From positions 378,501 to 442,500 of the forward strand of contig CAJNDT010003990.1 in assembly GCA_905221615.1 (NCBI GenBank): a stretch of DNA of 64,000 bases. The letters run 5' to 3'. Below the pieces are notes generated by a model that did not search any database, was not told where the DNA came from, and saw nothing but the letters and a program-made list of their open reading frames with translations. Position 1 is the first letter of the stretch. Every line of letters starts with the position of its first letter. The translations under genes were made by a program, and so were the position numbers. Shown here one piece after another: positions 1 through 64,000 of the stretch. Source of the stretch: Symbiodinium sp. CCMP2592 (Eukaryota > Sar > Dinophyceae > Suessiales > Symbiodiniaceae).

Positions 1-365
1 CCAACACCCCCACCACCCACTCACTCACCACCCACCACCCACACGACAAAAATGCGTCTAATCCATTCCTCGCTTCTGGAAAACAGCCAAAAAAATTGTA
101 TGCATTGTATGCGCTGCGCACCCACCACCTACCACCGACCACCCAACCCAACCCGGTGGGTTTGGTGGTGGAGTGGTGGTGGGGTGGGTGGTGGGTGGGG
201 TGCAGTGGGGTGGAGTGGTGCGTGGTGGTGGGGTGGTGGTGGGGTGGTGGGGTGGGAGGTGGTGGTTGTGGTGGGTGCGCTTGCAGTTTCGTGGATGGTG
301 GGGTGGTGGGGCCGTGGTGCTGGCCAGCTCCAATCCCAAGGCCTTGCAAGAAGAGCTTTTTATGC
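1..365. repeat. CCACC/GGTGG low-complexity tract
   Basis: C- and A-rich CCACC repeats (1-50) are followed by a long GGTGG/GGGTGG stretch (about 150-310). The open frames here translate only to Trp/Gly/Val or Pro/His/Thr runs. I see no gene. Confidence 0.85.
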
Positions 366-850
366 AACTTTCAGGCCTGGAAATTTGAACTTTTATGAAC
401 TTCTCGGGGCCTGGACCTGTGAACTTTTATGAACTTCTCGGGGCCTGGACATATGAACTTTTATGAACTTCTCGGGCCTGGAAATATAAACTCTTATGAA
501 CTTCTCGGGGCCTGGAAATATGAACTTTTATGAACTTCCCGGGCCTTGAAATATGAACTTTTCTGAACTTCTCGGGCCTAGGAAAATGAACTCTTTGGCC
601 CTGTATTCATTGTAAATAACAGCAAAAAACAGTTTTGTTTTATGAACTTCTCCGGTCTCGAAATATGAGCTTTTATGAACTTCTCGGGGCCTGGAACTAT
701 GAACTTGTATGAACTTCTCGGGGCTTGGAAATATGATGTTTTATGAACTTCTCGGGCCTGGAAATATTAACTTGTATGAACTTCTCAATGAACTTCTCAG
801 ACCTGGAAATATGAACTTATTGTGAGCTTCTCGGGCCTAGAAATATGAAC
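366..850. repeat. Short tandem repeat, unit about 35 bp
   Basis: Repeated units carry TATGAACTTCTCGGGCCTGG and GAAATATGAACTTTT, with single-base drift and one 50-bp interruption around 600-645. There is no coding signal. Confidence 0.85.
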
Positions 851-1330
851 TCGGGGGTGGTGCCGGCGGTGGTGGTGCGGGCGCTGGTGGTGCTGCTGGT
901 GGTCCTGGTGCTGGTGCTGTTGGTGGTGCTGCTGAAAGGTGCTGCTGCTGGTGGTGCTGCTTCTGGTGGTACTGCTGGTGGTGCTGCTGGTGGCGCCGGT
1001 GGTTGTGTTGATGGTGGTGGTGGTGGTGGTGGCGGTGGTACTAGCGGTGGTAGTGGTGCTGGTGGTGGTGCTGTTGGTGGGCTGGTGGTGGTGCTGGTGG
1101 TGGCTGGTGGTGGCGGGGGTGTCCCAAACCCTACACCCCAAACCCTAAGCCCTAAACCCCTGAACTGTAGACGTACTGTTGTTGTTGGTGGTGGTCCTGG
1201 TGTTGGTGCTGGTGGTGGTGGTGGTGCTGTTGTTGTCGTGGTGGTTGCTGTTGTTGTTGTGGTGCTGGTGGTGGTGGTGGCGGCGGTGGTGTTGGGGTTG
1301 GTGAAGGCTGTGGTGATAGGGTTTCCACGC
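851..1330. repeat. GGTGGTGCTG microsatellite-like tract
   Basis: Imperfect GGTGGTGCTG/GTTGTTGTG repeats are interrupted at about 1125-1160 by CCCTAAACCC-like telomeric sequence. The 169-codon frame across it is Gly/Val low complexity and is not treated as a gene. Confidence 0.8.
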
Positions 1331-1332
1331 TC

Positions 1333-1450
1333 CACACCCTACCCTACCCCCTAAACCCTATAAACCTGCTGGTGGTGGTCGTGCCTGTGGTCGCGGTGTT
1401 CCTAAACACCTGAACCCCCTAATTAAGCCCTAAGCCTAAGCCCTAATTAA
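1333..1450. repeat. Degenerate interstitial CCCTAAA repeats
   Basis: Scattered CCCTAAACCC, CCCTAAGCC and CCCTAATTAAG units resemble the plant/dinoflagellate telomere repeat. 1451-1810 after it holds no gene or repeat that I can recognise. Confidence 0.6.
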
Positions 1451-1810
1451 GTATCTGCTCTTATCTTTGTGGAACGCAGCACAGAACAGCATCAGTGACA
1501 AACAACGAAAACCATTTAACACAAAATCGACATAACACAAAATAAGCTGGAATAAGCTAAAGTAAGTTCAAGCAAGTTAGAATAAGGAAGACAAAGATAG
1601 CTAAAAAGTTGACTTGGGCTTGTGCTTAGTAACTTCTATTTCTTCCATCCAGCTGTCGAATAACTTCCCCCAAGTTGGCAGGGACTTACTACATGGATAG
1701 CAAAGATGTAAGGGGGGTTACAGGGGGCGTTATATAAGGGGGTTACTGTACTAACATCTATATCTTAACTTAGGCCACACGCACAATCTTAGTAGAAGCT
1801 GCAGTCAAAA

Positions 1811-2105
1811 GGTATTGGCATGTGCGTTTTGGGTATGCCAATACCTCGGTCGTTGGCGCCAACGGCCGGGGTATTGGTATACCAGGTTTGGGTGTTGCAA
1901 TACGTTACAGACTGGGCTCAAGTCTAGAAGCTATTGGCTCATGTGTTTTGGGGGTGTCAATACCTCGATCGTTGGCGCCAACGGCTGGGGTATTGGCATA
2001 AGGTCGCTGGGCCATCACTGGGGTGTCAATACCTCGATCGTTGGCGCCAACGGCTGGGGTATTGGCATAAGGTCGCTGGGCCCTCACGGTGCAGTCATTC
2101 GCCAA
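1811..2105. repeat. Three-copy repeat with a perfect 14-bp palindrome
   Basis: CGTTGGCGCCAACG, a perfect palindrome, occurs at 1851-1864, 1970-1983 and 2039-2052. Each copy sits in a longer unit that includes TCAATACCTCG and GGGGTATTGGCATA. The first copy also has arms GGTATTGGCAT/ATGCCAATACC. The last two copies are 69 bp apart. I see no coding gene. Confidence 0.8.
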
Positions 2106-5100
2106 ACCGAAGGCAGCTGTCCCTTCTCAGGTTGCGCAGACCTCGCCCTCACAGTCAACCTTGCAAGAGAAGCCGACTAAGTCGTCAGAGCCCAACTGGA
2201 AACTGTGAGCATACTGCTGGCCCCTCTCGCGCCGAGATGTTGGAGGCGTCAACCACCAAGAAGACAGGCACCTGAACATGTGGGCCGCGAATTGGGTGCG
2301 GATTTGTACGGGCCACACAGAATCGATTTGCGACCAGTGTCAATAACTGCCTTGCCTGATGCCCGAACTGTTGCAGATCAGTGTCAGCTCTCGAAGGCAC
2401 GGAAGGGCGCGCATTGGGTGCGTTATTGCACTGGCCACAAAGAAACAGTGTCAAATTTGTGTGAGCGCGCAGATGGGTGCGTATTGGGCCACACAGAATG
2501 AGTGTCAAATCCTTCCATTATGTCAGGCCTAACAGCTGGAGATCAGTGTCAACTTTGAGAAGGCATGGAGGGGTGCGTATTGGGTGCAGAAGGAGTGTCA
2601 AATGCCTCCATGATGTCAGGCTTAGACCTCCTGGAGATCGTGTCAACTTTGAGAAGGCATGGATGGGTGTGTATTGGGTGTGCTATTGTATTGTGGCCAC
2701 GCAGAATGAGCGTCAAATCCTTCCATGAGGCAGGCAAACCAGCTGGAGATCAGTGTCAACTTTGAGCAGGCATGTAGGGGTGCGTATTGGGTGCGTTATT
2801 GTACTGGCCACACAGAATGAGTGTCAAATGCTTCCATTATGTCAGGCCTAACAGCTGGAGATTAGTGTCAAATTTGAGAAGGCATGGATGGGTGCGTATT
2901 GGGTGCGTTATTGCACTGGCCACACAGAATGAGTGTCAAATGCCTCCATGATGTCAGGCCTAGACCTCTGGAGATCGTGTCAACTTTGTGAGAAGCCATG
3001 GATGGGTGCGTATTGGGTGCGTTATTGTATTGTGGCCACGCAGAATGAGTGTCAAATCCTTCCATGAGGCAGGCAAACCAGCTGGAGATCAGTGTCAACT
3101 TTGAGCAGGCATGTAGGGGTGCGTATTGGGTGCGTTATTGTACTGGCCACACAGAAAGAGTGTCACATGCTTCCATTATGTCAAGGCCTACCAGCTGGAA
3201 ATCAGTGTCAACTTTGAGAAGGCATGGATGGGTGCGTATTGGGTGCGTTATTGCATTGGCCACACAGAATGAGTGTCAAATGCTTCCATTATGTCAGGCC
3301 TAGACCTCCTGGAGGTCGTGTCAACTTTGAGAAGGCATGGATGGGCGGGTATTGGGTGCGTTATTGTTTTGGCCATGCAGAATGAGTGTCAAACCCTTCC
3401 ATGAGGCAGGCAAACCAGCCGGAGATCACTGTCCGCGGAGGGGTGCGTATTGGGTGCGTTATTGTACTGGCCACACAGAATGAGTGTCAAATGCTTCCAT
3501 TATGTCAGGCCTAAAAGCTGGAGATCGGTGTCAACTTTGAGAAGGCATGGATGGGTGCGAATTGGGTGCGTTATTGTACTGGCCACACAGAACGAGTGTC
3601 AAAAGCTTTCATTCTGACAGGCCTTACAGCTGGAGATCAGTGTCAACTTGGAGCAGGCATGGAGGGGTGCGTATTGGGTGCGTTATTGTGCTGGCCACGC
3701 AGAATGAATGTCAAGTCCTTCTATGAGGCAGGCAAACCAGCTGGAGATTAAACTGCGTCAGCTTTCAGCAGGCATGTAGGGGTGCGTATTGGGTGCGATA
3801 TTGCGCTGGCCAAACAGAATGAGTGTCGAATGCTTCCATTATGTCAGGCCTAACAGCTGGAGATCAGTGTCAACTTTGAGAAGGCATGGATGGGGTGCGT
3901 ATTGGGTGCGTTATTGTACTGGCCACACAGAATGAGAGGCTTAGACCTCCTGGAGATCGTGTCAACTTTGAGAAGGCATGGATGGGTGTGTATTGGGTGC
4001 GTTATTGTACTGGCCACGCAGAATGAGTGGCAAATCCTTCCATGAGGCAGGCAAACCAGCTGGAGATCACTGTCCGCGGAGGGGTGCGTATTGGGTGCGT
4101 TATTGCACTTGCCACACAGAATGAGTGTCACATGCTTCCATTGTGTCAGGCATACCATTGTGGCGGTTAGTCAGTAACCGCCGCCTTGGTCAGTGTCAAC
4201 TTTGAGCAGGCATGGAGGGGTGTGTCTTTGGTGCGGTATTGTGCTGGCCACACAGAATGAGTGTCACAAGCTTCCATTTTATTTATGTCAGTCCTACCAG
4301 CTCGAGATTAGTGTCAATTCTGAGCAGGCATGGAAGGGTGCGTTTTGGGTGCGTTATTGTACTGGCCACACAGAATGAGTGTCATATGCTTCCATTGTGT
4401 CAGGCCTACCAGCTGCAAATCAGTGTCAACTTGGAGCAGGCATGGAGGGGTGCGTCTTGGGTGCGTTATTGTACTGGCCACACAGAATGAGTGTCACATG
4501 TTTCCATTATGTCAGGCTTATATCAGCTGGAAATCAGTGTCAACTTGGAGCAGGCATGGAGGGGTGCGAATTGGGTGCGTTATTGTACTGGCCACACAGA
4601 ATGAGTGTCACATGTTTCCATTATGTCAGGCCTACCAGCTGGAAATCAGTGTCAACTTGGAGCAGGCATGGAGGGGTGCGAATTGGGTGCGTTATTGTAC
4701 TGGCCACACAGAATGAGTGTCACATGCTTCCATTATGTCAGGCCTACCAGCTGGAAATCACAGTGTCAACTTGGAGCAGGCGTTGGAGGGGTGCGAATTG
4801 GGTTGCGTTATTGTACTGGCCACACAGAAGAGTGTCACATGCTTCATTATATCAGGCCTACCAGCTGGAATCAGTGTCAACTTGGAGCAGGCATGGAGGG
4901 GTGCGAATTGGGGCGTTTATTGTACTGGCCACACAGATATAGTGTCAACATTGCTTCCATTCTTGCAGGCCCTACCAGCTGGAAAATCAGTGTCATCTTG
5001 CAGCAGGCATGAGGGGTGCGAATTGGGGCGTTATGGTACTGGCCACACAGAATGAGTGTCACATGCTTCCATATGTCAGGCCTTACCGGTGATGCTGGAA

Positions 5101-7546
5101 AGGAAATCAGCGGCAACCTTGGACCGCAGGCCTGGCGGTGCAGGGGTGCGGAATTGCGGGCGGTTATTGTACTGGCCACACAGAAGGAGTGTCACATGCT
5201 TCCATTCTGTCAGGCCTACCAGCCGGAAATCAGTGTCAACTTGGAGCAGGCATGGAGGGGTGCGAATTGGGTGCGTTATTGTACTGGCCACACAGAATGA
5301 GTGTAACATGCTTCCATTATGTCAGGCCTACCAGCTGGAAATCAGTGTCAACTTGGAGCAGGCATGGAGGGGTGCGAATTGGGTGCGTTATTGTACTGGC
5401 CACACAGAATGAGTGTCACATGTTTCCATTATGTCAGGCCTACCAGCTGGAAATCAGTGTCAACTTGGAGCAGGCATGGAGGGGTGCGAATGGGGTGCGT
5501 TATTGTACTGGCCACACAGAATGAGTGTCACATGCTTCCATTATGTCAGGCCTACCAGCTGGAAATCAGTGTCAACTTGGGGCAGGCATGGAGGGGTGCA
5601 AATTGGGTGCGTTATTGTACTGGCCACACAGAATGAGTGTCACATGCTTCCATTATGTCAGGCCCACCAGCTGGAAATCAGTGTCAAACTGGGCGGCATG
5701 GGAGGGGGCCGAATTGGTGTGCGTTATTGTAATGGCCACACAGACTATGAGTTGTAACATGCTTCCATTAGTAAAGGCTATCAGGTGGAAATTCAGTCTG
5801 TCACCTTTGAGCAGGCATGGGGGGTGCGAATTGGGTGAGTTATGACTGGCCACACCGAATGAGTGTCACATGCTCCATTATGTCAGGCCCAAGGTGGAAA
5901 TCAGTGTCACTTGGAGCAGGCATGGAGGGGTGCTTGGGTGCGTTATTGTACTGGCAACACAGAATGAGTGTCACATGCTTCATTCTGTCAGGCCTACCAG
6001 CTGGAAATCAGTGTCAACTTGGAGCAGGCATGGAGGGGTGCGAATTGGGTGCGTTATTGTACTGGCCACACAGAATGAGTGTCACATGCTTCCATTATGT
6101 CAGGCCTACCAGCTGGAAATCAGTGTCAACTTGGAGCAGGCATGGAGGGGTGCGAATTGGGTGCGTTATTGTACTGGCCACACAGAATGAGTGTCACATG
6201 CTTCTATTATGTCAGGCCTATCAGGTGGAAATCAGTGTCAACTTGGAGCAGGCATGGAGGGGTGCGAATTGGGTGCGTTATTGTACTGGCCACACAGAAT
6301 GAGTGTCACATGCTTCCATTATGTCAGGCCTACCAGCTGGAAATCAGTGTCAACTTGGAGCAGGCATGGAGGGGTGCGAATTGGGTGCGTTATTGTACTG
6401 GCCACACAGAATGAGTGTCACATGCTTCCATTATGTCAGGCCTATCAGGTGGAAATCAGTGTCAACTTTGAGCAGGCATGGAGGGGTGCGAATTGGGTGC
6501 GTTATTGTACTGGCCACACAGAATGAGTGTCACATGCTTCCACTATGTGCATGGAGGGTTGCGAATTGGGTGCGTTATTGTACTGGCCACACAGAATGAG
6601 TGTCACATGCTTCCATTCTGTCAGGCCTACCAGCTGGAAATCAGTGTCAACTTGGAGCAGGCATGGAGGGGTGCGAATTGGGTGCGTTATTGTACTGGCC
6701 ACACAGAATGAGTGTCACATGCTTCCATTATGTCAGGCCTACCAGCTGGAAATCAGTGTCAACTTTGAGCAGGCATGGAGGGGTGCGTCTTGGGTGCGTT
6801 ATTGTACTGGCCACACAGAATGAGTGTCACATGCTTCCATATGTCAGGCCTACCAGCTGGAAATCAGTGTCAACTTGGAGCAGGCATGGAGGGGTGCGAA
6901 TTGGGTGCGTTATTGTACTGGCCACACAGAATGAGTGTCACATGCTTCTATTATGTCAGGCCTACCAGCTGGAAATCAGTGTCAACTTGGAGCAGGCATG
7001 GAGGGGTGCGAATTGGGTGCGTTATTGTACTGGCCACACAGAATGAGTGTCACATGCTTCCATTATGTCAGGCCTACCAGCTGGAAATCAGTGTCAACTT
7101 GGAGCAGGCATGGAGGGGTGCGAATTGGGTGCGTTATTGTACTGGCCACACAGAATGAGTGTCACATGCTTCCATTATGTCAGGCCTACAGGTGGAAATC
7201 AGTGTCAACTTTGAGCAGGCATGGAGGGGTGCGAATTGGGTGCGTTATTGTACTGGCCACACAGAATGAGTGTCACATGCTTCCATTATGTCAGGCCTAC
7301 CAGCTGGAAATCAGTGTCAACTTGGAGCAGGCATGGAGGGGTGCGAATTGGGTGCGTTATTGTACTGGCCACTGTGTCACATGCTTCCATTATGTCAGGC
7401 CTATCAGGTGGAAATCAGTGTCAACTTTGAGCAGGCATGGAGGGGTGCGTCTTGGGTGCGTTATTGTACTGGCCACACAGAATGAGTGTCACATGTTTCC
7501 ATTATGTCAGGCTTACCATTCGCTTTGTCATGGCTGAAGTGTCAGC

Positions 7547-7625
7547 TGGCTCGCTCAGACCTTGACTCCTCGAGCAGTTTGACAGACCGTCAAGCTGCTC
7601 GAGCTGTCAAGGTCTGAATGAGCCG
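7547..7625. repeat. Long hairpin inserted in the satellite, copy 1
   Basis: Arms begin GGCTCGCTCAGACCTTGAC and end GTCAAGGTCTGAATGAGCC. An inner CTCGAGCAG/CTGCTCGAG stem closes on an AGACC loop. The arms are about 36 bp with a few mismatches. A second copy lies at 7864-7941, about 317 bp downstream, with the same unique flanks. Confidence 0.85.
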
Positions 7626-7863
7626 CTCGCCGCTTGGCTGGTGCTATGACTCTGTTTTGGTTGATGATACCTCTGCCAAGTGTCACCATGTCGACGACAG
7701 TTCACTAAAGTCAGGTTTTCCTCCTGGGCATCAGTGTCAACTTAGAGAAGGCATGGAGGGGTGCGTGTTCGGTGCGTTAGTGTACTGGCCACACAGAACG
7801 AGTGTCAAGTGATTCCATTATGTCAGGCCTACCATCTGCTTTGTCATGGAATTAAGCGTCAGC

Positions 7864-7941
7864 TGGCTCGCTCAGACCTTGACTCCTCGAGCAGTTTGAC
7901 AGACCGTCAAGCTGCTCGAGCTGTCAAGGTGTGAATGAGCC
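7864..7941. repeat. Long hairpin inserted in the satellite, copy 2
   Basis: This is the same foldback sequence as at 7547-7625, with one base changed in the right arm (AAGGTGTGAATG). The pair and its flanks look like a segmental duplication inside the array. Confidence 0.85.
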
Positions 7942-8194
7942 GCTCGCCGCCTGGCTCGTGCTATGACTCTGTTTTGGTTGATGACTCCTCTGCCAAGTGT
8001 CACCATGTCGACAAGCAGTTACGGTGCAGTGGATGTCGATGAGTGTTAATCCATTAAAGTCAGGTCTTCCTCCTGGACATCAGTGTCAACTTGGAGAAGG
8101 CAGGCAGGTTTGCGTATTGGGTGCGTTATTGTACTGGCCACACAGAATGAGTGTCAATTGCTCCTTAATGTCAGGCTTACCAGCTGGACATCAG

Positions 8195-8268
8195 TGTCAA
8201 CTTTGAGCAGGCATGGAGGGTGTGTGTTGGGACCCAGTAGGCACCCTCCATGCGTGCTCAAAGTTGAC
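8195..8268. repeat. Inverted satellite fragment forming a hairpin
   Basis: CAACTTTGAGCAGGCATGGA is followed about 35 bp later by its near reverse complement, CCATGCGTGCTCAAAGTTG. A piece of the 112-bp satellite has been inverted next to its parent unit. Confidence 0.75.
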
Positions 8269-8834
8269 ACACCTACCAGCTGGAGATCAGTGTCAACTGT
8301 GACAAGGCAGGCAGGGGTGCGTATTGGGTGCGTTATTGTACTGGCCACACAGAATGAGTGTCAAATGCATCCACTATGGCAGGCCTTCGTCTTGGAGATC
8401 AGTGTCAACTTGGAGCAGGCATGGAGGGGTGCGTCTTGGGTGCGTTATTGCACTGGCCACACAGAATGAGTGTCACGTGTTTCCATTATGTCAGGCCTAC
8501 CAGCTGGAAATCAGTGTCAACTTTGAGCAGGCATGGAGGGGTGCGCATTGGGTGTGTTATTGCACTTGCCACACAGAATGAGTGTCACATGCTTCCATTG
8601 TCAGAGTGTCAGGACAGATTTTGGTTTCTGCTTGCTCTTGCAGGCCACCATCGTCTGAGCTGCCAGTGTCAGTGGCTGCTGATAGTCGCGTTTTTATTGT
8701 TACCACTGTAGACATTCGACATGATCGCGGGAGAAAAAGAGTGAGTGATTGCTGCTTGGTGTTGCATTCACATGGATGCACAAAAACAGCCCGGATCCAT
8801 AAATAATTTTCAGGGCTGCCAAAGCCCATCCCAG

Positions 8835-10148
8835 ATTCTTTAAATTTTGAAATCCGGACGATTTCAGAATTTAAAGAATTTAAAGGATTTACCTCCTTTA
8901 AATTTTTAAATTCTTTAAATTTTTAATTCCGGACGATTTCAGAATTTAAAGGATTTACCTCCTTTAAATTTTTTTAAATTCTTTAAATTTTTAATTCCGG
9001 ACGATTTCAGAATTTAAAGAATTTAAAGAATTTTAAAGATTTAATTCCGTGGGCTGGGGTCGAAGGCTGGGGGGCTGGGGCTGGAGCTGGAGCTGGACAT
9101 TTAAATTTTTAAAATTCTTTAAATTCTTTAAATTCTTTAAATTTTTAATTCCGGACGATTTCAGAATTTAAAGAATTTAAAGGGTTTACCTCCTTTAAAT
9201 TTTTTAAATTCTTTAAATTCTTAATTCCGGACGATTTCAGAATTTAAAGGATTTACCTCCTTTAAATTTTTTAAATTCTTTAAATTTTTAATTCCGGACG
9301 ATTTCAGAATTTAAAGAATTTAAAGAATTTTAAAAATTTAATTCCGTGGGCTGGGGTCAAAGGCTGGGGGGCTGGGGCTGGAGCTGGAGCTGGACATTTA
9401 AATTTTTAAAATTCTTTAAATTCTTTAAATTCTTTAAATTTTTAATTCCGGACGATTTCAGAATTTAAAGAATTTAAAGGATTTACTTCCTTTAATTTTT
9501 TTAAATTCTTTAAATTTTTAATTCCGGACGATTTCAGAATTTAAAGGATTTACTCCATTTAATTTTTTTAAATTCTTTAAATTTTTAATTCCGGACGATT
9601 TCAGAATTTAAAGGATTTACCTCCTTTAATTATTTTAAATTCTTTAAATTTTTAATTCCGGACGATTTCAGAATTTAAAGAATTTAAGGAATTTAAAAAA
9701 TTTAATCCCGTGGGCTGGGGTCGAAGGCTGGGGGGCTGGAGCTGGAGCTGGACATTTAAATTTTTAAAATTCTTTAAATTCTTTAAATTCTTTAAATTTT
9801 AATTCCGGACGATTTCAGAATTTAAAGAATTTAAAGGATTTACCTCCTTTAAATTTTTTAAATTCTTTAAATTTTTAATTCCGGACGATTTCAGAATTTA
9901 AAGGATTTACCTCCTTTAAATTTTTTAAATTCTTTAAATTTTTAATTCCGGACGATTTCAGAATTTAAAGGATTTACCTCCTTTAAATTTTTTAAATTCT
10001 TTAAATTTTTAATTCCGGACGATTTCAGAATTTAAAGGATTTCCCTCCTTTAAATTTTTTAAATTCTTTAAATTTTTAATTCCGGACGATTTCAGAATTT
10101 AAAGGATTTACTCCCTTTAATTTTTTTAAATTCTTTAAATTTTTAATT
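8835..10148. repeat. AT-rich satellite, about 67-bp unit
   Basis: The repeated core TTCCGGACGATTTCAGAATT is followed by AATTTAAAGGA, TTTACC, TCCTTTAAATT (a hairpin in each unit) and TTTTAAATTCTTTAAATT. A higher-order block with GTGGGCTGGGG and GGAGCTGGAGCTGGACA recurs at about 9048, 9345 and 9709. 8600-8834 before it holds no recognisable gene. Confidence 0.92.
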
Positions 10149-10204
10149 GCGTATATACACAGTATATATTAAGACACAGAGCAAGCCCTACGCCAAATAG
10201 GACC

Positions 10205-10275
10205 TAAAGGTCCTACGTACAGACCCCTAAACCCTAGACCCTTAAACCCTAAACCCCTAAACCCTAAGCTTTTGG
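10205..10275. repeat. Interstitial CCCTAAACC tract
   Basis: Units such as ACCCCTAAACCCTAGACCC and CCCTAAACCCCTAAACCC are degenerate telomere-type repeats. 10276-10890 holds no gene I can support. It contains scattered GGGTTTAGGG-like words and unique sequence. Confidence 0.75.
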
Positions 10276-10894
10276 GTTCGATGGAGGGTGTTTAGGGTCT
10301 ACAGTAGGGGTTAGATTTTATAGGGTCAAGGGCATAGGGCTTTGGGGTTTTAATGTTTTAGGGTTCAGCATTCTTGGAGGCACATCCTTCTCACCAGCAT
10401 CTAAGATCATGCAAGACTGGCATGCCACAGCTTGTAGGTTGCAGCTTTTCCAGATTTCCGGGGTTGTACAATGGTTTGTGGTCCTTGTCGGTGTTTCTCT
10501 TACATCATGCGCTCCTTACATTCCTTAAAGAGATACCCTAAATGGAGCCACTTCGGGGGCTGAGGCATTGCCATCTTCCCCGCGCCCACGGTGTCAACGA
10601 TTTGGCCGAGAGGTGCTCACAAGTCATATCATCCAGGGTTCGTCGATGTTTTAAGAGGTTGTTTTTAGAAAGGGTTTGGGGTTTATTGGTTCAGGGTTTA
10701 GGGGTTCGGGTTCCACCTTTGGGGTCCTGGTTCCTGTAGTAAGTCAGCAAGAAGAAGCCTTACACTAAAGGGAGCCCTGCTTCAGAATGAGGGCCAGGAA
10801 ACATTGAACCGTCTCCTTAACTTATGAAACCTTCATGCACGAAGCCCTGTAAACCATTGTTTGATGAAGCCAATTTCAACTTCAAGAGCCCTGA

Positions 10895-10940
10895 GCCCCG
10901 AACCCCCTGAACCCTCAACCCTAAACCTTAAACCCTAAAC
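10895..10940. repeat. Telomere-like tract at the 5' junction of the non-LTR element
   Basis: GAACCCTCAACCCTAAACC leads directly into ACCCTAAAC and then the first base of the spliced leader at 10941. It matches the CCCTAAA tract at the 3' junction (19706-19738), so the element sits inside telomere-like repeats. Confidence 0.8.
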
Positions 10941-10976
10941 CCGTAGCCATTTTGGCTCAAGCCATTTTGGCTCAAG
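10941..10976 (+). other. Tandem dinoflagellate spliced leader (full plus relict)
   Basis: CCGTAG followed by CCATTTTGGCTCAAG (10941-10961) is the DinoSL exon without its variable first base. CCATTTTGGCTCAAG then repeats at 10962-10976. The second copy is cut exactly after the AG inside the leader (CCGTAG). This is the known pattern when a genomic copy that already carries a leader is transcribed and trans-spliced again at that internal AG. It shows at least two rounds of trans-splicing and reverse transcription. Confidence 0.93.
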
Positions 10977-11168
10977 GCCTCGACGGTTCGCTCTGTGGGG
11001 TCGCGCGGAGGGATAGGGGCCTCAGCCATTCGTCCGGCGGCTGGTGTCAGGTGCTACGAGTGCTCCCGGGGGATTCTCAAGGGTGCGATTCTGCCGGGCG
11101 TCTACGTTTAGTTCTCGGCGAAGGAGGCCTTTCTGGGGGTTCCGGAGGGTGCGTTTCAGAACGGGGAC

Positions 11169-12134
11169 ATGGCGAACCAGGGTCGGATGCACATTGGGTT
11201 GCCCGGAGTCCCAGAGGGTCCCGACCATGATCTGGATGAAAGTCCAGCCAAAAAGTCGAAGCAGGCTGAGCGTGAGCAGGGCGAGGTGGGGCTGACCATG
11301 AGCTCTTTCAAGGAACTCCTTAGTGGTGCTCTCCGGGAGCAATCGGATGCATTGCTCCAAGCCCAGCAAATGCAGATTACCACTTCCCTTCGTGCATTTG
11401 AGGAACGACAAGGGCACCGAATGGATCGGATTGAAGAACACGCTCAGGCGCAGGCCACCAAGGTCGACTCTCTGGAGGCCCAGCTCAAGGAGATGAACGA
11501 GCGTCTCTCCAGGGTCGAGTCGCGACCGGTGGGAGGCAGTGGAGCTGGAGGCCCTGATAGAAAGTCTACATTGGTGTTTGGTGGATGGTCCCAGAATACG
11601 CGCAAAAACATCCTCTTGGAGCAGCTTCGCCAAGCCCTGCATGGATTGGGCCTGTGGGGGCTGCTGGATAATGACCCTTTCTGTACGGGGGCTCGTCGTT
11701 CAGTTGCACTATGCGCTTTCCGGCGAAGGCCTGATGAGACAGAGGGACAACCAAGGGCGCGCATGCTCCAGGTGCTGCAGGGGGTCAATGCAGCTCAGGT
11801 CTCTATCGAAGGGGCGGTTAAGCCGCTCTGGTGCAGCTTTAGCAAAAGCCCCGAGGAAAGGGGCAGGGCGGCACTGGCAGCTGTGGTGCGAAAGGTGGTC
11901 CTGCGCTTCGCCCCGGAGCGGGCCGCTGACTTGGACCTGGAGTATGGCACAGGCAGGACGTGGATAAAGGAGGACCAGCTGACCGGGATGGACGATCCGC
12001 CTCCTGACGTTAGGCACTCTCGAGAAGTGGTCACTCGTGGAGGCCGTGGATGGATCGACGAAGCCACGCTTGCAAGGTGGATGGAGGTGGACCTGGAGGC
12101 CGTGAAGCAGGTCGTTGCTGACCAAAAGTTCTGA
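11169..12134 (+). CDS. LINE ORF1 nucleic-acid-binding-type protein
   Basis: This 321-aa protein is the first ORF of the non-LTR element, 192 bp downstream of the relict spliced leader. A basic stretch (PAKKSKQ, about residues 25-31) could be a nuclear signal. A Gln/Glu-rich coiled-coil region follows (about 45-117), then a globular part starting at STLVFGGWS with alternating hydrophobic residues. That order resembles L1 ORF1p, where a coiled coil precedes an RRM-like domain. In L1 the protein packages the RNA. The RRM reading is structural inference, and no zinc knuckles are visible. The stop is TGA. The same frame stays open for ten codons and continues into ORF2, so ORF1-ORF2 may be linked by readthrough or reinitiation. 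Confidence 0.75.
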   Translation: MANQGRMHIGLPGVPEGPDHDLDESPAKKSKQAEREQGEVGLTMSSFKELLSGALREQSDALLQAQQMQITTSLRAFEERQGHRMDRIEEHAQAQATKVDSLEAQLKEMNERLSRVESRPVGGSGAGGPDRKSTLVFGGWSQNTRKNILLEQLRQALHGLGLWGLLDNDPFCTGARRSVALCAFRRRPDETEGQPRARMLQVLQGVNAAQVSIEGAVKPLWCSFSKSPEERGRAALAAVVRKVVLRFAPERAADLDLEYGTGRTWIKEDQLTGMDDPPPDVRHSREVVTRGGRGWIDEATLARWMEVDLEAVKQVVADQKF

Positions 12135-12164
12135 GATGATCTTGTCTTTGCTGAGGATTCTCCT

Positions 12165-15047
12165 ATGGGAGAGGGTGTTTTTCTGCCGGCGCCCAGCTTG
12201 ACCAAGGAGCCCCTGTCGGCGGAGATTGCTCAGAAACCGGCTGGCAGTTGCTTCTCTGTGTGGGGCTGGAACGTGGGTGGCGCCGAACTGGCCTCACTGC
12301 CTAAGGCAGTGCGAGACTCAGCAGCGAGACCGCTCGGAAAAGAAGACCTGGTCGTCTTGCAGGAAGTGCCCCGAGAGAAGCAGGGATGGTGTTTTCAGGA
12401 ACTCGCAGGGCGAAAGGTCGTGACACACCGTACAGCAGATCAGTGGAGAGGCACGGGGCTGTGGTATGATCCAGGGGTGTGGTGTGTGCTTCGCAAGCTC
12501 GGGTCAGGCCGGGGTTCGTGGTTCAAGGTCCGGCACCTGGAGAAGCCGTTGGAGCTGTGGATAGGGACTGCTCACTTCTCACCAGGGGCCACAGTGGCAG
12601 GGTATGAGGAGGAGGTCCATGAACACTTCCGGCATCTTCCGAAGAGTGCTCATAGGGTGGTCTTTCAGGGTGACGTGAACAGTGCCTTCGGCTGGACAGT
12701 ATCTGGGGACGGGATCACGGAGGTGGCCAGAGAAGGGAAGAGTAACATCCTGCACAAGGTCTTTGTTGAGCGCGGTTTGAGTATGACCCCGCCCTCGTGT
12801 TCTCAGATCCAGACCCCTACCAGCCGTCCCCGCCAGGAGGGCCGACAAGGGCAATGCATTGATGTCATGGCAGTTATGCATATGCGTGTTCAGTCATGGC
12901 GCATCATGGAAGATTCCTACATGACCATTGGCACTGACCATGAGTTGACGGAGGGCAGGTTTGTTGTGGATGAGCGACGAGAGCACCGAAGACATGAGAC
13001 TAGGCCGAGGGTTTGGACGGGAGGGGTGACTGTCATTGAGAGCATGGACCAGAATGTCGTCTCGGACCTCGCTCGCAGATGTACGAAACCTGTCCAAGGG
13101 CAAGGGTACAGGGATCCGGTGCAAGTTCGGAAGGCTTTTAAAGAAGCTAAACACTCTGGTTCCTCGGCGAAGTGGAAATCAGCACTCAAACTCCGGCGTG
13201 AGGCCAGACAACAGTGGGAATTTGAGCGCTTAGTGCGTGCAAGCCAGGGTGAGTGGCACACCTTTCGCGCACTCAAACCACGTCGACATGAGGGGTGGGA
13301 CATCGGGTTCGCAGAGGCACAGATGGGTGATCCGCACGATGTGATCCATGAGCACTTGGCAGGGGTCTACAAGGGGAGTGGGGTTCAAGGGGCGGAACCG
13401 TGGAGAGGCGAGGTCAACGCCTTCACCCTTGAGGAGCTGCGCACCGGGGTAGGCCAGATGAAAAAAGGGAAGGCTGTGGGCGCGGACCTGACTTCTACGG
13501 AACTTCTTCTAGGGATCATGGAGGTCAAGGGTGGGCCGGAACATTTGTTGGAATGGTACAACCGGATCCTTGTGACGGGGGACATCCCCACTGAGTGGAA
13601 CGAGCCCATCATGATCCTCCTTCCTAAGGTGCGACTACCTACTAAGGCAAAAGAGCTTCGCCCCATCGCTCTGGGATCGTCTGTGTCAAAGCTTTTCAGC
13701 AGGCTTCTGGTGAACCGTGCTCTACATCAGCTTAGGCCTCAAACTTACTCCCAATGTGCTGGTCCAGGAAGACAAACCTCCGATTTTCTGTACACCATCA
13801 TCCGGTTATTTGAACTCGCCAGGGAATGGGGCAATCCGTTGGTGGTTTTCAAGATGGATTTGGAGAAAGCATTCGATAGCTTGGATCGTGAAATGCTTTT
13901 GAGCAGATTGGAGGAGAAGATCGGCCGGGGTGCGGAACTAACCTGTTGGCGCAACCTCCTTCGGGAAACAACGGGTTTACTACAGTCACCGTGGGGAAGT
14001 TCGAGGGTTCCGATGGACAGGGGAATAAAACAGGGCGCAGTCGAATCGCCTGTCCTGTTTGCGTACATCGCAGAGCTGGTGCTGTCAGAAACCGTGCATA
14101 AGTACTCCTGGCGTGGCATGCCTCCCCTATACGGCGACCTCCCGCCGGAGGAAATGATGTTCATGGACGACGGCCTCATGTGGAATGGATCCCTCCCAGT
14201 TGTCCAAACTAGAGCACAACAACTCTCGATCGAGTTTGCCAGGTACGGTCTTCGGATGAACCCCGCCAAGTGCCAACTCTATGTGACACCGAATGTCCCA
14301 GGTGAACACTCGATCGTCCTGAACGGCTCTAAGGTGGTGGCCGCCCCGCAGCTCGAGGTCATGGGTCTCCCCCTCCGGGTTGGGATGTCTATGTATGAGC
14401 TCGTGAGTCCAGCTGCCACACGTGCCCGATCGAAGTTCTGGGAGCTCAAACATATCCTGAGGGCTAAGGGGTATATGAAGAACCGTGCCAGGGTTATGCA
14501 GAGAGTTGTGGGTGCCACTGCCCTGTGGTTCATCTGCTGTGTCCCACCGGACAAAGCCACGATGACGGCCCTCAACACCACCCAGCTCCAGCTCATGGTC
14601 TGGCTGTTGCGCTTCGCCAAGGCAGCCACTGAGTCGTGGGAGGACTTTAGGAAGCGGGCTTTTCGTGGGGCCCGTGCTGCTCTTCATTCGGCGGGTCTTG
14701 AACGGTGGTCAACTTTGTGGTTGCGCAGATACTGGCGGTACGCCGGGCATAGGGTTCGCACGGTGTTATCGGAGCATCCCCCGATCAGTTGCGATTTCGA
14801 GCATTTTCGAACCCTCCCATGGTGGAATCGACAGAAGGCCCTCCCACAAGGTCAAGGGGTGAAGCACAAGGGACACCACTTTGCCCGCCTCACCCAACTG
14901 GAGCAGAACATGGACCGAGTAGCAGGGCATCCGTGGAGGGTAATGGCACATGACCGCAATGCATGGAGGAACAAGGAAGACGCTTGGGTGGCACACATGG
15001 ATGTACCGTGGTCCTCAGGACGCCAACTTGCCCTCGGTGACCGCTAG
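12165..15047 (+). CDS. LINE ORF2: APE-type endonuclease and reverse transcriptase
   Basis: 960 aa. The N-terminus is an exonuclease-endonuclease-phosphatase fold: WNVGG (N36), VVLQEV (E67), GTAHFS (about 134-139), GDVNS (D170, N172) and GTDH (D258-H259). These are the metal and catalytic positions of APE-like LINE endonucleases. The RT follows: LRPIALGSSVSKLFSR (fingers), FKMDLEKAFDSLD (motif A, D565), GIKQGAVESPVLF (motif B), FMDD (motif C, D668-D669) and MNPAKCQLY after it. No RNase H domain and no C-terminal CCHC finger is visible in the last 200 residues. The protein would nick target DNA and prime cDNA from the nick. Motif C has Met where most LINEs have Ala (F/YADD). All catalytic residues are present, so the enzyme looks intact. 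Confidence 0.93.
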   Translation: MGEGVFLPAPSLTKEPLSAEIAQKPAGSCFSVWGWNVGGAELASLPKAVRDSAARPLGKEDLVVLQEVPREKQGWCFQELAGRKVVTHRTADQWRGTGLWYDPGVWCVLRKLGSGRGSWFKVRHLEKPLELWIGTAHFSPGATVAGYEEEVHEHFRHLPKSAHRVVFQGDVNSAFGWTVSGDGITEVAREGKSNILHKVFVERGLSMTPPSCSQIQTPTSRPRQEGRQGQCIDVMAVMHMRVQSWRIMEDSYMTIGTDHELTEGRFVVDERREHRRHETRPRVWTGGVTVIESMDQNVVSDLARRCTKPVQGQGYRDPVQVRKAFKEAKHSGSSAKWKSALKLRREARQQWEFERLVRASQGEWHTFRALKPRRHEGWDIGFAEAQMGDPHDVIHEHLAGVYKGSGVQGAEPWRGEVNAFTLEELRTGVGQMKKGKAVGADLTSTELLLGIMEVKGGPEHLLEWYNRILVTGDIPTEWNEPIMILLPKVRLPTKAKELRPIALGSSVSKLFSRLLVNRALHQLRPQTYSQCAGPGRQTSDFLYTIIRLFELAREWGNPLVVFKMDLEKAFDSLDREMLLSRLEEKIGRGAELTCWRNLLRETTGLLQSPWGSSRVPMDRGIKQGAVESPVLFAYIAELVLSETVHKYSWRGMPPLYGDLPPEEMMFMDDGLMWNGSLPVVQTRAQQLSIEFARYGLRMNPAKCQLYVTPNVPGEHSIVLNGSKVVAAPQLEVMGLPLRVGMSMYELVSPAATRARSKFWELKHILRAKGYMKNRARVMQRVVGATALWFICCVPPDKATMTALNTTQLQLMVWLLRFAKAATESWEDFRKRAFRGARAALHSAGLERWSTLWLRRYWRYAGHRVRTVLSEHPPISCDFEHFRTLPWWNRQKALPQGQGVKHKGHHFARLTQLEQNMDRVAGHPWRVMAHDRNAWRNKEDAWVAHMDVPWSSGRQLALGDR

Positions 15048-15346
15048 TGAACGAACAGGGCCTGCACTGAATGCATGTTCCTGTTTTGGGCCGCCGCCTT
15101 GTAGGCTTTCTCTACCAGCACGCCTCCACCTAAGGATCGAGGTCGTTCTGTCAATTCGTCGGTTCGGGTCTCTCCCCATGTCTCCCCACACTCCAGAGAG
15201 AGCAGGGCACGCTGAGGGAGAGACGGTCATGTGTGTACAGTGTTGCACGGGTGTCTGCTGCATGGTTGCTTTGTGAAGGGGTGTTTATCTCCTGAGTCCA
15301 GCGATCGAGCCGTAGAGTGCCTTTCGTGACATTTTGACTCCGGGCC

Positions 15347-16570
15347 ATGGCGCTCATGTTCTACATGTTTCTGCGGTTCCTGACCGTGATGGTCTGCGCG
15401 GGGGGACCTCCGACCGGAGGTGACCTCCCACCGAACCCTTTGCCAGCTGGTGATGCAAGGAACTCCGTTGTGACGACCTCTGATGCATCGCCGAGGGCTT
15501 CCGACCTGAGCTCAAACTCCGTGCTATCCCCGGCTGTCACTACGGCAGTGGGAGGTGGCTCCTCTTCTACACGTGGAACACCAGGCAGAGCTTCAGGGTC
15601 CTTTTCGACTATGTCTACTCCTCATGCTCCGGGCCGTTCAAGGTCTCCGCCTGGAGTTTTGCATGAATTCGACACGGACAACCAACTATCAGGATTACCC
15701 CGCCCGGGACATCTTCAAGATCAAGGTGGTACCGATCAGGGACGCTGTGAAGCAGGTGGGCGGGAGCTGAACCCCCGGGGCGTCGGGTACGGAACGATTA
15801 GGGACAACGTCAACGCCACCTCGGACTGCCAGTGGATGGTCTCAGCTGTGTCTCAGATTAACAATTTCAGGGTGGATGGGAGAGGCACGGAGCCAATGTG
15901 GTTGGCAGTGCTGGCCAGGATCCGTGCCAGGCAAGACCCGGAGTACAAGAAGTGGTGTGGACGACATCTCCGGTCTTTGCGAGCCGAGTTTGGCCCCCTA
16001 CTCAATTCTCACTTGCATACCAGGCCGCTCTCAACATCAGAGGTGGATTGGGCGAGGAGGGTGGAGCATGCAGCGGCCCAGGACTTCTACGGCCACCTCC
16101 GCTCTGTTCAGGTGATCCAGTCGGTCTCGCACACTGTTGTCCTCTCCGAGTTGACACCGGCGGCTAGCCAGGAGGTACCCTTTGGGCTGTTCCATGCTCA
16201 GTGGGTGGACCCTGCAACAGGGACGTGGGGTGTGGGTGTGAGGCCTGCACCACCCCAGGATCGGGAACCGAGTGAAGAAGAGACGGAGGAGCGGGATGAA
16301 CACGACGAGACGTCCGGGATGTCTCTCTTCGTGGTGCTGCTCGCCCCCATTTCAGTCCAGGGCTTCGATGAACCTTTCGAAGGCGGACCGGTCCCAGAAT
16401 GGTGGTGGGATATGGTGGAAAATGTCCGGGATATGATGGACCGTGGGAGGTCGGGACCGGAGCTGTCCCGGTTGCTGCATACGACCCTTCAGAGGGATGA
16501 TGACAGACGCTTTGTTGAAGAAACGCTCCTATATGTCAATGGCCTCAGTCGCGCTCTGCATCTTCATTGA
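15347..16570 (+). CDS. LINE third ORF, N-terminal part (ends at in-frame TGA)
   Basis: 407 codons, 300 bp after ORF2, with no family I recognise. It opens with a hydrophobic stretch (MALMFYMFLRFLTVMVCAGG), followed by a Pro/Ser/Thr-rich linker. A folded-looking part follows, with many Trp and Arg residues and an acidic PSEEETEERDEHDE segment. The stop TGA at 16568-16570 is a lone nonsense codon: the same frame then stays open to 19615. The natural protein may therefore be 1,422 codons long, truncated here by mutation or made by readthrough. It lies inside the retroelement before the poly(A), so it is element-encoded and not a host gene. Confidence 0.65.
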   Translation: MALMFYMFLRFLTVMVCAGGPPTGGDLPPNPLPAGDARNSVVTTSDASPRASDLSSNSVLSPAVTTAVGGGSSSTRGTPGRASGSFSTMSTPHAPGRSRSPPGVLHEFDTDNQLSGLPRPGHLQDQGGTDQGRCEAGGRELNPRGVGYGTIRDNVNATSDCQWMVSAVSQINNFRVDGRGTEPMWLAVLARIRARQDPEYKKWCGRHLRSLRAEFGPLLNSHLHTRPLSTSEVDWARRVEHAAAQDFYGHLRSVQVIQSVSHTVVLSELTPAASQEVPFGLFHAQWVDPATGTWGVGVRPAPPQDREPSEEETEERDEHDETSGMSLFVVLLAPISVQGFDEPFEGGPVPEWWWDMVENVRDMMDRGRSGPELSRLLHTTLQRDDDRRFVEETLLYVNGLSRALHLH

Positions 16571-19500
16571 CCACTTCCTGCCGACCTGGCTAATGGACTG
16601 CCTCGGCTGACGGACACGGAGTACTATGACAGGGTGCACAGGATCATCTCCAACCTAAAGAGGCGATGGTTGTGGAAGATCTGCCCTGTGGCAATGGAGA
16701 ATCAGAAACAGGAAGAGTGGCTCCTCGCCTCCGGGTACACCCACTTCGAGCTGTCACCGGCGCTACGTGACGCGGAAGCAGCAGAGCGGAGGGGCTTCTC
16801 GCGGTCACGATCGCCGCATCGCCGTGACACCGCCCCGTGGTTGGATGCACCAAGCATGGCTGAGAAGAACACCGGAGGGGACGATGGCAGTGATGTCTCC
16901 TCTTTGTTTCAGGTGCCGCCTGATTGGGAACAGCGGTGGGCCAGACTCAGGGAAGAGTTGGAAGCCTGGTTTGCAGCGGGCAGGGAGGTGGGCATGGCAA
17001 TGAGAATGCTACGACATCGAGTTCAAGGCTCAGGGCATGATGGCTTTATCCAATGGGCTGAGGAACCGCTTCAGTCCTTGGGGTGGGGCAACCCCAATGC
17101 ACAGGGAATCGAACGTGGCACCACCCCGTCGGACTTCTACCGGTGGGCCTGTATGGTTGAGGGCTACCTTCGGACGCTATATCACAGACACAGAGTTGAA
17201 ACCAGGTCCTCAGGGAGCAGAATGACCGCGGCTGACACATCGCCGCACGACTCGGTGAGCTTCATGGCTGACAGGTACCAATACGGCCGCCGTAGGATCA
17301 GAGACTCTCGTACCCTGCGGAGGAGTTCGCGCCACTCTGATGCGCGAGGTGCTGACGCAAGAGACGGCTGTCTGCGGGGAGAAAGAGGGCGACATCCACG
17401 TGGAAATGCGACGGCTCACCGATGTGCTCCTTCTGATCGGACAGGCCCGGCTAGGCCAACAACGGGTGCCCGTGAGGCTGCAGCCGGTGGTGCAGGGTCG
17501 ACGAGGCGGACAGAGACGTCGGGTGTTGGGAATCTGGCCAGGGTGTCTCCCATGGCCCCGGACCTTCAGAACCCGATGTCCTCAGATCAGGCGGTCTATC
17601 TTTGGCGGCATCTGCTCTTTGATCGCACTAGCTTCGGGCCTCAGCTCACAGGTGCCTCCCTGATCCCAGACCACTTCCTGCCACAGCACATGCTGCAAAA
17701 CATCAGCATCCACCATGAGGCTATGTCGCGGCACAACAGGGCAGTGTCGACACTGGCCTTGATCACAGTGCTGCGTTACTTAATGTCGGAGGTGTCGAGA
17801 ACACTGGATGTGGCCGATGCCTTGGCAAGAGCTCACCAGGATGACACCGTGGAGGTTGAACTGGACGAGGACGATCAGGACACCTCCTTACTGATGCAGA
17901 AGTTCGTGATGACTGAGGGAAGAGATACCATGGAAAGTCGAGGGACCCGGGCGATTCTGCGACTCCATAAGGAGCTCTTGGGGCAGCCACGGCCTGTGCA
18001 GCTTGCACATGTCAAAAAGGTACAGCTGGGATTGCCACCGACTACACCGGAGGTGAATGCAGGGTCATGGCGTGAGCAGTTGGAGGCCGTACTGGTTGCA
18101 CTGGGGCCTGGAGTGGATGAACACACTGAGCTGAACAATGTGGACGAGGTCTGGTTCGGGCAATGGGTCAACGAGATCACGGTCTTCGTCCCAGGGTTCC
18201 AAGAGGCTGTGGGTCCTATTCAGGTGGAATCTCAGACGACTATGGACCCAGTGCGGGACTTGGACCACGAGCTCAACCTCCTGCTTGAGGACGAAGACAG
18301 TGAGCGGGCGTGGCAAGAACAGCGAGCCCAGGAAGAAGCTGCGGAGAGGGACCGACTTCAGGAGTTTGAAACCATGTGTGCCAAGGAGCTGGTGGAGCTA
18401 CGAGCGGATGCCCATGCCTTCCGGGCTTGGGAACAGGACCAGATGGTGGAGGCGATGGCCAGGGCACCGCCGCCTAAGCGTCGGTGCGTGCTGACAGTGG
18501 AGGCGGCTTCGAGCTCTTCCGATAGACCGCGGGTGATGCACACATTCGCGGTGGATGTACCGGTCAATGGGACACCGGTTAGTCTTACTATCCGCGCGAC
18601 CATGGAGCCGGACCCGGAGAATGTGTCGACCAGGGCGGTGACATCTGTGCCAGTGGAGCAGCCCAATCAGGGGCAGAGAGGTGATGGACCCGGAGAGTTA
18701 CTGACGGAGGCCTTGACGGATCTCTCCTTCGAGGACTACCAACGCATATACGATCAATGGCAGAGGGGTGAGTTACTGCTGGCCGAAATCATCGTGCAGT
18801 ATGGCTCCACGGTCGCCGAGCTTTTGCAGTCTCAAAGGGCCCTCATGGTGGAAGAGACAGCAGTGCACATGGAGCAGGAGACGGATGGGGTGGCTGGGAA
18901 CATGCCTGCTTCAGTCGAGCCAGGGGAAGCACTGCCTGGGTTGCCGACGTCCCCTCTCATGGCGGCCGGTGCGGAGCGTCCGCGCTTCTGCTTCTTCGAG
19001 AGCATGTACGGACAGTGGAAAGCTGGCCTGAGGACAAGCCTGGACATCCGTAACAGCTTCGGGGACACATGGCTGATCCTCTTTACCCAGTGGAAGCTGT
19101 GGGGATTAACTGCTATCGAGGGGCGCCTGGGCGAGATCTTGGATATGACGAGGGATCCTCCGGAAGGGTCGCAGCGGCCTCTCAATGCTGAGTATGAGGA
19201 CAGCGTGCACAGATGTAGCCTCAAGATCCCGTTTGGTGTGGTGAAGCAGGTGTACCAACGATGGAAGGACCAGCTCATCTCCGATGCCACCATTGAGGAG
19301 GTGTATGGCAGCAGATGGTTCGAGCTGTTTCAGAGAATGCGTGAATATGGCCTGAACGCATGCCGTGCCGAGCTTTCGGAACTGGTGGAATGGGACCTGG
19401 AAGACTTGCTTGACATGATTGCCGCAGGGGACAAGGACGAGAGAGATGACAACGAGGGTCCCCAAGGGTCTACAGGGTCAAATGTGGTATCGAATGGGGA

Positions 19501-19615
19501 GCCCAGTGGCAATGGCAATGGGGGTCACACGGCGTCGCCAGGGTTAGCTGAAATGACACAGTTGGATGGCGAGACTGAAGATGTTGAGGGTGCGATGGAA
19601 GCACGTACTTCTTGA
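16571..19615 (+). CDS. LINE third ORF, C-terminal part with three W/Y repeats
   Basis: This continues the frame of 15347-16570 after its TGA. There is no early ATG, and the first alternative start is GTG at 16634. About 1,014 codons, unrecognised. It contains an Arg/Ser-rich segment (GFSRSRSPHRRD), a Glu/Gln-rich probable coiled coil (about 18250-18470), and near the C-terminus three related repeats of about 55-60 aa at 18724-18830, 18987-19105 and 19228-19350. Each repeat has the pattern Y-x2-W-x-(K/R/G)...YG-x3-LF/LL...WG/YG. The end is acidic and Gly/Asn-rich. No enzyme motif is visible. A structural or nucleic-acid-binding role is only a guess. Confidence 0.6.
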   Translation, partial: PLPADLANGLPRLTDTEYYDRVHRIISNLKRRWLWKICPVAMENQKQEEWLLASGYTHFELSPALRDAEAAERRGFSRSRSPHRRDTAPWLDAPSMAEKNTGGDDGSDVSSLFQVPPDWEQRWARLREELEAWFAAGREVGMAMRMLRHRVQGSGHDGFIQWAEEPLQSLGWGNPNAQGIERGTTPSDFYRWACMVEGYLRTLYHRHRVETRSSGSRMTAADTSPHDSVSFMADRYQYGRRRIRDSRTLRRSSRHSDARGADARDGCLRGERGRHPRGNATAHRCAPSDRTGPARPTTGAREAAAGGAGSTRRTETSGVGNLARVSPMAPDLQNPMSSDQAVYLWRHLLFDRTSFGPQLTGASLIPDHFLPQHMLQNISIHHEAMSRHNRAVSTLALITVLRYLMSEVSRTLDVADALARAHQDDTVEVELDEDDQDTSLLMQKFVMTEGRDTMESRGTRAILRLHKELLGQPRPVQLAHVKKVQLGLPPTTPEVNAGSWREQLEAVLVALGPGVDEHTELNNVDEVWFGQWVNEITVFVPGFQEAVGPIQVESQTTMDPVRDLDHELNLLLEDEDSERAWQEQRAQEEAAERDRLQEFETMCAKELVELRADAHAFRAWEQDQMVEAMARAPPPKRRCVLTVEAASSSSDRPRVMHTFAVDVPVNGTPVSLTIRATMEPDPENVSTRAVTSVPVEQPNQGQRGDGPGELLTEALTDLSFEDYQRIYDQWQRGELLLAEIIVQYGSTVAELLQSQRALMVEETAVHMEQETDGVAGNMPASVEPGEALPGLPTSPLMAAGAERPRFCFFESMYGQWKAGLRTSLDIRNSFGDTWLILFTQWKLWGLTAIEGRLGEILDMTRDPPEGSQRPLNAEYEDSVHRCSLKIPFGVVKQVYQRWKDQLISDATIEEVYGSRWFELFQRMREYGLNACRAELSELVEWDLEDLLDMIAAGDKDERDDNEGPQGSTGSNVVSNGEPSGNGNGGHTASPGLAEMTQLDGETEDVEGAMEARTS

Positions 19616-19694
19616 AGTCCTGAGAGGGTTGTTGTTGCCTTTCGCAAAGCGAATTCCAGATTCCTAAGACTTAGGCGGACGGAAAAAGGTGTTC

Positions 19695-19738
19695 AAAAAA
19701 AAAAACCCTAAACCCTAAACTCCCTAAACCCCACACCC
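19695..19738 (+). other. Poly(A) tail joined to CCCTAAA repeats
   Basis: Eleven A residues (19695-19705) mark the 3' end of the non-LTR element and run straight into CCCTAAACCCTAAACTCCC. Sense-strand poly(A) next to CCCTAAA means the first-strand cDNA was primed on the TTTAGGG side of the target. Confidence 0.85.
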
Positions 19739-19742
19739 GCCA

Positions 19743-19842
19743 GACCTGAAGGTGTCTCCATCGAGCAGCGTGCTAACATCCTCGCATATGGCCGCCACTT
19801 CCACCCGTCACTGGAGCCCGGGAGCTCAGGGCTTCCGCAGGT
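19743..19842 (+). CDS. Possible exon of an IPT/TIG-domain gene
   Basis: The frame beginning PEGVSIEQRANILAYGRHF contains a segment like the IPT/TIG core (hydrophobic-x-hydrophobic-x-G-x-x-F). It ends at a CTTCCGCAG boundary just before an AT microsatellite. It would be the most upstream exon of the TIG exon series scattered over 23.9-44.4 kb. The call rests on one short motif and is weak. Confidence 0.3.
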
Positions 19843-19847
19843 TGAGA

Positions 19848-19965
19848 ATATATATATATATATATATATATGTTTATTTATATTTTTATGTTTATATTTA
19901 TATATTTGTATTTATATGTATTTATATGGATATATATATATATATGTATATATACATATTGAAAG
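19848..19965. repeat. (TA)n / TTTATAT microsatellite
   Basis: TATATATATATA grades into TTTATATTTTTATG-type units. No gene. Confidence 0.9.
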
Positions 19966-20319
19966 TCAGGATGGTAGGGTTGCCACCTTGGGGGGTTTTG
20001 GCTTCGAGAACCGCGGTTTTAGGGTTGAGGGCTCGGGTTTGCTGCAGGCGCAGGGCTGGGGTTTAGGTTCGTGGGTTTCTACTTCGATTCCCAGCATCTA
20101 CGAAACGCCCGAACCGTCCACGGAATCTTCAACATTGAGCTTCACGGAGGTACCTTAATAGGCTTCCACATTGGTTCATGCTTCATGCAGTTACAGTCAA
20201 TCGCAAGAGAAGTACCGTTGCTCGTGTGTAGTTGAAAAGTCCATGCGTTCAGAAGACCAGGCCGCGGTGCTTGGTGCAGGACGGCAACAACAGCTGGGCG
20301 CGGTTCTCTGTTCAGCTTC

Positions 20320-20402
20320 CCGTTGGTTAGTAGGGAATGGAGGAATGGTGTATAGTTATAGCTTCTATTACTACCATTCTTCCATTCCCTACTAACCAAC
20401 GG
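20320..20402. mobile_element. Foldback (MITE-like) element, 83 bp
   Basis: The 30-bp arms CCGTTGGTTAGTAGGGAATG... and ...CATTCCCTACTAACCAACGG differ at one base and are separated by 23 bp. The arm core TTAGTAGGGAATGG recurs in the foldback at 41931-42010, so this is a dispersed family and not a chance palindrome. Confidence 0.8.
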
Positions 20403-20479
20403 TAAGTCACTTCCGCTGTCGATTACACTAGCTCCGGATGAGTTCTCTTCGCTCCCACTCGGGCTCTGCGTGTGATTTG

Positions 20480-20575
20480 GATGTCCGTGCAATGGCAGCA
20501 GCAATGGCAATGGCAGCAGCAGCGGCAGCAGCAGTAGTAGCAGTAGGAGGAGGAGGAGGAGGAGGTGGAGGATGC
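20480..20575. repeat. GCA/AGG trinucleotide tract
   Basis: GGCAGCAGC, AGTAGTAGC and AGGAGGAGG runs. No coding support. Confidence 0.8.
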
Positions 20576-21096
20576 AAGGGAGGAGTGTCCGTGGTGGTGT
20601 TAGTAATTAGCCGCTGTCGTCGTTGTGACAGTCTTTAAATTTCGTCGTTCTGAGAATAGCACCAACGTGCATGGTAACACCTGTCTTCTGTGTATCGAGA
20701 CTGTATAGACGCCCAGCACACTGTACCAACTCCCAACTCTAAATCGCAAGCAATAGAAAGCTCGCGTCATTCTGTTCATGGCAGAAGCCCCGCAACGTCA
20801 AGGACACGAGTTCAGAATTTAGCATGCCGACGTATAGAGTACCTTGTATAAGATCAAACTTTTGCTACTTAGCCCATGCAACCCTGAACCCGAAGCCCTC
20901 AAGCTCGCAACCCTAAGCCCGTAAGATCCAGGCTGCTTTCCCTGCAGTACAAGTATCGGAGACTCGCCTCCGGTGCTTGCTGACGCCGGGGTCTTACGAG
21001 GGCTTGGGACGGACTCGGAGGTTTGAGGGTTCAGGTCTTCTGGGTTGAGGTCCATCGGGTCATGAGCCATTTCGTTCGTAAGCTTAGTTCGTGTTA

Positions 21097-22537
21097 CAGT
21101 GAAAACCCTGTATAAGAACCCCGTTCGGCGAGAGTAGGGTACCCTAAGGTTCTTAATTTCCATTACATGTGATTTTGCCGTTCGAGCAGCTAGGGTAGGC
21201 TCAGGTTCTTAACCACGTTCTTATCCGGACCGAGGTCTCGGGAAATTTTACTTTTGGATTCTAAATTTCCTCTTGGGGGTGGATGGGCCATGGGGGGTCT
21301 GGAAAATTTAGTTCTCAATTCTAAATTTCCACAGCTCCTCGAAAGGACTCAGGGCAGAGGGCATGGCCAGAGACCCCCCGAAAATTTACTTTTGGATTCT
21401 AAATTTCCGTGGGGGCGGATGGGCCATGGGTGTGGCTTGGGCCGGGACCAGGACGCTGGTGGGAAAATTTAGATTTCAATTCTAAATTTCCACAGTTTGG
21501 TGGCAAGGGGCTCTGTTTCAGTGGAATACGAGCTGCGGGCAGACACCCCCGGGGATCGAAACAAGGCCAAACCCCTGTAGGGCCTATGCCAAACCACTGC
21601 GCTGTGGGGGAGCTGGTTTGCCTTTTGTTTCCTCCCCACCTCTGGGCGTTGGTGTTTTTTGTGGTTTGGAGAACGCGGAAATTTATTTTCGGATTCTAAA
21701 TTTCCTGACGCCGTTTGTGTGGGTCAAAGGCCACAGGGCCAGGAAGGGGCTGGTGTAGAAAATTTAGATTCCAATTCTAAATTTCAACGTTTTGGTGGCA
21801 AGGGGCTTTGTTTCGGTGGAATGCAAGCTGTGGGGGGCCATCGGGAGGAAGGGCTGGAAATTTACTTTTGGATTCTAAATTTCCTCGGTGTGGGTCGGAG
21901 CCTTGGGCCTGTGCTGCCGGCTAGGGGGTGCTGTGCTGGTCAGTGTTCCGTTGTGTTGGGAGGAAGGGCTGGAAGTTTACTTTTGGATTCTAAATTTCCT
22001 GATGCCGTCGAACCAGGGCCAAGAGGGTTGGGACGGAAAACGGCTTGGCAGCGGGCAGCCCGCCAGCAGCAAGACACCGGCGGGGATTGAAACACCGAGG
22101 TTGCGGGTGTGGGAGAGTCTTAGGGTAGCCTACTCTCGCCGAACAGTGTAGAGAAGGTAAGATGCATACCCAGCACGGAAGCCAAACATTGTGCATCATC
22201 GCTGGATCACAATTCTGACACCCTTGGGGATTGAAACACGTACCTTTGCCTCCAGAACCCATGCACAACCACCGCGCTGTGGCATGATTGCTATTGCCCA
22301 TCGATAATACAATCACCATGTTTAGGCACAAGATTTCTTGATGTGGAGGGTTGGGAAATTTAGTTTTCGATTCTAAATTTCCTTGGTGAGGGAAAGCACC
22401 CAAAAAATTAAGAACCTGACCCGAAAACTAGGGTACCCTAAGGTTCTTAATATTGAGGCAACTTGAATCTGGTGAATTCCGCCTTGGGTAGGGGCTCAGG
22501 TTCTTAAACAGTGGGTTCTTATACAGTATTTTCACTG
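21097..22537. mobile_element. TA-flanked DNA element with CAGTG terminal inverted repeats
   Basis: The left end is CAGTGAAAACCCTGTATAAG. The right end, reverse-complemented, is CAGTGAAAATACTGTATAAG. A TA dinucleotide lies outside each end (21095-21096 and 22538-22539). CAGTG termini and TA duplication are typical of Tc1/mariner-type transposition. No transposase frame is visible in the 1,441 bp, so this is probably non-autonomous. It contains nine copies of a GGAAATTTA-(about 10 nt)-TAAATTTCC hairpin, at about 21241, 21301, 21379, 21461, 21675, 21756, 21856, 21970 and 22351. Sub-terminal inverted copies of TTCGGCGAGAGTAGG lie at 21122 and 22124. Confidence 0.7.
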
Positions 22538-22539
22538 TA

Positions 22540-23900
22540 GGTCCCTAGTGGAACCGCAGCAGCAGCCTGCGATGAGGCCAACCAAGTATGGCCGGCACAC
22601 GGAGAACCTCACCTTTGCCTTTGCATCACGCGTGAAGGTCCCCTGGGACATTCGGCTGGCCTTCTGGGCATCACATAGCCTTTGGGCGTTAACGCGAGAT
22701 CGTCTTGTGCATGCGCAGTCTCAGTGAGCTGTGTCCCTAAACCCCAAAGTGCCCTGAAGCCTCAAGTTGAACTACGCAGGTGGCCGGAGTTCGCATGCGA
22801 AGCGTGCAGACCCATGTGGGAGCTCCAGAGGCCGTCCGGCTCTCCCAGCGCTTCGGATGATGGTTTTGTTTGGGGGGCTCTAGGCTTCGATAAAGGGCGA
22901 TACGTTTCTTTGGTAATTAGGAACAAGGTTTAGTAGGGTTTAGGGTGGGATGCTCTTCAGCAAATAATACAACAGAGCGAAGCCTGACGTTCCCCCATCA
23001 CCGTCGAGTCATGGCACGCTTTAGTTGCTGGGATGCTGGGCGGGCTGTCTTCACCAGTTCCGTTGCAGGTGAGGGATTGTGGCAACGAGTCCATCGAAAT
23101 GGAGGTATGGGAGGATGCCGGGAGGGATGTTGTGGCTGTTGCTGCGACATGTTCATCTTGCCATGAGCCTGCATGGTGGCAGAATCCATGCTTAACCATT
23201 CCGGCATCTGTGCAGCAGTGCACTGACATGGGTCGAGGAGTACGATGACGATGACATGATGGAAATGGGCAATGACAGCAATATGTCCATCATGTCCGGC
23301 AATACCTCTGCCATGAGAAGTCTGGGACTCACTATAAGACTCCACGGGAGGGCTTCAAAGTGGGAGTCGCGCAACATCCTAAGGACGTGGCAATGTGACA
23401 GAGGCGCGGGCCATGCGGCCAAGGTACTTCGAGTATACCAACTGCTCCTTCGAGGCGACAGGGAAGACGCATCCAAGCCGCCAAGCCCCAGCCCGAAACG
23501 CCAAACCCGACCAGATGGCCGAAACTCCACACTCCAAACATCTCCAAGCTCGACCCTAAACCCTGAACTACCCTAAACCGTACCCTACTCCCAGAATCTT
23601 TCGCACTCTTTCAAGTGATCTTGTGCCCGAGCCCTGTGAGGTGGACCCGGTGCCAGAGACCCACGTCTCGGAGCAGATGGTGGCTCCACTTGGGGTCGGG
23701 TACAACACCGAGGCAGAGGGGGCCTCAAGTCAGTCTTAGGATCTAGGATCCAGGGTTTTAGGTCTCGGGGCGGGTCAAGTTTTGAGACTTACAATCAAGG
23801 CATGTTCGAGATATAGGTTTCAGAGTTTACGCTTCAGAGTTGCCAAGTTGACTGTGGCTGTCTCAGGCTGTCGCCGTAGAAGACTAATAGTCTGTGCGGC
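22540..23900. other. No confident gene; fragments only
   Basis: Several open frames occur (for example 23621-23730, reading through VPETHVSEQMVAP), but none has a recognisable family. Some may be small exons or UTR of the TIG gene. Telomere-like ACCCTAAACC words occur at 23550-23580. Confidence 0.4.
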
Positions 23901-23931
23901 TCTCGTCGGGAAAAAAGCTTACTACAGTAGC

Positions 23932-24086
23932 AGCTTCCTTGCGATCTTGCCAGTTGCACATGAAGAGGCCAGCATACCGGCGAGCTTGAATCCAAACCTC
24001 GTCCATGTCGCCGGTGGTGCCGAGCTCGCCATTTATGGCAACTTCTATGGGCAGGAAGACATGTGGCTGCTTGCTGGAAAGTTCAG
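23932..24086 (+). CDS. IPT/TIG-domain gene, exon
   Basis: The frame VHVAGGAELAIYGNFYG matches the start of an IPT/TIG immunoglobulin-like domain (GG-x-x-L-x-I-x-G-x-x-F). It continues into WLLAGKF. If the roughly 78 nt after 24086 are removed, the frame continues into RCGFEG of the next exon, which completes the expected domain signature. The splice ends there are not canonical, so the boundaries are approximate. Confidence 0.5.
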
Positions 24087-24164
24087 TTTAAACCATCGTC
24101 TTTTGCCAAAGGTTGTGTAGACCTGTCAATGTGAGTTGATCAGTCTTGAGTTCTTGCATGTCAG

Positions 24165-24480
24165 GTGTGGCTTCGAAGGTGTCAGGCAGCGGTCGCGGGC
24201 GGTCCGCATCTCGAACCTGGAGATTCGCTGTCAAGTCCCTCCTCGTACCGTGGGCATCAGTCGTGTGTATCTGACAGCCCGTGATGCACGTGGTCTGCCG
24301 AGCGTGATGTCCGCCAACGTCGGAATGATGCAGCTGGAGTACGTCGAGCCAGTTCACCTCTTCGATGTTGAGCCCAAGCAGGTGATCGATGGAAAGAGCA
24401 CCCATCTCAAGGTCCACGGTTCTAACTTCCGACCTGTCTCCGCCCTTCGATGCGGCTTCGAAAGCCGGGTGCAACGCCGC
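24165..24480 (+). CDS. IPT/TIG-domain gene, exon with domain end and next domain start
   Basis: CGFEG, SNLEIRCQVPP, RVYLTARDARG, then MQLEYVEPVHLFDVEP and THLKVHGSNF with LRCGFES. This is the run expected for the second half of one IPT/TIG domain and the first half of the next: a Cys-Gly-Phe strand, a Cys-x-Pro-Pro turn, and P-x-x-G...V-x-G-x-x-F. Such repeats occur in extracellular or surface proteins. A long host multi-exon gene on the + strand is implied. The frame remains open to about 24795, but similarity fades after about 24480, perhaps because of an intron. Confidence 0.6.
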
Positions 24481-24879
24481 AGCCTTCTGACCCACCGGAT
24501 TCCTGTTTGGACGTGGCTTGGGCATGTGCAATGCAGCTCCCGCATCGCAGCGGATGCCATTCGCACCTTCGTCATGTCTCTTGTTTGCATCTGTTTTTGG
24601 AAACATCGCTACTGTCAGTGGCAGAAGGTGGGGGTGACTGACTTCGTGAGTCTCAGACTGTGCAGTCAAGCAAGGTTCTCGGCGGAGGCTCTCGAGCCCT
24701 TGGATCGCGTCGATCCGTTCATGTGCGTCTCGTACCAGAAAGATGGCACCTGGGTGACTCGCCATGCCATGTACTGGCTGCATGATACCTCATGATGTTG
24801 GTGTCAACTAGTGACGGTCCCATCTGGGGTCGGTAGGGGCATTAGCATGCTCACTGGCAGCCCTAGCACTCACTCGACC

Positions 24880-25038
24880 ACTGAAGGTGTATCATCTCTT
24901 TGACGAGAACGGTGTGCTGGCTGAACCACTTCTGCCACGCCTGGATGATACTTTGGTGGCCGAGATTCGGGGCAAAGACATCATCTCTTTGGAAAGCTAC
25001 ACCGGGACTTTTGCCGGAGTGCACATCGGATACGACAG
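24880..25038 (+). CDS. Probable exon of the IPT/TIG gene
   Basis: The frame KVYHLFDENGVLAEP ... TGTFAGVHIGYDRPG is well formed and preceded by an AG. It lies between recognised TIG exons, directly before a short (TA)n microsatellite at 25053-25077. No domain is recognised in it. It is assigned by position and coding-like composition only. Confidence 0.35.
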
Positions 25039-25587
25039 GCCGGGGGCTTAAACAGAATATATATATATATATATATAACGATTCTAGCAACCACGCACGT
25101 TGCCTGATACCACTCGATCGACATCCCCCCGAGCACGAAAAGCCAATCTCAAGCCCAGTCTGATTCCAGGGGAGATCTGGAGTTCCAGCCAGACATCGAT
25201 AATCTGACCCAGTGGATGCTGGATCGCGACATTGAGCTGCCCAAGGCCTTGCGACAAGCCACCCCCAAAACGAGATATCCTTGCATCCTTAACACGACAA
25301 GCCCTCAGCCAGAGGTCGCAGAGTTGTCAAGGCCTTTCACATGCCGTGGTGTCGCCAGGTTATCCCACGGAGAACCACATCTGCACCAACCACGGCTACG
25401 ACTTCAACGGAGCCTGCCAGTGACAACGAGAGCAACGCGAGCACAACCAGCGGCTTCGCCCACGTCTAGGTTATGATCGTCAGTTCGGGGCGGTGTTGAT
25501 CTCCAAGCGGGAGACTTGCTGTTCAGTTTCCTTCACAGAGCTGCGTCAATATTTCTTATCCTCAACACGATCTTATGTCTTCGTATA

Positions 25588-25640
25588 TACACATATATAT
25601 ATATATATATGTATATGTAAGTATATATATATATATAGAG
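25588..25640. repeat. (TA)n microsatellite
   Basis: ATATATATAT and GTATATATAT runs. A (GTCT)n tract lies at about 25978-26030. Neither is coding. Confidence 0.85.
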
Positions 25641-26068
25641 ATGCATATACATATGTGTACACAAACGTATACATCATGCAGGCTGCCACAGGAAGGCGCT
25701 CCACACTTCAAGGGAAAGGCCTTCTGTAGACGCAGGAAACAGGATCGCTTGGAGAAATCTGCGGAGAGACGAGAGTAGCTCCACTTGAAATGCGTTTACA
25801 GGGTTCTTGAAACCACAAACACCCTGTAGGTCTAGTAGAAGAGAAGAGACAAGGTCAAAGGGAGATGGCACTCTCAAGCTTGCTTGTGGAGGTCGGTCGC
25901 GCAAGGTCTGGCACTAGTTGTCTTCTCATCAGTGGGGCCTTTGCCGATGTGCACATCGATGTCTGCGTGTGTACACCTCTGTCTGTCTGTCGGTCAGTCT
26001 GTCGGCTGTCTGTCTGTCTGTTTGTCTTCGCGCGAGCTTTGTGACTTTGTTTGTTGTGCCTGCATGCA

Positions 26069-26215
26069 TGCCCAGGTGGGCTGCAGCCAGAACTGCAAGA
26101 AGAAGATGAGGTGGAAAACGACACCAACGAGACCGCTCAAAACATCAGCTTAAACGTCACAGTGACGAAGAGGATGCAGCTTGAGGGTTCTGGTTTTTGG
26201 GATCTTGACAGGGTT
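26069..26215 (+). CDS. Probable exon of the IPT/TIG gene (Asn-glycosylation-rich)
   Basis: Read as LQPELQEEDEVENDTNE then TAQNISLNVTVTKRMQLEG. It carries several N-x-S/T sequons (NDT, NET, NIS, NVT), consistent with an extracellular protein. It ends at GACAG before a short gap to the Ser/Thr-rich exon. Assignment is by position and composition. Confidence 0.4.
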
Positions 26216-26278
26216 TAGTACTGGTTCCCGTCCTGGGCTGTGGAGTGGATCGTGTCGTGGCTGCTCTTAGTGCTCGGC

Positions 26279-27343
26279 AGGACCACCACTGTGCGATCCA
26301 GCACAACCAGCTTCCTGGCACCAACCACAACTGCCGGTCCGGATAACTCCGATGGTGCCGACGAGAATGTTTCCGACGACAGCGAAGACGTGAATCAGTC
26401 GGACAACGCTTCAACAACGACCCAGACCACGACCACAAGCAGCACCACAAGCACGACAACGTCCAGCACGACAACAAGCAGCACGAGCACAAGCTCCAGC
26501 ACCAGCTCCACCTCCACAACCACTTCATCTTCTTCAACCACCTCCAGCTCCACTTCCACTACGACCTCTACATCGTCCACCTCCACTACTTCATCCACTA
26601 GTTCCACAACCTCTTCCACGAGCAGCACCACCATTACCAGCACCACAACCACTTCGTCTACCACATCCACTGTTACAACGACCGATGAAAATGCCACCTG
26701 GTCCAACTACACAGATGACAATGAGACGCTGGAGGAGATAATTCCAGACATCATCAATGTGTGGGTGTCCGGCGGTGATTTCTTCGTGAACAGGGAAGTT
26801 GGTTGGGAGACGAATTTCGTGACCACAGAGCCCGAATACCTCTCCCGTCATCTGATACTGTGCCCGACTCCCGACGGGCTCTCCTGGCTGCGTAAAGGGG
26901 AAGACAAGGTCAAGCTGCGCGTGACATTGAATGGTCAGGAGTGGTCAGATTCCTCTTTGGGTTTGACGGTTTTGCACAGAGACGTCGAGCCGGAAATGGG
27001 TGAGGACCTCGTCCTTCTGCCGGATATCCCACGGTTGGAGGTGCAGGGAAACCTTTCGCACGACCCTGAGTTACGATTCAGGCTGGCTCAAGTGACACCT
27101 GTTGTGGGCCCTTCCTCTGGGGGTACCGACTTGACCCTTACCATCACGACCTGGCCACGGCTTCTTCCAGACTTCCACTTCGACTGCGTCATCGGCTTGC
27201 AGCGGGTCCCTGCCACCTTATTGCAAATCCAATCGTCTCCCGATTTCCGCAGCTACACACTGGGATGCACGGTGCCCATTGCTATGAACATCCCAAGGCA
27301 CCGCAGTGAAGTGAAGTACTGTAGTGAAGTACGTTGTGTTTGA
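26279..27343 (+). CDS. IPT/TIG-domain gene, mucin-like exon
   Basis: About 354 codons. The first third is an acidic Asn-rich linker followed by an uninterrupted Ser/Thr tract of roughly 90 residues (26409-26690), as in heavily O-glycosylated mucin-type stalks. It continues with VWVSGGDFFVN, LSRHLILCPTPDG, KVKLRVTLNGQEWSD and then VTPVVGPSSGGTDLTLTI, a textbook IPT/TIG start (P-x-x-G-x-x-x-GGT). The stop TGA at 27341 may be real or may lie in retained intron. A surface or secreted protein is likely. No transmembrane segment is visible here. Confidence 0.6.
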   Translation, partial: RTTTVRSSTTSFLAPTTTAGPDNSDGADENVSDDSEDVNQSDNASTTTQTTTTSSTTSTTTSSTTTSSTSTSSSTSSTSTTTSSSSTTSSSTSTTTSTSSTSTTSSTSSTTSSTSSTTITSTTTTSSTTSTVTTTDENATWSNYTDDNETLEEIIPDIINVWVSGGDFFVNREVGWETNFVTTEPEYLSRHLILCPTPDGLSWLRKGEDKVKLRVTLNGQEWSDSSLGLTVLHRDVEPEMGEDLVLLPDIPRLEVQGNLSHDPELRFRLAQVTPVVGPSSGGTDLTLTITTWPRLLPDFHFDCVIGLQRVPATLLQIQSSPDFRSYTLGCTVPIAMNIPRHRSEVKYCSEVRCV

Positions 27344-27546
27344 AGCAAAGCCTGCTATAAGTACAATGGCTATAGTGGGCCCCAAGCCCCAAAGCCCTAT
27401 TCTAATCATTAAGGCTCCTTTAGTATGACCCTCAGGCTGACTGCGGCTGGCTGCACCTGCAAAAAAGTCTGGTTCACACCTTCGGGGCAGATGTGCGACA
27501 GCTCCTGTGATGGCCCGAGTCCGGTCGGGGGGGTCATTGAAGTAGC

Positions 27547-27663
27547 TACCCGGAGAGCCCAAGACCCCCTAATTAATTGAGGAATATACTTTAAATCATT
27601 AGGGGCTTCATATTATGATTGAAGCTATATTCCTTAATGAAGCGGTATTGGGCTCTCTGGGTA
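27547..27663. mobile_element. Foldback (MITE-like) element
   Basis: TACCCGGAGAGCCCAA at the left pairs with TTGGGCTCTCTGGGTA at the right. An inner AGGAATATA/TATATTCCT stem is also present. Total 117 bp. Confidence 0.7.
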
Positions 27664-27756
27664 TAAAGTAGTCTGTAGGGTTTCTCGATTAGGAATTGCT
27701 TTTCTGATTGGGGGAAGTATCCCCCACATCATGGGAAATCTTTGGACACTCCCTGG

Positions 27757-27840
27757 ACCCTAAAGAACCTACCATTTTCGGGTTCCTTATTATGATTTCA
27801 TCCTCATATAAGTCCCCAAAAAGGTAGGTTCTTCAGGGTT
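27757..27840. mobile_element. Foldback (MITE-like) element
   Basis: ACCCTAAAGAACCTACC pairs with GGTAGGTTCTTCAGGGT across about 50 bp. The centre contains GGTTCCTTATTATGATT. That word recurs near 28001 and in altered form at 29265, each followed by a CCCTA...ATT(A/G)AGGCCCCT motif, so these belong to one dispersed family. Confidence 0.7.
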
Positions 27841-28209
27841 AAGGTCTGCCTTGAGAGTCTGATCGTACTTGGCTCGAGGCTGCAACCCTGATGGCGCTGC
27901 ACCGAGGCCTTCATCTTTGTGGGGTGGTTGGGGTTGTGAATTCTGTCTTTGTCGCATCGTACAGGGGCCTTAACAATTACCAATACTATTTTTGGGGGGG
28001 GGTTCCTTATTATAATTATGGTATAATGCGCCCGGAAACCCTATTCTAATTATTAAGGCCCCTACATAAGGGGGTTTCATCCAAGTCGAGCTTCCCAAGC
28101 AGAGCTTCGTGATCGAGAATCAAGCATGAAGAGGGCTGGTCGCGATGCAGTCGCTTGCCGAAGGAAGACTTATTGGGCTCAAGGTCGTAGATTCGTAGAT
28201 GGGCCAATC

Positions 28210-31200
28210 ATGAAGTACATCTGTAGCATGGCAACTCCTGCTTTGTTGGCGCTTCTGCTCTCCTGCACGGGAGTTTGGGCTGACAGTTGGGAAGTTTCCA
28301 GTGTCTCCTGCGAGGCCCGACTGATCGGCCATAGGATGCCGAAGAGTCGTGACCATGGTTCTGTTGTTAGGTATTGCTTGGCACAGGGGTGTTCGGGGTC
28401 GTCCGGATATCACTGTGACCCTCGCAGAGCAGTGCAAATTTAGCGGCCCTCGCAATAGAGCCTTTTACCCATCAGGATCCCAGCGAGAGTTCTGGTGCCT
28501 CGCCTGTCTTCGCCTGCACCTTGGCCCACGGGGTCCTGCCGAACGCCGATGTCGTTGCACAGTATCAAGACACAGTGGAGCAAGTGGGCTGGGCGAAGCT
28601 TCACATCCATGGTCGGCCGCGTAGCCCCGGTTCCCAGATTTCCCAGAAGGATCGGCTCAGGTTGGCCTTTGCTGCCGGTTTTGCTGAAGGGGCCATGACG
28701 ACAAAGCGATCCTATGAGCACAAGCTCTCGTACCGGCAGGCCTACTTCAAAGGGAATTACACGAGCTACGCTGAAGCAGAATCCTTCTTGATGCAGAATG
28801 ATCGGTTTGTGCGGGAGAAAATCAAAAGCGCGGAGGACGACTGGTGGGCAGAGATTGCCATCGTCTGGGCGCAGCTCGACGGGTTGGTGGCTGGCAACGC
28901 TGCTGCTTGCGGCCAGAATTGCCTTTCCCTGCTCGATTTCCTGTTCTTTCAGGCCGAGCAAGACATCTACAACATCGTGAAAGTTCCCTTTGCCGAGGAC
29001 GAGTGGACTCTGAAGCGCGCCGCCGAGTTCACCCGCGAGACCTCCCATTGCTCTTCCATCATCAGGTGCACTTCGGATTCCGTCAAAAGTACCTCATGGA
29101 ATATGGTGCTGTTACCGGAATAGCATCCCTCTAACCTCAGGTTAGCACCCAACAACAGCGACCTCTTTGTGGGGCACAACACCTGGACCGGCTACTATTC
29201 GATGCTGCGGCTCCTCAAGGACTCAATCAGAGGGCCATGGCACACTTCGTTCTGTTACTAAAGGGTTCCTCATTATATTGCTGAAAGTAGAATGTGCCCC
29301 TCAGCCCTATGCTACGTATTGAGGCCCCTATATTACGTGACAGCCTGAGTCACTTGTGCGGAGCTCCTCAAGCCCGCAGGAGTATGACATGCCCCTGGGC
29401 GGAGCTGCAGACAAGGTGGTGTTCTCAGGCTACTTTGGCCAACTCTACAGTGGAGACGACTTCTACACCTTAAGCTCTGGCCTTACGGTGCAGGAGACAA
29501 CGAACTCGCTTCTAAGCTGAGACGTTCTGGGCCACATGAGAAGGTTTCAGGTGGTGTATCCATGTATAACGGCCAGGGCAGGAGATTAACTTCTTGCGGC
29601 GCCCGCGTAGCTAGGGCCGGGGGCACTCTCCACACTGACAGCGGCATTAGCGCAGACAAGAAAGTGGAGATACGGTAGCGGTAGCTCACATAGTCGGGAG
29701 GGGTCGGGAGCAAGGCTGATGTCCATCATAGTAGCATTTATGTAACATAGTATAACGCTCAGTAGGAGGATCATCTATCAGGCAACAGCATCGTGTCCTC
29801 AGAGTTAGAGTTCCTCGCACCTTCTGCTGAATTTACAGGAAGAGGATCCTAACGTTGCTACGGCTGTGTCGCAGGCAGCATCCCAAATTTTAACCATGAG
29901 CGGTCTCAGGCTGTACAACAAGAGCACTGCCGCCCTGATCAAACCCGAGAGTGTCTTGACGTGGGCGCGAACTCTGGTAGCAAATCGCCGCGCTACAGAC
30001 GCTCAGATGCCAAATAAGCAATTCAAATGTCCTTTCACTTGTCATCATGCTGGCGACACCGTGTATCCTAAATCCTTCGAGCCGCACGAGTTCGACAAAC
30101 AAGCTCAAGAGTCCATGCTCATTTCATGTGTGCATGTTAGCTTGAGGCAGCCTGTGGATTTAGTAATGCCAGTATTTAGTCACTAAAATATATGTCGTAT
30201 ATCATTCAAATACAAGTTTGGTATACCCTGAAACCCTGATCAATGTGTACGGCTTTCCTTAGGAACTATACTTTAGTATTCATAGTATGTACTCCCCGTT
30301 TTCATTATCAAATACTTACTGTTAAAGGCCCCTGCGCCGAGGACGGTTCCTCTTGGGCTCGATGGTTCTCGCCCTTCAACTCCGGAACGATCAACAATCA
30401 GTGGCAGCTTGTCCCTGCAGCTGGTTTTTTTGGGTTTAGCTTGGGTTTAGGGTTTAGGGGAGGGTGCGGGACAAGGGATTTGTGGATTGCGTTCTCGGAA
30501 AGGGTGTCCCGAGTCCATTGCGTGAGAGATCTTGGGCTGGGTATGGGGGGACTTCCGTTTTGCTTTGGCGGCTGCAAGAGTCACATCGAATAGGGCAAGC
30601 CCGCAACTTCGCCGGTTTAGGCATGGGGTTCTTTAAGATGAAGTATAGGGACTTTTAAAGGGCTTTTGTTCAGGATGAATTCAGGGATTAAAGCTTATGC
30701 TGTAGAGTGTCCCACTCAGTCCAAGGCAGGTTGTTGCGACCAGCAAGTTCCGACCTGGTGAGGAGGTGCCAGATGGCATGCTCACTGTTCTGGAGCAGAT
30801 GCCAGGTATCATCGTTTGGGAAGATGTAAGTGAGGTGCTGCCACTCATCTGCAAGCCGAAAACCGTGTAACCCGCTTAAGTTAAAGTTCCCCACTGCCAT
30901 TTCCAGCGAGCTCAGGCGAAGTCAGGGCTTTTGGGTCTCCTACAACTCCCCGTACTTCCCTACAATTCGGGAAGCGTCTGGTGCAGACTTCATGGAGCGC
31001 CGCTACGGCGACGCCTACTCCTACACGAAGAATCCAAGGGCAAAAATCTTTGCTCGCGACATCCTCAAGGCGACAGACCTTCAGAAAGTTCAGAAGCTTC
31101 TCCGCTACAACAACTGGCGAGAAGATCCCCTGTCTGCCCATGGATATGAAGGTCCCTGGGAGCCTCGCGCACCTGAAAATGCCATTGCAGCTAGATATGA

Positions 31201-31447
31201 CTTGCATCCCTGGGAGAATACCACGGAGGCTTTCGGAAACACGGACGGCAAGATCTGTACCGCATCAGATTGCCAGGCTTTGCGCTTCAGCGCAATTAGT
31301 GGGCCGACGGCAGACCAGCAGCCGCCCTTCTCTTGGACCGGCAGATGGAGAACTTCGCCTCACGTTGGGCAGCCGGAAGTGTTCAACTTCAGCTGGATCA
31401 GCTTTGCAGCCATGCCAGCACCCTCAATGTCCACCGTCATGGTCTGA
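28210..31447 (+). CDS. Phospholipase B-like protein (PLBD family), multi-exon
   Basis: Complete or nearly complete gene. Exon 1 (from ATG 28210) encodes a signal peptide (MKYICSMATPALLALLLSCT). The next exon, about 28486-29065, carries YQDTVEQVGWAKL, AFAAGFAEGAMT and WAQLDGLVAGN, the PLBD N-terminal signatures. Further exons: 29141-29219 (NNSDLFVGHNTWTGYYSML), 29380-29516 (SGDDFYTLSSGL, QETTNS), about 29840-29988 (PESVLTWARTLVAN), about 30330-30419 (FNSGTINNQW), about 30745-30830 (LTVLEQMPGIIVWED) and about 30907-31447 (FWVSYNSPYFP, GPTADQQPPFSW). PLBDs are lysosomal or secreted N-terminal-nucleophile amidohydrolase-like proteins. Introns include GT-AG (29066-29140), GA-AG (after 29219) and GC-AG (after 29988). 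Residues normally Tyr and Met in NSGTYNNQWM are Ile and Gln here. The exon 1/2 junction is uncertain. Confidence 0.88.
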
Positions 31448-32860
31448 AGTGTCGAGCGGTTGCAGCGGCGCAACTCTTCCTCGTGTGCACGGAGCACAAG
31501 CCCCCGCAGCCTCGCTTTAACGACTGCCATCTTTTGCCGACTCGCGTCTTCAGTGAACGGCAGAAAAAGCCAGCATTTGCAGCAGTCAGTGTGAAGCAAC
31601 AACCTGCTGACTCGGTGCCATGCGATCCCTTCTAAGACTTTCAGACCAATCGTCGACCTCACAGACAGCTCTGGCAAGCTTAGCCGTGGCTCGTACTCTG
31701 CCAGGTCCTGGTGCGCAGTCGAACAGCCTTTGTGTTTGGACCTTTGGCATCTGCACTGTTGTGCCATGAGCAACTTCGCAAATTCACGATGAAAGTTGCA
31801 CAATGTTGCACAGACGCCTCTTCTCGCTGTCGCACCGTGTTGAGGTCAGGGTGCCGACTGGGGCGTGTGTGACAGCGAAGAGGATCCCATGTTGGCCGGC
31901 AGCTACCCAGTGTGTGCGCCGCCCCAGACACATATGCTTGGAGTTAAGCCGTAAGAGAGCAAGCTTTGAACGGCAATCAATGAGCCGAATGCCAATGTAG
32001 AGCAGGATCTGGAGCAGTATAGGACTTGGACATGTCCATGCTGACATGGTCGCATGGCTTTCCAAAAGCTCGTTTCTGCTTGTAGAAGCTGTCCATATGT
32101 CAGCAGCAACCAGAAGAGTAGGAGAAGAACACATAAACATGAAACAGCCGGTTCCTCATGCACCACTTCGGACCGCTGCAATTTGACTGCTGCCGTAGCA
32201 GCGGCCTTTGTGCCTACTAGCACCTCTCGTTCAGAGTCTGGATCCGTAACCTTCGGCGTGTTTGCAGGAACGATGCATGAGCACTACGCACTTCGTAAAC
32301 ATGCAATGATGTATTTTGGGTTTGGCAGCCGGTCCTGTGAAGAAAGCAAGAAACGTTTCTTTTAGCGAGCTTCCCGTGGGGTTGCAACAAGTGATAGCTA
32401 CCTTGCGCAAGGTGTGCGTGTCGTTCCATCCTCTGCAGAGAATGTCTTCGAGTACGAGCCCTGTGGTGGGCCAAGAAACAGCAGGCAGCGAGAATTGCTT
32501 GAATGTAGGTGTCAATGCTTTCTGACAAAGGCCAGCATCGGTTCACCTACATCAGGCTGGCCCAGCTTCCTTTCTGCGTGAATGGGGCGGCTGGCTCTTC
32601 TTTGGCATGCCTGTCCCGTTCACTCCCGGAGGCAGCCCCATGTTGACAGCGTGACGCCACGTTCTGGGCCAAACACAGGTGGCACAAACGTGGGATTCCC
32701 GGTGGCTCTGTGTGAACGATGACCACACGAAGCAGCCGGCAGAAGACACGATCTTCAGCGTGGACAGATCTCACCCGCTGCTTCTGCGTCATGTGCGTAG
32801 GTGTTTATTTGCAATCGTGCGTCAGTCTGTGAGATCAACTGATTGCACATTCGTTGTGAG
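31448..32860. other. No recognisable gene
   Basis: Several frames of 60-150 codons occur on both strands, but none shows a family. The minus-strand frame 31360-31803 overlaps the PLBD last exon and looks like its shadow. Confidence 0.5.
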
Positions 32861-32984
32861 GTTTCCGTGCACGGGCGGTACTTCCCTGAAGAACGACTGG
32901 GTGGACTCTTGTGCCGTTTCGGTGCGGTCCCTCAGGCTACCAGAGTTGAAGTTGTCTGCCGGCATCTACTCGCCTTTGCATACA
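32861..32984 (+). CDS. Possible IPT/TIG exon
   Basis: Read as VSVHGRYFPEERLGGLLCRF then GAVPQATRVEVVCRH. The V-x-G-x-x-F and C-R-F-G elements fit the first half of an IPT/TIG domain. It is preceded by GTGAG and followed by a (TA)n microsatellite. It lies downstream of the PLBD gene, so either the TIG gene spans it or a second TIG gene starts here. Confidence 0.4.
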
Positions 32985-33012
32985 TGTTGAAGGGCGCTCA
33001 GGGTAACTGCTT

Positions 33013-33270
33013 ATATATATATATGTATGCATACATACATACATAAATATATATATATATATGTATATGTGTGCATGTGTATGTGTGTGTATATATATAT
33101 ATATGTATACACATCTACATCACATACACATACACACATATACATTCACAGACACATACACATATACACACATACATATACATATAAGTATACATACACA
33201 TCGACACGCACAAGCACATGCGCATACATACACAACTTTGTACATAGATACATACAATGCATGCAGGCAT
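33013..33270. repeat. (TA)n / (CA)n compound microsatellite
   Basis: TATATATATATG and ACATACACACAT runs. A similar tract follows at 33560-33720. 33721-34290 is AT-rich with repeated GTATAGTA words and no gene I can support. Confidence 0.9.
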
Positions 33271-34290
33271 ACAGACATACAGACATCTTTGACGTTGACG
33301 CTTTGCGTAGTCTGTGCTACAGTGATCATAGCCCGGCAATTGCGTGACTATGTCACAATGGGGATTAACATACCTGGCGGGAACAACTAATCAGGTGGAG
33401 GGTTGACGTGAAAGTCAAGCTTGGGAGAGTGCCTGACCAACTGTCGCATCTTGTACATTCTAGGGTATAGCCGCCCAAGCAGAGGTGTTGCTTATCGTGT
33501 CAAACATTTGTGCGAGCCGGATCTCCGCGCTCACCTTCAACAAATCTTTATACAGACATGCAGACATACATGAGTACACATATATACATACAAACATACG
33601 TACATGCATACATGCATGTACATATATACGAACTTATGTGTGTGTATATATATATACACATATACATATATGTATATGTATGTATGTACATATACATGTA
33701 TAACCATGTATATTATATATCTATGTTGTATAGCACAAAGCAGCACCACATAACGCAATGCAATGTAAGGATACAGTATAACATGCATAGTACAACTCAC
33801 TTTAGTACCCTATAGTATAGTATGAAATGGTGTCATACAGTACAGTAAAATACCGTATAATATACCAGACTATGACAAAATATAGTACAGGAGCTTTGCT
33901 TTTCAGCACAATATGTTTCATGACATTCCGTTACATGGTTTTATGGTTTTATGTTTCATTCTTTCATATTATGTTAATTTCATGTGTTACTATATTATTC
34001 TCTGTTTATCGTGCTGTGCATGTATTGTATTTCGTTGTCTCATGCAACACTATATCAACTGTACGATGTTATATTGTGTTGTATTGTATGCATTACATAC
34101 ATTTGGGTGTATGTGTATATACACATACTCTTATATATGTACATACACACATACTTTCACTTCTCTCCGTGACATCCTGGCGCTGAGGAAGTCAAGAAGC
34201 AGGAGCCATAGCTCCGGGGCGATGGCTGAGCAGCCGGGAAATTACATGTGCCGGCGCCTTACCGAAGAGTATAAGAAGAAGAAGAGCAAG

Positions 34291-34650
<360 letters not shown>

Positions 34651-37600
34651 GCAGCAATCACAACTATGATAAGTACAGTAGTGAGAAAGATTTCTGTTCC
34701 TGCGAGCATTGCGAATACACTGGCAGCCCGTCGTGGAGGGCCCAAGTAACCTTCACTTCACTGCGCTTCAGATTCCTGGACGACTCTTTCAGTCAATTTC
34801 TAAATAACATGCTATCCTCATGGCCACTTCTCGGAATGCATCTAGACCAGGAATTCTGGACCGCTGTGCTAGTTTGAAGCCTCAGCTGCAAGGTGACGCC
34901 GCAATCCCTGGGGAAAGACCACGGTTTGAGGCCGATGCTCTGGCGTTGCTACTTGTATTGGGCCAATGTGGATGACAGCTTTCCTGAATTGAAGGACAGT
35001 CCCAGTTACGATTTCCATCAATGGTGGTGCAGACTGGACGCCGGGACCTCACTAGAAAGTCAAAAGAGGTCAAGCCATCACCGTACAGCTGGAACCTTGG
35101 CTTGCCAGAGCCCCATGCCCTGAAAGCGAACTTTAAGGAATTCCAGCACTCATTGTCCAGTTGCCAGTTTCTGATATTATGTATACTCTGTTCTATTCAG
35201 TTGTAGTATCTGTTTGTGTTAGATCATGTCATATTCTATTCCAGCATATAGTTTGTGTTACATTATGTTACGTCATATTGCATTATACTACATTATTTCA
35301 TCTTCGAACTATATTCATGGCTCTAAACTAATTACAGCTATACCTATACTTATACTTGTATTGGATGGTACTATGTGATATGGTACGATATTATACTACA
35401 AAGCTTTCCTGTGTGGAAGAATCCCCGGGGTTCCTTTAAGGGTTCCTGTAAGGGATCTATAAGGGTTTCTGTAGTGAGACGGTAAGACCAAGGCCCACCA
35501 CCGCCTACTTCAGCTTTGTGAGAGAGCTGCGAGGCGGGATGCGCCGCACCGCGGTGTAGGGCTTAAGGGTTCAGAGTCGGAGTCGGAGGTTTAGTTTACT
35601 GGCGCAGAGTCGGAGGTTTACGGTTTAGGATTTAAGGTTTAGGGTTTAGGGGTTCAAAGTCGGAGGTTTGGTTTGGGGTTTAGGGCTGAGGCTTCTGGAG
35701 TTCAGGATCAAGGGTTGAGCGTTGAATTAGTGCTTCGATTTTTTGGGGCCTAGAATGGTGATTAAGATTTGGTCAGATGACACGGTGTATCCTAGACTCT
35801 GCTGATCATGTCCACTCTGACACGTAAATGGGATACTCAGGAAACAGGGATAAACAGGGCACCCCGAGATATCAACCTTTTCGATACTGTCGTACCCTTC
35901 TCAGAAATTGAAACCGAGCTTAAGCAAGCGGATCCGACTTTCGAAAGCCGTCAAGTAGGACAAGTCGAGTCTTACGGTTTGGATCACCGAGGACACGGAG
36001 CCAAGCTTTGCGTCCTAAACCGTACAACTTAGCTTAGTCAAGCCGCCTGGCTGTGCAACTAGGTGCCATTTATCCAGAGTTTGGGCCGCGGCGTGGGGGC
36101 ACAATGCTGGATGCAAAGGGCCTAGCTTCTGCTATGCTGATGTGCGGTTTGGTCTATAATTCTGATGACACAGGGTTTGGAGTGTAATGTCGAGTGTAGT
36201 CTGATGTTCAGAGAGTCCTAGATGCAAAACTCCGAGCAGTTTATGAAGTGGTTGGCTTCAGTCGTTCTTGAGCTTCAATCATCCTTAGACGATTGTCTGA
36301 GCTCCAACATCCAAAACTCAAATGGATGTTGTTGCATAATAGCACGGTTCGCTAAGGTGCATGTCGTTCGCGGCGATGGAGAGGTGGAGATGGAGCTTCT
36401 GAACATGTCGCAGGCTCGTAGCCCAAGCAAGCAGAACGCATTGAAGTGCTGAGGGGTCAATGGCATCATTTTCAGCTTCCAAGGTCAAGAGCTGTTGTTT
36501 CGGCTCTCCACCGGCAACGATTGTGCCAGCAGTGAAGGTCACGGACATGCCATGGGCTTACGCAGGCTTCAGGCACAGACTGCTGTCAAGTTTGGTGCAC
36601 CTGGCTCTAGCTTGGACCCAAACTTGCGAAGCTAGATGCTTCACACGAGGGGGCTCCTGAACCGTAGCTTGGCATGACTCTGCCGCACATCTGCCCTGAA
36701 GTGCTTCCAGCCTCCTTGAGGTTTTGGTGTTTGTGCTTGAAAACCACAGCCCGAACCCCGCAAACCCGCTGAACACCACGGTACGAGCTCTCAGGTTGTA
36801 TCAGTGCAAGACTCCTCCATGGCCGCAAAGCCCTGTGAGCATCGATGTGGGCATCGCTCAGGCCGGCCCTGTTTGTGCGGCTTTTGCGATGATAGTCACG
36901 AGCGTGATGACCATAGTCATCAGATTTAAATCTGAGTGCCGTGCAAAGGCGGGTATATGCTTGTATCTACTTCAGACGGTTCTCAAAGTCTTTCGATGGT
37001 TCGTTCAAACTTTAGAGGCTGAAGGTTCTGCTGCTGGTGATGATGTCGTACTCTTGCTCTTGATTGAGCTTGAAGTGTAACATACGTAGTGTTTGCAGGG
37101 ACATGGCCGGCAGTCGACGCATATGCCGCAACTATTGCCGGCGTTACATCGCCCCGGCGATTTTCAGCTCTCACCCGCTCCACCCATCGATGTTGCAGGA
37201 TTCGACAGACCTTTCATACCATTGAAAAGAAGCTTCGTTCGCCGTAGTCTTTTGGAGGTTCGTTGGGACTTGTCGCATGGGTGCCCTTGGCCCGAAAGCA
37301 GGCCGATGGCCGCTGTCAGGGCCCTCCGTACGCGCGCTTCGAGTACTCCGAGCCGGCGCCTCAGTTTCTCCCGCAGTGTCTAGAGCCCGCTGTAGCCGTC
37401 TCTGCAGACACATGCATGGCTGAAATCTTCGAAGCACTCAATGATTGTGCGCCCGGAGATCTTGAAGCCGTCATCCTAAAGCCTGTGCATGCTGTAACCC
37501 TTCAAACCCCATCTCCCACCCTCAATCGCTAGATGCCCACATGGACGCCCTCTCTCAGACTCAGGCAATGGAAGATAACCCGGGTGTACCCATCGGAGTT

Positions 37601-37757
37601 CGACGAGAAGCAGCAGGCAGAAGGCCAGGTGTGGCAAGCCACATCCTTTGGCTTCGAGGAGGGCGCAGGTCCCAGGTTCCAAGAGGCTGACAGTTTACTT
37701 GGTTCTGTCAGCCTGTCAGCAGTATTACTATCACCAGTAGCAGCAGTAGTTTGTAGA
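34651..37757. other. No confident gene; telomere-like and short repeats
   Basis: 35420-35475 is a short tandem repeat (AAGGGTTCCTGTAAGGG). 35560-35710 carries GGGTTTAGGG-like words repeated with AGTCGGAGGTTTA. A frame at 37310-37385 (YARFEYSEPAPQF) might be a fragment of a TIG exon but is too short to call. I see nothing else. Confidence 0.45.
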
Positions 37758-37765
37758 AGTAGTAC

Positions 37766-37835
<70 letters not shown>

Positions 37836-37940
37836 CAGCAGCAGCAGCAGGAGTAGTAGTAGTAGTAGTAGTAGTAGTAGGAGTAGGAGTAGGAGTAGGA
37901 GTAGGAGTAGGAGTAGGAGTAGGAGTAGGAGTAGGGGTAG
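37758..37940. repeat. (TAG)n / (GCA)n / (AGGAGT)n microsatellite
   Basis: TAG repeats are followed by GCAGCAGCAG and then GGAGTAGGAGTA repeats. 37941-39570 after it holds no recognised gene. A short (TA)n lies at 38402-38422. Confidence 0.92.
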
Positions 37941-39573
37941 GACAGGAGTAGGAGTCGTGGGAGCTGTAGGAACAGTAGGTTGTGACTTTGTACACATGGC
38001 AACAGCACACATGGCCTTCCGGACCCTTTCGATCTGTGCAGCACATTAGCCGTTCACTGGGGTCATTAAACGGAAAGTGCGAGGCATCGAGCTAGGCGAA
38101 ACAAGGGTTACTTGCACACATGTGCCGAACTGTGTTAGAGTTCCCAAGGCGATCCAGAGGTGTGGGAAGTTGCGTCTCTCTGAAAGCATAGAGCAGTTGC
38201 AGGAAGAGAGGAGGGGTGACTCAATCACCGGACCCATCTTGTGCACGGCCGGCACAGCCCGTTGATTTCACATGTCTGACGGACAGGCTTCAAGCTCTTC
38301 GTTTCGGGTGAGAATTTCCGACCCTCGCGGACGGCAATGTGCCGCGGCACGATTTCGGGTCACGGTGTGGAAGGAACCCACATGATGAACATAATGTGTG
38401 TGTATATATATATATATACATAGATATGTGGGAATAAAGCACATTTAGTAGTTTATCATATAATACGGCATACTCCTATGTCACAGTAACCTCTGATTGT
38501 GCCCAGGTGCCGACTGGGTGGTGAAGGGGGTATCCTGGCGCCAGCAGAGGCCACTGAGTGATTCCACTGCAAAGGGAACAGCAACATAGCATCATATAGC
38601 AAAAAAAGTCGATTAAAACTGCGCCGCACTGGCGTGCTTCTGATGGAAGAATCCTGGCCACTGGATTCCATTCCCGTCCGACCCGCTGCAAGCAACAGCC
38701 CATAAGTTAACTAGCATCCCATGACCGTGATGGCTGCCGTTTGGATTTTAATTGTTGTTAAGTTTATCGGGACATGCTCATGAGCCTGTGCGTTAAAAAG
38801 CCTACGTGCTCCTGACTGTGCTGCCCTGGCGGAGAATGCTTCGAAGATCAGAACGCAACTACAATACTGTGTGGCCATGGGCTCCACAGATGTAAAGATT
38901 ACGGAGCTTCTCCATTTGAAGCCAACGGGCTGGAGGGAATGAGTTCATGGTTGCGGCTTTCGACTTTACGCAAGGTCATCCTGAACAACTTCACCCTTTT
39001 GTGTGCAGTGCCCTCGACGGGCTTCAGTCTGGCGATGGTCTTAGCTGCCCACAACTTGCATGCATCCACTCAAGAGGTCACACTTACTTGGGATCTGTTG
39101 TGCTGTTTCGGTGTTGTTTTCGGGATCCCTGATCTGGAACTTCCTCAAGGGAGTCAGCAATCGGTCTGGAAACTCGGAAGCGACACGCCTCTCAACCCTA
39201 TGCCCCAAGTCCATTAGACTTAAACCCTTAAGTCCATAAAACCCTGATAGTCGAATCAGTCTTATTCAGACTCAAAGTTCAGGGGACTGCGGTGGGTTTA
39301 CGATGGTTTAGGGAGCCAGAGCGCCACCCAAGCGCACATGATCCACACATCTGAAGGCTGCAAGCCAGACTTTCAAACAACAGCTTTATATGCAAAGATA
39401 CATGCCGGGAGAACCCTGAAGACTGTACCGCAAAAGACGATGGGGTTTGGGATTTCAGCGCAGAGCTGAGGCCTCTTCTCCAGCAGGAACCACATACGAA
39501 GTCGAGGCCCGTCGGCCCTCGGAGCCTTCTTTGCCCCAAAGTCTGCTGAAACTGCTGGGTGTGGTGCCTGCAG

Positions 39574-39648
39574 GTTGCCATGAACGGACAGGACTTCACT
39601 CCAGGGGTGCCCCCAGCCGGGACCTTCGAGCGGCTTTCGTGGTTTAGC
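39574..39648 (+). CDS. Possible IPT/TIG exon
   Basis: After a GCAG boundary the frame reads VAMNGQDFTPGVPPAGTFER. V-x-x-N-G-Q-D-F-(T/S)-x is the form usually seen on the C-terminal strands of IPT/TIG domains in protist surface proteins. The exon is small and the call is weak on its own. It gains weight from the downstream exons at 41-42 kb. Confidence 0.38.
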
Positions 39649-39999
39649 AGTTGAAAGGAGGGAGATCTAGCCACAGCCCGAAGCTCCTTGGGAAGAGCTG
39701 AGGTCCTGGTGCGCTTCGTGACGGCGACCTCTGTCGTGACAGCTGCGAGCCTAGTGTGATGGAGCTGCAAGGCAGTGCACACAAGGCAGTCCGAGTTTTG
39801 CGCAAGGTTGATCCGGAGAATGTGTCGGCGTTGGGAAACCTGCCGTTGACGGTGACAGGCCACATCTGGGAAACTACACTTCTACTGTCCTGCGGTCCGG
39901 TATTAACCAGTGTGGTCAATTGGTAGCTTGCAGAACCAGTCAGAAGTACGGCACTTCAAGGTCTGAAGCCAGCTAGAAGTTGATTCCTGCTTGGGCTAC

Positions 40000-40150
40000 T
40001 ACGTACAACCCGCAGACGACATGTGGAAACCCAACGCCCGAAAGGCTCCAACACAGTTTTTGCCAGGGGCCAGTCTGGCGGCGGATGCTCGCTACTGCAT
40101 CTTCGGTGAAGGGGAGCGAGCAGTCGAGGTCGAAGCGCCCCAAAGGGCAC
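40000..40150 (+). CDS. Possible IPT/TIG exon
   Basis: The frame contains LAADARYCIFGEGERAVEV. The Y/R-C-x-F-G element is the Cys-Phe-Gly strand of IPT/TIG domains, and its position and strand fit the exon series. Boundaries are approximate. Confidence 0.38.
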
Positions 40151-40328
40151 CCCTGCGATTTGTTCGAGCTCAACGATTGGGGATTCAGACTTTCGGTGGG
40201 TCAGCCTCGAGGATGTGTAGAGCTTCCGTTCTAGAAAGCTTAAGAACTGTAGGCTCAGAGGATGATGTACAGTAGTGCACCTGTCTTCGTGTTTGACATG
40301 TTGGGGTGTTAGGACGGTTAATGTGCTC

Positions 40329-40429
40329 CGGTTGATGATATAAATCCTGCATTACCTTAAGGAGCCTAAACTATGGGAATTATGGTATATTCCTTGCTAT
40401 GGGCAATGCAGGATTTATACCATCAACCG
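40329..40429. mobile_element. Foldback (MITE-like) element, 101 bp
   Basis: CGGTTGATGATATAAATCCT... pairs with ...AGGATTTATACCATCAACCG. The arms are 25 bp with one mismatch, and an inner CTATGGGAA/TTGCTATGG region lies between them. Confidence 0.75.
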
Positions 40430-40495
40430 TCGTACTTGTAGCTACCCATGAGCCAGCCAGGAAGGTAGCGGATATCCAAGAGCATAAAGGGAACT

Positions 40496-40580
40496 CCAGA
40501 AAGTTGGAATATGGTTTCAGGGTAGGATACCTTATAATTTACCATAAAGGGTTTAGGATAATCATATTCCAACTTTCTGG
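40496..40580. mobile_element. Foldback (MITE-like) element, 85 bp
   Basis: CCAGAAAGTTGGAATATG and its exact reverse complement CATATTCCAACTTTCTGG bound a 49-bp centre. The 18-bp arms are perfect. Confidence 0.8.
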
Positions 40581-40740
40581 CTTTTACTTTGAAGCAGTCT
40601 TGACGGAAGGTCCCAGTTTCGGTTCTCGCCAGCGACCGGCAAGTGGTTTGCAGCGGCCTTGGTTGAACGCTTACCGACAGGCATTCTGAATTCATGCGCT
40701 AGCACCTTGGGGTCTGCATTCCCAGAACCCCGACTCTACA

Positions 40741-40828
40741 GTTACATATGTATATGTATATGAATACATGTTGGTATATATATATATATAGATATACATA
40801 TCTATATATATATATATGTATAGATATA
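40741..40828. repeat. (TA)n microsatellite
   Basis: GTATATGTATATG and TATATATATATAG runs, partly self-complementary. Confidence 0.9.
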
Positions 40829-41059
40829 ACATCTGAATCTAGAGCTAAGCCCGTAAAGACCAAAACCTCAATCGGGTTAAATTATCGGTCCGGCAGCGCC
40901 AAGGCACGACTCCGCATTGGGAGATCCGGCCACATGGTGCAGCCTCAGAGCGTTCGGGGCCTAGTCACTTAAAGTTTAGGGTCTAGATGTCGTGTAATTC
41001 GAGTCAGGCTTTGTACCGGGAAGCTCTGCAGAAGGTCTCCTCAGAAACAGATGGTAAGC

Positions 41060-41197
41060 TTAAACGATGCCTGCACAGACCTGCGTACGAGCCAAATCGC
41101 TCACATGATGATGAGCAAGCGGGCAGCAGGCGTACTGGTTCGACTTTCCACCGACGGTGTCGGCACCGCACGGTCCTCCACGGCGTACGTGAATTTC
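41060..41197 (+). CDS. IPT/TIG-domain gene, exon
   Basis: Read as LVRLSTDGVG ... SSTAYVNF. It ends in phase 0 at 41197 before a GT. The next exon starts in phase 0 after an AG at 41406, so a GT-AG intron of 209 bp joins YVNF to VAYPEPL. That gives the usual closing strand of one IPT/TIG domain followed by the start of the next. Confidence 0.48.
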
Positions 41198-41406
41198 GTT
41201 CCTGCCCCAGTTTCCGCTTCGGGTGCTGTAGTGGGGCATTCACGAAAGGAAGTTGAGAGTTAAGCATGCTTACCATTTACACTGCATGGCCTTCTATGGC
41301 ACGAATCTACTTTACATACCTGCCCTTGTCCAGCGTGCAGCATGCTCATTTTGCAAAAGGTTTTTCATGATTTACTGTTCAGTGCATTGTTGTGTCTGTT
41401 GCTCAG

Positions 41407-41458
41407 GTCGCATACCCAGAACCGCTGACAGTGGATCCGATTGAGGGCCCCGTTGAAG
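41407..41458 (+). CDS. IPT/TIG-domain gene, short exon
   Basis: VAYPEPLTVDPIEGPVE gives the P-x-x-G-P-x-x start of an IPT/TIG domain. The exon ends one base into a codon. The intron that follows begins GC and ends AG at 42027, and the split codon restores Gly, giving EGP-VEG-GTMVRVHG across the junction. Phase and motif agree, which supports the model. Confidence 0.55.
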
Positions 41459-41604
41459 GCCGAGACAATGCTTTTAGACGTGCCTTCGGACATTAGAAGC
41501 CGCAAAACCCGTACGACCACGTGATGTGTAGTCATACCCCTGCTCGGGCAGCGCTATAAATCGTTCGTGAGGACGTGGTCCATAATCAGAGCCACCACCA
41601 CCAC

Positions 41605-41665
41605 GACCACTCCTCCTGCTCCTCGTCCTCCTCCTCCTCCTCCTCCTCCTCCTCCTCCTCATCGT
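41605..41665. repeat. (CCT)n microsatellite
   Basis: CTCCTCCTCC run inside the GC-AG intron between 41458 and 42028. Confidence 0.85.
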
Positions 41666-41930
41666 CATCGTCATCTTGAATCACATCACTATCATCACCA
41701 CCATGCTCGCCGGTATCATGTTCATCGTTACCGTCATCACCACTACCAGTCACCACCACTGCAACCATCATCATCATCATCCTCGTCGTCGCCATTGCCA
41801 TTGTCATCATCAGGGTTCTGGTCATCATCAGGGTTCTGGCTGGCAGCTCTTGTGCCAGTCCTTGGCACTCCAAGCGCAGTAGTGCAGCTGCCGGTCAAGC
41901 TTGACTTTTAACACAATGACTGTCTGGTCC

Positions 41931-42010
41931 TTAGTAGGGAATGGGGGAATGGATCCCTATGTCATCCCCAATAATAGACTCCATGACCCATTCCCCCATT
42001 CCCCACTAAC
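41931..42010. mobile_element. Foldback element related to 20320-20402
   Basis: TTAGTAGGGAATGGGGGAAT pairs with ATTCCCCCATTCCCCACTAA. The arm core is shared with the element at 20320-20402. It lies within the TIG intron. Confidence 0.78.
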
Positions 42011-42027
42011 CCGACAAATGAGTGCAG

Positions 42028-42080
42028 GTGGGACGATGGTCCGAGTCCATGGCCAGCATTTCCGCCCACATGGGCAGGAC
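42028..42080 (+). CDS. IPT/TIG-domain gene, short exon
   Basis: GGTMVRVHGQHFRPHG is a near-ideal IPT/TIG core (GGT-x-V-x-V-x-G-x-x-F). It is preceded by GCAG and joined by phase to the exon ending at 41458. The end is approximate, near GGGCAG. Confidence 0.55.
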
Positions 42081-42207
42081 CATGATCGAGTAGTTCAGCG
42101 ATTCGTGTCACTACATTAAAAGTGTTTGCCCTACTAGTCCCTAAATCCTAGATTGTAGTAATATTTAGTATTCCTACGGTTTAGGGTTACAGTAATATTG
42201 ACGGTAG

Positions 42208-42291
42208 TGACGAAAAACGGCACAGCTCTGCATCCTGAGGACCTGTTCATCCGCTGCATCTTCGGAACTCGCCGGAGTCAGGTCCGACAGT
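42208..42291 (+). CDS. IPT/TIG-domain gene, short exon
   Basis: TKNGTALHPEDLFIRCIFG then TRRSQV. The R-C-x-F-G strand follows the core of the previous exon as expected for the same domain. It starts after a GTAG and ends near CGACAG. Confidence 0.5.
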
Positions 42292-42628
42292 TTGAAGCTT
42301 TGTGGGGGTGGAGGATTAGTTTTTGACAGTTAGGGTGTCGGGCCGTGTCGGGGTTTGGGTCGATGTGCCGTGTTCTTGCTAGGGCTTGGGGCCGAGGCTT
42401 TAGGGCTTCGCTTCGGGAGTTCAGGGGGACATCTAAAACAGCTTCGCAGTGATCCTCTTGGAGCGATTATGATTATACAGCTGCTGCTTTTGTGAACGGA
42501 ATTAATCAGCTAGGAGCCCATCTTCCTATGGAAGACATGAGCCAGAGTACAGTTCTCGACACTGCTTGCTGCTTGCTCGGGGAGAGCTTTCTTTGAACCC
42601 CCTGAAAGCGGTAGAATCTATGCAGCCC

Positions 42629-42745
42629 CAACCCGTAGCCCTAACCCTAAACCCTAAACTCCTAAACCCCTAAACCCCTAAACCCTACACTCCTGAACCC
42701 TAAACCCCAAACCCCTAAACCCTAAACCCTAAACCCTACACGACT
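42629..42745. repeat. Interstitial CCCTAAA array
   Basis: About 14 units of CCCTAAA with one or two extra C or A. This is the cleanest telomere-like block in the window apart from the LINE junctions. Confidence 0.88.
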
Positions 42746-42855
42746 CCAGAGTTTGTTTGTCTGTGGCGGAAGGCTTTGATCCTCTCGGATTCGGAGCTCC
42801 AGTGCAGCGGTCTCAGCTACGAAGCATGACAGCTGGGTTCTAGCAAATCTATACG

Positions 42856-42938
42856 CTCCATTGTAGTTCTTCTTTGGGGTTACCTTATGGGATCATTAAG
42901 AAAAATAAGTTAAACCAAAAAAAGGAACTACACTGGAG
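42856..42938. mobile_element. Foldback (MITE-like) element
   Basis: CTCCATTGTAGTTCTTCTTT pairs with AAAGGAACTACACTGGAG across about 45 bp, with a few mismatches. 42939-43800 holds no gene I can support. Confidence 0.6.
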
Positions 42939-43805
42939 ACTTTAGGAAGAGTTCAGCATAGCTAAACGCTTCGTAGTCGTGAAGTCGGTCTTCTTGGTTT
43001 CAGGCCTTTGGACCGCACTGCAGATGGCGTAAAGCTCTGTGTGTGATTCAGCTGGCCCTGCGTGCTGGAATTGCTCTAGCTCCTGTCGAACACCAAGCCC
43101 AAGCCGAAAAAGCTTCAAATGTACCCAGAAGAGACGCTAGGTTTGGTAGGTTCATGTCGGCCGCTGGCGGTATGTCAGCAAGATTCAACAACTACACTGC
43201 TGAAGGGTTCTAGTGGCTTTCCTGATTCATGAGAACTGCCTTAACACGGCCCATACATCGTCGACATACTCAAAACTGCACTGACACAGCAGCGAAGCAA
43301 CCAGCACAGCCACCTAAGCTGAAGACTACTCACTTTCTGGCATCACGGTTCATGACTTCCAAAGCCTTATTCAAGCCCTAATTCCAACCGACAAACCTGC
43401 GAAGCTCACTTTCTCGGAGTTTTGTGTTTTACATACCGCGAAACAGCTCAGTTAATCTCATTTATGTATTATTCAATCTCAAAAATTTCAAGATCGAAAC
43501 CTGAATCCTAGCGTACTAAACCCCAAGCCTTCAAGTTCTAAATCCCCAAAACTCTCGAGCAATATGACCAGACTCCCCAGCCGCATACTAAAGTAGAAAA
43601 CCCCGCAAACCTTCCACCTTTAAACAAGGAACCCCATGGGTTAAGGCTCCTATATTAGGGTTGTTCAGGGTTTGAGGATACTGGACATCAAAAAGCAGGT
43701 AGCTGCTCCTCCTCCAAGCCCGCTCGCGGCAAGAGGCACATCGCCGCCGGTGGATGGCGCCTGGCTTCCCACGGGGTACTTGGCCAACTTTGACCTCGAG
43801 GTCCA

Positions 43806-43935
43806 TATATATATATATATATTTATTTATATTTATATTTATATATGTATGTGTACCTGTTGTATGCATATACATTCATATGCATATACACACATGTACA
43901 TACCACTATATATACATATATCATTTTACACAGAG
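43806..43935. repeat. (TA)n / TTTATAT microsatellite
   Basis: TATATATATATATAT is followed by TTTATATTTATAT and CATATACA words. 43936-44487 has frames that could be further small exons (for example LTFYYRRFVPSISWAW near 44350) but nothing certain. Confidence 0.85.
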
Positions 43936-44487
43936 TATATCTAGTCTATTCTCCGATGGCCTTGTTGTGAACTCCACCAGGGGCTGAGGCTCCGGACAGC
44001 ATTTAGACGTTGGGGAATGTTTGGGCTTTGGGTTTTGATTCAGGGTTTGCGTCACGTGAGCCCACTTGTCGGTGCGAATTGGCGAACAAGTCCGCTACCC
44101 AGAATGCTAGCCAAATTTCACACCTTCTGCGTATGTCAAAGTCACGTTGAAACCCCGTTGGTCCTTGTGCACGCTATATTCTCGCAGACGGTTCCGACGC
44201 CAGCGATCACGAAGGGCCTCACGCAAGCGCAGCCCTCAGCCATCCACCAATGCGTTTCCTGAAAGTTTGACCCGCTGTTGCTTTAGGCTTCAGAGGGCGG
44301 GGAGGAGAGGGAGAGAGTCAGGCAGCAACCCAGTTCCCCAAGAAGCAGCTGACGTTCTACTACCGGCGCTTCGTTCCGAGCATCTCATGGGCCTGGAAGC
44401 TCAGCAGCAGGGCTTGAGATGCATGCCGGATGGAGTCGCTGCCGTCTTGAGTTGTCGTAGCCGTAGCAGTAGCAGTCGTAGTTGTAG

Positions 44488-44527
44488 CTCGTATTAGTAG
44501 TAGTAGTAGTAGTAGCAGCAGCAGCAG

Positions 44528-44565
<38 letters not shown>

Positions 44566-44566
44566 C

Positions 44567-44613
<47 letters not shown>
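44488..44613. repeat. (TAG)n microsatellite, left part, target of the LTR element
   Basis: TAG repeats run to GTAGTAGTA at 44613 and then change abruptly to the LTR start TGTAAC. They resume as AGTAGTAGTA at 63064 immediately after the 3' LTR. The (TAG)n tract was split by the insertion. Confidence 0.93.
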
Positions 44614-44863
44614 TGTAACTGTACATAGTCTGCGGGCTGGCTGTTGTGCTGTATGCTTTTATGCATGCTCTTCTGTAATTCGTATTCATAACATTTTTGG
44701 CTCAAGTGAGCACGGCAGTGTGTCGTTGGTAGCTTCTCGTTGCCGCGACGCAATTGCGCGCAGCCCGTCCTGGGCGGACGTTCGACCTGTCACGGTCGTT
44801 GGACTTTCTGCTTGGACGGAAAACGAGGGTGCGTGCTGCCCCTTTGGGTTTCCGTTCTCCACA
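44614..44863 (+). repeat. 5' LTR
   Basis: 250 bp, starting TGTAACTGTACATAG and ending CGTTCTCCACA. It is identical, base for base as I read it, to the 3' LTR exactly 18,200 bp downstream. It holds a TTTTGGCTCAAG word at 44695-44706 that equals the last 12 bases of the dinoflagellate spliced leader. Confidence 0.97.
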
Positions 44864-44865
44864 AT

Positions 44866-44883
44866 TGGGGGCTGTTCTGGGAA
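44866..44883 (+). other. Candidate primer-binding site
   Basis: Two bases after the LTR, TGGGGGCTGTTCTGG begins with TGG, as expected for pairing with a tRNA 3' CCA. I cannot name the tRNA. Confidence 0.35.
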
Positions 44884-45003
44884 ACGGCCACCCAGGCGGC
44901 TGCTGCGCCGCAATCTTTTAACGTGGCCTCGAAGGCGCGCTTGTCGTGCGCCTTGAGGCCGTGGTCCTGTGTGGCACGGGGCTCTCTCCTTCGCTAGGCG
45001 ACC

Positions 45004-48000
45004 ATGAGCGCTGAGGTCGCAGGTCAGCCGGAAGGAGCCACGTTGCTGAGGTGCATCGAGGATGGGTCAGTGGAGTACCCGGAGAAGATGCCCTTTATGT
45101 ACTGGCTCCGTTGGCGTAAGGAAACGGGGTCCCGTCCCACCAAGAAGAAGGACGGACGATCCACGACGCTAGCAGATGAACAGCGTCTGTGGAAGGAGAC
45201 GATGGAATTCCTCTACGACAACTTCGATGCCGAAGAGGAAGAGGAAGAAGATGAAGAGGAAGATGAGGAAGCTCCAGCTGCGGAAGCGGGCCCGGGTGCT
45301 CAGGATGGCGATCCGGGCCCCAGCTCTGAAGAGCTTCTGCCGGAGGCCGGGGTACCGGCTCCGCGTCCTGCCGCTGCGCCGGCGGACGTGGCCGAGACGG
45401 CGCGCCGTGTTGGTGCGCTTGCTCTCTCGCCGGTGGCCGGCGGCCCGGCCCGTTCCGGGCCTCCCTCGTCTGCTGGGACGGGTGGTCCCGTCACGGCGGA
45501 GACCCTGCAGGCGGACCTGCGGGAGCTCTACCGTCCCGACCAGGAACCGGTCGCGGATTACCTGACGCGGGTTTCAAGGCTGGTTGTGGCCTTGAAGGCG
45601 CACCAGGCAGAGGTCACGGTGGAGGATCTTGAGAAGATCACTACCAAGGCCACCATCCTTGCCGAGGAATACGGCAAAATGGGAGGTGACTGGCACCCTG
45701 CCAGGATGGTGCGGGCCCTGCGCACCAGGTTTACCGTTGCCGCGGTTTCTCTTGGGTCGGAAGACCGAGAGGAGGTCGAGAAGGAGATCTCGTGCCTCGG
45801 CGAGCTGATCTTGGCCCTGGGAGGCAAGAGCAGCGGCGATCCCGAGAAGGTTTGGAGCACTCCTTCTTCTGTCCCGGCCCTGGCGGCCCGGACGGGCGCC
45901 GTTGCGGAGTCGGGCTCTAAGTCCGGAGCACCGGCGCCTCTCCCGGTGGACCTTCAGCTCGCGATCCCTGAGGATCCGCAACCTGGTCCGGGGGACTCAC
46001 CCCTGAAGTCCCGCCTTGCGGCTCTGGAGATAGAGCTCGAAGGGCTTAAGAAGGATAAGCCCGGCGAGCCTCACTCCGCCAGCGGCGGAGCCGGAGAGCT
46101 CGCTGCAGCTTTGGCGGCCCAGACCGAGGCGCTCAAGGAGGCCTTGGCGTCTCGCGGAGGTCAGACGTCGATCACGACCGTGAAGACGGACCTCCAATGG
46201 CCCTCGCTCACCGACGATCGCTCCGACATCCGGGACGTGGTCCAGTTCTACGAAGAGTTCGAGGACGTCTGTGGCCTTGCCAACAACTGCAAGGGGATGA
46301 ATTTCCGGGAGAAACTCATCGCCCTTCGTGCTCGCTGCCGCGGCTCGAGGCTTAAGACCTTTACTAACGTGTACAAGGCTGCCTCCAAGACCGGGGAAGT
46401 TACTGAGAATCCCCAAGCCGTTTACGAAAGGATCAAGCAGCGGCACCTTGTCTTCGGCGAGAGCCGAGAAGAGAAGGAGATGAGGGTGGACGCGGAGCAC
46501 GTCGCCCTCACTAAGGGCCGTCTCACAGGGCACCAGTTCGAGCCCCTGTTTGAGGCCTCCATCGCGGAGCTGGAGAGTGTGGGTCTTGGCAAGACAGCGA
46601 GGGAGCTCTTCCTAAGCTACTTGCGCAAGATGCCTCCACATCTCCAGAAGGAGATCCGCGGTGATAAGCGGTTGTGGCCTAGCGACGGCGCATCCGCAGG
46701 GCTTCGAGGCCCTTCGACCTGGGAAGAAGCGCATAAGGTCGTCCTCGAATATGAGCAGCGTGAGGCTGCGCATCGGGTGACGGCTAATAGCGTGTACGCA
46801 GGTTCGACGGAAGACCCAGCCCTGTCCGCCGCGCGGAAGGAGGTCGAGAAGCTGAGGACGGAGCTCAAGGCTTCTAAGGCCGCGGCCAAGGCGGCCGCCT
46901 CTTCCACGCTTGCCGCTGGTCCGAAAGGAAATGGAAAAGGTAAGCCTATCTGTTTCCATTTCCGCGACCACGGGAACTGCCCAAAAGGGGACGCGTGCCC
47001 TTACTCGCACGACAAGGAGCTCCGCAAAAAGGCCCTCGCGGCCAAGAAGGAGCGGGACGCGTCCACCCTGGCGACAACGCCGGGGAAGGGCAAGGGCAAG
47101 GGCAAGGGTGGACCCGGAGGGCAGCCCAAAGGCAAGGCCAAGGCCAAGCCCAAGGCGAAGTCCAAGGCGGGCGCGAAGCCGCCAGGGACTATCTGCCCTT
47201 TCTTCAAGAAGAACGGGTCGTGCCGTAAGGGAGCGGACTGTGACATGGTCCATTCGCTTCCCGCCACTGGGGGAGCCGCGTTGCCTTCGAACTGGGCGGC
47301 CCCGAGTGGCGCCGGGATGGTGAATCCCTTCGCTACGCTCTCCATCCAGATTGGGAGCGCTGGCACGGTTGTTGCGGCGAACTCCTCCGCTTTCCCGCTT
47401 GCCAAGAGCTCGTCGTCGAAGTTCAGCTCGTTGGACGAGCTGCCTCAGGACTGGTGGCACCTCTGCGAGAACGAGGTCGGGGGGTACCAGTACAGAACAG
47501 TCGTGCAGGTCATCGACGGCATGGTGGAATGCATGCTGGACGGGTGTGCAGGCTCGAACCACATCACGGAGGAACTCCTCTGTGGGATCCTCAACCGGGC
47601 TGCTGCCTTGGGGATCGGCACGGAGGACCGGAGGTTTCCTGTCGTGAAGTTCGAACGCTGGGTGCATCCGGAGTTCGTCCATGGGATCGCTGCAGGGAAG
47701 CCGGTGCCCCTGAAGGGGGCCGTCGTGCTGAGAGTCCGCTTTCTGGAGGGGCTCTCCCCCGACAACTGCAGCGAGGGTCCAGAGATATTCGTGCGCTGTA
47801 AAATAGCCGCGAAAGGAACCTCGGATTGGCATGGGCTCATCCTTGGCGGCCGCGCCTTGGATTGCTCGGGACGGCAGGGCTTGGGCTTCAAGCCCCTTCC
47901 TGACTGCCACTCCCTGGAAACCCTTGGGATTAAGATCCCCAGGTGCGAAGACTACAGTAGGTCGCGGAAGGACCGCGCCTACGCCTTCGAGTCCAGGCTT

Positions 48001-51000
48001 TCTAGTCTCGACGGTGCTCTGTGCTTTGAGCCGGGTACCGGAGGCAGGGACCTGCTCCGGTACAGCGGGGAGAACCCGCTGGAGCTCTTGGCCGGAGATG
48101 GGGTCATCGCACCTGTGAAGAGGGAAGGCAGTGGAGGCCAGGATGGCTCCCTTACGGAGGCTGTCCTCCCGGTAGAGTCCGCCAACTGCGAAGCAGTGCC
48201 TGGGCTGTGGCCCACAGGAGCCGAGGAAGGTTCGATCTTGCTGGTAGCCGAAGAGGACACGACTGTCTCTCCGGGTGCCGTCGTCGGCGAGGTCCGGACC
48301 GGGCTCGCGCAGACCACCGCGTGTGAATGCGGAGGGGTTGAGACCCTCTTTACGGACGCGAGTGGTGACCCGTGTGGGAACTGCGGATTAGGCACTGCCG
48401 AAGACTCGACCTTCCCTGGATGCTTTGCGTGCGGGTCCACCGAGAGGACCGCCGTCTGTGGCCTGCAAGGCTGCGGCGCATGCTCGCACAGCAGGGGTTG
48501 GCGTAAGGGCCTGAGGGTTGGGGCGGTTTTCGCCCTTGCCGCCGTAAGCACGGTCCTAGGAGGGCCTTGGGCCACGGAGTCCGTGGTTACGGATCCGGAT
48601 GCCGTGTCCTTCCTCTCCTCCATCCCCACTGAGGGCCAGTGGTGGCAGACGAAGGGAGGAATGGCTGGCCTTTGGAGCGGCAGGCCCCAGGAAGGTGACC
48701 CGGAGAATCGGCCGGATGTCGAAAGGCTTCCGTACGAGACTTGCCTCTTGAAGTCTTCTGGCGGCCCGTGGCGGTTGTGGCAGACTAGGGACCTCAGGCT
48801 TTGGCCCGAGTCTGTCGACTGGTCGACCGTGCCCGTCACGTCCGATCTCGCGGTCTTCAGGACGAAGACGGGGCCGCGTTGGGCAGGATGGGATGCGGGT
48901 TCCGCTACGAGGGGGCTTGGAGGAAGCCACGGCCGAGACGTCACTAGTGGTTCCAGAGTGGACACTAGGAACGAGCCGGTGTACCACATAGTGGAATCGG
49001 CCGACATTGAGAAGATGATCGAGGAACCTCCCTCCGACTACTACTACGACAAGCTGCGGGAGGATATGGGTGCGAGGCACAAGGGTGCTTGCCCGCACCT
49101 TCTCGATCACCTGGTCTCTTTGGAAGCTTTCCTCGACAAGAGCATCCTCTTTGGGTTCTCCTTTGGTGTCGCCAAGGCTGAGATCTGTGTGTCAGAGGGT
49201 AAGCTCCTCGGGCACCGGATCGGGCGGCACGGGAGTGCGCCCGACGAGGAGCGATGCCAAGCGGTCGTGGATTTCCCGCCGCTTAAGGAAAAGCTCCACA
49301 TCCAGCAATTCCTTGGGTGTGCGAACTGGCTTCGGGGCTATCTGCCAGCGGAATATGGCCATGCTGCTAAGGTTTTGGGCCAATGGCAGAAACCGGGAGC
49401 GGAGTTTCCGGAAGGTGGCCTGGGGACAGGCACCACTGCCGGCTGCAAGGCTTTCAAGGCCATCAAGAAGATGATGAGCCACCATATCAGCCTGGCGGCC
49501 TTCGATGAGGCGTCGGCTGCTGATGGCTCTTGCCCGCTTGAGCAGATAGCGGACGCCAGCGGGATTGCGGTAGGGGGCTCGGTGGTGCAAATGAGCAGGG
49601 ACCTCTCAAGGATTAAGGTTCTTATGACTCACTCCAAGAGTCTGACCCCTGCGCAGCAAAATTGGCCCCCGCTGATTCAAGAAGCCTTCGCACAGCTCGA
49701 AGTCAAGCGAGCAACCCGAAAGGTCTTCGGAACTATCCGAACCCTGTGTTGGACGGACCATGCCAATCTTACGAGAGCGCAGTCCTCTGATATCGGCTCC
49801 GACCAGAAACTGGTTCGATGGGTTGCGGAGATCTTGATGGATGGGTCTGAGATCAGGAGTCTCAGTGGTCGCAGTGCGACGCTGGGGGACTCCTTTTCCA
49901 GGAACCCGAAGGGTCGGGACGAGCTCTTGGCCGCCCGGACCAAGGACTTGGTCGGGATGACTGGCCAGCTGAAGGGGTTCGACCTGGACCAGTACCTTGG
50001 AGAAGGGACCGAAGGTGACGGTCCTGTTCCCTGGGCAGTAGGGGAAGACGCGGTTCCCGATCACGCGACGCAGGTTGCCCCGGCGACCGCGGCTGCGGTG
50101 CCGGTCGGGGTCGCGGGCGGTCCCCCTGTCCGCGTTATGATTGTTTTCGATTATGCCCCTTGGACGGAGCAGGAAAGGGCGCTCACGGAGATCCGTGAAG
50201 TCTTCGTCTCGGGAATCCCGGGGCACTCCATTGCGGTGAGAGGCTGCTGGGGCCCTTTTGAGGACGATGACGGAGTGGCGTCCCACTTCGACGGTATGAC
50301 CGGTAAGCTTACCGGGCCCAAGAAGGTCAAGAAGCTCCGCGTCGACCTGCTTACGTCCTGTGCGAAGGTACTTCGGGAAGCCGCTGCGTTTTCCCCTACC
50401 TTTCTGGTAGGACTTGGCCAAGGAGGAGTTGTCACCGCTGCCTTGCGGTGGCCGCTGGTGGTTGAAGTCACCCTCCAGGCTCGCAACCTGCAGCGCAAGG
50501 AAGCCCGCGTCGCGGGCCTCGCTTGGGCAGGGATCAAGGGTATCTGGAGCCTTAAGCCTAAGGTCTGGAAGGCGCACTCTACTCATGCTGAGGTGGCTGA
50601 GGCGTGCCCAGAGATGGGGCGTGAGTTTCCCGAGCCCCCTATACCAGGATATGGGATAGTGGGCAAGATTGCCGCTTCCGCTGAGGTCCTTTCGTCCCTG
50701 AAGCTAGAAGGGATCTCCAAAGTCGCGGATGTTTCCTTGCGTGGTCTCGTTGACGCGCCCTCTCGGGAGCTTTGGGATCACGAAGGAGTCTGCGCCTGCG
50801 GAAAGAGGACATACCTATTTTCAAGGTGTCCTTCGTGCATCCGGCAGGAGGCGGAGGAAACAGCTCTGGAGGTTGCTGAGGCCCAAGCCGAAAAGGAGGC
50901 CGCTGAGGGCCCGGAGTCTGCCGACCCGAGCGTGTCACTCGAGGTGAACGCCCTCTTGTCCGCCAGCCTTGCTGATGGTTCGGTGGACATTGATACGGAC

Positions 51001-54000
51001 CTCATCCGAGCATGGGCCAAAGGTTTCCTCCAAAAGCCCGTGGAAGGGCTCCTGCCCACGGTGTACGGCAGGATTAAGGCGAGGGTCTGGACTGGGGGCG
51101 ACCTGGAGCTTCCAGTCGAGGGGTGCGAGAAGGACGGCCCTTCTTTGTGGAGTTCCTGGGTCGTGAACGCCTCTGGTGAAGTCCTGCAAGGGCACCAGGC
51201 CTTCCCGTCCTGCCTGAGCGGGCCGAGCTCGCTCAACTGGGCTGTCGAGCCCAACTGGCACAGCCACAGGCATGTGGTTAATTCTGAGTGCGAACGCATA
51301 TGGAATCTCCAGGAGGGCGAAGTTCGCCTCCGGGAATCCTTTGCGTGTCTCCTTGGTCTCAAGGGAGAGGTGGACCGCGTGGAAGGTTGGAATGATGGGG
51401 ACGGCATCCAGTCCCTTGGGCATCGGAAGTCGCTCAGGGCTTCGCCTGTCATCGCCGCCTTCCAGTGTTCAGGAGAGGAAGGCCATTGGATGGCCGTCCA
51501 GCTCTCGAAGAAGATCGAGGTCAAGGAAGGAGAGCTTAGCAGGACCCTGGCTTTTGTGGGGTCCGCTACCAAGGCCCCACGGGTGGTTGTGGAGTTGTAC
51601 TCCTCCCACCGGCCCTTTTGTGTCAAGTCACATTCCGTGCGGACTTGCCGGGTTAAGGTGTCCGCGTCCGGGGGTTCTGGTCCCCTCAGCCTCGGTTCTT
51701 TCCCTGTGCTGTCGGACAAGGACAGCCCGGAGAGTCAGAGAGAAAAGCTGGCCTTGGCGGCCAGGGATGGCGCCGGGCTCTGCGAGTTCGGCGTCACGCC
51801 AGCTCTTCGCACGGCTTGGCACGAGGCTCAACGGAGAGATCCGTCCCTTACGGCTTCGGTCAAGAAGCCGGAAGCCCCTTTCAAGCTTGGCTCGGACGGA
51901 GTCTTGGAGAGGGAAGTGACCATCAAGACTGGCCAGACGGTGGTCGTCCCGGTCGTCCCGAACGGTATCGCCGGGCCCAATGGCGTCACGTGGCGGAAGT
52001 CATGCTACATGACTGTGCATTGTGGCCTCCTGGGGGCGCACCGTTCGGCGGAGGTCACGTTCCGTCTCCTTGAAAGGGCCGTCTGGTGGCCAGGAATGGA
52101 ACCAGACGTTAAGTTGTGGGTGTCCAAATGCCTGGCGTGTGTTAAGGGCAGGGCCCGAGCCACGAAGGTCGAAGCGAAACCTGTCAAATGTCTCGCGGAA
52201 GCGTGTTGGCAGGAAGTTTCCGTCGACTGCGAGGGTCCTAATCGGGAGGACCGCGATGGCTTCCGATACAGTATTACGTACTTTGATTGCCTTAGCCACG
52301 CAGTGCTTCTGGAACCCATGAAGACACTTACGCATACGGATGTGCGTAGGGCATTTCTGCGGTGCGTGCTGAGATCACGCACCCTGCCCCGCCTCATCCG
52401 ATCTGATCGAGGCACTGAGTTCAAGAATGCCATGATGCTGGAGTTGTGCTCCATGCTTGGGACAACTCAGCAGTTCAGTATGGCTCTCAGGCCTTGTGAG
52501 ATGGGGTCCAACGAGAGGGTCCACCAAGAGGTCCAGAAGGTTCTGGGTAACCTCATCCGGCATATCGGCGGCTCCATGGAGAACTGGAGCGAATGGCTCA
52601 TGGTCGCCGAGTATGTGTTGGATAATACCCCGGGGGCGCATGGGTACACCCCCAGGGACCTGGAACGGTCCTGGAGCCTCGCCTTGCCGTTGGAGAAGGA
52701 CGTTCTCCGCGAGGCCCTCCAATTCGAGCCCATCACGGACTGGGCCCGTTCCCAGTTCAAGCAGTTTTCCGACTTGGCGGCCGCTGTGCGGCGCCATTGG
52801 GACGCGAGCAGTGAGGCGCGTGCCCGACTTGCTAATCGGTCGCGTCGCACAGTTGAGCTCCGCGTGGGGGACAGAGTTGTCTGGAATTCCCCCAAGCCCC
52901 GGCCAGAGGGGGCGGGGCGTGTCCCTTGGAAGCCTGGTCTGACCGGCCCTTGGAGGATAGTGGCGGTTAAAGGCCATAGGCTGCAACTCGAACTTGTTCC
53001 TGGTGGCCCTGGTGAGGCGCCAGGCCGGCAATGTGAAGCCCACGCGGAGGATGTAGTGCTCGTGCCGGAAGATGCGGAGGTGCCCGAGAAGAGGGACCCC
53101 ATAGAGTTTTTCGACGAGCCAGAGCATCAGCCGCCTTCATTGGGTCAGCAAGCGGCCGGTGAAGCTAAGCAGGTCGAGTTTACTGTCAAGCGCCGGGGCC
53201 GCAACTTCGTGTTGCGTATTGGTGACCATGTTGCGTACCATGGCGCCCGAGTGGGCCCTAAAACCTGTCGCCTAGGCAAGGTCACGCAAGTGGACGAAGC
53301 CAGGGCACAGGTGGGCGTCCACCGGTACATCCCCGACGCCTCAGGACTCAGAGTCCGGTGGCACCTTGCGTTTTTGGACGAAGGCGGTTCTCTGACCCGC
53401 GAAGGGACGAGACAGGCCATAGAGTCCATCACCGTGAAGGAGATTATCTCCAAGGTGGATCTTAGTAGGGATGGGGTTCTCGCTGCGTCTTCTGCCCGGA
53501 AGCTCGATAAGGCCGGTTACTCCTTGCAAGAGTCCGTGCCGGACCGAGTGGGTGTGGCAGCTTCCCCGATTGACGTCCCTGCTGCGTTGAAGGAGCTCCT
53601 TGCTGAGGCTCCCGCGCCCTCCTTGATCGTCGGTAGAGGTAGCTCCTGTGCCGCGGTCCAGGGGTGGATCAGAGATCACCTAGAGGGTATGGACGTGGAC
53701 CTTGTCGAAGTAGCGGTGTCGGAGCACTCGCTTACTCAGGTCAGTAAGGCAGGAGGCCTGCGTAGCCCTCCTGCTGCGGTTCAAGGAGCCAGCTCCTACG
53801 GGATCCGCTGGGACTTCTCCTCAGAGGAGGACCGGCAAGCCCTGAGCCTTCTGGTCGATACGCTCGACCCCAAGTGCCTCGTTGTGGGCCTATCCGGTAA
53901 GGGTATCCCCAAGGAGTTCCTCTCCCTGGTCAGTAGGTGGGGAGCAATGGTGGCCGAGAAGGGGCGCCAGATGCTTGTTACTATCTCAGATCAGGAAGGA

Positions 54001-57000
54001 CTTTGGGAGCCTTGGGAGGCCCAGGGGTGGGCTCCCGTGTTTGGGACGCTTTCGGAACCGAAGTTCCCTTGGGCTTTCGGCCGAGCTGATCGATGTCAGC
54101 TCTTGGGATCAGTTCCTAGGGGTTCTAAGCATTCGGAAGGAGCGCTGATCTGTCTTTCCAACTTCAAGATGGATTCGGTTTGCGTTCGCTGTGCAAAGCC
54201 TGACGCTTTGGGCAGGGTAGCCCATCAGCACGCGAAGGCCCGGACCTCTTCGAGGGTGCTCGCTCCGGCCTTGTGCCGTTGCCTGGCGGATGCTGGTCTG
54301 AGGGGCGACCAGCCCCCTTGCTACGACAGCATTTGCTCAGTGAGCGGCCAGCCGCCGGCTGAGCCTGCGAAGCCTTCCGCTCCGGAGGTACCGTTGCCGG
54401 ACGTTAAGTCTGGCGAGGACCTCTCCCCTCAAGAGAGAGCGAAGATGGAGGCTGAAGTTCTGGAGTTCTCCAGGAAGATGGATGCTCACTGGCGGTCGAA
54501 GGCAGACGCCAAGGATTGGGATGGTGTCTTCGCGGACCTGGAGGTCTATGCGTTGGCAGGCCAGGCTGTGGCTGCCGATCCCCGCCGTACGCCAGAGTAT
54601 AAGGCGCAGGTCATTGAAGGCCTCAGGTTGGGCCCTACGGAGAACCGTCCGGGGCTCACCGAGGCTGATCTCGCAGCCATTAAGGAGACGGTGGGCCGGA
54701 AGGCCGCTGCATTCTGGGTCGAAGGTACGGCGCGTACCACGGTCCGGAAGTTTGCGCACGACTGCGTCCCTACGGGGCCTCCGGTCAGCTCTCAGCCCCA
54801 TGCGCTCCGCGGGGAAGCGGCGCAGTGGGTTGATGACCGGCTTGAGGAGGAGGTCCAGAGAGGGCAGCTTGTGCGAGGCCCTTCGGCCTGGGGTTCGGCC
54901 CCTTTCCCTACGAAGGAGATGCCTTCCCACAAGCGGGCGAGGAAACGCCGCTTGGTGGTAGATTACCGCAGGGTAAACGCCAGGGTGAAGAGATCCACTT
55001 ACTACTGCCGGCGGAGCACGGATGTGCTCGCTGCAGCGGTAGGATCAGTCTGGTATAGCTTCGTTGATGCGGTTTCCGGGTTCAATCAGATCCGCAACAC
55101 GAAGCGTGCCAGGGAGGTTCTTGCCATTGTTGCGCGTAGCGGTAAGTACCTCCCTATTGGGCTTACCTTCGGGCCTGTCAATGGTCCCGACGATTTTAAC
55201 TACGTCGTGGACCGCGCGTATGCGCCGGGTCGCAATCGAAGGCTTAGGTTCACTAAGGAATGGGTGGCCTATGTCGACGACCTGACGGTTCGTACAGGTA
55301 GGGTCGTTGACGGCCGTTTCCTCACGGATGCGGAGGCAGAGGAGGAGATAAGGACGGCGTGCCGGAAGGGCAGCCGCTCCGCGCCTCAGACCGCCGCTTC
55401 CGCCCTTGAAGCCTTAGGCGCTCGAGGCCGCGACGGCTCGAGCTCCAGTCCGCCTGACGCGGACCGGAAGGTCGCGCCTAAAGCAAAAGCAAAACACGAT
55501 GAATCCCTAACGGACACTAACCACCCCACAAGAGCCCTATACCCTAACTCGCTTGTGTTCGTCTTGACCGCTTGTGTCTTGACCGCGGGGTCTAGGTTAG
55601 GGTTCGGGGTCTTAGTGTGCCGCGTCGGGGGGGTTCGGGGGGGAACGTGGGGGGCAGCTCGGACGCAGGCCTGTACGCCCGTGGGTCGCTACCTCCTTTC
55701 TATGCTACTACTCGTTGCGTGCGTGCTGCAGCAAGGGTGTAGTGAGGTAGTCCAGGGTGTAGGTCGTGCTGAGTGTGAGCCCTACCCCCTCTCTCTGTGC
55801 AGCCCCCTTGAACCCCCTGCCTTTCAGGACATGGCCGCGCAGCGTGGGCTCAAGACGAGTAGCCCAGTAGCTTGCGACGGGCCGCGCGGGCCCTTGCCAT
55901 CGGCTTCTTGCGCCTCGCGGTGTGCTTTGGCACACGTGGGCCGGGAGGTCGCGTGTACCCCTCTTTCCTTCGCTGCCGGTGGGTCCTCCGTGGACCGGCT
56001 GGTCGCGGAGCCACTCCCACTTTTTCCTCCGTGTGCCGGGCCCCTCGTGGGCCAGGGAGCCGCGAGGGGCGCCATGGGAGGTGGCCGCAGACGCGGGAAC
56101 GAAGGGAAAGGCGGTCGTGATAGCAACTCACGATGGCAGCCGTGGGTGTGGCTAGAGAACCCCGCGGTTTGCCAGAGGGCGCTTACGCAAGCCCTCCGCC
56201 ACGGCAAATTCGGCCTGCAGGGCCATCTCGGCGAAGGGGGCTGGATTAGCGTATCCGCCTTAGCCGAGAAGCTCCAGATCACTTCGTCCGCGATCGAGGC
56301 AGGTGCGGCGAGTGATCTGGAAAACGCGGCTGGCGGTCGGGAGAAGCAGCGGCTGGAGCTGGTCGATGGCCGGATCCGGGCTCTCCAGGGACACGGCCGT
56401 GGGTCAGGATTGACCGCGGGCACCGTGTATGGAGACGGCCTCGATGAGGCCGGCATGAGGGAGCTCTCGGTAGAGTACGGAGGCTCCACCCTCTGTCATG
56501 GCACAGAGGTGTTTCATGCGCGGCGGATCGGCCGCGACGGCCTCCTCCCGGGAGGCGGAAACGGCCCGCGCCTGACTGTCCATTGGGTGATCGGGCCCGG
56601 GTACCCAAGACAGCGGGACAGTACGTCGGGCTTTAGAAAGAACTCGACCTGTCTTGTGGTCTCGAACCTCGAGCTCCTAAGGGCTTCCGGGGTGCCCGTC
56701 TGGAGAGGGACAGACGGATGTGTTCTGACAGGGCGTGTCCCTCCAGAATGCATCCTCCGAATCCTCACGGTGCAACCCGGCTGTGAAGTCTTCGACCTCT
56801 CGCTTGCAGAGCGTCAGGGTAACACCCTGCGGTGGGTCGATGATGCGGAGCCCGGGAGCGGAGTCCGCAGAGAGCAGTCGGCGCCGCCTGGCGGAGCCGG
56901 CCCGGTCAACTACTATATCGGGGACGAGGACTCGTCTTCCGAGCTGGAAGTTGAGGTGCGGGCCAAGAGCTCGGCAATGCCGGCGGGACCCCCGCCTGGA

Positions 57001-60000
57001 CCACCTAAGGAGGGTGGTCCCCGTGGGATGCCCTCTGCGCTGCATCGGTCCAGGACGGTCGATGATAGGCCGCCGCCAGGGCGGGAAGGCAAACTAAAGC
57101 CTACCCCCAAGGTGGCCCCAGAGGGAGCGCCTTCGGCAGGGGAACAGGAGCGGGGAAGATCACACCGCCCCCCTCAAAAGGTGCCTCCCGAAGCACCGCC
57201 TGCGGACACGATCCGCTACAAGACGCCGCCCAGGGCCCGGGATGAGCTGCCTGAGGATCCTCAGGCCGCGCCCGGTGACCCTGAGGGTGCCGGTGCAGCG
57301 CCTGGGGATCAGCCGATGGAGGCGGACCGTACGCTTACTCCAGCGGATTTGTTCCACCCGAAGAACTTCAGCAAGAAGGCGAACCCGAAGCCGCCGCCGA
57401 AGAGGCCAGCCGTTCCGGAAGGAATGGTCACGGTGAAGCCTGGCCCGACGCCGAAAGGGGTCAGGCCTCCACCGCCGTTCCTGATCATGGAAACCGAGAG
57501 GGCCGAGGAGTTCTTGAGCACCAGGCCTGGATGGTTGCTGGGTGGGCCGGCTGAGCCGCCCATCGCGCGATCTCCTCCTCCGCCACCTGCTGCGAGGAAC
57601 CGGTCGGAAAGGCCCTTGCCTCATGGAGGGCTGGGGCCCGGGCCTTACCAAGGCCCTATCCGGCCTAAGCTTGGTGGGCCTCCGCTCAAGGCCGCTCCGA
57701 AGGGGGCCGTTCCTAGTGCTGAAGCCCCTTCTGCGAGCTCGGCCTCCACGGGAGGCCCAGAGGGCTCCCGAGAAGGAGGTACGGCCGTCCCAGAGGAGAC
57801 CGAGGAGGAACGGGCCAAGACTGAGGCCATCCTCCGCGGGATCGACGATTTCATGGCATCCGTGGAGCGTCGGTCGGCAAGCCAAGAACGGCCCGCTCCG
57901 AAGTCTCCTGCGCGGCACACCTTTGTGCCTTTCAGTGTGGATCCGATTCCCGAGGAGGCTGCAGTGCCTGGGGAATTCGTCGATCTCGGGGACACCCCCG
58001 ACCGGAGTGCGATCCATGGCGGGGGCGTGGCTGGTTGCCCTACACCCGAGGAGATTGGGAACGGAGACCCTAGAAGGGTTCCTTCCCGTGGGTCCGGCCA
58101 CAAGTGTGGTATCCGCGGGTGCCGTGCCGAATTCGAGCACGAGTACGAAGCCGCGTACCACCGAGCGGCGGTCCACGGAAGGGGCCTTCCGGCGAACATG
58201 GTGCCGGCCCCGTGCGACGATGCGTTCTTTGGAGAAGCCGCTGTGGCTCTGAGACGCTTCCGCCACGGAGAAGCTCGCAGAGACCACAGAGACCGTGTCT
58301 GGGTCTTTGAGGCTGACCTGGGCCGGTTTACGCATATCTCCAACCCGGACCGCTTCTGTGATCGCATCGGGGCGGAGCTGCGTGATTTCAGGCGGCTCCC
58401 GGATGGGGCGCCTTGTGTCACTTCCGATGGTCTCTGGCGCACGTATCGCCTTGACCGGAGGCCGGTGCAGCGGGCGAAGCCTCCCGTGCGCTACCCGAGT
58501 ACCATTCTCGGGCCAGCGTACGAGGAGACGGACTTCATGATGCCCAACGCCGCAGCTCCGAGTCCCTACCGTCACTTGTTTAGGGACGAGACCCCGCTGG
58601 GCGAAGCGTTGGAGGCGATTCGCGAAGAGCAGGGGAGATCCGGAGAGGTTCCCGAAGATGTTGAACCGCCTCCTCCGGCGTTCCCCGACGAGCTTTTGGA
58701 GCCCCAAGATCCGGACGTGGACGCTCCCCGGGAAGATACCCCGAGGGAGCACGTCCAAGCGATGAGGGAAACCTTTTCAGACCTTATCTGGAACGCCCAC
58801 GATGGGCTCAGAGAAGAAAAGCTCGCCGCGGGTGTCTTGAACCCTATCGCAAAGCAGACTGACACCCAACTGGAGATAGATCCCCCTATGCTGGAAACGG
58901 ATCTGCTCCCTCGAGAGAAGGGGGGTGTCCAGAGGACTGGAACCCCGCCTGATCCACGATGGGGTGCGGAGCCTCAGGCTTCCAGCCCTAAGAAGAAAGC
59001 TCCGCCATCTTCGGCGACGCATTCCGAGGATCAGGAGATGGCTCCTGCTCCTCCGGATGCCTCTCAGGAGGCGTCTTCCTCCTCTGCAGCGCCTGCGGCC
59101 AACGTGACTCCCCCAGCTGAGGCAGGGAGTCCGGAGGTCCGGATCCCTAGCCTCGCGGAGTCTATGAAGGCAGGCTTGGCACGGGAAAGAGCGGCGGCAC
59201 GCGCCAAGGAGGAGCTTGCTGCTTCGGCCCAGGAGGCCGCGGCTGCGGCTCCTGAGGCACGGCGCGACACCCGCCTTCCTGCAGTGACCAAGGAGGAAAA
59301 GGAGACAGCAGAGGCTAAGTCCCTCTCCTCCCTCAAGCGCGCCGTTGAGGAGAGCGGCTCTGAGCGTCAAGGCCCCGCGGCCAAGCGGGCCACCACCAAG
59401 AAGGAAGAAGCGCCCTCGGCACCAGCCGGCCCTGCAGGAGCCGCGGCCGGGACAGGCGCGGCTCCCTCGTCTAGTGGCGAGGCAGGTGCCGAAGAAGGTG
59501 CCAGCGGGGCCGCTGCTCCGTCGAGCACAGACAAGCGGCGACCCGCGGAGCCGGAGGGACCGCCGCCGCCCAAGAAGCGATTCACAACATGGCAGGATAC
59601 CATGGAGTCGCCGGCTCCCCAACACCGAGTTTCGGGGGTTTACGGACTCTCGAACGAGGTTCCCGGGGCCGATTGGCGCGACGTGGACTGGGATGCGACT
59701 CCACCGCCGGGGCCTGGAAGGCCCGGCGCCCGCGACGTGGATCCCAGGCTCACGGTCCCCCTTGATCTCCAACATGATGAACAGATCAGGGAATTCTTCC
59801 GAGGCGGTGGTGAGCATACGCTCGAGCAGCTCCTCGCGTTGGCGCGGCGCCGGAGGCGCGCGTTCGTCTACCAGGCTGCGATTTTGTCGAACAGGCCAGT
59901 GTTTGAAATCTGGCCCGATTACGATGAAAACGAGCTTGGACCGACACCCGAGCGCGTTCCGCTCCTCACAGGCAAGGTCTGGCCTTGGGGCTGGTGGGAT

Positions 60001-62412
60001 TGCTTTACTTGTGGGCGTGCGAACCCACCAGAACGCAATACCTGCCGGCACCATGATTCCGAGGAGCTCGGAGGTGCCCCCTGTGTGGGGATCTTCGAGG
60101 ACAGCCTGTACTGGAGCACGCCGGTGGACCTGCGAACGGCGCCGGCGTGGTTCATCGAGGTCTGGCTCGATGAACATAAGGAACGCATAAAGGAGTACCT
60201 TTATGCGAAGCGTTCGGACGCGATCGCCGCCGCAATGTCCAACGCCTACTGGACCTGTGGGCGGGACACATGCCAAGAGAGGAACATGTTATGGCGCAAA
60301 CTGTGCTTTAAGTGCAGTGGCCCTAAGTCGGGCGCGTCGTTCATAACCCACGGCATGCCGCCCCAGGAAGGCGACGATGAAGCTGCTTCTTCGTCGGAAG
60401 AGAGCGAGGGCACGAAGATGGAACGGATCGAGCGTTCCATCAACGCCGATCCCCTTGCGGAGCATGCGAGGAAATTCCTCCGCTCCGGACGGAAGAGGCT
60501 CCGCGCTGAAAAGCGCAGGCAGGCAGAGCTCTCTCAAGACTCTGCCCGAGCCTGGTGGAGCCAACCTTCCTCCGGGCGCGGTGCACCCAGTGGGGGCCGC
60601 AGCTCTGGCAGCAAGGGTGGTGGCAAAGGTGGTGGAAGGGGAAGCTCGAACCGCTACGGCAACCGAGGATGGTGGGCCGGAGGTGCTGCCGGACTGGCAT
60701 ACTCCTCCCGACTCGGCGAGCGTGCTGGGCAGCCCGCCCTCACGCTCCCACTGCGTGGCCCGGGTGGCCACAGAGTGGCGCCCGAGGCCCCTGCCGTTTC
60801 TTCTCGCCCCGCTGTCTCTTCCGGGCCCTCGAACCGTGGTGGGTTCCTTGGGGCCGTGCGCTCGATAGGCGCTGCGGTCTCCAGCTGGGCTCTCTCCAGG
60901 AGAGCGCGCAATCGCGCAGCCCACGCCACAACGGGCAACATTGGATGGAAGACGGGTTTGGTGGCCGCTGCGCTGGCGCCTACCCTCTTCACTGTTGAGC
61001 GCGGTGCCAGAGAGGTGGCACACGTGAGCCTCACTGCAGTTGCCACTGCGGCGGAGGACCTCATCGAGGAATCCTCTGGTATCCTCGTTCGGGGTGTCCG
61101 CGTGGTTGGCTTGACGGCCGTCGTCCTACTGTGGACGTTCGCGGCCGTAGTGCTGTGGTGGGCCGGACGTGTCGCCACTAACCGGCTAATGCACGCCATG
61201 AACGGTAACCCCTTTGGGAATGCTGTTCTGGTGTCGCTCGAAGGCCGGGAGGCTGTCTTTGAGGTTGCATCAAAGACTAAGGCCGGAGCACACAGGGTTC
61301 TTGTGAAGGTCGGGTCGGGCGCGGACGGCGCAGGCTGCGACTGCAAGGCATTCCTCAACGAGGGACGTTGTGGTCACATAGAACGCGCTGTTGAAGCTGC
61401 GGGGCAACTCGTGGCCATGACAGGCGCGAGCGCTGCCCCAACGCTGTCCGTCGCCCCGGCCGCGACTAGACGCGCCCGTGCGATCCTCGGCGCGCCGGCC
61501 CTGGAACAGGGGTGCCTTGCCGGCATGGTGTCGAAAGCGAGATCGCTCTCTGAAAGAGCTCGGAATGTCGGGAACCCGTCCGAGGGTTGCCTTGACGGCT
61601 TTACCAAGCTCAGAGGCCGCCACGAGGTGGCCACAGTGTCGGCGCCTCCGACAGAGACTGTTCCGAAGACGCCTGCAGCGGAGGCTTCCCGCCAGGGTAC
61701 CTCTGCGGCGTCTCCGGCTCCGACAGCTCCCATGTCGAGCCAGGCACGGCGTGTCAGAGACTTCCCGATCCCTGACGGCTTCGAGCGAGCCGGGGTCAAG
61801 TTTCTGACCCTTCCGGAGTATCACGCTGTGGTACAAACGATGCTATCGGACGCTGGGCATGGGGACCACGTTTACGTGCGAGCCTACAGCTTCGATAGCA
61901 AGCCTTTGGTTGGAGCCCTCGTGTCCTCGCTGGAGCGAGGCGCCCGAGCCCACGTGCTTGCCGACAACTCGCAGACGAGCCGGACCAAGCTCCAGCTGCA
62001 GTCCCTCAAGGAGCTAGGGGCGGCTGGCGTCCAGGTCCGTGTCGGCAAGGGCACCTCGGTCAAGGCGGCTTACGCCGCCGAGAACCGCACGGACGTGAGC
62101 ATCGGCGCAGGCCTCGCGGGCATCCACCACGCCAAGACGGTGCTCGTGACGAGGCCGGACTCCACAGTTAGCGCCGTGATAGGAAGCCTAAACTTTAGTG
62201 CTAGTTCACGGGCCAACGCGGAGGTCGGCATCGCGGTCGCCAGTGTGCTGACCTCTGAATTTAGCCAAAAGTGGCTAGATTCGTTTGGCACCGAGTGGTC
62301 CAAGGCGCTGAAGCTCGAGGAGTTCGAAGCACCTCAGCGGAACCACCGCGGGCGGGCAAAACCCTCAAATGTCCAGCAGCCCGCCGCGCAACCCAACGTG
62401 GAGCCGCAGTGA
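45004..62412 (+). CDS. 5,802-aa Gag-Pol-accessory polyprotein
   Basis: One continuous frame from ATG 45004 (MSAEVAGQPEGATLL) to TGA 62410, with no frameshift between Gag and Pol. Domains by residue: acidic and Ala/Pro-rich N-terminus (1-370), Gag-like core (about 388-553), two CCCH fingers (650-669, 731-750), retropepsin-like motif (D846), Cys cluster (about 1107-1160), RT connection/thumb half (about 1326-1450), RNase H (about 1480-1645), integrase (2339-2700), second SH3-like part (about 2733-2800), RT fingers/palm half (about 3265-3445), low-complexity spacer (about 3490-3600), Tpt1/KptA-like domain (about 3705-3943), long Pro/Glu/Ala-rich regions, C2H2 finger (4368-4391), RanBP2-type fingers (4998-5017, 5083-5104), membrane segment (about 5367-5389), SWIM finger (5445-5458), PLD domain (about 5600-5765). 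All key catalytic residues in Pol are present. Proteolytic processing is presumably required. Confidence 0.95.
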   Translation: MSAEVAGQPEGATLLRCIEDGSVEYPEKMPFMYWLRWRKETGSRPTKKKDGRSTTLADEQRLWKETMEFLYDNFDAEEEEEEDEEEDEEAPAAEAGPGAQDGDPGPSSEELLPEAGVPAPRPAAAPADVAETARRVGALALSPVAGGPARSGPPSSAGTGGPVTAETLQADLRELYRPDQEPVADYLTRVSRLVVALKAHQAEVTVEDLEKITTKATILAEEYGKMGGDWHPARMVRALRTRFTVAAVSLGSEDREEVEKEISCLGELILALGGKSSGDPEKVWSTPSSVPALAARTGAVAESGSKSGAPAPLPVDLQLAIPEDPQPGPGDSPLKSRLAALEIELEGLKKDKPGEPHSASGGAGELAAALAAQTEALKEALASRGGQTSITTVKTDLQWPSLTDDRSDIRDVVQFYEEFEDVCGLANNCKGMNFREKLIALRARCRGSRLKTFTNVYKAASKTGEVTENPQAVYERIKQRHLVFGESREEKEMRVDAEHVALTKGRLTGHQFEPLFEASIAELESVGLGKTARELFLSYLRKMPPHLQKEIRGDKRLWPSDGASAGLRGPSTWEEAHKVVLEYEQREAAHRVTANSVYAGSTEDPALSAARKEVEKLRTELKASKAAAKAAASSTLAAGPKGNGKGKPICFHFRDHGNCPKGDACPYSHDKELRKKALAAKKERDASTLATTPGKGKGKGKGGPGGQPKGKAKAKPKAKSKAGAKPPGTICPFFKKNGSCRKGADCDMVHSLPATGGAALPSNWAAPSGAGMVNPFATLSIQIGSAGTVVAANSSAFPLAKSSSSKFSSLDELPQDWWHLCENEVGGYQYRTVVQVIDGMVECMLDGCAGSNHITEELLCGILNRAAALGIGTEDRRFPVVKFERWVHPEFVHGIAAGKPVPLKGAVVLRVRFLEGLSPDNCSEGPEIFVRCKIAAKGTSDWHGLILGGRALDCSGRQGLGFKPLPDCHSLETLGIKIPRCEDYSRSRKDRAYAFESRLSSLDGALCFEPGTGGRDLLRYSGENPLELLAGDGVIAPVKREGSGGQDGSLTEAVLPVESANCEAVPGLWPTGAEEGSILLVAEEDTTVSPGAVVGEVRTGLAQTTACECGGVETLFTDASGDPCGNCGLGTAEDSTFPGCFACGSTERTAVCGLQGCGACSHSRGWRKGLRVGAVFALAAVSTVLGGPWATESVVTDPDAVSFLSSIPTEGQWWQTKGGMAGLWSGRPQEGDPENRPDVERLPYETCLLKSSGGPWRLWQTRDLRLWPESVDWSTVPVTSDLAVFRTKTGPRWAGWDAGSATRGLGGSHGRDVTSGSRVDTRNEPVYHIVESADIEKMIEEPPSDYYYDKLREDMGARHKGACPHLLDHLVSLEAFLDKSILFGFSFGVAKAEICVSEGKLLGHRIGRHGSAPDEERCQAVVDFPPLKEKLHIQQFLGCANWLRGYLPAEYGHAAKVLGQWQKPGAEFPEGGLGTGTTAGCKAFKAIKKMMSHHISLAAFDEASAADGSCPLEQIADASGIAVGGSVVQMSRDLSRIKVLMTHSKSLTPAQQNWPPLIQEAFAQLEVKRATRKVFGTIRTLCWTDHANLTRAQSSDIGSDQKLVRWVAEILMDGSEIRSLSGRSATLGDSFSRNPKGRDELLAARTKDLVGMTGQLKGFDLDQYLGEGTEGDGPVPWAVGEDAVPDHATQVAPATAAAVPVGVAGGPPVRVMIVFDYAPWTEQERALTEIREVFVSGIPGHSIAVRGCWGPFEDDDGVASHFDGMTGKLTGPKKVKKLRVDLLTSCAKVLREAAAFSPTFLVGLGQGGVVTAALRWPLVVEVTLQARNLQRKEARVAGLAWAGIKGIWSLKPKVWKAHSTHAEVAEACPEMGREFPEPPIPGYGIVGKIAASAEVLSSLKLEGISKVADVSLRGLVDAPSRELWDHEGVCACGKRTYLFSRCPSCIRQEAEETALEVAEAQAEKEAAEGPESADPSVSLEVNALLSASLADGSVDIDTDLIRAWAKGFLQKPVEGLLPTVYGRIKARVWTGGDLELPVEGCEKDGPSLWSSWVVNASGEVLQGHQAFPSCLSGPSSLNWAVEPNWHSHRHVVNSECERIWNLQEGEVRLRESFACLLGLKGEVDRVEGWNDGDGIQSLGHRKSLRASPVIAAFQCSGEEGHWMAVQLSKKIEVKEGELSRTLAFVGSATKAPRVVVELYSSHRPFCVKSHSVRTCRVKVSASGGSGPLSLGSFPVLSDKDSPESQREKLALAARDGAGLCEFGVTPALRTAWHEAQRRDPSLTASVKKPEAPFKLGSDGVLEREVTIKTGQTVVVPVVPNGIAGPNGVTWRKSCYMTVHCGLLGAHRSAEVTFRLLERAVWWPGMEPDVKLWVSKCLACVKGRARATKVEAKPVKCLAEACWQEVSVDCEGPNREDRDGFRYSITYFDCLSHAVLLEPMKTLTHTDVRRAFLRCVLRSRTLPRLIRSDRGTEFKNAMMLELCSMLGTTQQFSMALRPCEMGSNERVHQEVQKVLGNLIRHIGGSMENWSEWLMVAEYVLDNTPGAHGYTPRDLERSWSLALPLEKDVLREALQFEPITDWARSQFKQFSDLAAAVRRHWDASSEARARLANRSRRTVELRVGDRVVWNSPKPRPEGAGRVPWKPGLTGPWRIVAVKGHRLQLELVPGGPGEAPGRQCEAHAEDVVLVPEDAEVPEKRDPIEFFDEPEHQPPSLGQQAAGEAKQVEFTVKRRGRNFVLRIGDHVAYHGARVGPKTCRLGKVTQVDEARAQVGVHRYIPDASGLRVRWHLAFLDEGGSLTREGTRQAIESITVKEIISKVDLSRDGVLAASSARKLDKAGYSLQESVPDRVGVAASPIDVPAALKELLAEAPAPSLIVGRGSSCAAVQGWIRDHLEGMDVDLVEVAVSEHSLTQVSKAGGLRSPPAAVQGASSYGIRWDFSSEEDRQALSLLVDTLDPKCLVVGLSGKGIPKEFLSLVSRWGAMVAEKGRQMLVTISDQEGLWEPWEAQGWAPVFGTLSEPKFPWAFGRADRCQLLGSVPRGSKHSEGALICLSNFKMDSVCVRCAKPDALGRVAHQHAKARTSSRVLAPALCRCLADAGLRGDQPPCYDSICSVSGQPPAEPAKPSAPEVPLPDVKSGEDLSPQERAKMEAEVLEFSRKMDAHWRSKADAKDWDGVFADLEVYALAGQAVAADPRRTPEYKAQVIEGLRLGPTENRPGLTEADLAAIKETVGRKAAAFWVEGTARTTVRKFAHDCVPTGPPVSSQPHALRGEAAQWVDDRLEEEVQRGQLVRGPSAWGSAPFPTKEMPSHKRARKRRLVVDYRRVNARVKRSTYYCRRSTDVLAAAVGSVWYSFVDAVSGFNQIRNTKRAREVLAIVARSGKYLPIGLTFGPVNGPDDFNYVVDRAYAPGRNRRLRFTKEWVAYVDDLTVRTGRVVDGRFLTDAEAEEEIRTACRKGSRSAPQTAASALEALGARGRDGSSSSPPDADRKVAPKAKAKHDESLTDTNHPTRALYPNSLVFVLTACVLTAGSRLGFGVLVCRVGGVRGGTWGAARTQACTPVGRYLLSMLLLVACVLQQGCSEVVQGVGRAECEPYPLSLCSPLEPPAFQDMAAQRGLKTSSPVACDGPRGPLPSASCASRCALAHVGREVACTPLSFAAGGSSVDRLVAEPLPLFPPCAGPLVGQGAARGAMGGGRRRGNEGKGGRDSNSRWQPWVWLENPAVCQRALTQALRHGKFGLQGHLGEGGWISVSALAEKLQITSSAIEAGAASDLENAAGGREKQRLELVDGRIRALQGHGRGSGLTAGTVYGDGLDEAGMRELSVEYGGSTLCHGTEVFHARRIGRDGLLPGGGNGPRLTVHWVIGPGYPRQRDSTSGFRKNSTCLVVSNLELLRASGVPVWRGTDGCVLTGRVPPECILRILTVQPGCEVFDLSLAERQGNTLRWVDDAEPGSGVRREQSAPPGGAGPVNYYIGDEDSSSELEVEVRAKSSAMPAGPPPGPPKEGGPRGMPSALHRSRTVDDRPPPGREGKLKPTPKVAPEGAPSAGEQERGRSHRPPQKVPPEAPPADTIRYKTPPRARDELPEDPQAAPGDPEGAGAAPGDQPMEADRTLTPADLFHPKNFSKKANPKPPPKRPAVPEGMVTVKPGPTPKGVRPPPPFLIMETERAEEFLSTRPGWLLGGPAEPPIARSPPPPPAARNRSERPLPHGGLGPGPYQGPIRPKLGGPPLKAAPKGAVPSAEAPSASSASTGGPEGSREGGTAVPEETEEERAKTEAILRGIDDFMASVERRSASQERPAPKSPARHTFVPFSVDPIPEEAAVPGEFVDLGDTPDRSAIHGGGVAGCPTPEEIGNGDPRRVPSRGSGHKCGIRGCRAEFEHEYEAAYHRAAVHGRGLPANMVPAPCDDAFFGEAAVALRRFRHGEARRDHRDRVWVFEADLGRFTHISNPDRFCDRIGAELRDFRRLPDGAPCVTSDGLWRTYRLDRRPVQRAKPPVRYPSTILGPAYEETDFMMPNAAAPSPYRHLFRDETPLGEALEAIREEQGRSGEVPEDVEPPPPAFPDELLEPQDPDVDAPREDTPREHVQAMRETFSDLIWNAHDGLREEKLAAGVLNPIAKQTDTQLEIDPPMLETDLLPREKGGVQRTGTPPDPRWGAEPQASSPKKKAPPSSATHSEDQEMAPAPPDASQEASSSSAAPAANVTPPAEAGSPEVRIPSLAESMKAGLARERAAARAKEELAASAQEAAAAAPEARRDTRLPAVTKEEKETAEAKSLSSLKRAVEESGSERQGPAAKRATTKKEEAPSAPAGPAGAAAGTGAAPSSSGEAGAEEGASGAAAPSSTDKRRPAEPEGPPPPKKRFTTWQDTMESPAPQHRVSGVYGLSNEVPGADWRDVDWDATPPPGPGRPGARDVDPRLTVPLDLQHDEQIREFFRGGGEHTLEQLLALARRRRRAFVYQAAILSNRPVFEIWPDYDENELGPTPERVPLLTGKVWPWGWWDCFTCGRANPPERNTCRHHDSEELGGAPCVGIFEDSLYWSTPVDLRTAPAWFIEVWLDEHKERIKEYLYAKRSDAIAAAMSNAYWTCGRDTCQERNMLWRKLCFKCSGPKSGASFITHGMPPQEGDDEAASSSEESEGTKMERIERSINADPLAEHARKFLRSGRKRLRAEKRRQAELSQDSARAWWSQPSSGRGAPSGGRSSGSKGGGKGGGRGSSNRYGNRGWWAGGAAGLAYSSRLGERAGQPALTLPLRGPGGHRVAPEAPAVSSRPAVSSGPSNRGGFLGAVRSIGAAVSSWALSRRARNRAAHATTGNIGWKTGLVAAALAPTLFTVERGAREVAHVSLTAVATAAEDLIEESSGILVRGVRVVGLTAVVLLWTFAAVVLWWAGRVATNRLMHAMNGNPFGNAVLVSLEGREAVFEVASKTKAGAHRVLVKVGSGADGAGCDCKAFLNEGRCGHIERAVEAAGQLVAMTGASAAPTLSVAPAATRRARAILGAPALEQGCLAGMVSKARSLSERARNVGNPSEGCLDGFTKLRGRHEVATVSAPPTETVPKTPAAEASRQGTSAASPAPTAPMSSQARRVRDFPIPDGFERAGVKFLTLPEYHAVVQTMLSDAGHGDHVYVRAYSFDSKPLVGALVSSLERGARAHVLADNSQTSRTKLQLQSLKELGAAGVQVRVGKGTSVKAAYAAENRTDVSIGAGLAGIHHAKTVLVTRPDSTVSAVIGSLNFSASSRANAEVGIAVASVLTSEFSQKWLDSFGTEWSKALKLEEFEAPQRNHRGRAKPSNVQQPAAQPNVEPQ
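46165..47260 (+). other. Gag region with two CCCH zinc fingers
   Basis: Residues 388-553 (FREKLIALRARCRGSRLKTF ... LFLSYLRKMPPHLQKEI) form a helical capsid-like block. Two fingers follow with spacing C-x8-C-x5-C-x3-H at C650-C659-C665-H669 and C731-C740-C746-H750, linked by a Lys/Gly-rich basic stretch. CCCH fingers normally bind single-stranded RNA. Here they take the place of the CCHC knuckles usual in retroelement nucleocapsids. Confidence 0.85.
47449..47900 (+). other. Aspartic-protease-like region
   Basis: VECMLDGCAGSNHITEELL resembles the retropepsin active-site loop (hydrophobic-D-T/S-G-A-x-x-x-x-I). D846 is present, but the triplet reads D-G-C and not D-T/S-G. A later ILGGRALD segment matches the conserved hydrophobic 'ILG' after the flap. 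The assignment is by position and motif. The altered triplet makes activity uncertain. Confidence 0.6.
48979..49940 (+). other. RT connection half plus RNase H (no palm)
   Basis: Residues 1363-1440 read HLLDHLVSLEAFL, KAEICVSEGKLLGHRIGRHG and IQQFLGCANWLRGYLP. This is the stretch that in Ty3-type RT follows the YxDD motif. RNase H comes next: D1517 in IADASGIAVGG, probable E1560, D1585 in WTDHANL, and a terminal SFSRNP. Upstream of residue 1320 there is no fingers, motif A or YxDD sequence. The catalytic half of RT is missing here and lies instead at about 3265-3445, after the integrase. Confidence 0.88.
51980..53080 (+). other. Integrase, DD35E with HHCC finger
   Basis: The HHCC finger is H2339, H2346, C2376, C2379. 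The catalytic core has D2408 (VSVDCEGP), D2468 (IRSDRGTEF) and E2504 (GSNERVHQEV), with exactly 35 residues between the last two. The C-terminal SH3-like part starts RVGDRVVWNSP (about 2620). All three acidic residues are intact. A second R-I-G-D-H-V-A-Y block at about 2738 looks like a duplicated or tudor-like module. Confidence 0.93.
54795..55380 (+). other. RT fingers/palm half (YVDD), displaced behind the integrase
   Basis: WVDDRLEEEVQRGQLVRGPS, KRRLVVDYRRVN (D3320-Y3321), SFVDAVSGFNQI (motif A, D3355), LPIGLTFGPVNGPDDFN (motif B region) and WVAYVDDLTV (Y3423, D3425-D3426). About 25 residues after YVDD the homology stops and low-complexity sequence begins. The missing continuation matches the start of the block at residue about 1363. 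Confidence 0.93.
55490..55830 (+). other. Low-complexity spacer with 3' splice-site-like end
   Basis: The frame stays open, but the translation looks non-coding: ACCCTAACTC and GGTTAGGGTTCGGGG telomere-like words, hydrophobic LLSMLLLVACVLQQG. It ends CCCCCTGCCTTTCAG followed by GACATG, with the in-frame ATG at 55831. This could be an intron, a trans-splice acceptor for a separate 3' mRNA, or an inserted linker. Confidence 0.5.
56110..56840 (+). other. Tpt1/KptA-like RNA 2'-phosphotransferase domain
   Basis: LTQALRHGKFGLQGHLGEGG followed by WISVSALAEKL matches the Tpt1 N-terminal winged helix with the catalytic R-H pair (R3732-H3733). RIRALQGHGRG is the RA-x-QGH motif (R3792, H3797). CHGTEVFHARRIGRDGLLPG is the HGT loop of the ADP-ribosyltransferase fold (H3832). 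TVHWV follows, and VWRGTDGCVLTGRVPPECI matches the closing 'NgVwLT..VPP' element. Tpt1 removes an internal 2'-phosphate from RNA using NAD+. Three of the four known catalytic residues are clear, and the fourth (Arg) is probably in VWRG. Confidence 0.88.
58105..58176 (+). other. C2H2-type zinc finger
   Basis: C4368-x4-C4373-x12-H4386-x4-H4391 (CGIRGCRAEFEHEYEAAYH...). This is a single finger between Pro-rich regions, a possible nucleic-acid or protein contact. Confidence 0.7.
59980..60320 (+). other. Two RanBP2-type zinc fingers
   Basis: WDCFTCGRANPPERNTCRHH (C5000, C5003, N5007, C5014, H5017 in place of the last Cys) and WTCGRDTCQERN...LCFKC (C5085, C5090, N5094, C5101, C5104). Both show the W-x-C...C-x3-N...C-x2-C/H pattern. 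This family binds single-stranded RNA or ubiquitin. Confidence 0.72.
61180..61420 (+). other. SWIM-type zinc finger
   Basis: CDCKAFLNEGRCGHIERAV has C5445-x-C5447-x8-C5456-x-H5458, the exact SWIM spacing. It is preceded by hydrophobic strands (GREAVFEVASKT, HRVLVKVGSG), as usual. SWIM fingers occur in MuDR-type transposases and other DNA-binding proteins. A membrane-type segment (VVGLTAVVLLWTFAAVVLWW) lies just upstream at about 61102-61168. Confidence 0.8.
61795..62330 (+). other. Single-HKD phospholipase D-like nuclease domain
   Basis: VYVRAYSFDSKPLVGALVSS, ERGARAHVLAD, LGAAGVQVRVG, then IHHAKTVLV and IGSLNFSASSRANAEVG. This is the PLDc_2/Nuc layout: H5709-x-K5711 and GSxNFS with downstream N and E. 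The third HKD position (D) is Thr here. One HKD copy implies a homodimer, as in bacterial Nuc. It is the last domain of the polyprotein. Nuclease activity is inferred. Confidence 0.85.
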
Positions 62413-62813
62413 CCGTGGACTAGAAGTCGCGGACTGCGCTCCGCCCTTCTAGCCACCTGTGGCAACTTCAGTTTTGGTCGCAGCACCTAGCTGCTTTCCG
62501 ATGAGACGACAGGGTGGCGTATCCGCTCTACAGGTCTTTGACGGGAGCGGCTAGGGAGGCACGGTAGTGCTCCCGAAGCGCGTGGAGTAACGCCGCAGCT
62601 TCAGCTGCTCGTTTCACCAGCCCTGTGGCCGCAGTGCGGCGCAGGCTGTGTACAGTAGGAAACCAGAGCCTCGTGCAGCACAGGCCGTGAAAACGAAGGT
62701 CTTGTGCTGAGTGCGAAGGGTTTGTAGGAGGGCAGGGTCTGTAGGTCAGTTTTACGGCCTCCGGCCGCCCGCGGAATCCTACGGCTCTATCGTGCTCTCG
62801 GCTGAGGGGCGAA
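62413..62813 (+). other. 3' untranslated part and polypurine tract
   Basis: 401 bp between the stop codon and the 3' LTR with no frame of note. GAGGGGCGAA (62804-62813) directly before the LTR is the candidate polypurine tract for plus-strand priming. Confidence 0.6.
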
Positions 62814-63063
62814 TGTAACTGTACATAGTCTGCGGGCTGGCTGTTGTGCTGTATGCTTTTATGCATGCTCTTCTGTAATTCGTATTCATAACATTTTTGG
62901 CTCAAGTGAGCACGGCAGTGTGTCGTTGGTAGCTTCTCGTTGCCGCGACGCAATTGCGCGCAGCCCGTCCTGGGCGGACGTTCGACCTGTCACGGTCGTT
63001 GGACTTTCTGCTTGGACGGAAAACGAGGGTGCGTGCTGCCCCTTTGGGTTTCCGTTCTCCACA
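62814..63063 (+). repeat. 3' LTR
   Basis: Identical to 44614-44863. It ends CACA, and AGTAGTAGTA follows at once. Confidence 0.97.
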
Positions 63064-63077
63064 AGTAGTAGTAGTAC

Positions 63078-63122
<45 letters not shown>

Positions 63123-63150
63123 CAGTAGTAGTAGTGGTATTAGGTGTAGT
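63064..63150. repeat. (TAG)n microsatellite, right part
   Basis: Continuation of the tract interrupted by the LTR element. 63151-63697 has no gene I can recognise. Confidence 0.92.
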
Positions 63151-63697
63151 AGTATTATCAGCAGCAGAACCTTTGTTTAATTTTAAGATCACCATGAACA
63201 TCTTAAGTCTGAAACCCGAGGCTTAAGTCAAGTCCTCAGTTTCAGTAATTATTTTAACCCTAACCAACTAAATCCTGAAGCAGGGATGCCGGTGGCTCAA
63301 TAAGAACTGTTTGCTGCAATTAGCTTCATCGCTCCTGGCATTTCGAGGCCTTCATCCCTGTCAACAGTGGCTTTGGAGGACGGCTGCATGCAGAGGGCTC
63401 AATCGTAAATAGAACTCCTGCCTTTCGCGAGGTCTGAAGATCTTTTTCGTCGTCGACGGCTGTGACTGTGTGCAGAGGCGCAGAGTGCACCTTCATCGAG
63501 TGTCTCAGTGTCGTCACAGTCACAGTGCCAAGAGCAACTTCGAATTGCCGTCAGTGACTTCAGTGTTCAAGCCCGATCTGTGTCACAGCGTCATGAACAA
63601 CTAGACGTGAATGTAGTAGTGCCCAAGCCCAGACAACCGTAAGCTATCCGAGTGCTTACTTAATTAACACGTTTGTCAAGCTCGTGCCCTGCCAGCC

Positions 63698-64000
63698 ATG
63701 ACCCGCTTCCAGCAGAAGCAGAAGCAAAAGGAGAAGGAGGCCGCGGCTGCAGCCGCGGCGGAGGCGGAGGTACGGGAATCGGAGGAATCGGGGGCGAAGG
63801 CATCGGCTTCCACAGCTCCTAGAAGACTGCAGCCAACTTCAAAAGCTGTGCCTCGTCCTGTGGCTGCTGGAACCCGCCGAGTGCCTGACGCAGGACCTGA
63901 AGTTATGAAGAGAATTCACTTTAAAAGGGGAATGCAGGCTTTGGGGTTAAGGCTTATTAATTTTAGTATTGACCTGTTTGTGTTTATTAAAATTCACAGA
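63698..64000 (+). CDS. Start of an unknown gene, runs off the window
   Basis: ATG at 63698 opens a frame of 101 codons with no stop before the window ends. It starts MTRFQQKQKQKEKEAAAAAA, then an Ala/Glu/Ser-rich part and a basic Pro-containing part (RPVAAGTRRVPD). The first 70 residues look like a charged, disordered N-terminus. From about 63905 the composition turns AT-rich (INFSIDLFVFIKIH), which may be intron read-through. CCCTGCCAG before the ATG would fit a spliced-leader acceptor. No family is recognised. Confidence 0.45.
   Translation, partial: MTRFQQKQKQKEKEAAAAAAAEAEVRESEESGAKASASTAPRRLQPTSKAVPRPVAAGTRRVPDAGPEVMKRIHFKRGMQALGLRLINFSIDLFVFIKIHR

Follow-up and report, generated by a model that had tools for sequence, protein, structure and literature searches.

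The window, a 64,000-nucleotide stretch of genomic DNA from Symbiodinium sp. CCMP2592, contains a complete LTR retrotransposon (44614-63063) whose reverse transcriptase (RT) has very probably been circularly permuted around the RNase H and the integrase, its two halves docking to rebuild one polymerase site (probability about 0.8). The order along the chain is (protease-like region), RT C-half, RNase H, integrase and RT N-half. To our knowledge, the RTs of retroviruses, LTR and non-LTR elements, group II introns and telomerase all consist of one continuous right hand. It is also probable, to a slightly lesser degree, that this natural two-piece RT represents a lineage across symbiotic dinoflagellates (with more distant hosts for the proteins P0099 and P0100). 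The active site would then be formed by two separately folded chains or segments, arranged in reverse order around the RNase H and integrase, under purifying selection and with many recent copies in the genome.

The element is an LTR retrotransposon built of Ty3-type parts. Coordinates are window positions on the forward strand and residue numbers refer to the single gag-pol-like frame of 5,802 codons (45004-62412), which is open throughout. The frame lies between two identical LTRs of 250 bp in direct repeat (44614-44863, TG...CA, and 62814-63063). Directly 3' of the 5' LTR lies ATTGGGGGCTGTTC, a candidate tRNA primer-binding site, the window itself being without any tRNA for comparison. Residues 646-755 (46939-47268) form a Gag-type region whose CCCH zinc fingers match Pfam zf-CCCH, zf_CCCH_4 and Torus. 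It is followed by a retropepsin-like region (residues 811-960, 47434-47883) and by a family-specific extension (residues 1317-1366, 48952-49101) that leads into the core of the RT C-half (residues 1367-1460, 49102-49383). This core comprises the palm helix after the break, the primer-grip region and the thumb. The RT connection and RNase H come next (residues 1461-1660, 49384-49983; Pfam RT_RNaseH at residues 1516-1610, E 4.4e-9). The integrase (residues 2253-2760, 51760-53283) combines an H2C2 zinc-binding part (Integrase_H2C2 at residues 2332-2382, E 5.4e-10) with a DD35E core (rve at residues 2417-2496, E 1.8e-7, 31.7 bits, slightly below the cut-off of 32.6). Finally, the fingers and palm of the RT N-half, tail included, occupy residues 3132-3470 (54397-55413; RVT_1 at residues 3310-3429, E 1.2e-6, 28.8 bits, slightly below the cut-off of 29.6). 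A conserved region with 29% mean identity (residues 1670-2130, 50011-51393) lies between the RNase H and the integrase; residues 1670-2239 gave no Pfam match. Motifs in P0003 had suggested a methyltransferase relic between the integrase and the N-half, but this did not yield a Pfam match either and was dropped.

With profiles made from family members, the RT C-half maps to 48958-49383, the RNase H to 49384-49983, the integrase to 51760-53283 and the RT N-half to 54397-55413; about 1,470 residues separate the RT C-half/RNase H from the N-half. Together with Pfam, these profiles bear out the sequence-only reading, which had put the RT C-half and RNase H before the integrase and the fingers/palm half after it. 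The canonical order is PR-RT-RH-IN in Ty3/gypsy elements and IN-RT-RH in copia elements, and the order of the window element agrees with neither, as that reading had claimed. With Ty3/gypsy (Metaviridae; Ty3 RT 4ol8) the element shares the TG...CA LTRs, a short target duplication, an RVT_1-type RT, RT_RNaseH and an H2C2 plus DD35E integrase. However, its RT comes in two parts with the N-half past the integrase, so there is neither a contiguous RT nor a PR-RT-RH-IN order. In contrast to Ty1/copia, the RNase H precedes the integrase, and Pfam returns RVT_1 but no RVT_2 up to E 10. The predicted survival of all catalytic residues was confirmed by the motif positions: D3355 and YVDD (residues 3423-3426, 55270-55281) in the RT N-half, ADAS, WTDH and LGD in the RNase H, and D2408, D2468 and E2504 in the integrase, with 35 residues between the last two. 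We take these to be the catalytic motifs of the three enzymes.

Recognizable palm homology stops about 7 residues past YVDD and gives way to a tail specific to the family, about 60 residues long. The C-half, in turn, opens with the extension named above, which is likewise family-specific and measures about 50 residues. In canonical elements the N- and C-half profile matches nearly abut: four residues separate YLDDIVV from the C-half match in P0053, and the two matches overlap by 6 residues in P0106. Judged from these profile matches, the break sits in the loop that joins the YxDD hairpin to the palm helix after it, at residues that are adjacent in canonical RTs. This agrees with the earlier proposal that the C-half resumes where a canonical RT would continue; its distance of about 25 residues between YVDD and the break has to be shortened to about 7. 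A degenerate YxDD in the C-half extension (HIIVDD in P0048) was considered and is too weak to claim.

In PDB sequence comparisons, Ty3 RT 4ol8 was the best match of both halves: the N-half matches its residues 108-210 and the C-half with RNase H its residues 249-475. Foldseek likewise matched the C-half to C-terminal parts of RTs. Upon re-inspection of the Foldseek lists, a few rows per half were seen to extend into the range of the other half (8r0s_A 170-475 and 8ygj_E 184-482 for the C-half, 2wom_B 3-385 for the N-half). The N-half modelled alone is weak, with a mean pLDDT of 63 and palm strands mostly below 50. Rather than one permuted RT, the N-half could have been acquired from a different element by fusion. 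This is unlikely, as the halves are complementary with almost no gap or overlap and share Ty3 RT as best PDB match. The distances of the two RT halves correlate at 0.91, but this does not decide between fusion and permutation because the integrase and RNase H correlate equally with the halves (0.76-0.92); the value therefore shows only the shared descent of the whole polyprotein.

The earlier reading had named an overlooked second palm upstream as a threat to its claim. None was found when the window was scanned in all six frames (508 open stretches of at least 60 aa): each RT half gave one match, and the runner-up C-half match had E 0.15. Both RT halves were present in 16 of the 106 proteins examined, 11 of them in swapped order (Durusdinium, Cladocopium and Symbiodinium records included) and 5 in normal order, a number that the canonical cases may exceed since P0055 and P0056 show no N-half profile match though Pfam gives RVT_1. 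Four of the five normal-order proteins come from animals, and all five are less than 31% identical to the window protein. No relatives could be confirmed in viral contigs or, with P0100 as query, in prokaryote genomes. Two relatives are incomplete within the N-half: P0002 is without about 100 residues (profile 107-207), perhaps through a gene-model error, and P0037 has part of the N-half only.

Many new copies of the element were made recently in the genome. At least 117 sites encode the C-half with identical protein sequence. Among the matches listed, the N-half follows 4.9-6.2 kb downstream at no fewer than 82 of these 117 copies and within 3 kb at none, and at least 69 genomic copies have the halves spaced exactly 5,508 bp apart. 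The 5,804-codon stop-to-stop frame is intact in at least 33 of the 117 copies listed. The other 35 have no N-half at the expected distance among the matches listed; there it is absent from the same contig and strand in 32 and farther off in 3. A 4-bp target duplication, judged by eye, was seen at 7 of 9 sites (none clear at C4994 and C5037), three of the seven lying in trinucleotide repeats and hence ambiguous. The sequence-only reading had allowed for an assembly join near 55.4 kb or 49 kb. Such a join is very unlikely: the LTRs are identical, 69 copies share the 5,508-bp spacing exactly, and other species have the halves in this order too. An assembly artefact, nested insertion or rearranged dead copy can be discarded with near certainty: identical LTRs flank one open frame, and the layout recurs both among the copies listed and in the Durusdinium, Cladocopium and Symbiodinium records.

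The two RT half cores are the most conserved among the parts compared, with mean identities over five relatives of 68% (N-half) and 66% (C-half) against 48% for the integrase. Both cores retain their catalytic residues across several species. The C-half with RNase H is under strong purifying selection. Synonymous/nonsynonymous changes in this segment at loci L047-L055 are, in order, 0/7, 95/4, 20/3, 63/3, 40/2, 0/1, 3/4, 0/1 and 87/3. The synonymous excess is found in the older copies (95/4, 87/3, 63/3, 40/2 and 20/3); the four least diverged (0/7, 0/1, 3/4 and 0/1) are without it, as expected after insertion. It could be argued that the halves are relics without activity or have taken on a different role, and that a canonical RT of another element copies this one in trans. 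The genome offers candidates for this: two stronger RT_RNaseH matches may be part of a canonical RT, and RVT_1 genes are otherwise numerous (of 5,731 candidates, 150 were scored). Nevertheless, the retained catalytic residues, the high conservation of both cores and the selection on the C-half with RNase H make trans-copying improbable. The element would rather use its own permuted RT.

In the proposed mechanism, the two halves would each fold and then dock non-covalently to form one polymerase site, either after polyprotein processing or within one chain. The earlier suggestion of a working RT from two separate pieces gains indirect support from the conservation, the selection on the C-half, the recent amplification and the complementary sequence and fold matches; processing is one of its two possible forms. 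Docking in the uncut polyprotein is possible too, because the protease was identified from its motif alone, and with an altered DTG. Residues 811-960 were picked out by comparison with the retropepsin motif D-T/S-G(-A). The window protein has D-G-C-A in place of D-T/S-G-A, and D-[GY]-[CG]-[AS] replaces D-T/S-G in all eight long polyproteins. The region shows no Pfam or PDB match. These departures, and the placing of everything in one frame, speak for a less likely form in which thumb and RNase H, integrase and fingers/palm would stay covalently linked and the N-half would fold back onto the C-half, with no freed pieces to assemble. On the other hand, the N-half would have to reach across the long stretch between the halves, and the protease-like region has kept a mean identity of about 50% among the five relatives, a conservation which suggests that it acts.

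Each of the two new ends carries a family-specific extension, which may stabilize the joint. Beyond the RT halves the linkers fall to 9% and 16% mean identity (five relatives), and the C-half extension reaches 43% as opposed to 9% in the linker ahead of it. Dinoflagellates trans-splice leaders, and a reordering at the RNA level (back-splicing to circular RNA, or trans-splicing) could in principle lead to translation of a normal RT. This is very improbable in view of the uninterrupted single frame and the conserved extensions, which are expected of real protein ends or joints. Restoration of the order by splicing, as raised earlier, is unlikely: cis-splicing cannot invert an order, and the frame has no interruption. 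The permuted RT would most likely have arisen when RT-RNase H-IN was duplicated in tandem and the first N-half and second C-half were then lost.

If the permutation is real, it would show that RTs can be permuted in nature without loss of their fold, and the natural break point just past the catalytic hairpin would be useful for engineered split RTs. Annotation that demands a contiguous RT-RNase H would misread such elements, the N-half here already falling slightly below the Pfam RVT_1 cut-off. No precedent for a split RT with swapped halves was found in the portions of the literature searched. As far as the sections drawn on here describe them, Gmr1-like gypsy elements are Ty3-type and have their integrase ahead of the RT domain (PMC3587641). 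The integrase also lies upstream of the RT catalytic sequence in the window element, which, unlike them, keeps the RT C-half and RNase H upstream of the integrase. For the permutotetravirus and birnavirus RdRp, the part of the source used describes a right-hand polymerase with a naturally permuted palm, in which motif C precedes A (C-A-B) and the active-site architecture is kept (PMC4666646). Those RdRps are one continuous domain, whereas the window element encodes an RT with D3355 (A) before YVDD 3423 (C), a break after C, and RNase H and integrase between the pieces.

Dinoflagellate DIRS and LINE elements carry cytosine methyltransferases, and two DIRS types differ in Pol domain order (PMC5890265). 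They belong to other element classes, and a split RT is not described for them in the portion of that source used. Like the window element, they are dinoflagellate retroelements with extra enzyme domains. Here, a Tpt1/KptA RNA 2'-phosphotransferase-like domain (residues 3725-3909, 56176-56730; Pfam PF01885, 46.3 bits, cut-off 26) follows the RT N-half. Farther downstream lie a RanBP-type zinc ribbon (residues 5082-5109, 60247-60330; Pfam match below the cut-off) and a PLD-like domain (residues 5621-5765, 61864-62298; PLDc_2, 36.8 bits, cut-off 27).

A single open reading frame, 5,802 codons long (window 45004-62412), holds the split reverse transcriptase (RT). Flanking this frame are direct repeats of 250 bp that are identical to each other (44614-44863 and 62814-63063), start with TG and end with CA. 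The 18.45-kb element is a complete, young LTR retrotransposon. Its frame opens with CCCH zinc fingers (residues 646-755) and a retropepsin-like region recognised by motif only (811-960; window 47434-47883), followed by the RT C-half, which carries the thumb (1317-1460), and RNase H (1461-1660). Next come a conserved region that matches no Pfam family (1670-2130; window 50011-51393; about 460 residues, 29% mean identity), the integrase (2253-2760; D2408, D2468, E2504) and the RT N-half with fingers and palm (3132-3470; motif A aspartate D3355, YVDD at 3423-3426). The domain coordinates bear out the sequence-only reading, which had placed the C-half and RNase H upstream of the integrase and the N-half downstream. 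A second, overlooked palm had been considered there as well; when all six frames of the window are scanned, each RT half turns up once. The element is alike to Ty3 in its parts but, as had been claimed and is now confirmed, departs from the defining domain order, and its RT is not contiguous.

Further downstream lie a Tpt1/KptA RNA 2'-phosphotransferase-like domain (3725-3909; window 56176-56730), a RanBP-type zinc ribbon (near 5082-5109) and a C-terminal PLD-like domain (5621-5765; window 61864-62298). By family profiles, the Tpt1/KptA-like domain occurs in all eight long family polyproteins and the PLD-like domain in five of them.

The initial protein search returned seven long relatives (3,662-6,174 residues), including proteins from Durusdinium trenchii and Cladocopium goreaui; the matched parts of all seven are collinear with it. 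With two more searches, one per RT half, the collection grew to 106 proteins. Family profiles detect both halves in 16 of these and one half or neither in the other 90. The suggested comparison of domain order shows the swap to recur: the C-half precedes the N-half in 11 of the 16. The other five (two from Lasioglossum, one each from Channa and Synaphobranchus, and one further protein; 26-30% identity to the window) have the canonical order. Across the 106, the protease-like region is directly followed by the C-half in 35 proteins and the integrase by the N-half in 28. Two more distant relatives, P0099 and P0100 (38-40% identity), have the integrase ahead of the N-half and are likewise broken after FVDD, the C-half lying beyond the sequence covered. 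A dinoflagellate host is suggested by the named close relatives, which are symbiotic dinoflagellates except P0100. This family member is filed under an Acidobacteria MAG; its contig is probably eukaryotic and mis-binned.

Where the same searches returned relatives of canonical order, the match to the N-half profile stops shortly past YxDD and that to the C-half profile begins almost immediately (4 residues past YLDDIVV in P0053; a 6-residue overlap of both matches in P0106). Because the profiles nearly adjoin, the break is placed in the loop that joins the catalytic hairpin to the palm helix following it, with hardly any RT sequence lost, if any. Among five relatives, a family-specific extension of about 50 residues precedes the C-half (43% mean identity) and a tail of about 60 follows the N-half (31%); the linkers outside them show 9% and 16% identity, respectively. 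Mean protein identity over five relatives is 68% for the N-half core, 66% for the C-half core, 63% for RNase H and 48% for the integrase. The two RT cores are thus conserved to the same degree, and both exceed RNase H and integrase.

In the window's own assembly (1.1 Gb, 5,383 contigs), the C-half together with RNase H is encoded with 100% identical protein sequence in at least 117 places, and the N-half in at least 122. The sequence-only reading would have been undermined by a lack of other copies with the swapped order; among the matches listed, 82 of 117 C-half copies have an N-half on the same strand, 4.9-6.2 kb downstream (at exactly 5,508 bp in 69 of them), and none of the 117 has one within 3 kb on either side. 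A 5,804-codon stop-to-stop frame is present in 33 of these 117. Some of the copies listed could be assembly duplicates. Four-base target duplications are seen at seven of nine insertion sites, three of them ambiguous in trinucleotide repeats, and not at those on contigs C4994 and C5037. AGTA flanks both ends of the window element, within a (GTA)n repeat. Flanks clearly differ at six sites; the remaining three of the nine, those of the window, C4994 and C31, sit on separate contigs, in repeats that are alike. Integrase-type insertion has spread the element recently. Trinucleotide repeats surround the window element (44454-44613 and 63064-63194) and, of the eight further sites, no fewer than three (C4994, C5021, C31), with C5037 having them on one side; these flanks hint at a target preference for such repeats.

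Five older copies (90-98% nucleotide identity) were compared with the window across the C-half and RNase H. Synonymous/nonsynonymous differences are 95/4 (L048), 20/3 (L049), 63/3 (L050), 40/2 (L051) and 87/3 (L055). The four least diverged copies show no synonymous excess (L047 0/7, L052 0/1, L053 3/4, L054 0/1). We take these counts to mean that lineages are under strong purifying selection and that copies, once inserted, change freely.

In the simplest account, the element would use its own RT, rebuilt out of two pieces. Retropepsins carry D-T/S-G-A. The protease-like region is conserved, but in all eight long polyproteins D-[GY]-[CG]-[AS] replaces this motif, which makes an uncut chain, with the N-half folding back and no cleavage of the RT pieces, a serious alternative. 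Less likely, the order would be restored by rearrangement at the RNA level. Copying by a helper RT from elsewhere is also less likely; candidates are two RT_RNaseH matches in the window's genome (C2:1427427-1427738, 78.7 bits; C5238:27121-27426, 57.7 bits) that are much stronger than those of the element's family (about 43 bits) and perhaps belong to other Ty3-type elements.

As far as the accessible text of the sources goes, an integrase upstream of the RT domain is described for Gmr1-like elements (PMC3587641), and domain order within Pol varies in dinoflagellate DIRS elements (PMC5890265). The polymerases of birna- and permutotetraviruses are permuted within the palm (PMC4666646), a precedent for tolerated permutation, although that change differs from the RT split seen here. 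No natural split or permuted RT was found in the literature searched, which mostly lies outside subscription journals.

Elsewhere in the window, a second retroelement-like stretch (11169-19615) holds an RVT_1 frame (12165-15047), which we take to be LINE-like, and a DUF6822 frame (16634-19615; E 1.2e-62). Two frames in 28521-31447 match the start and end of phospholipase B and are probably exons of a host gene. Just ahead of the element, a short contig-internal CCCTAAA array (42639-42738) consists of units that resemble the plant telomere repeat.
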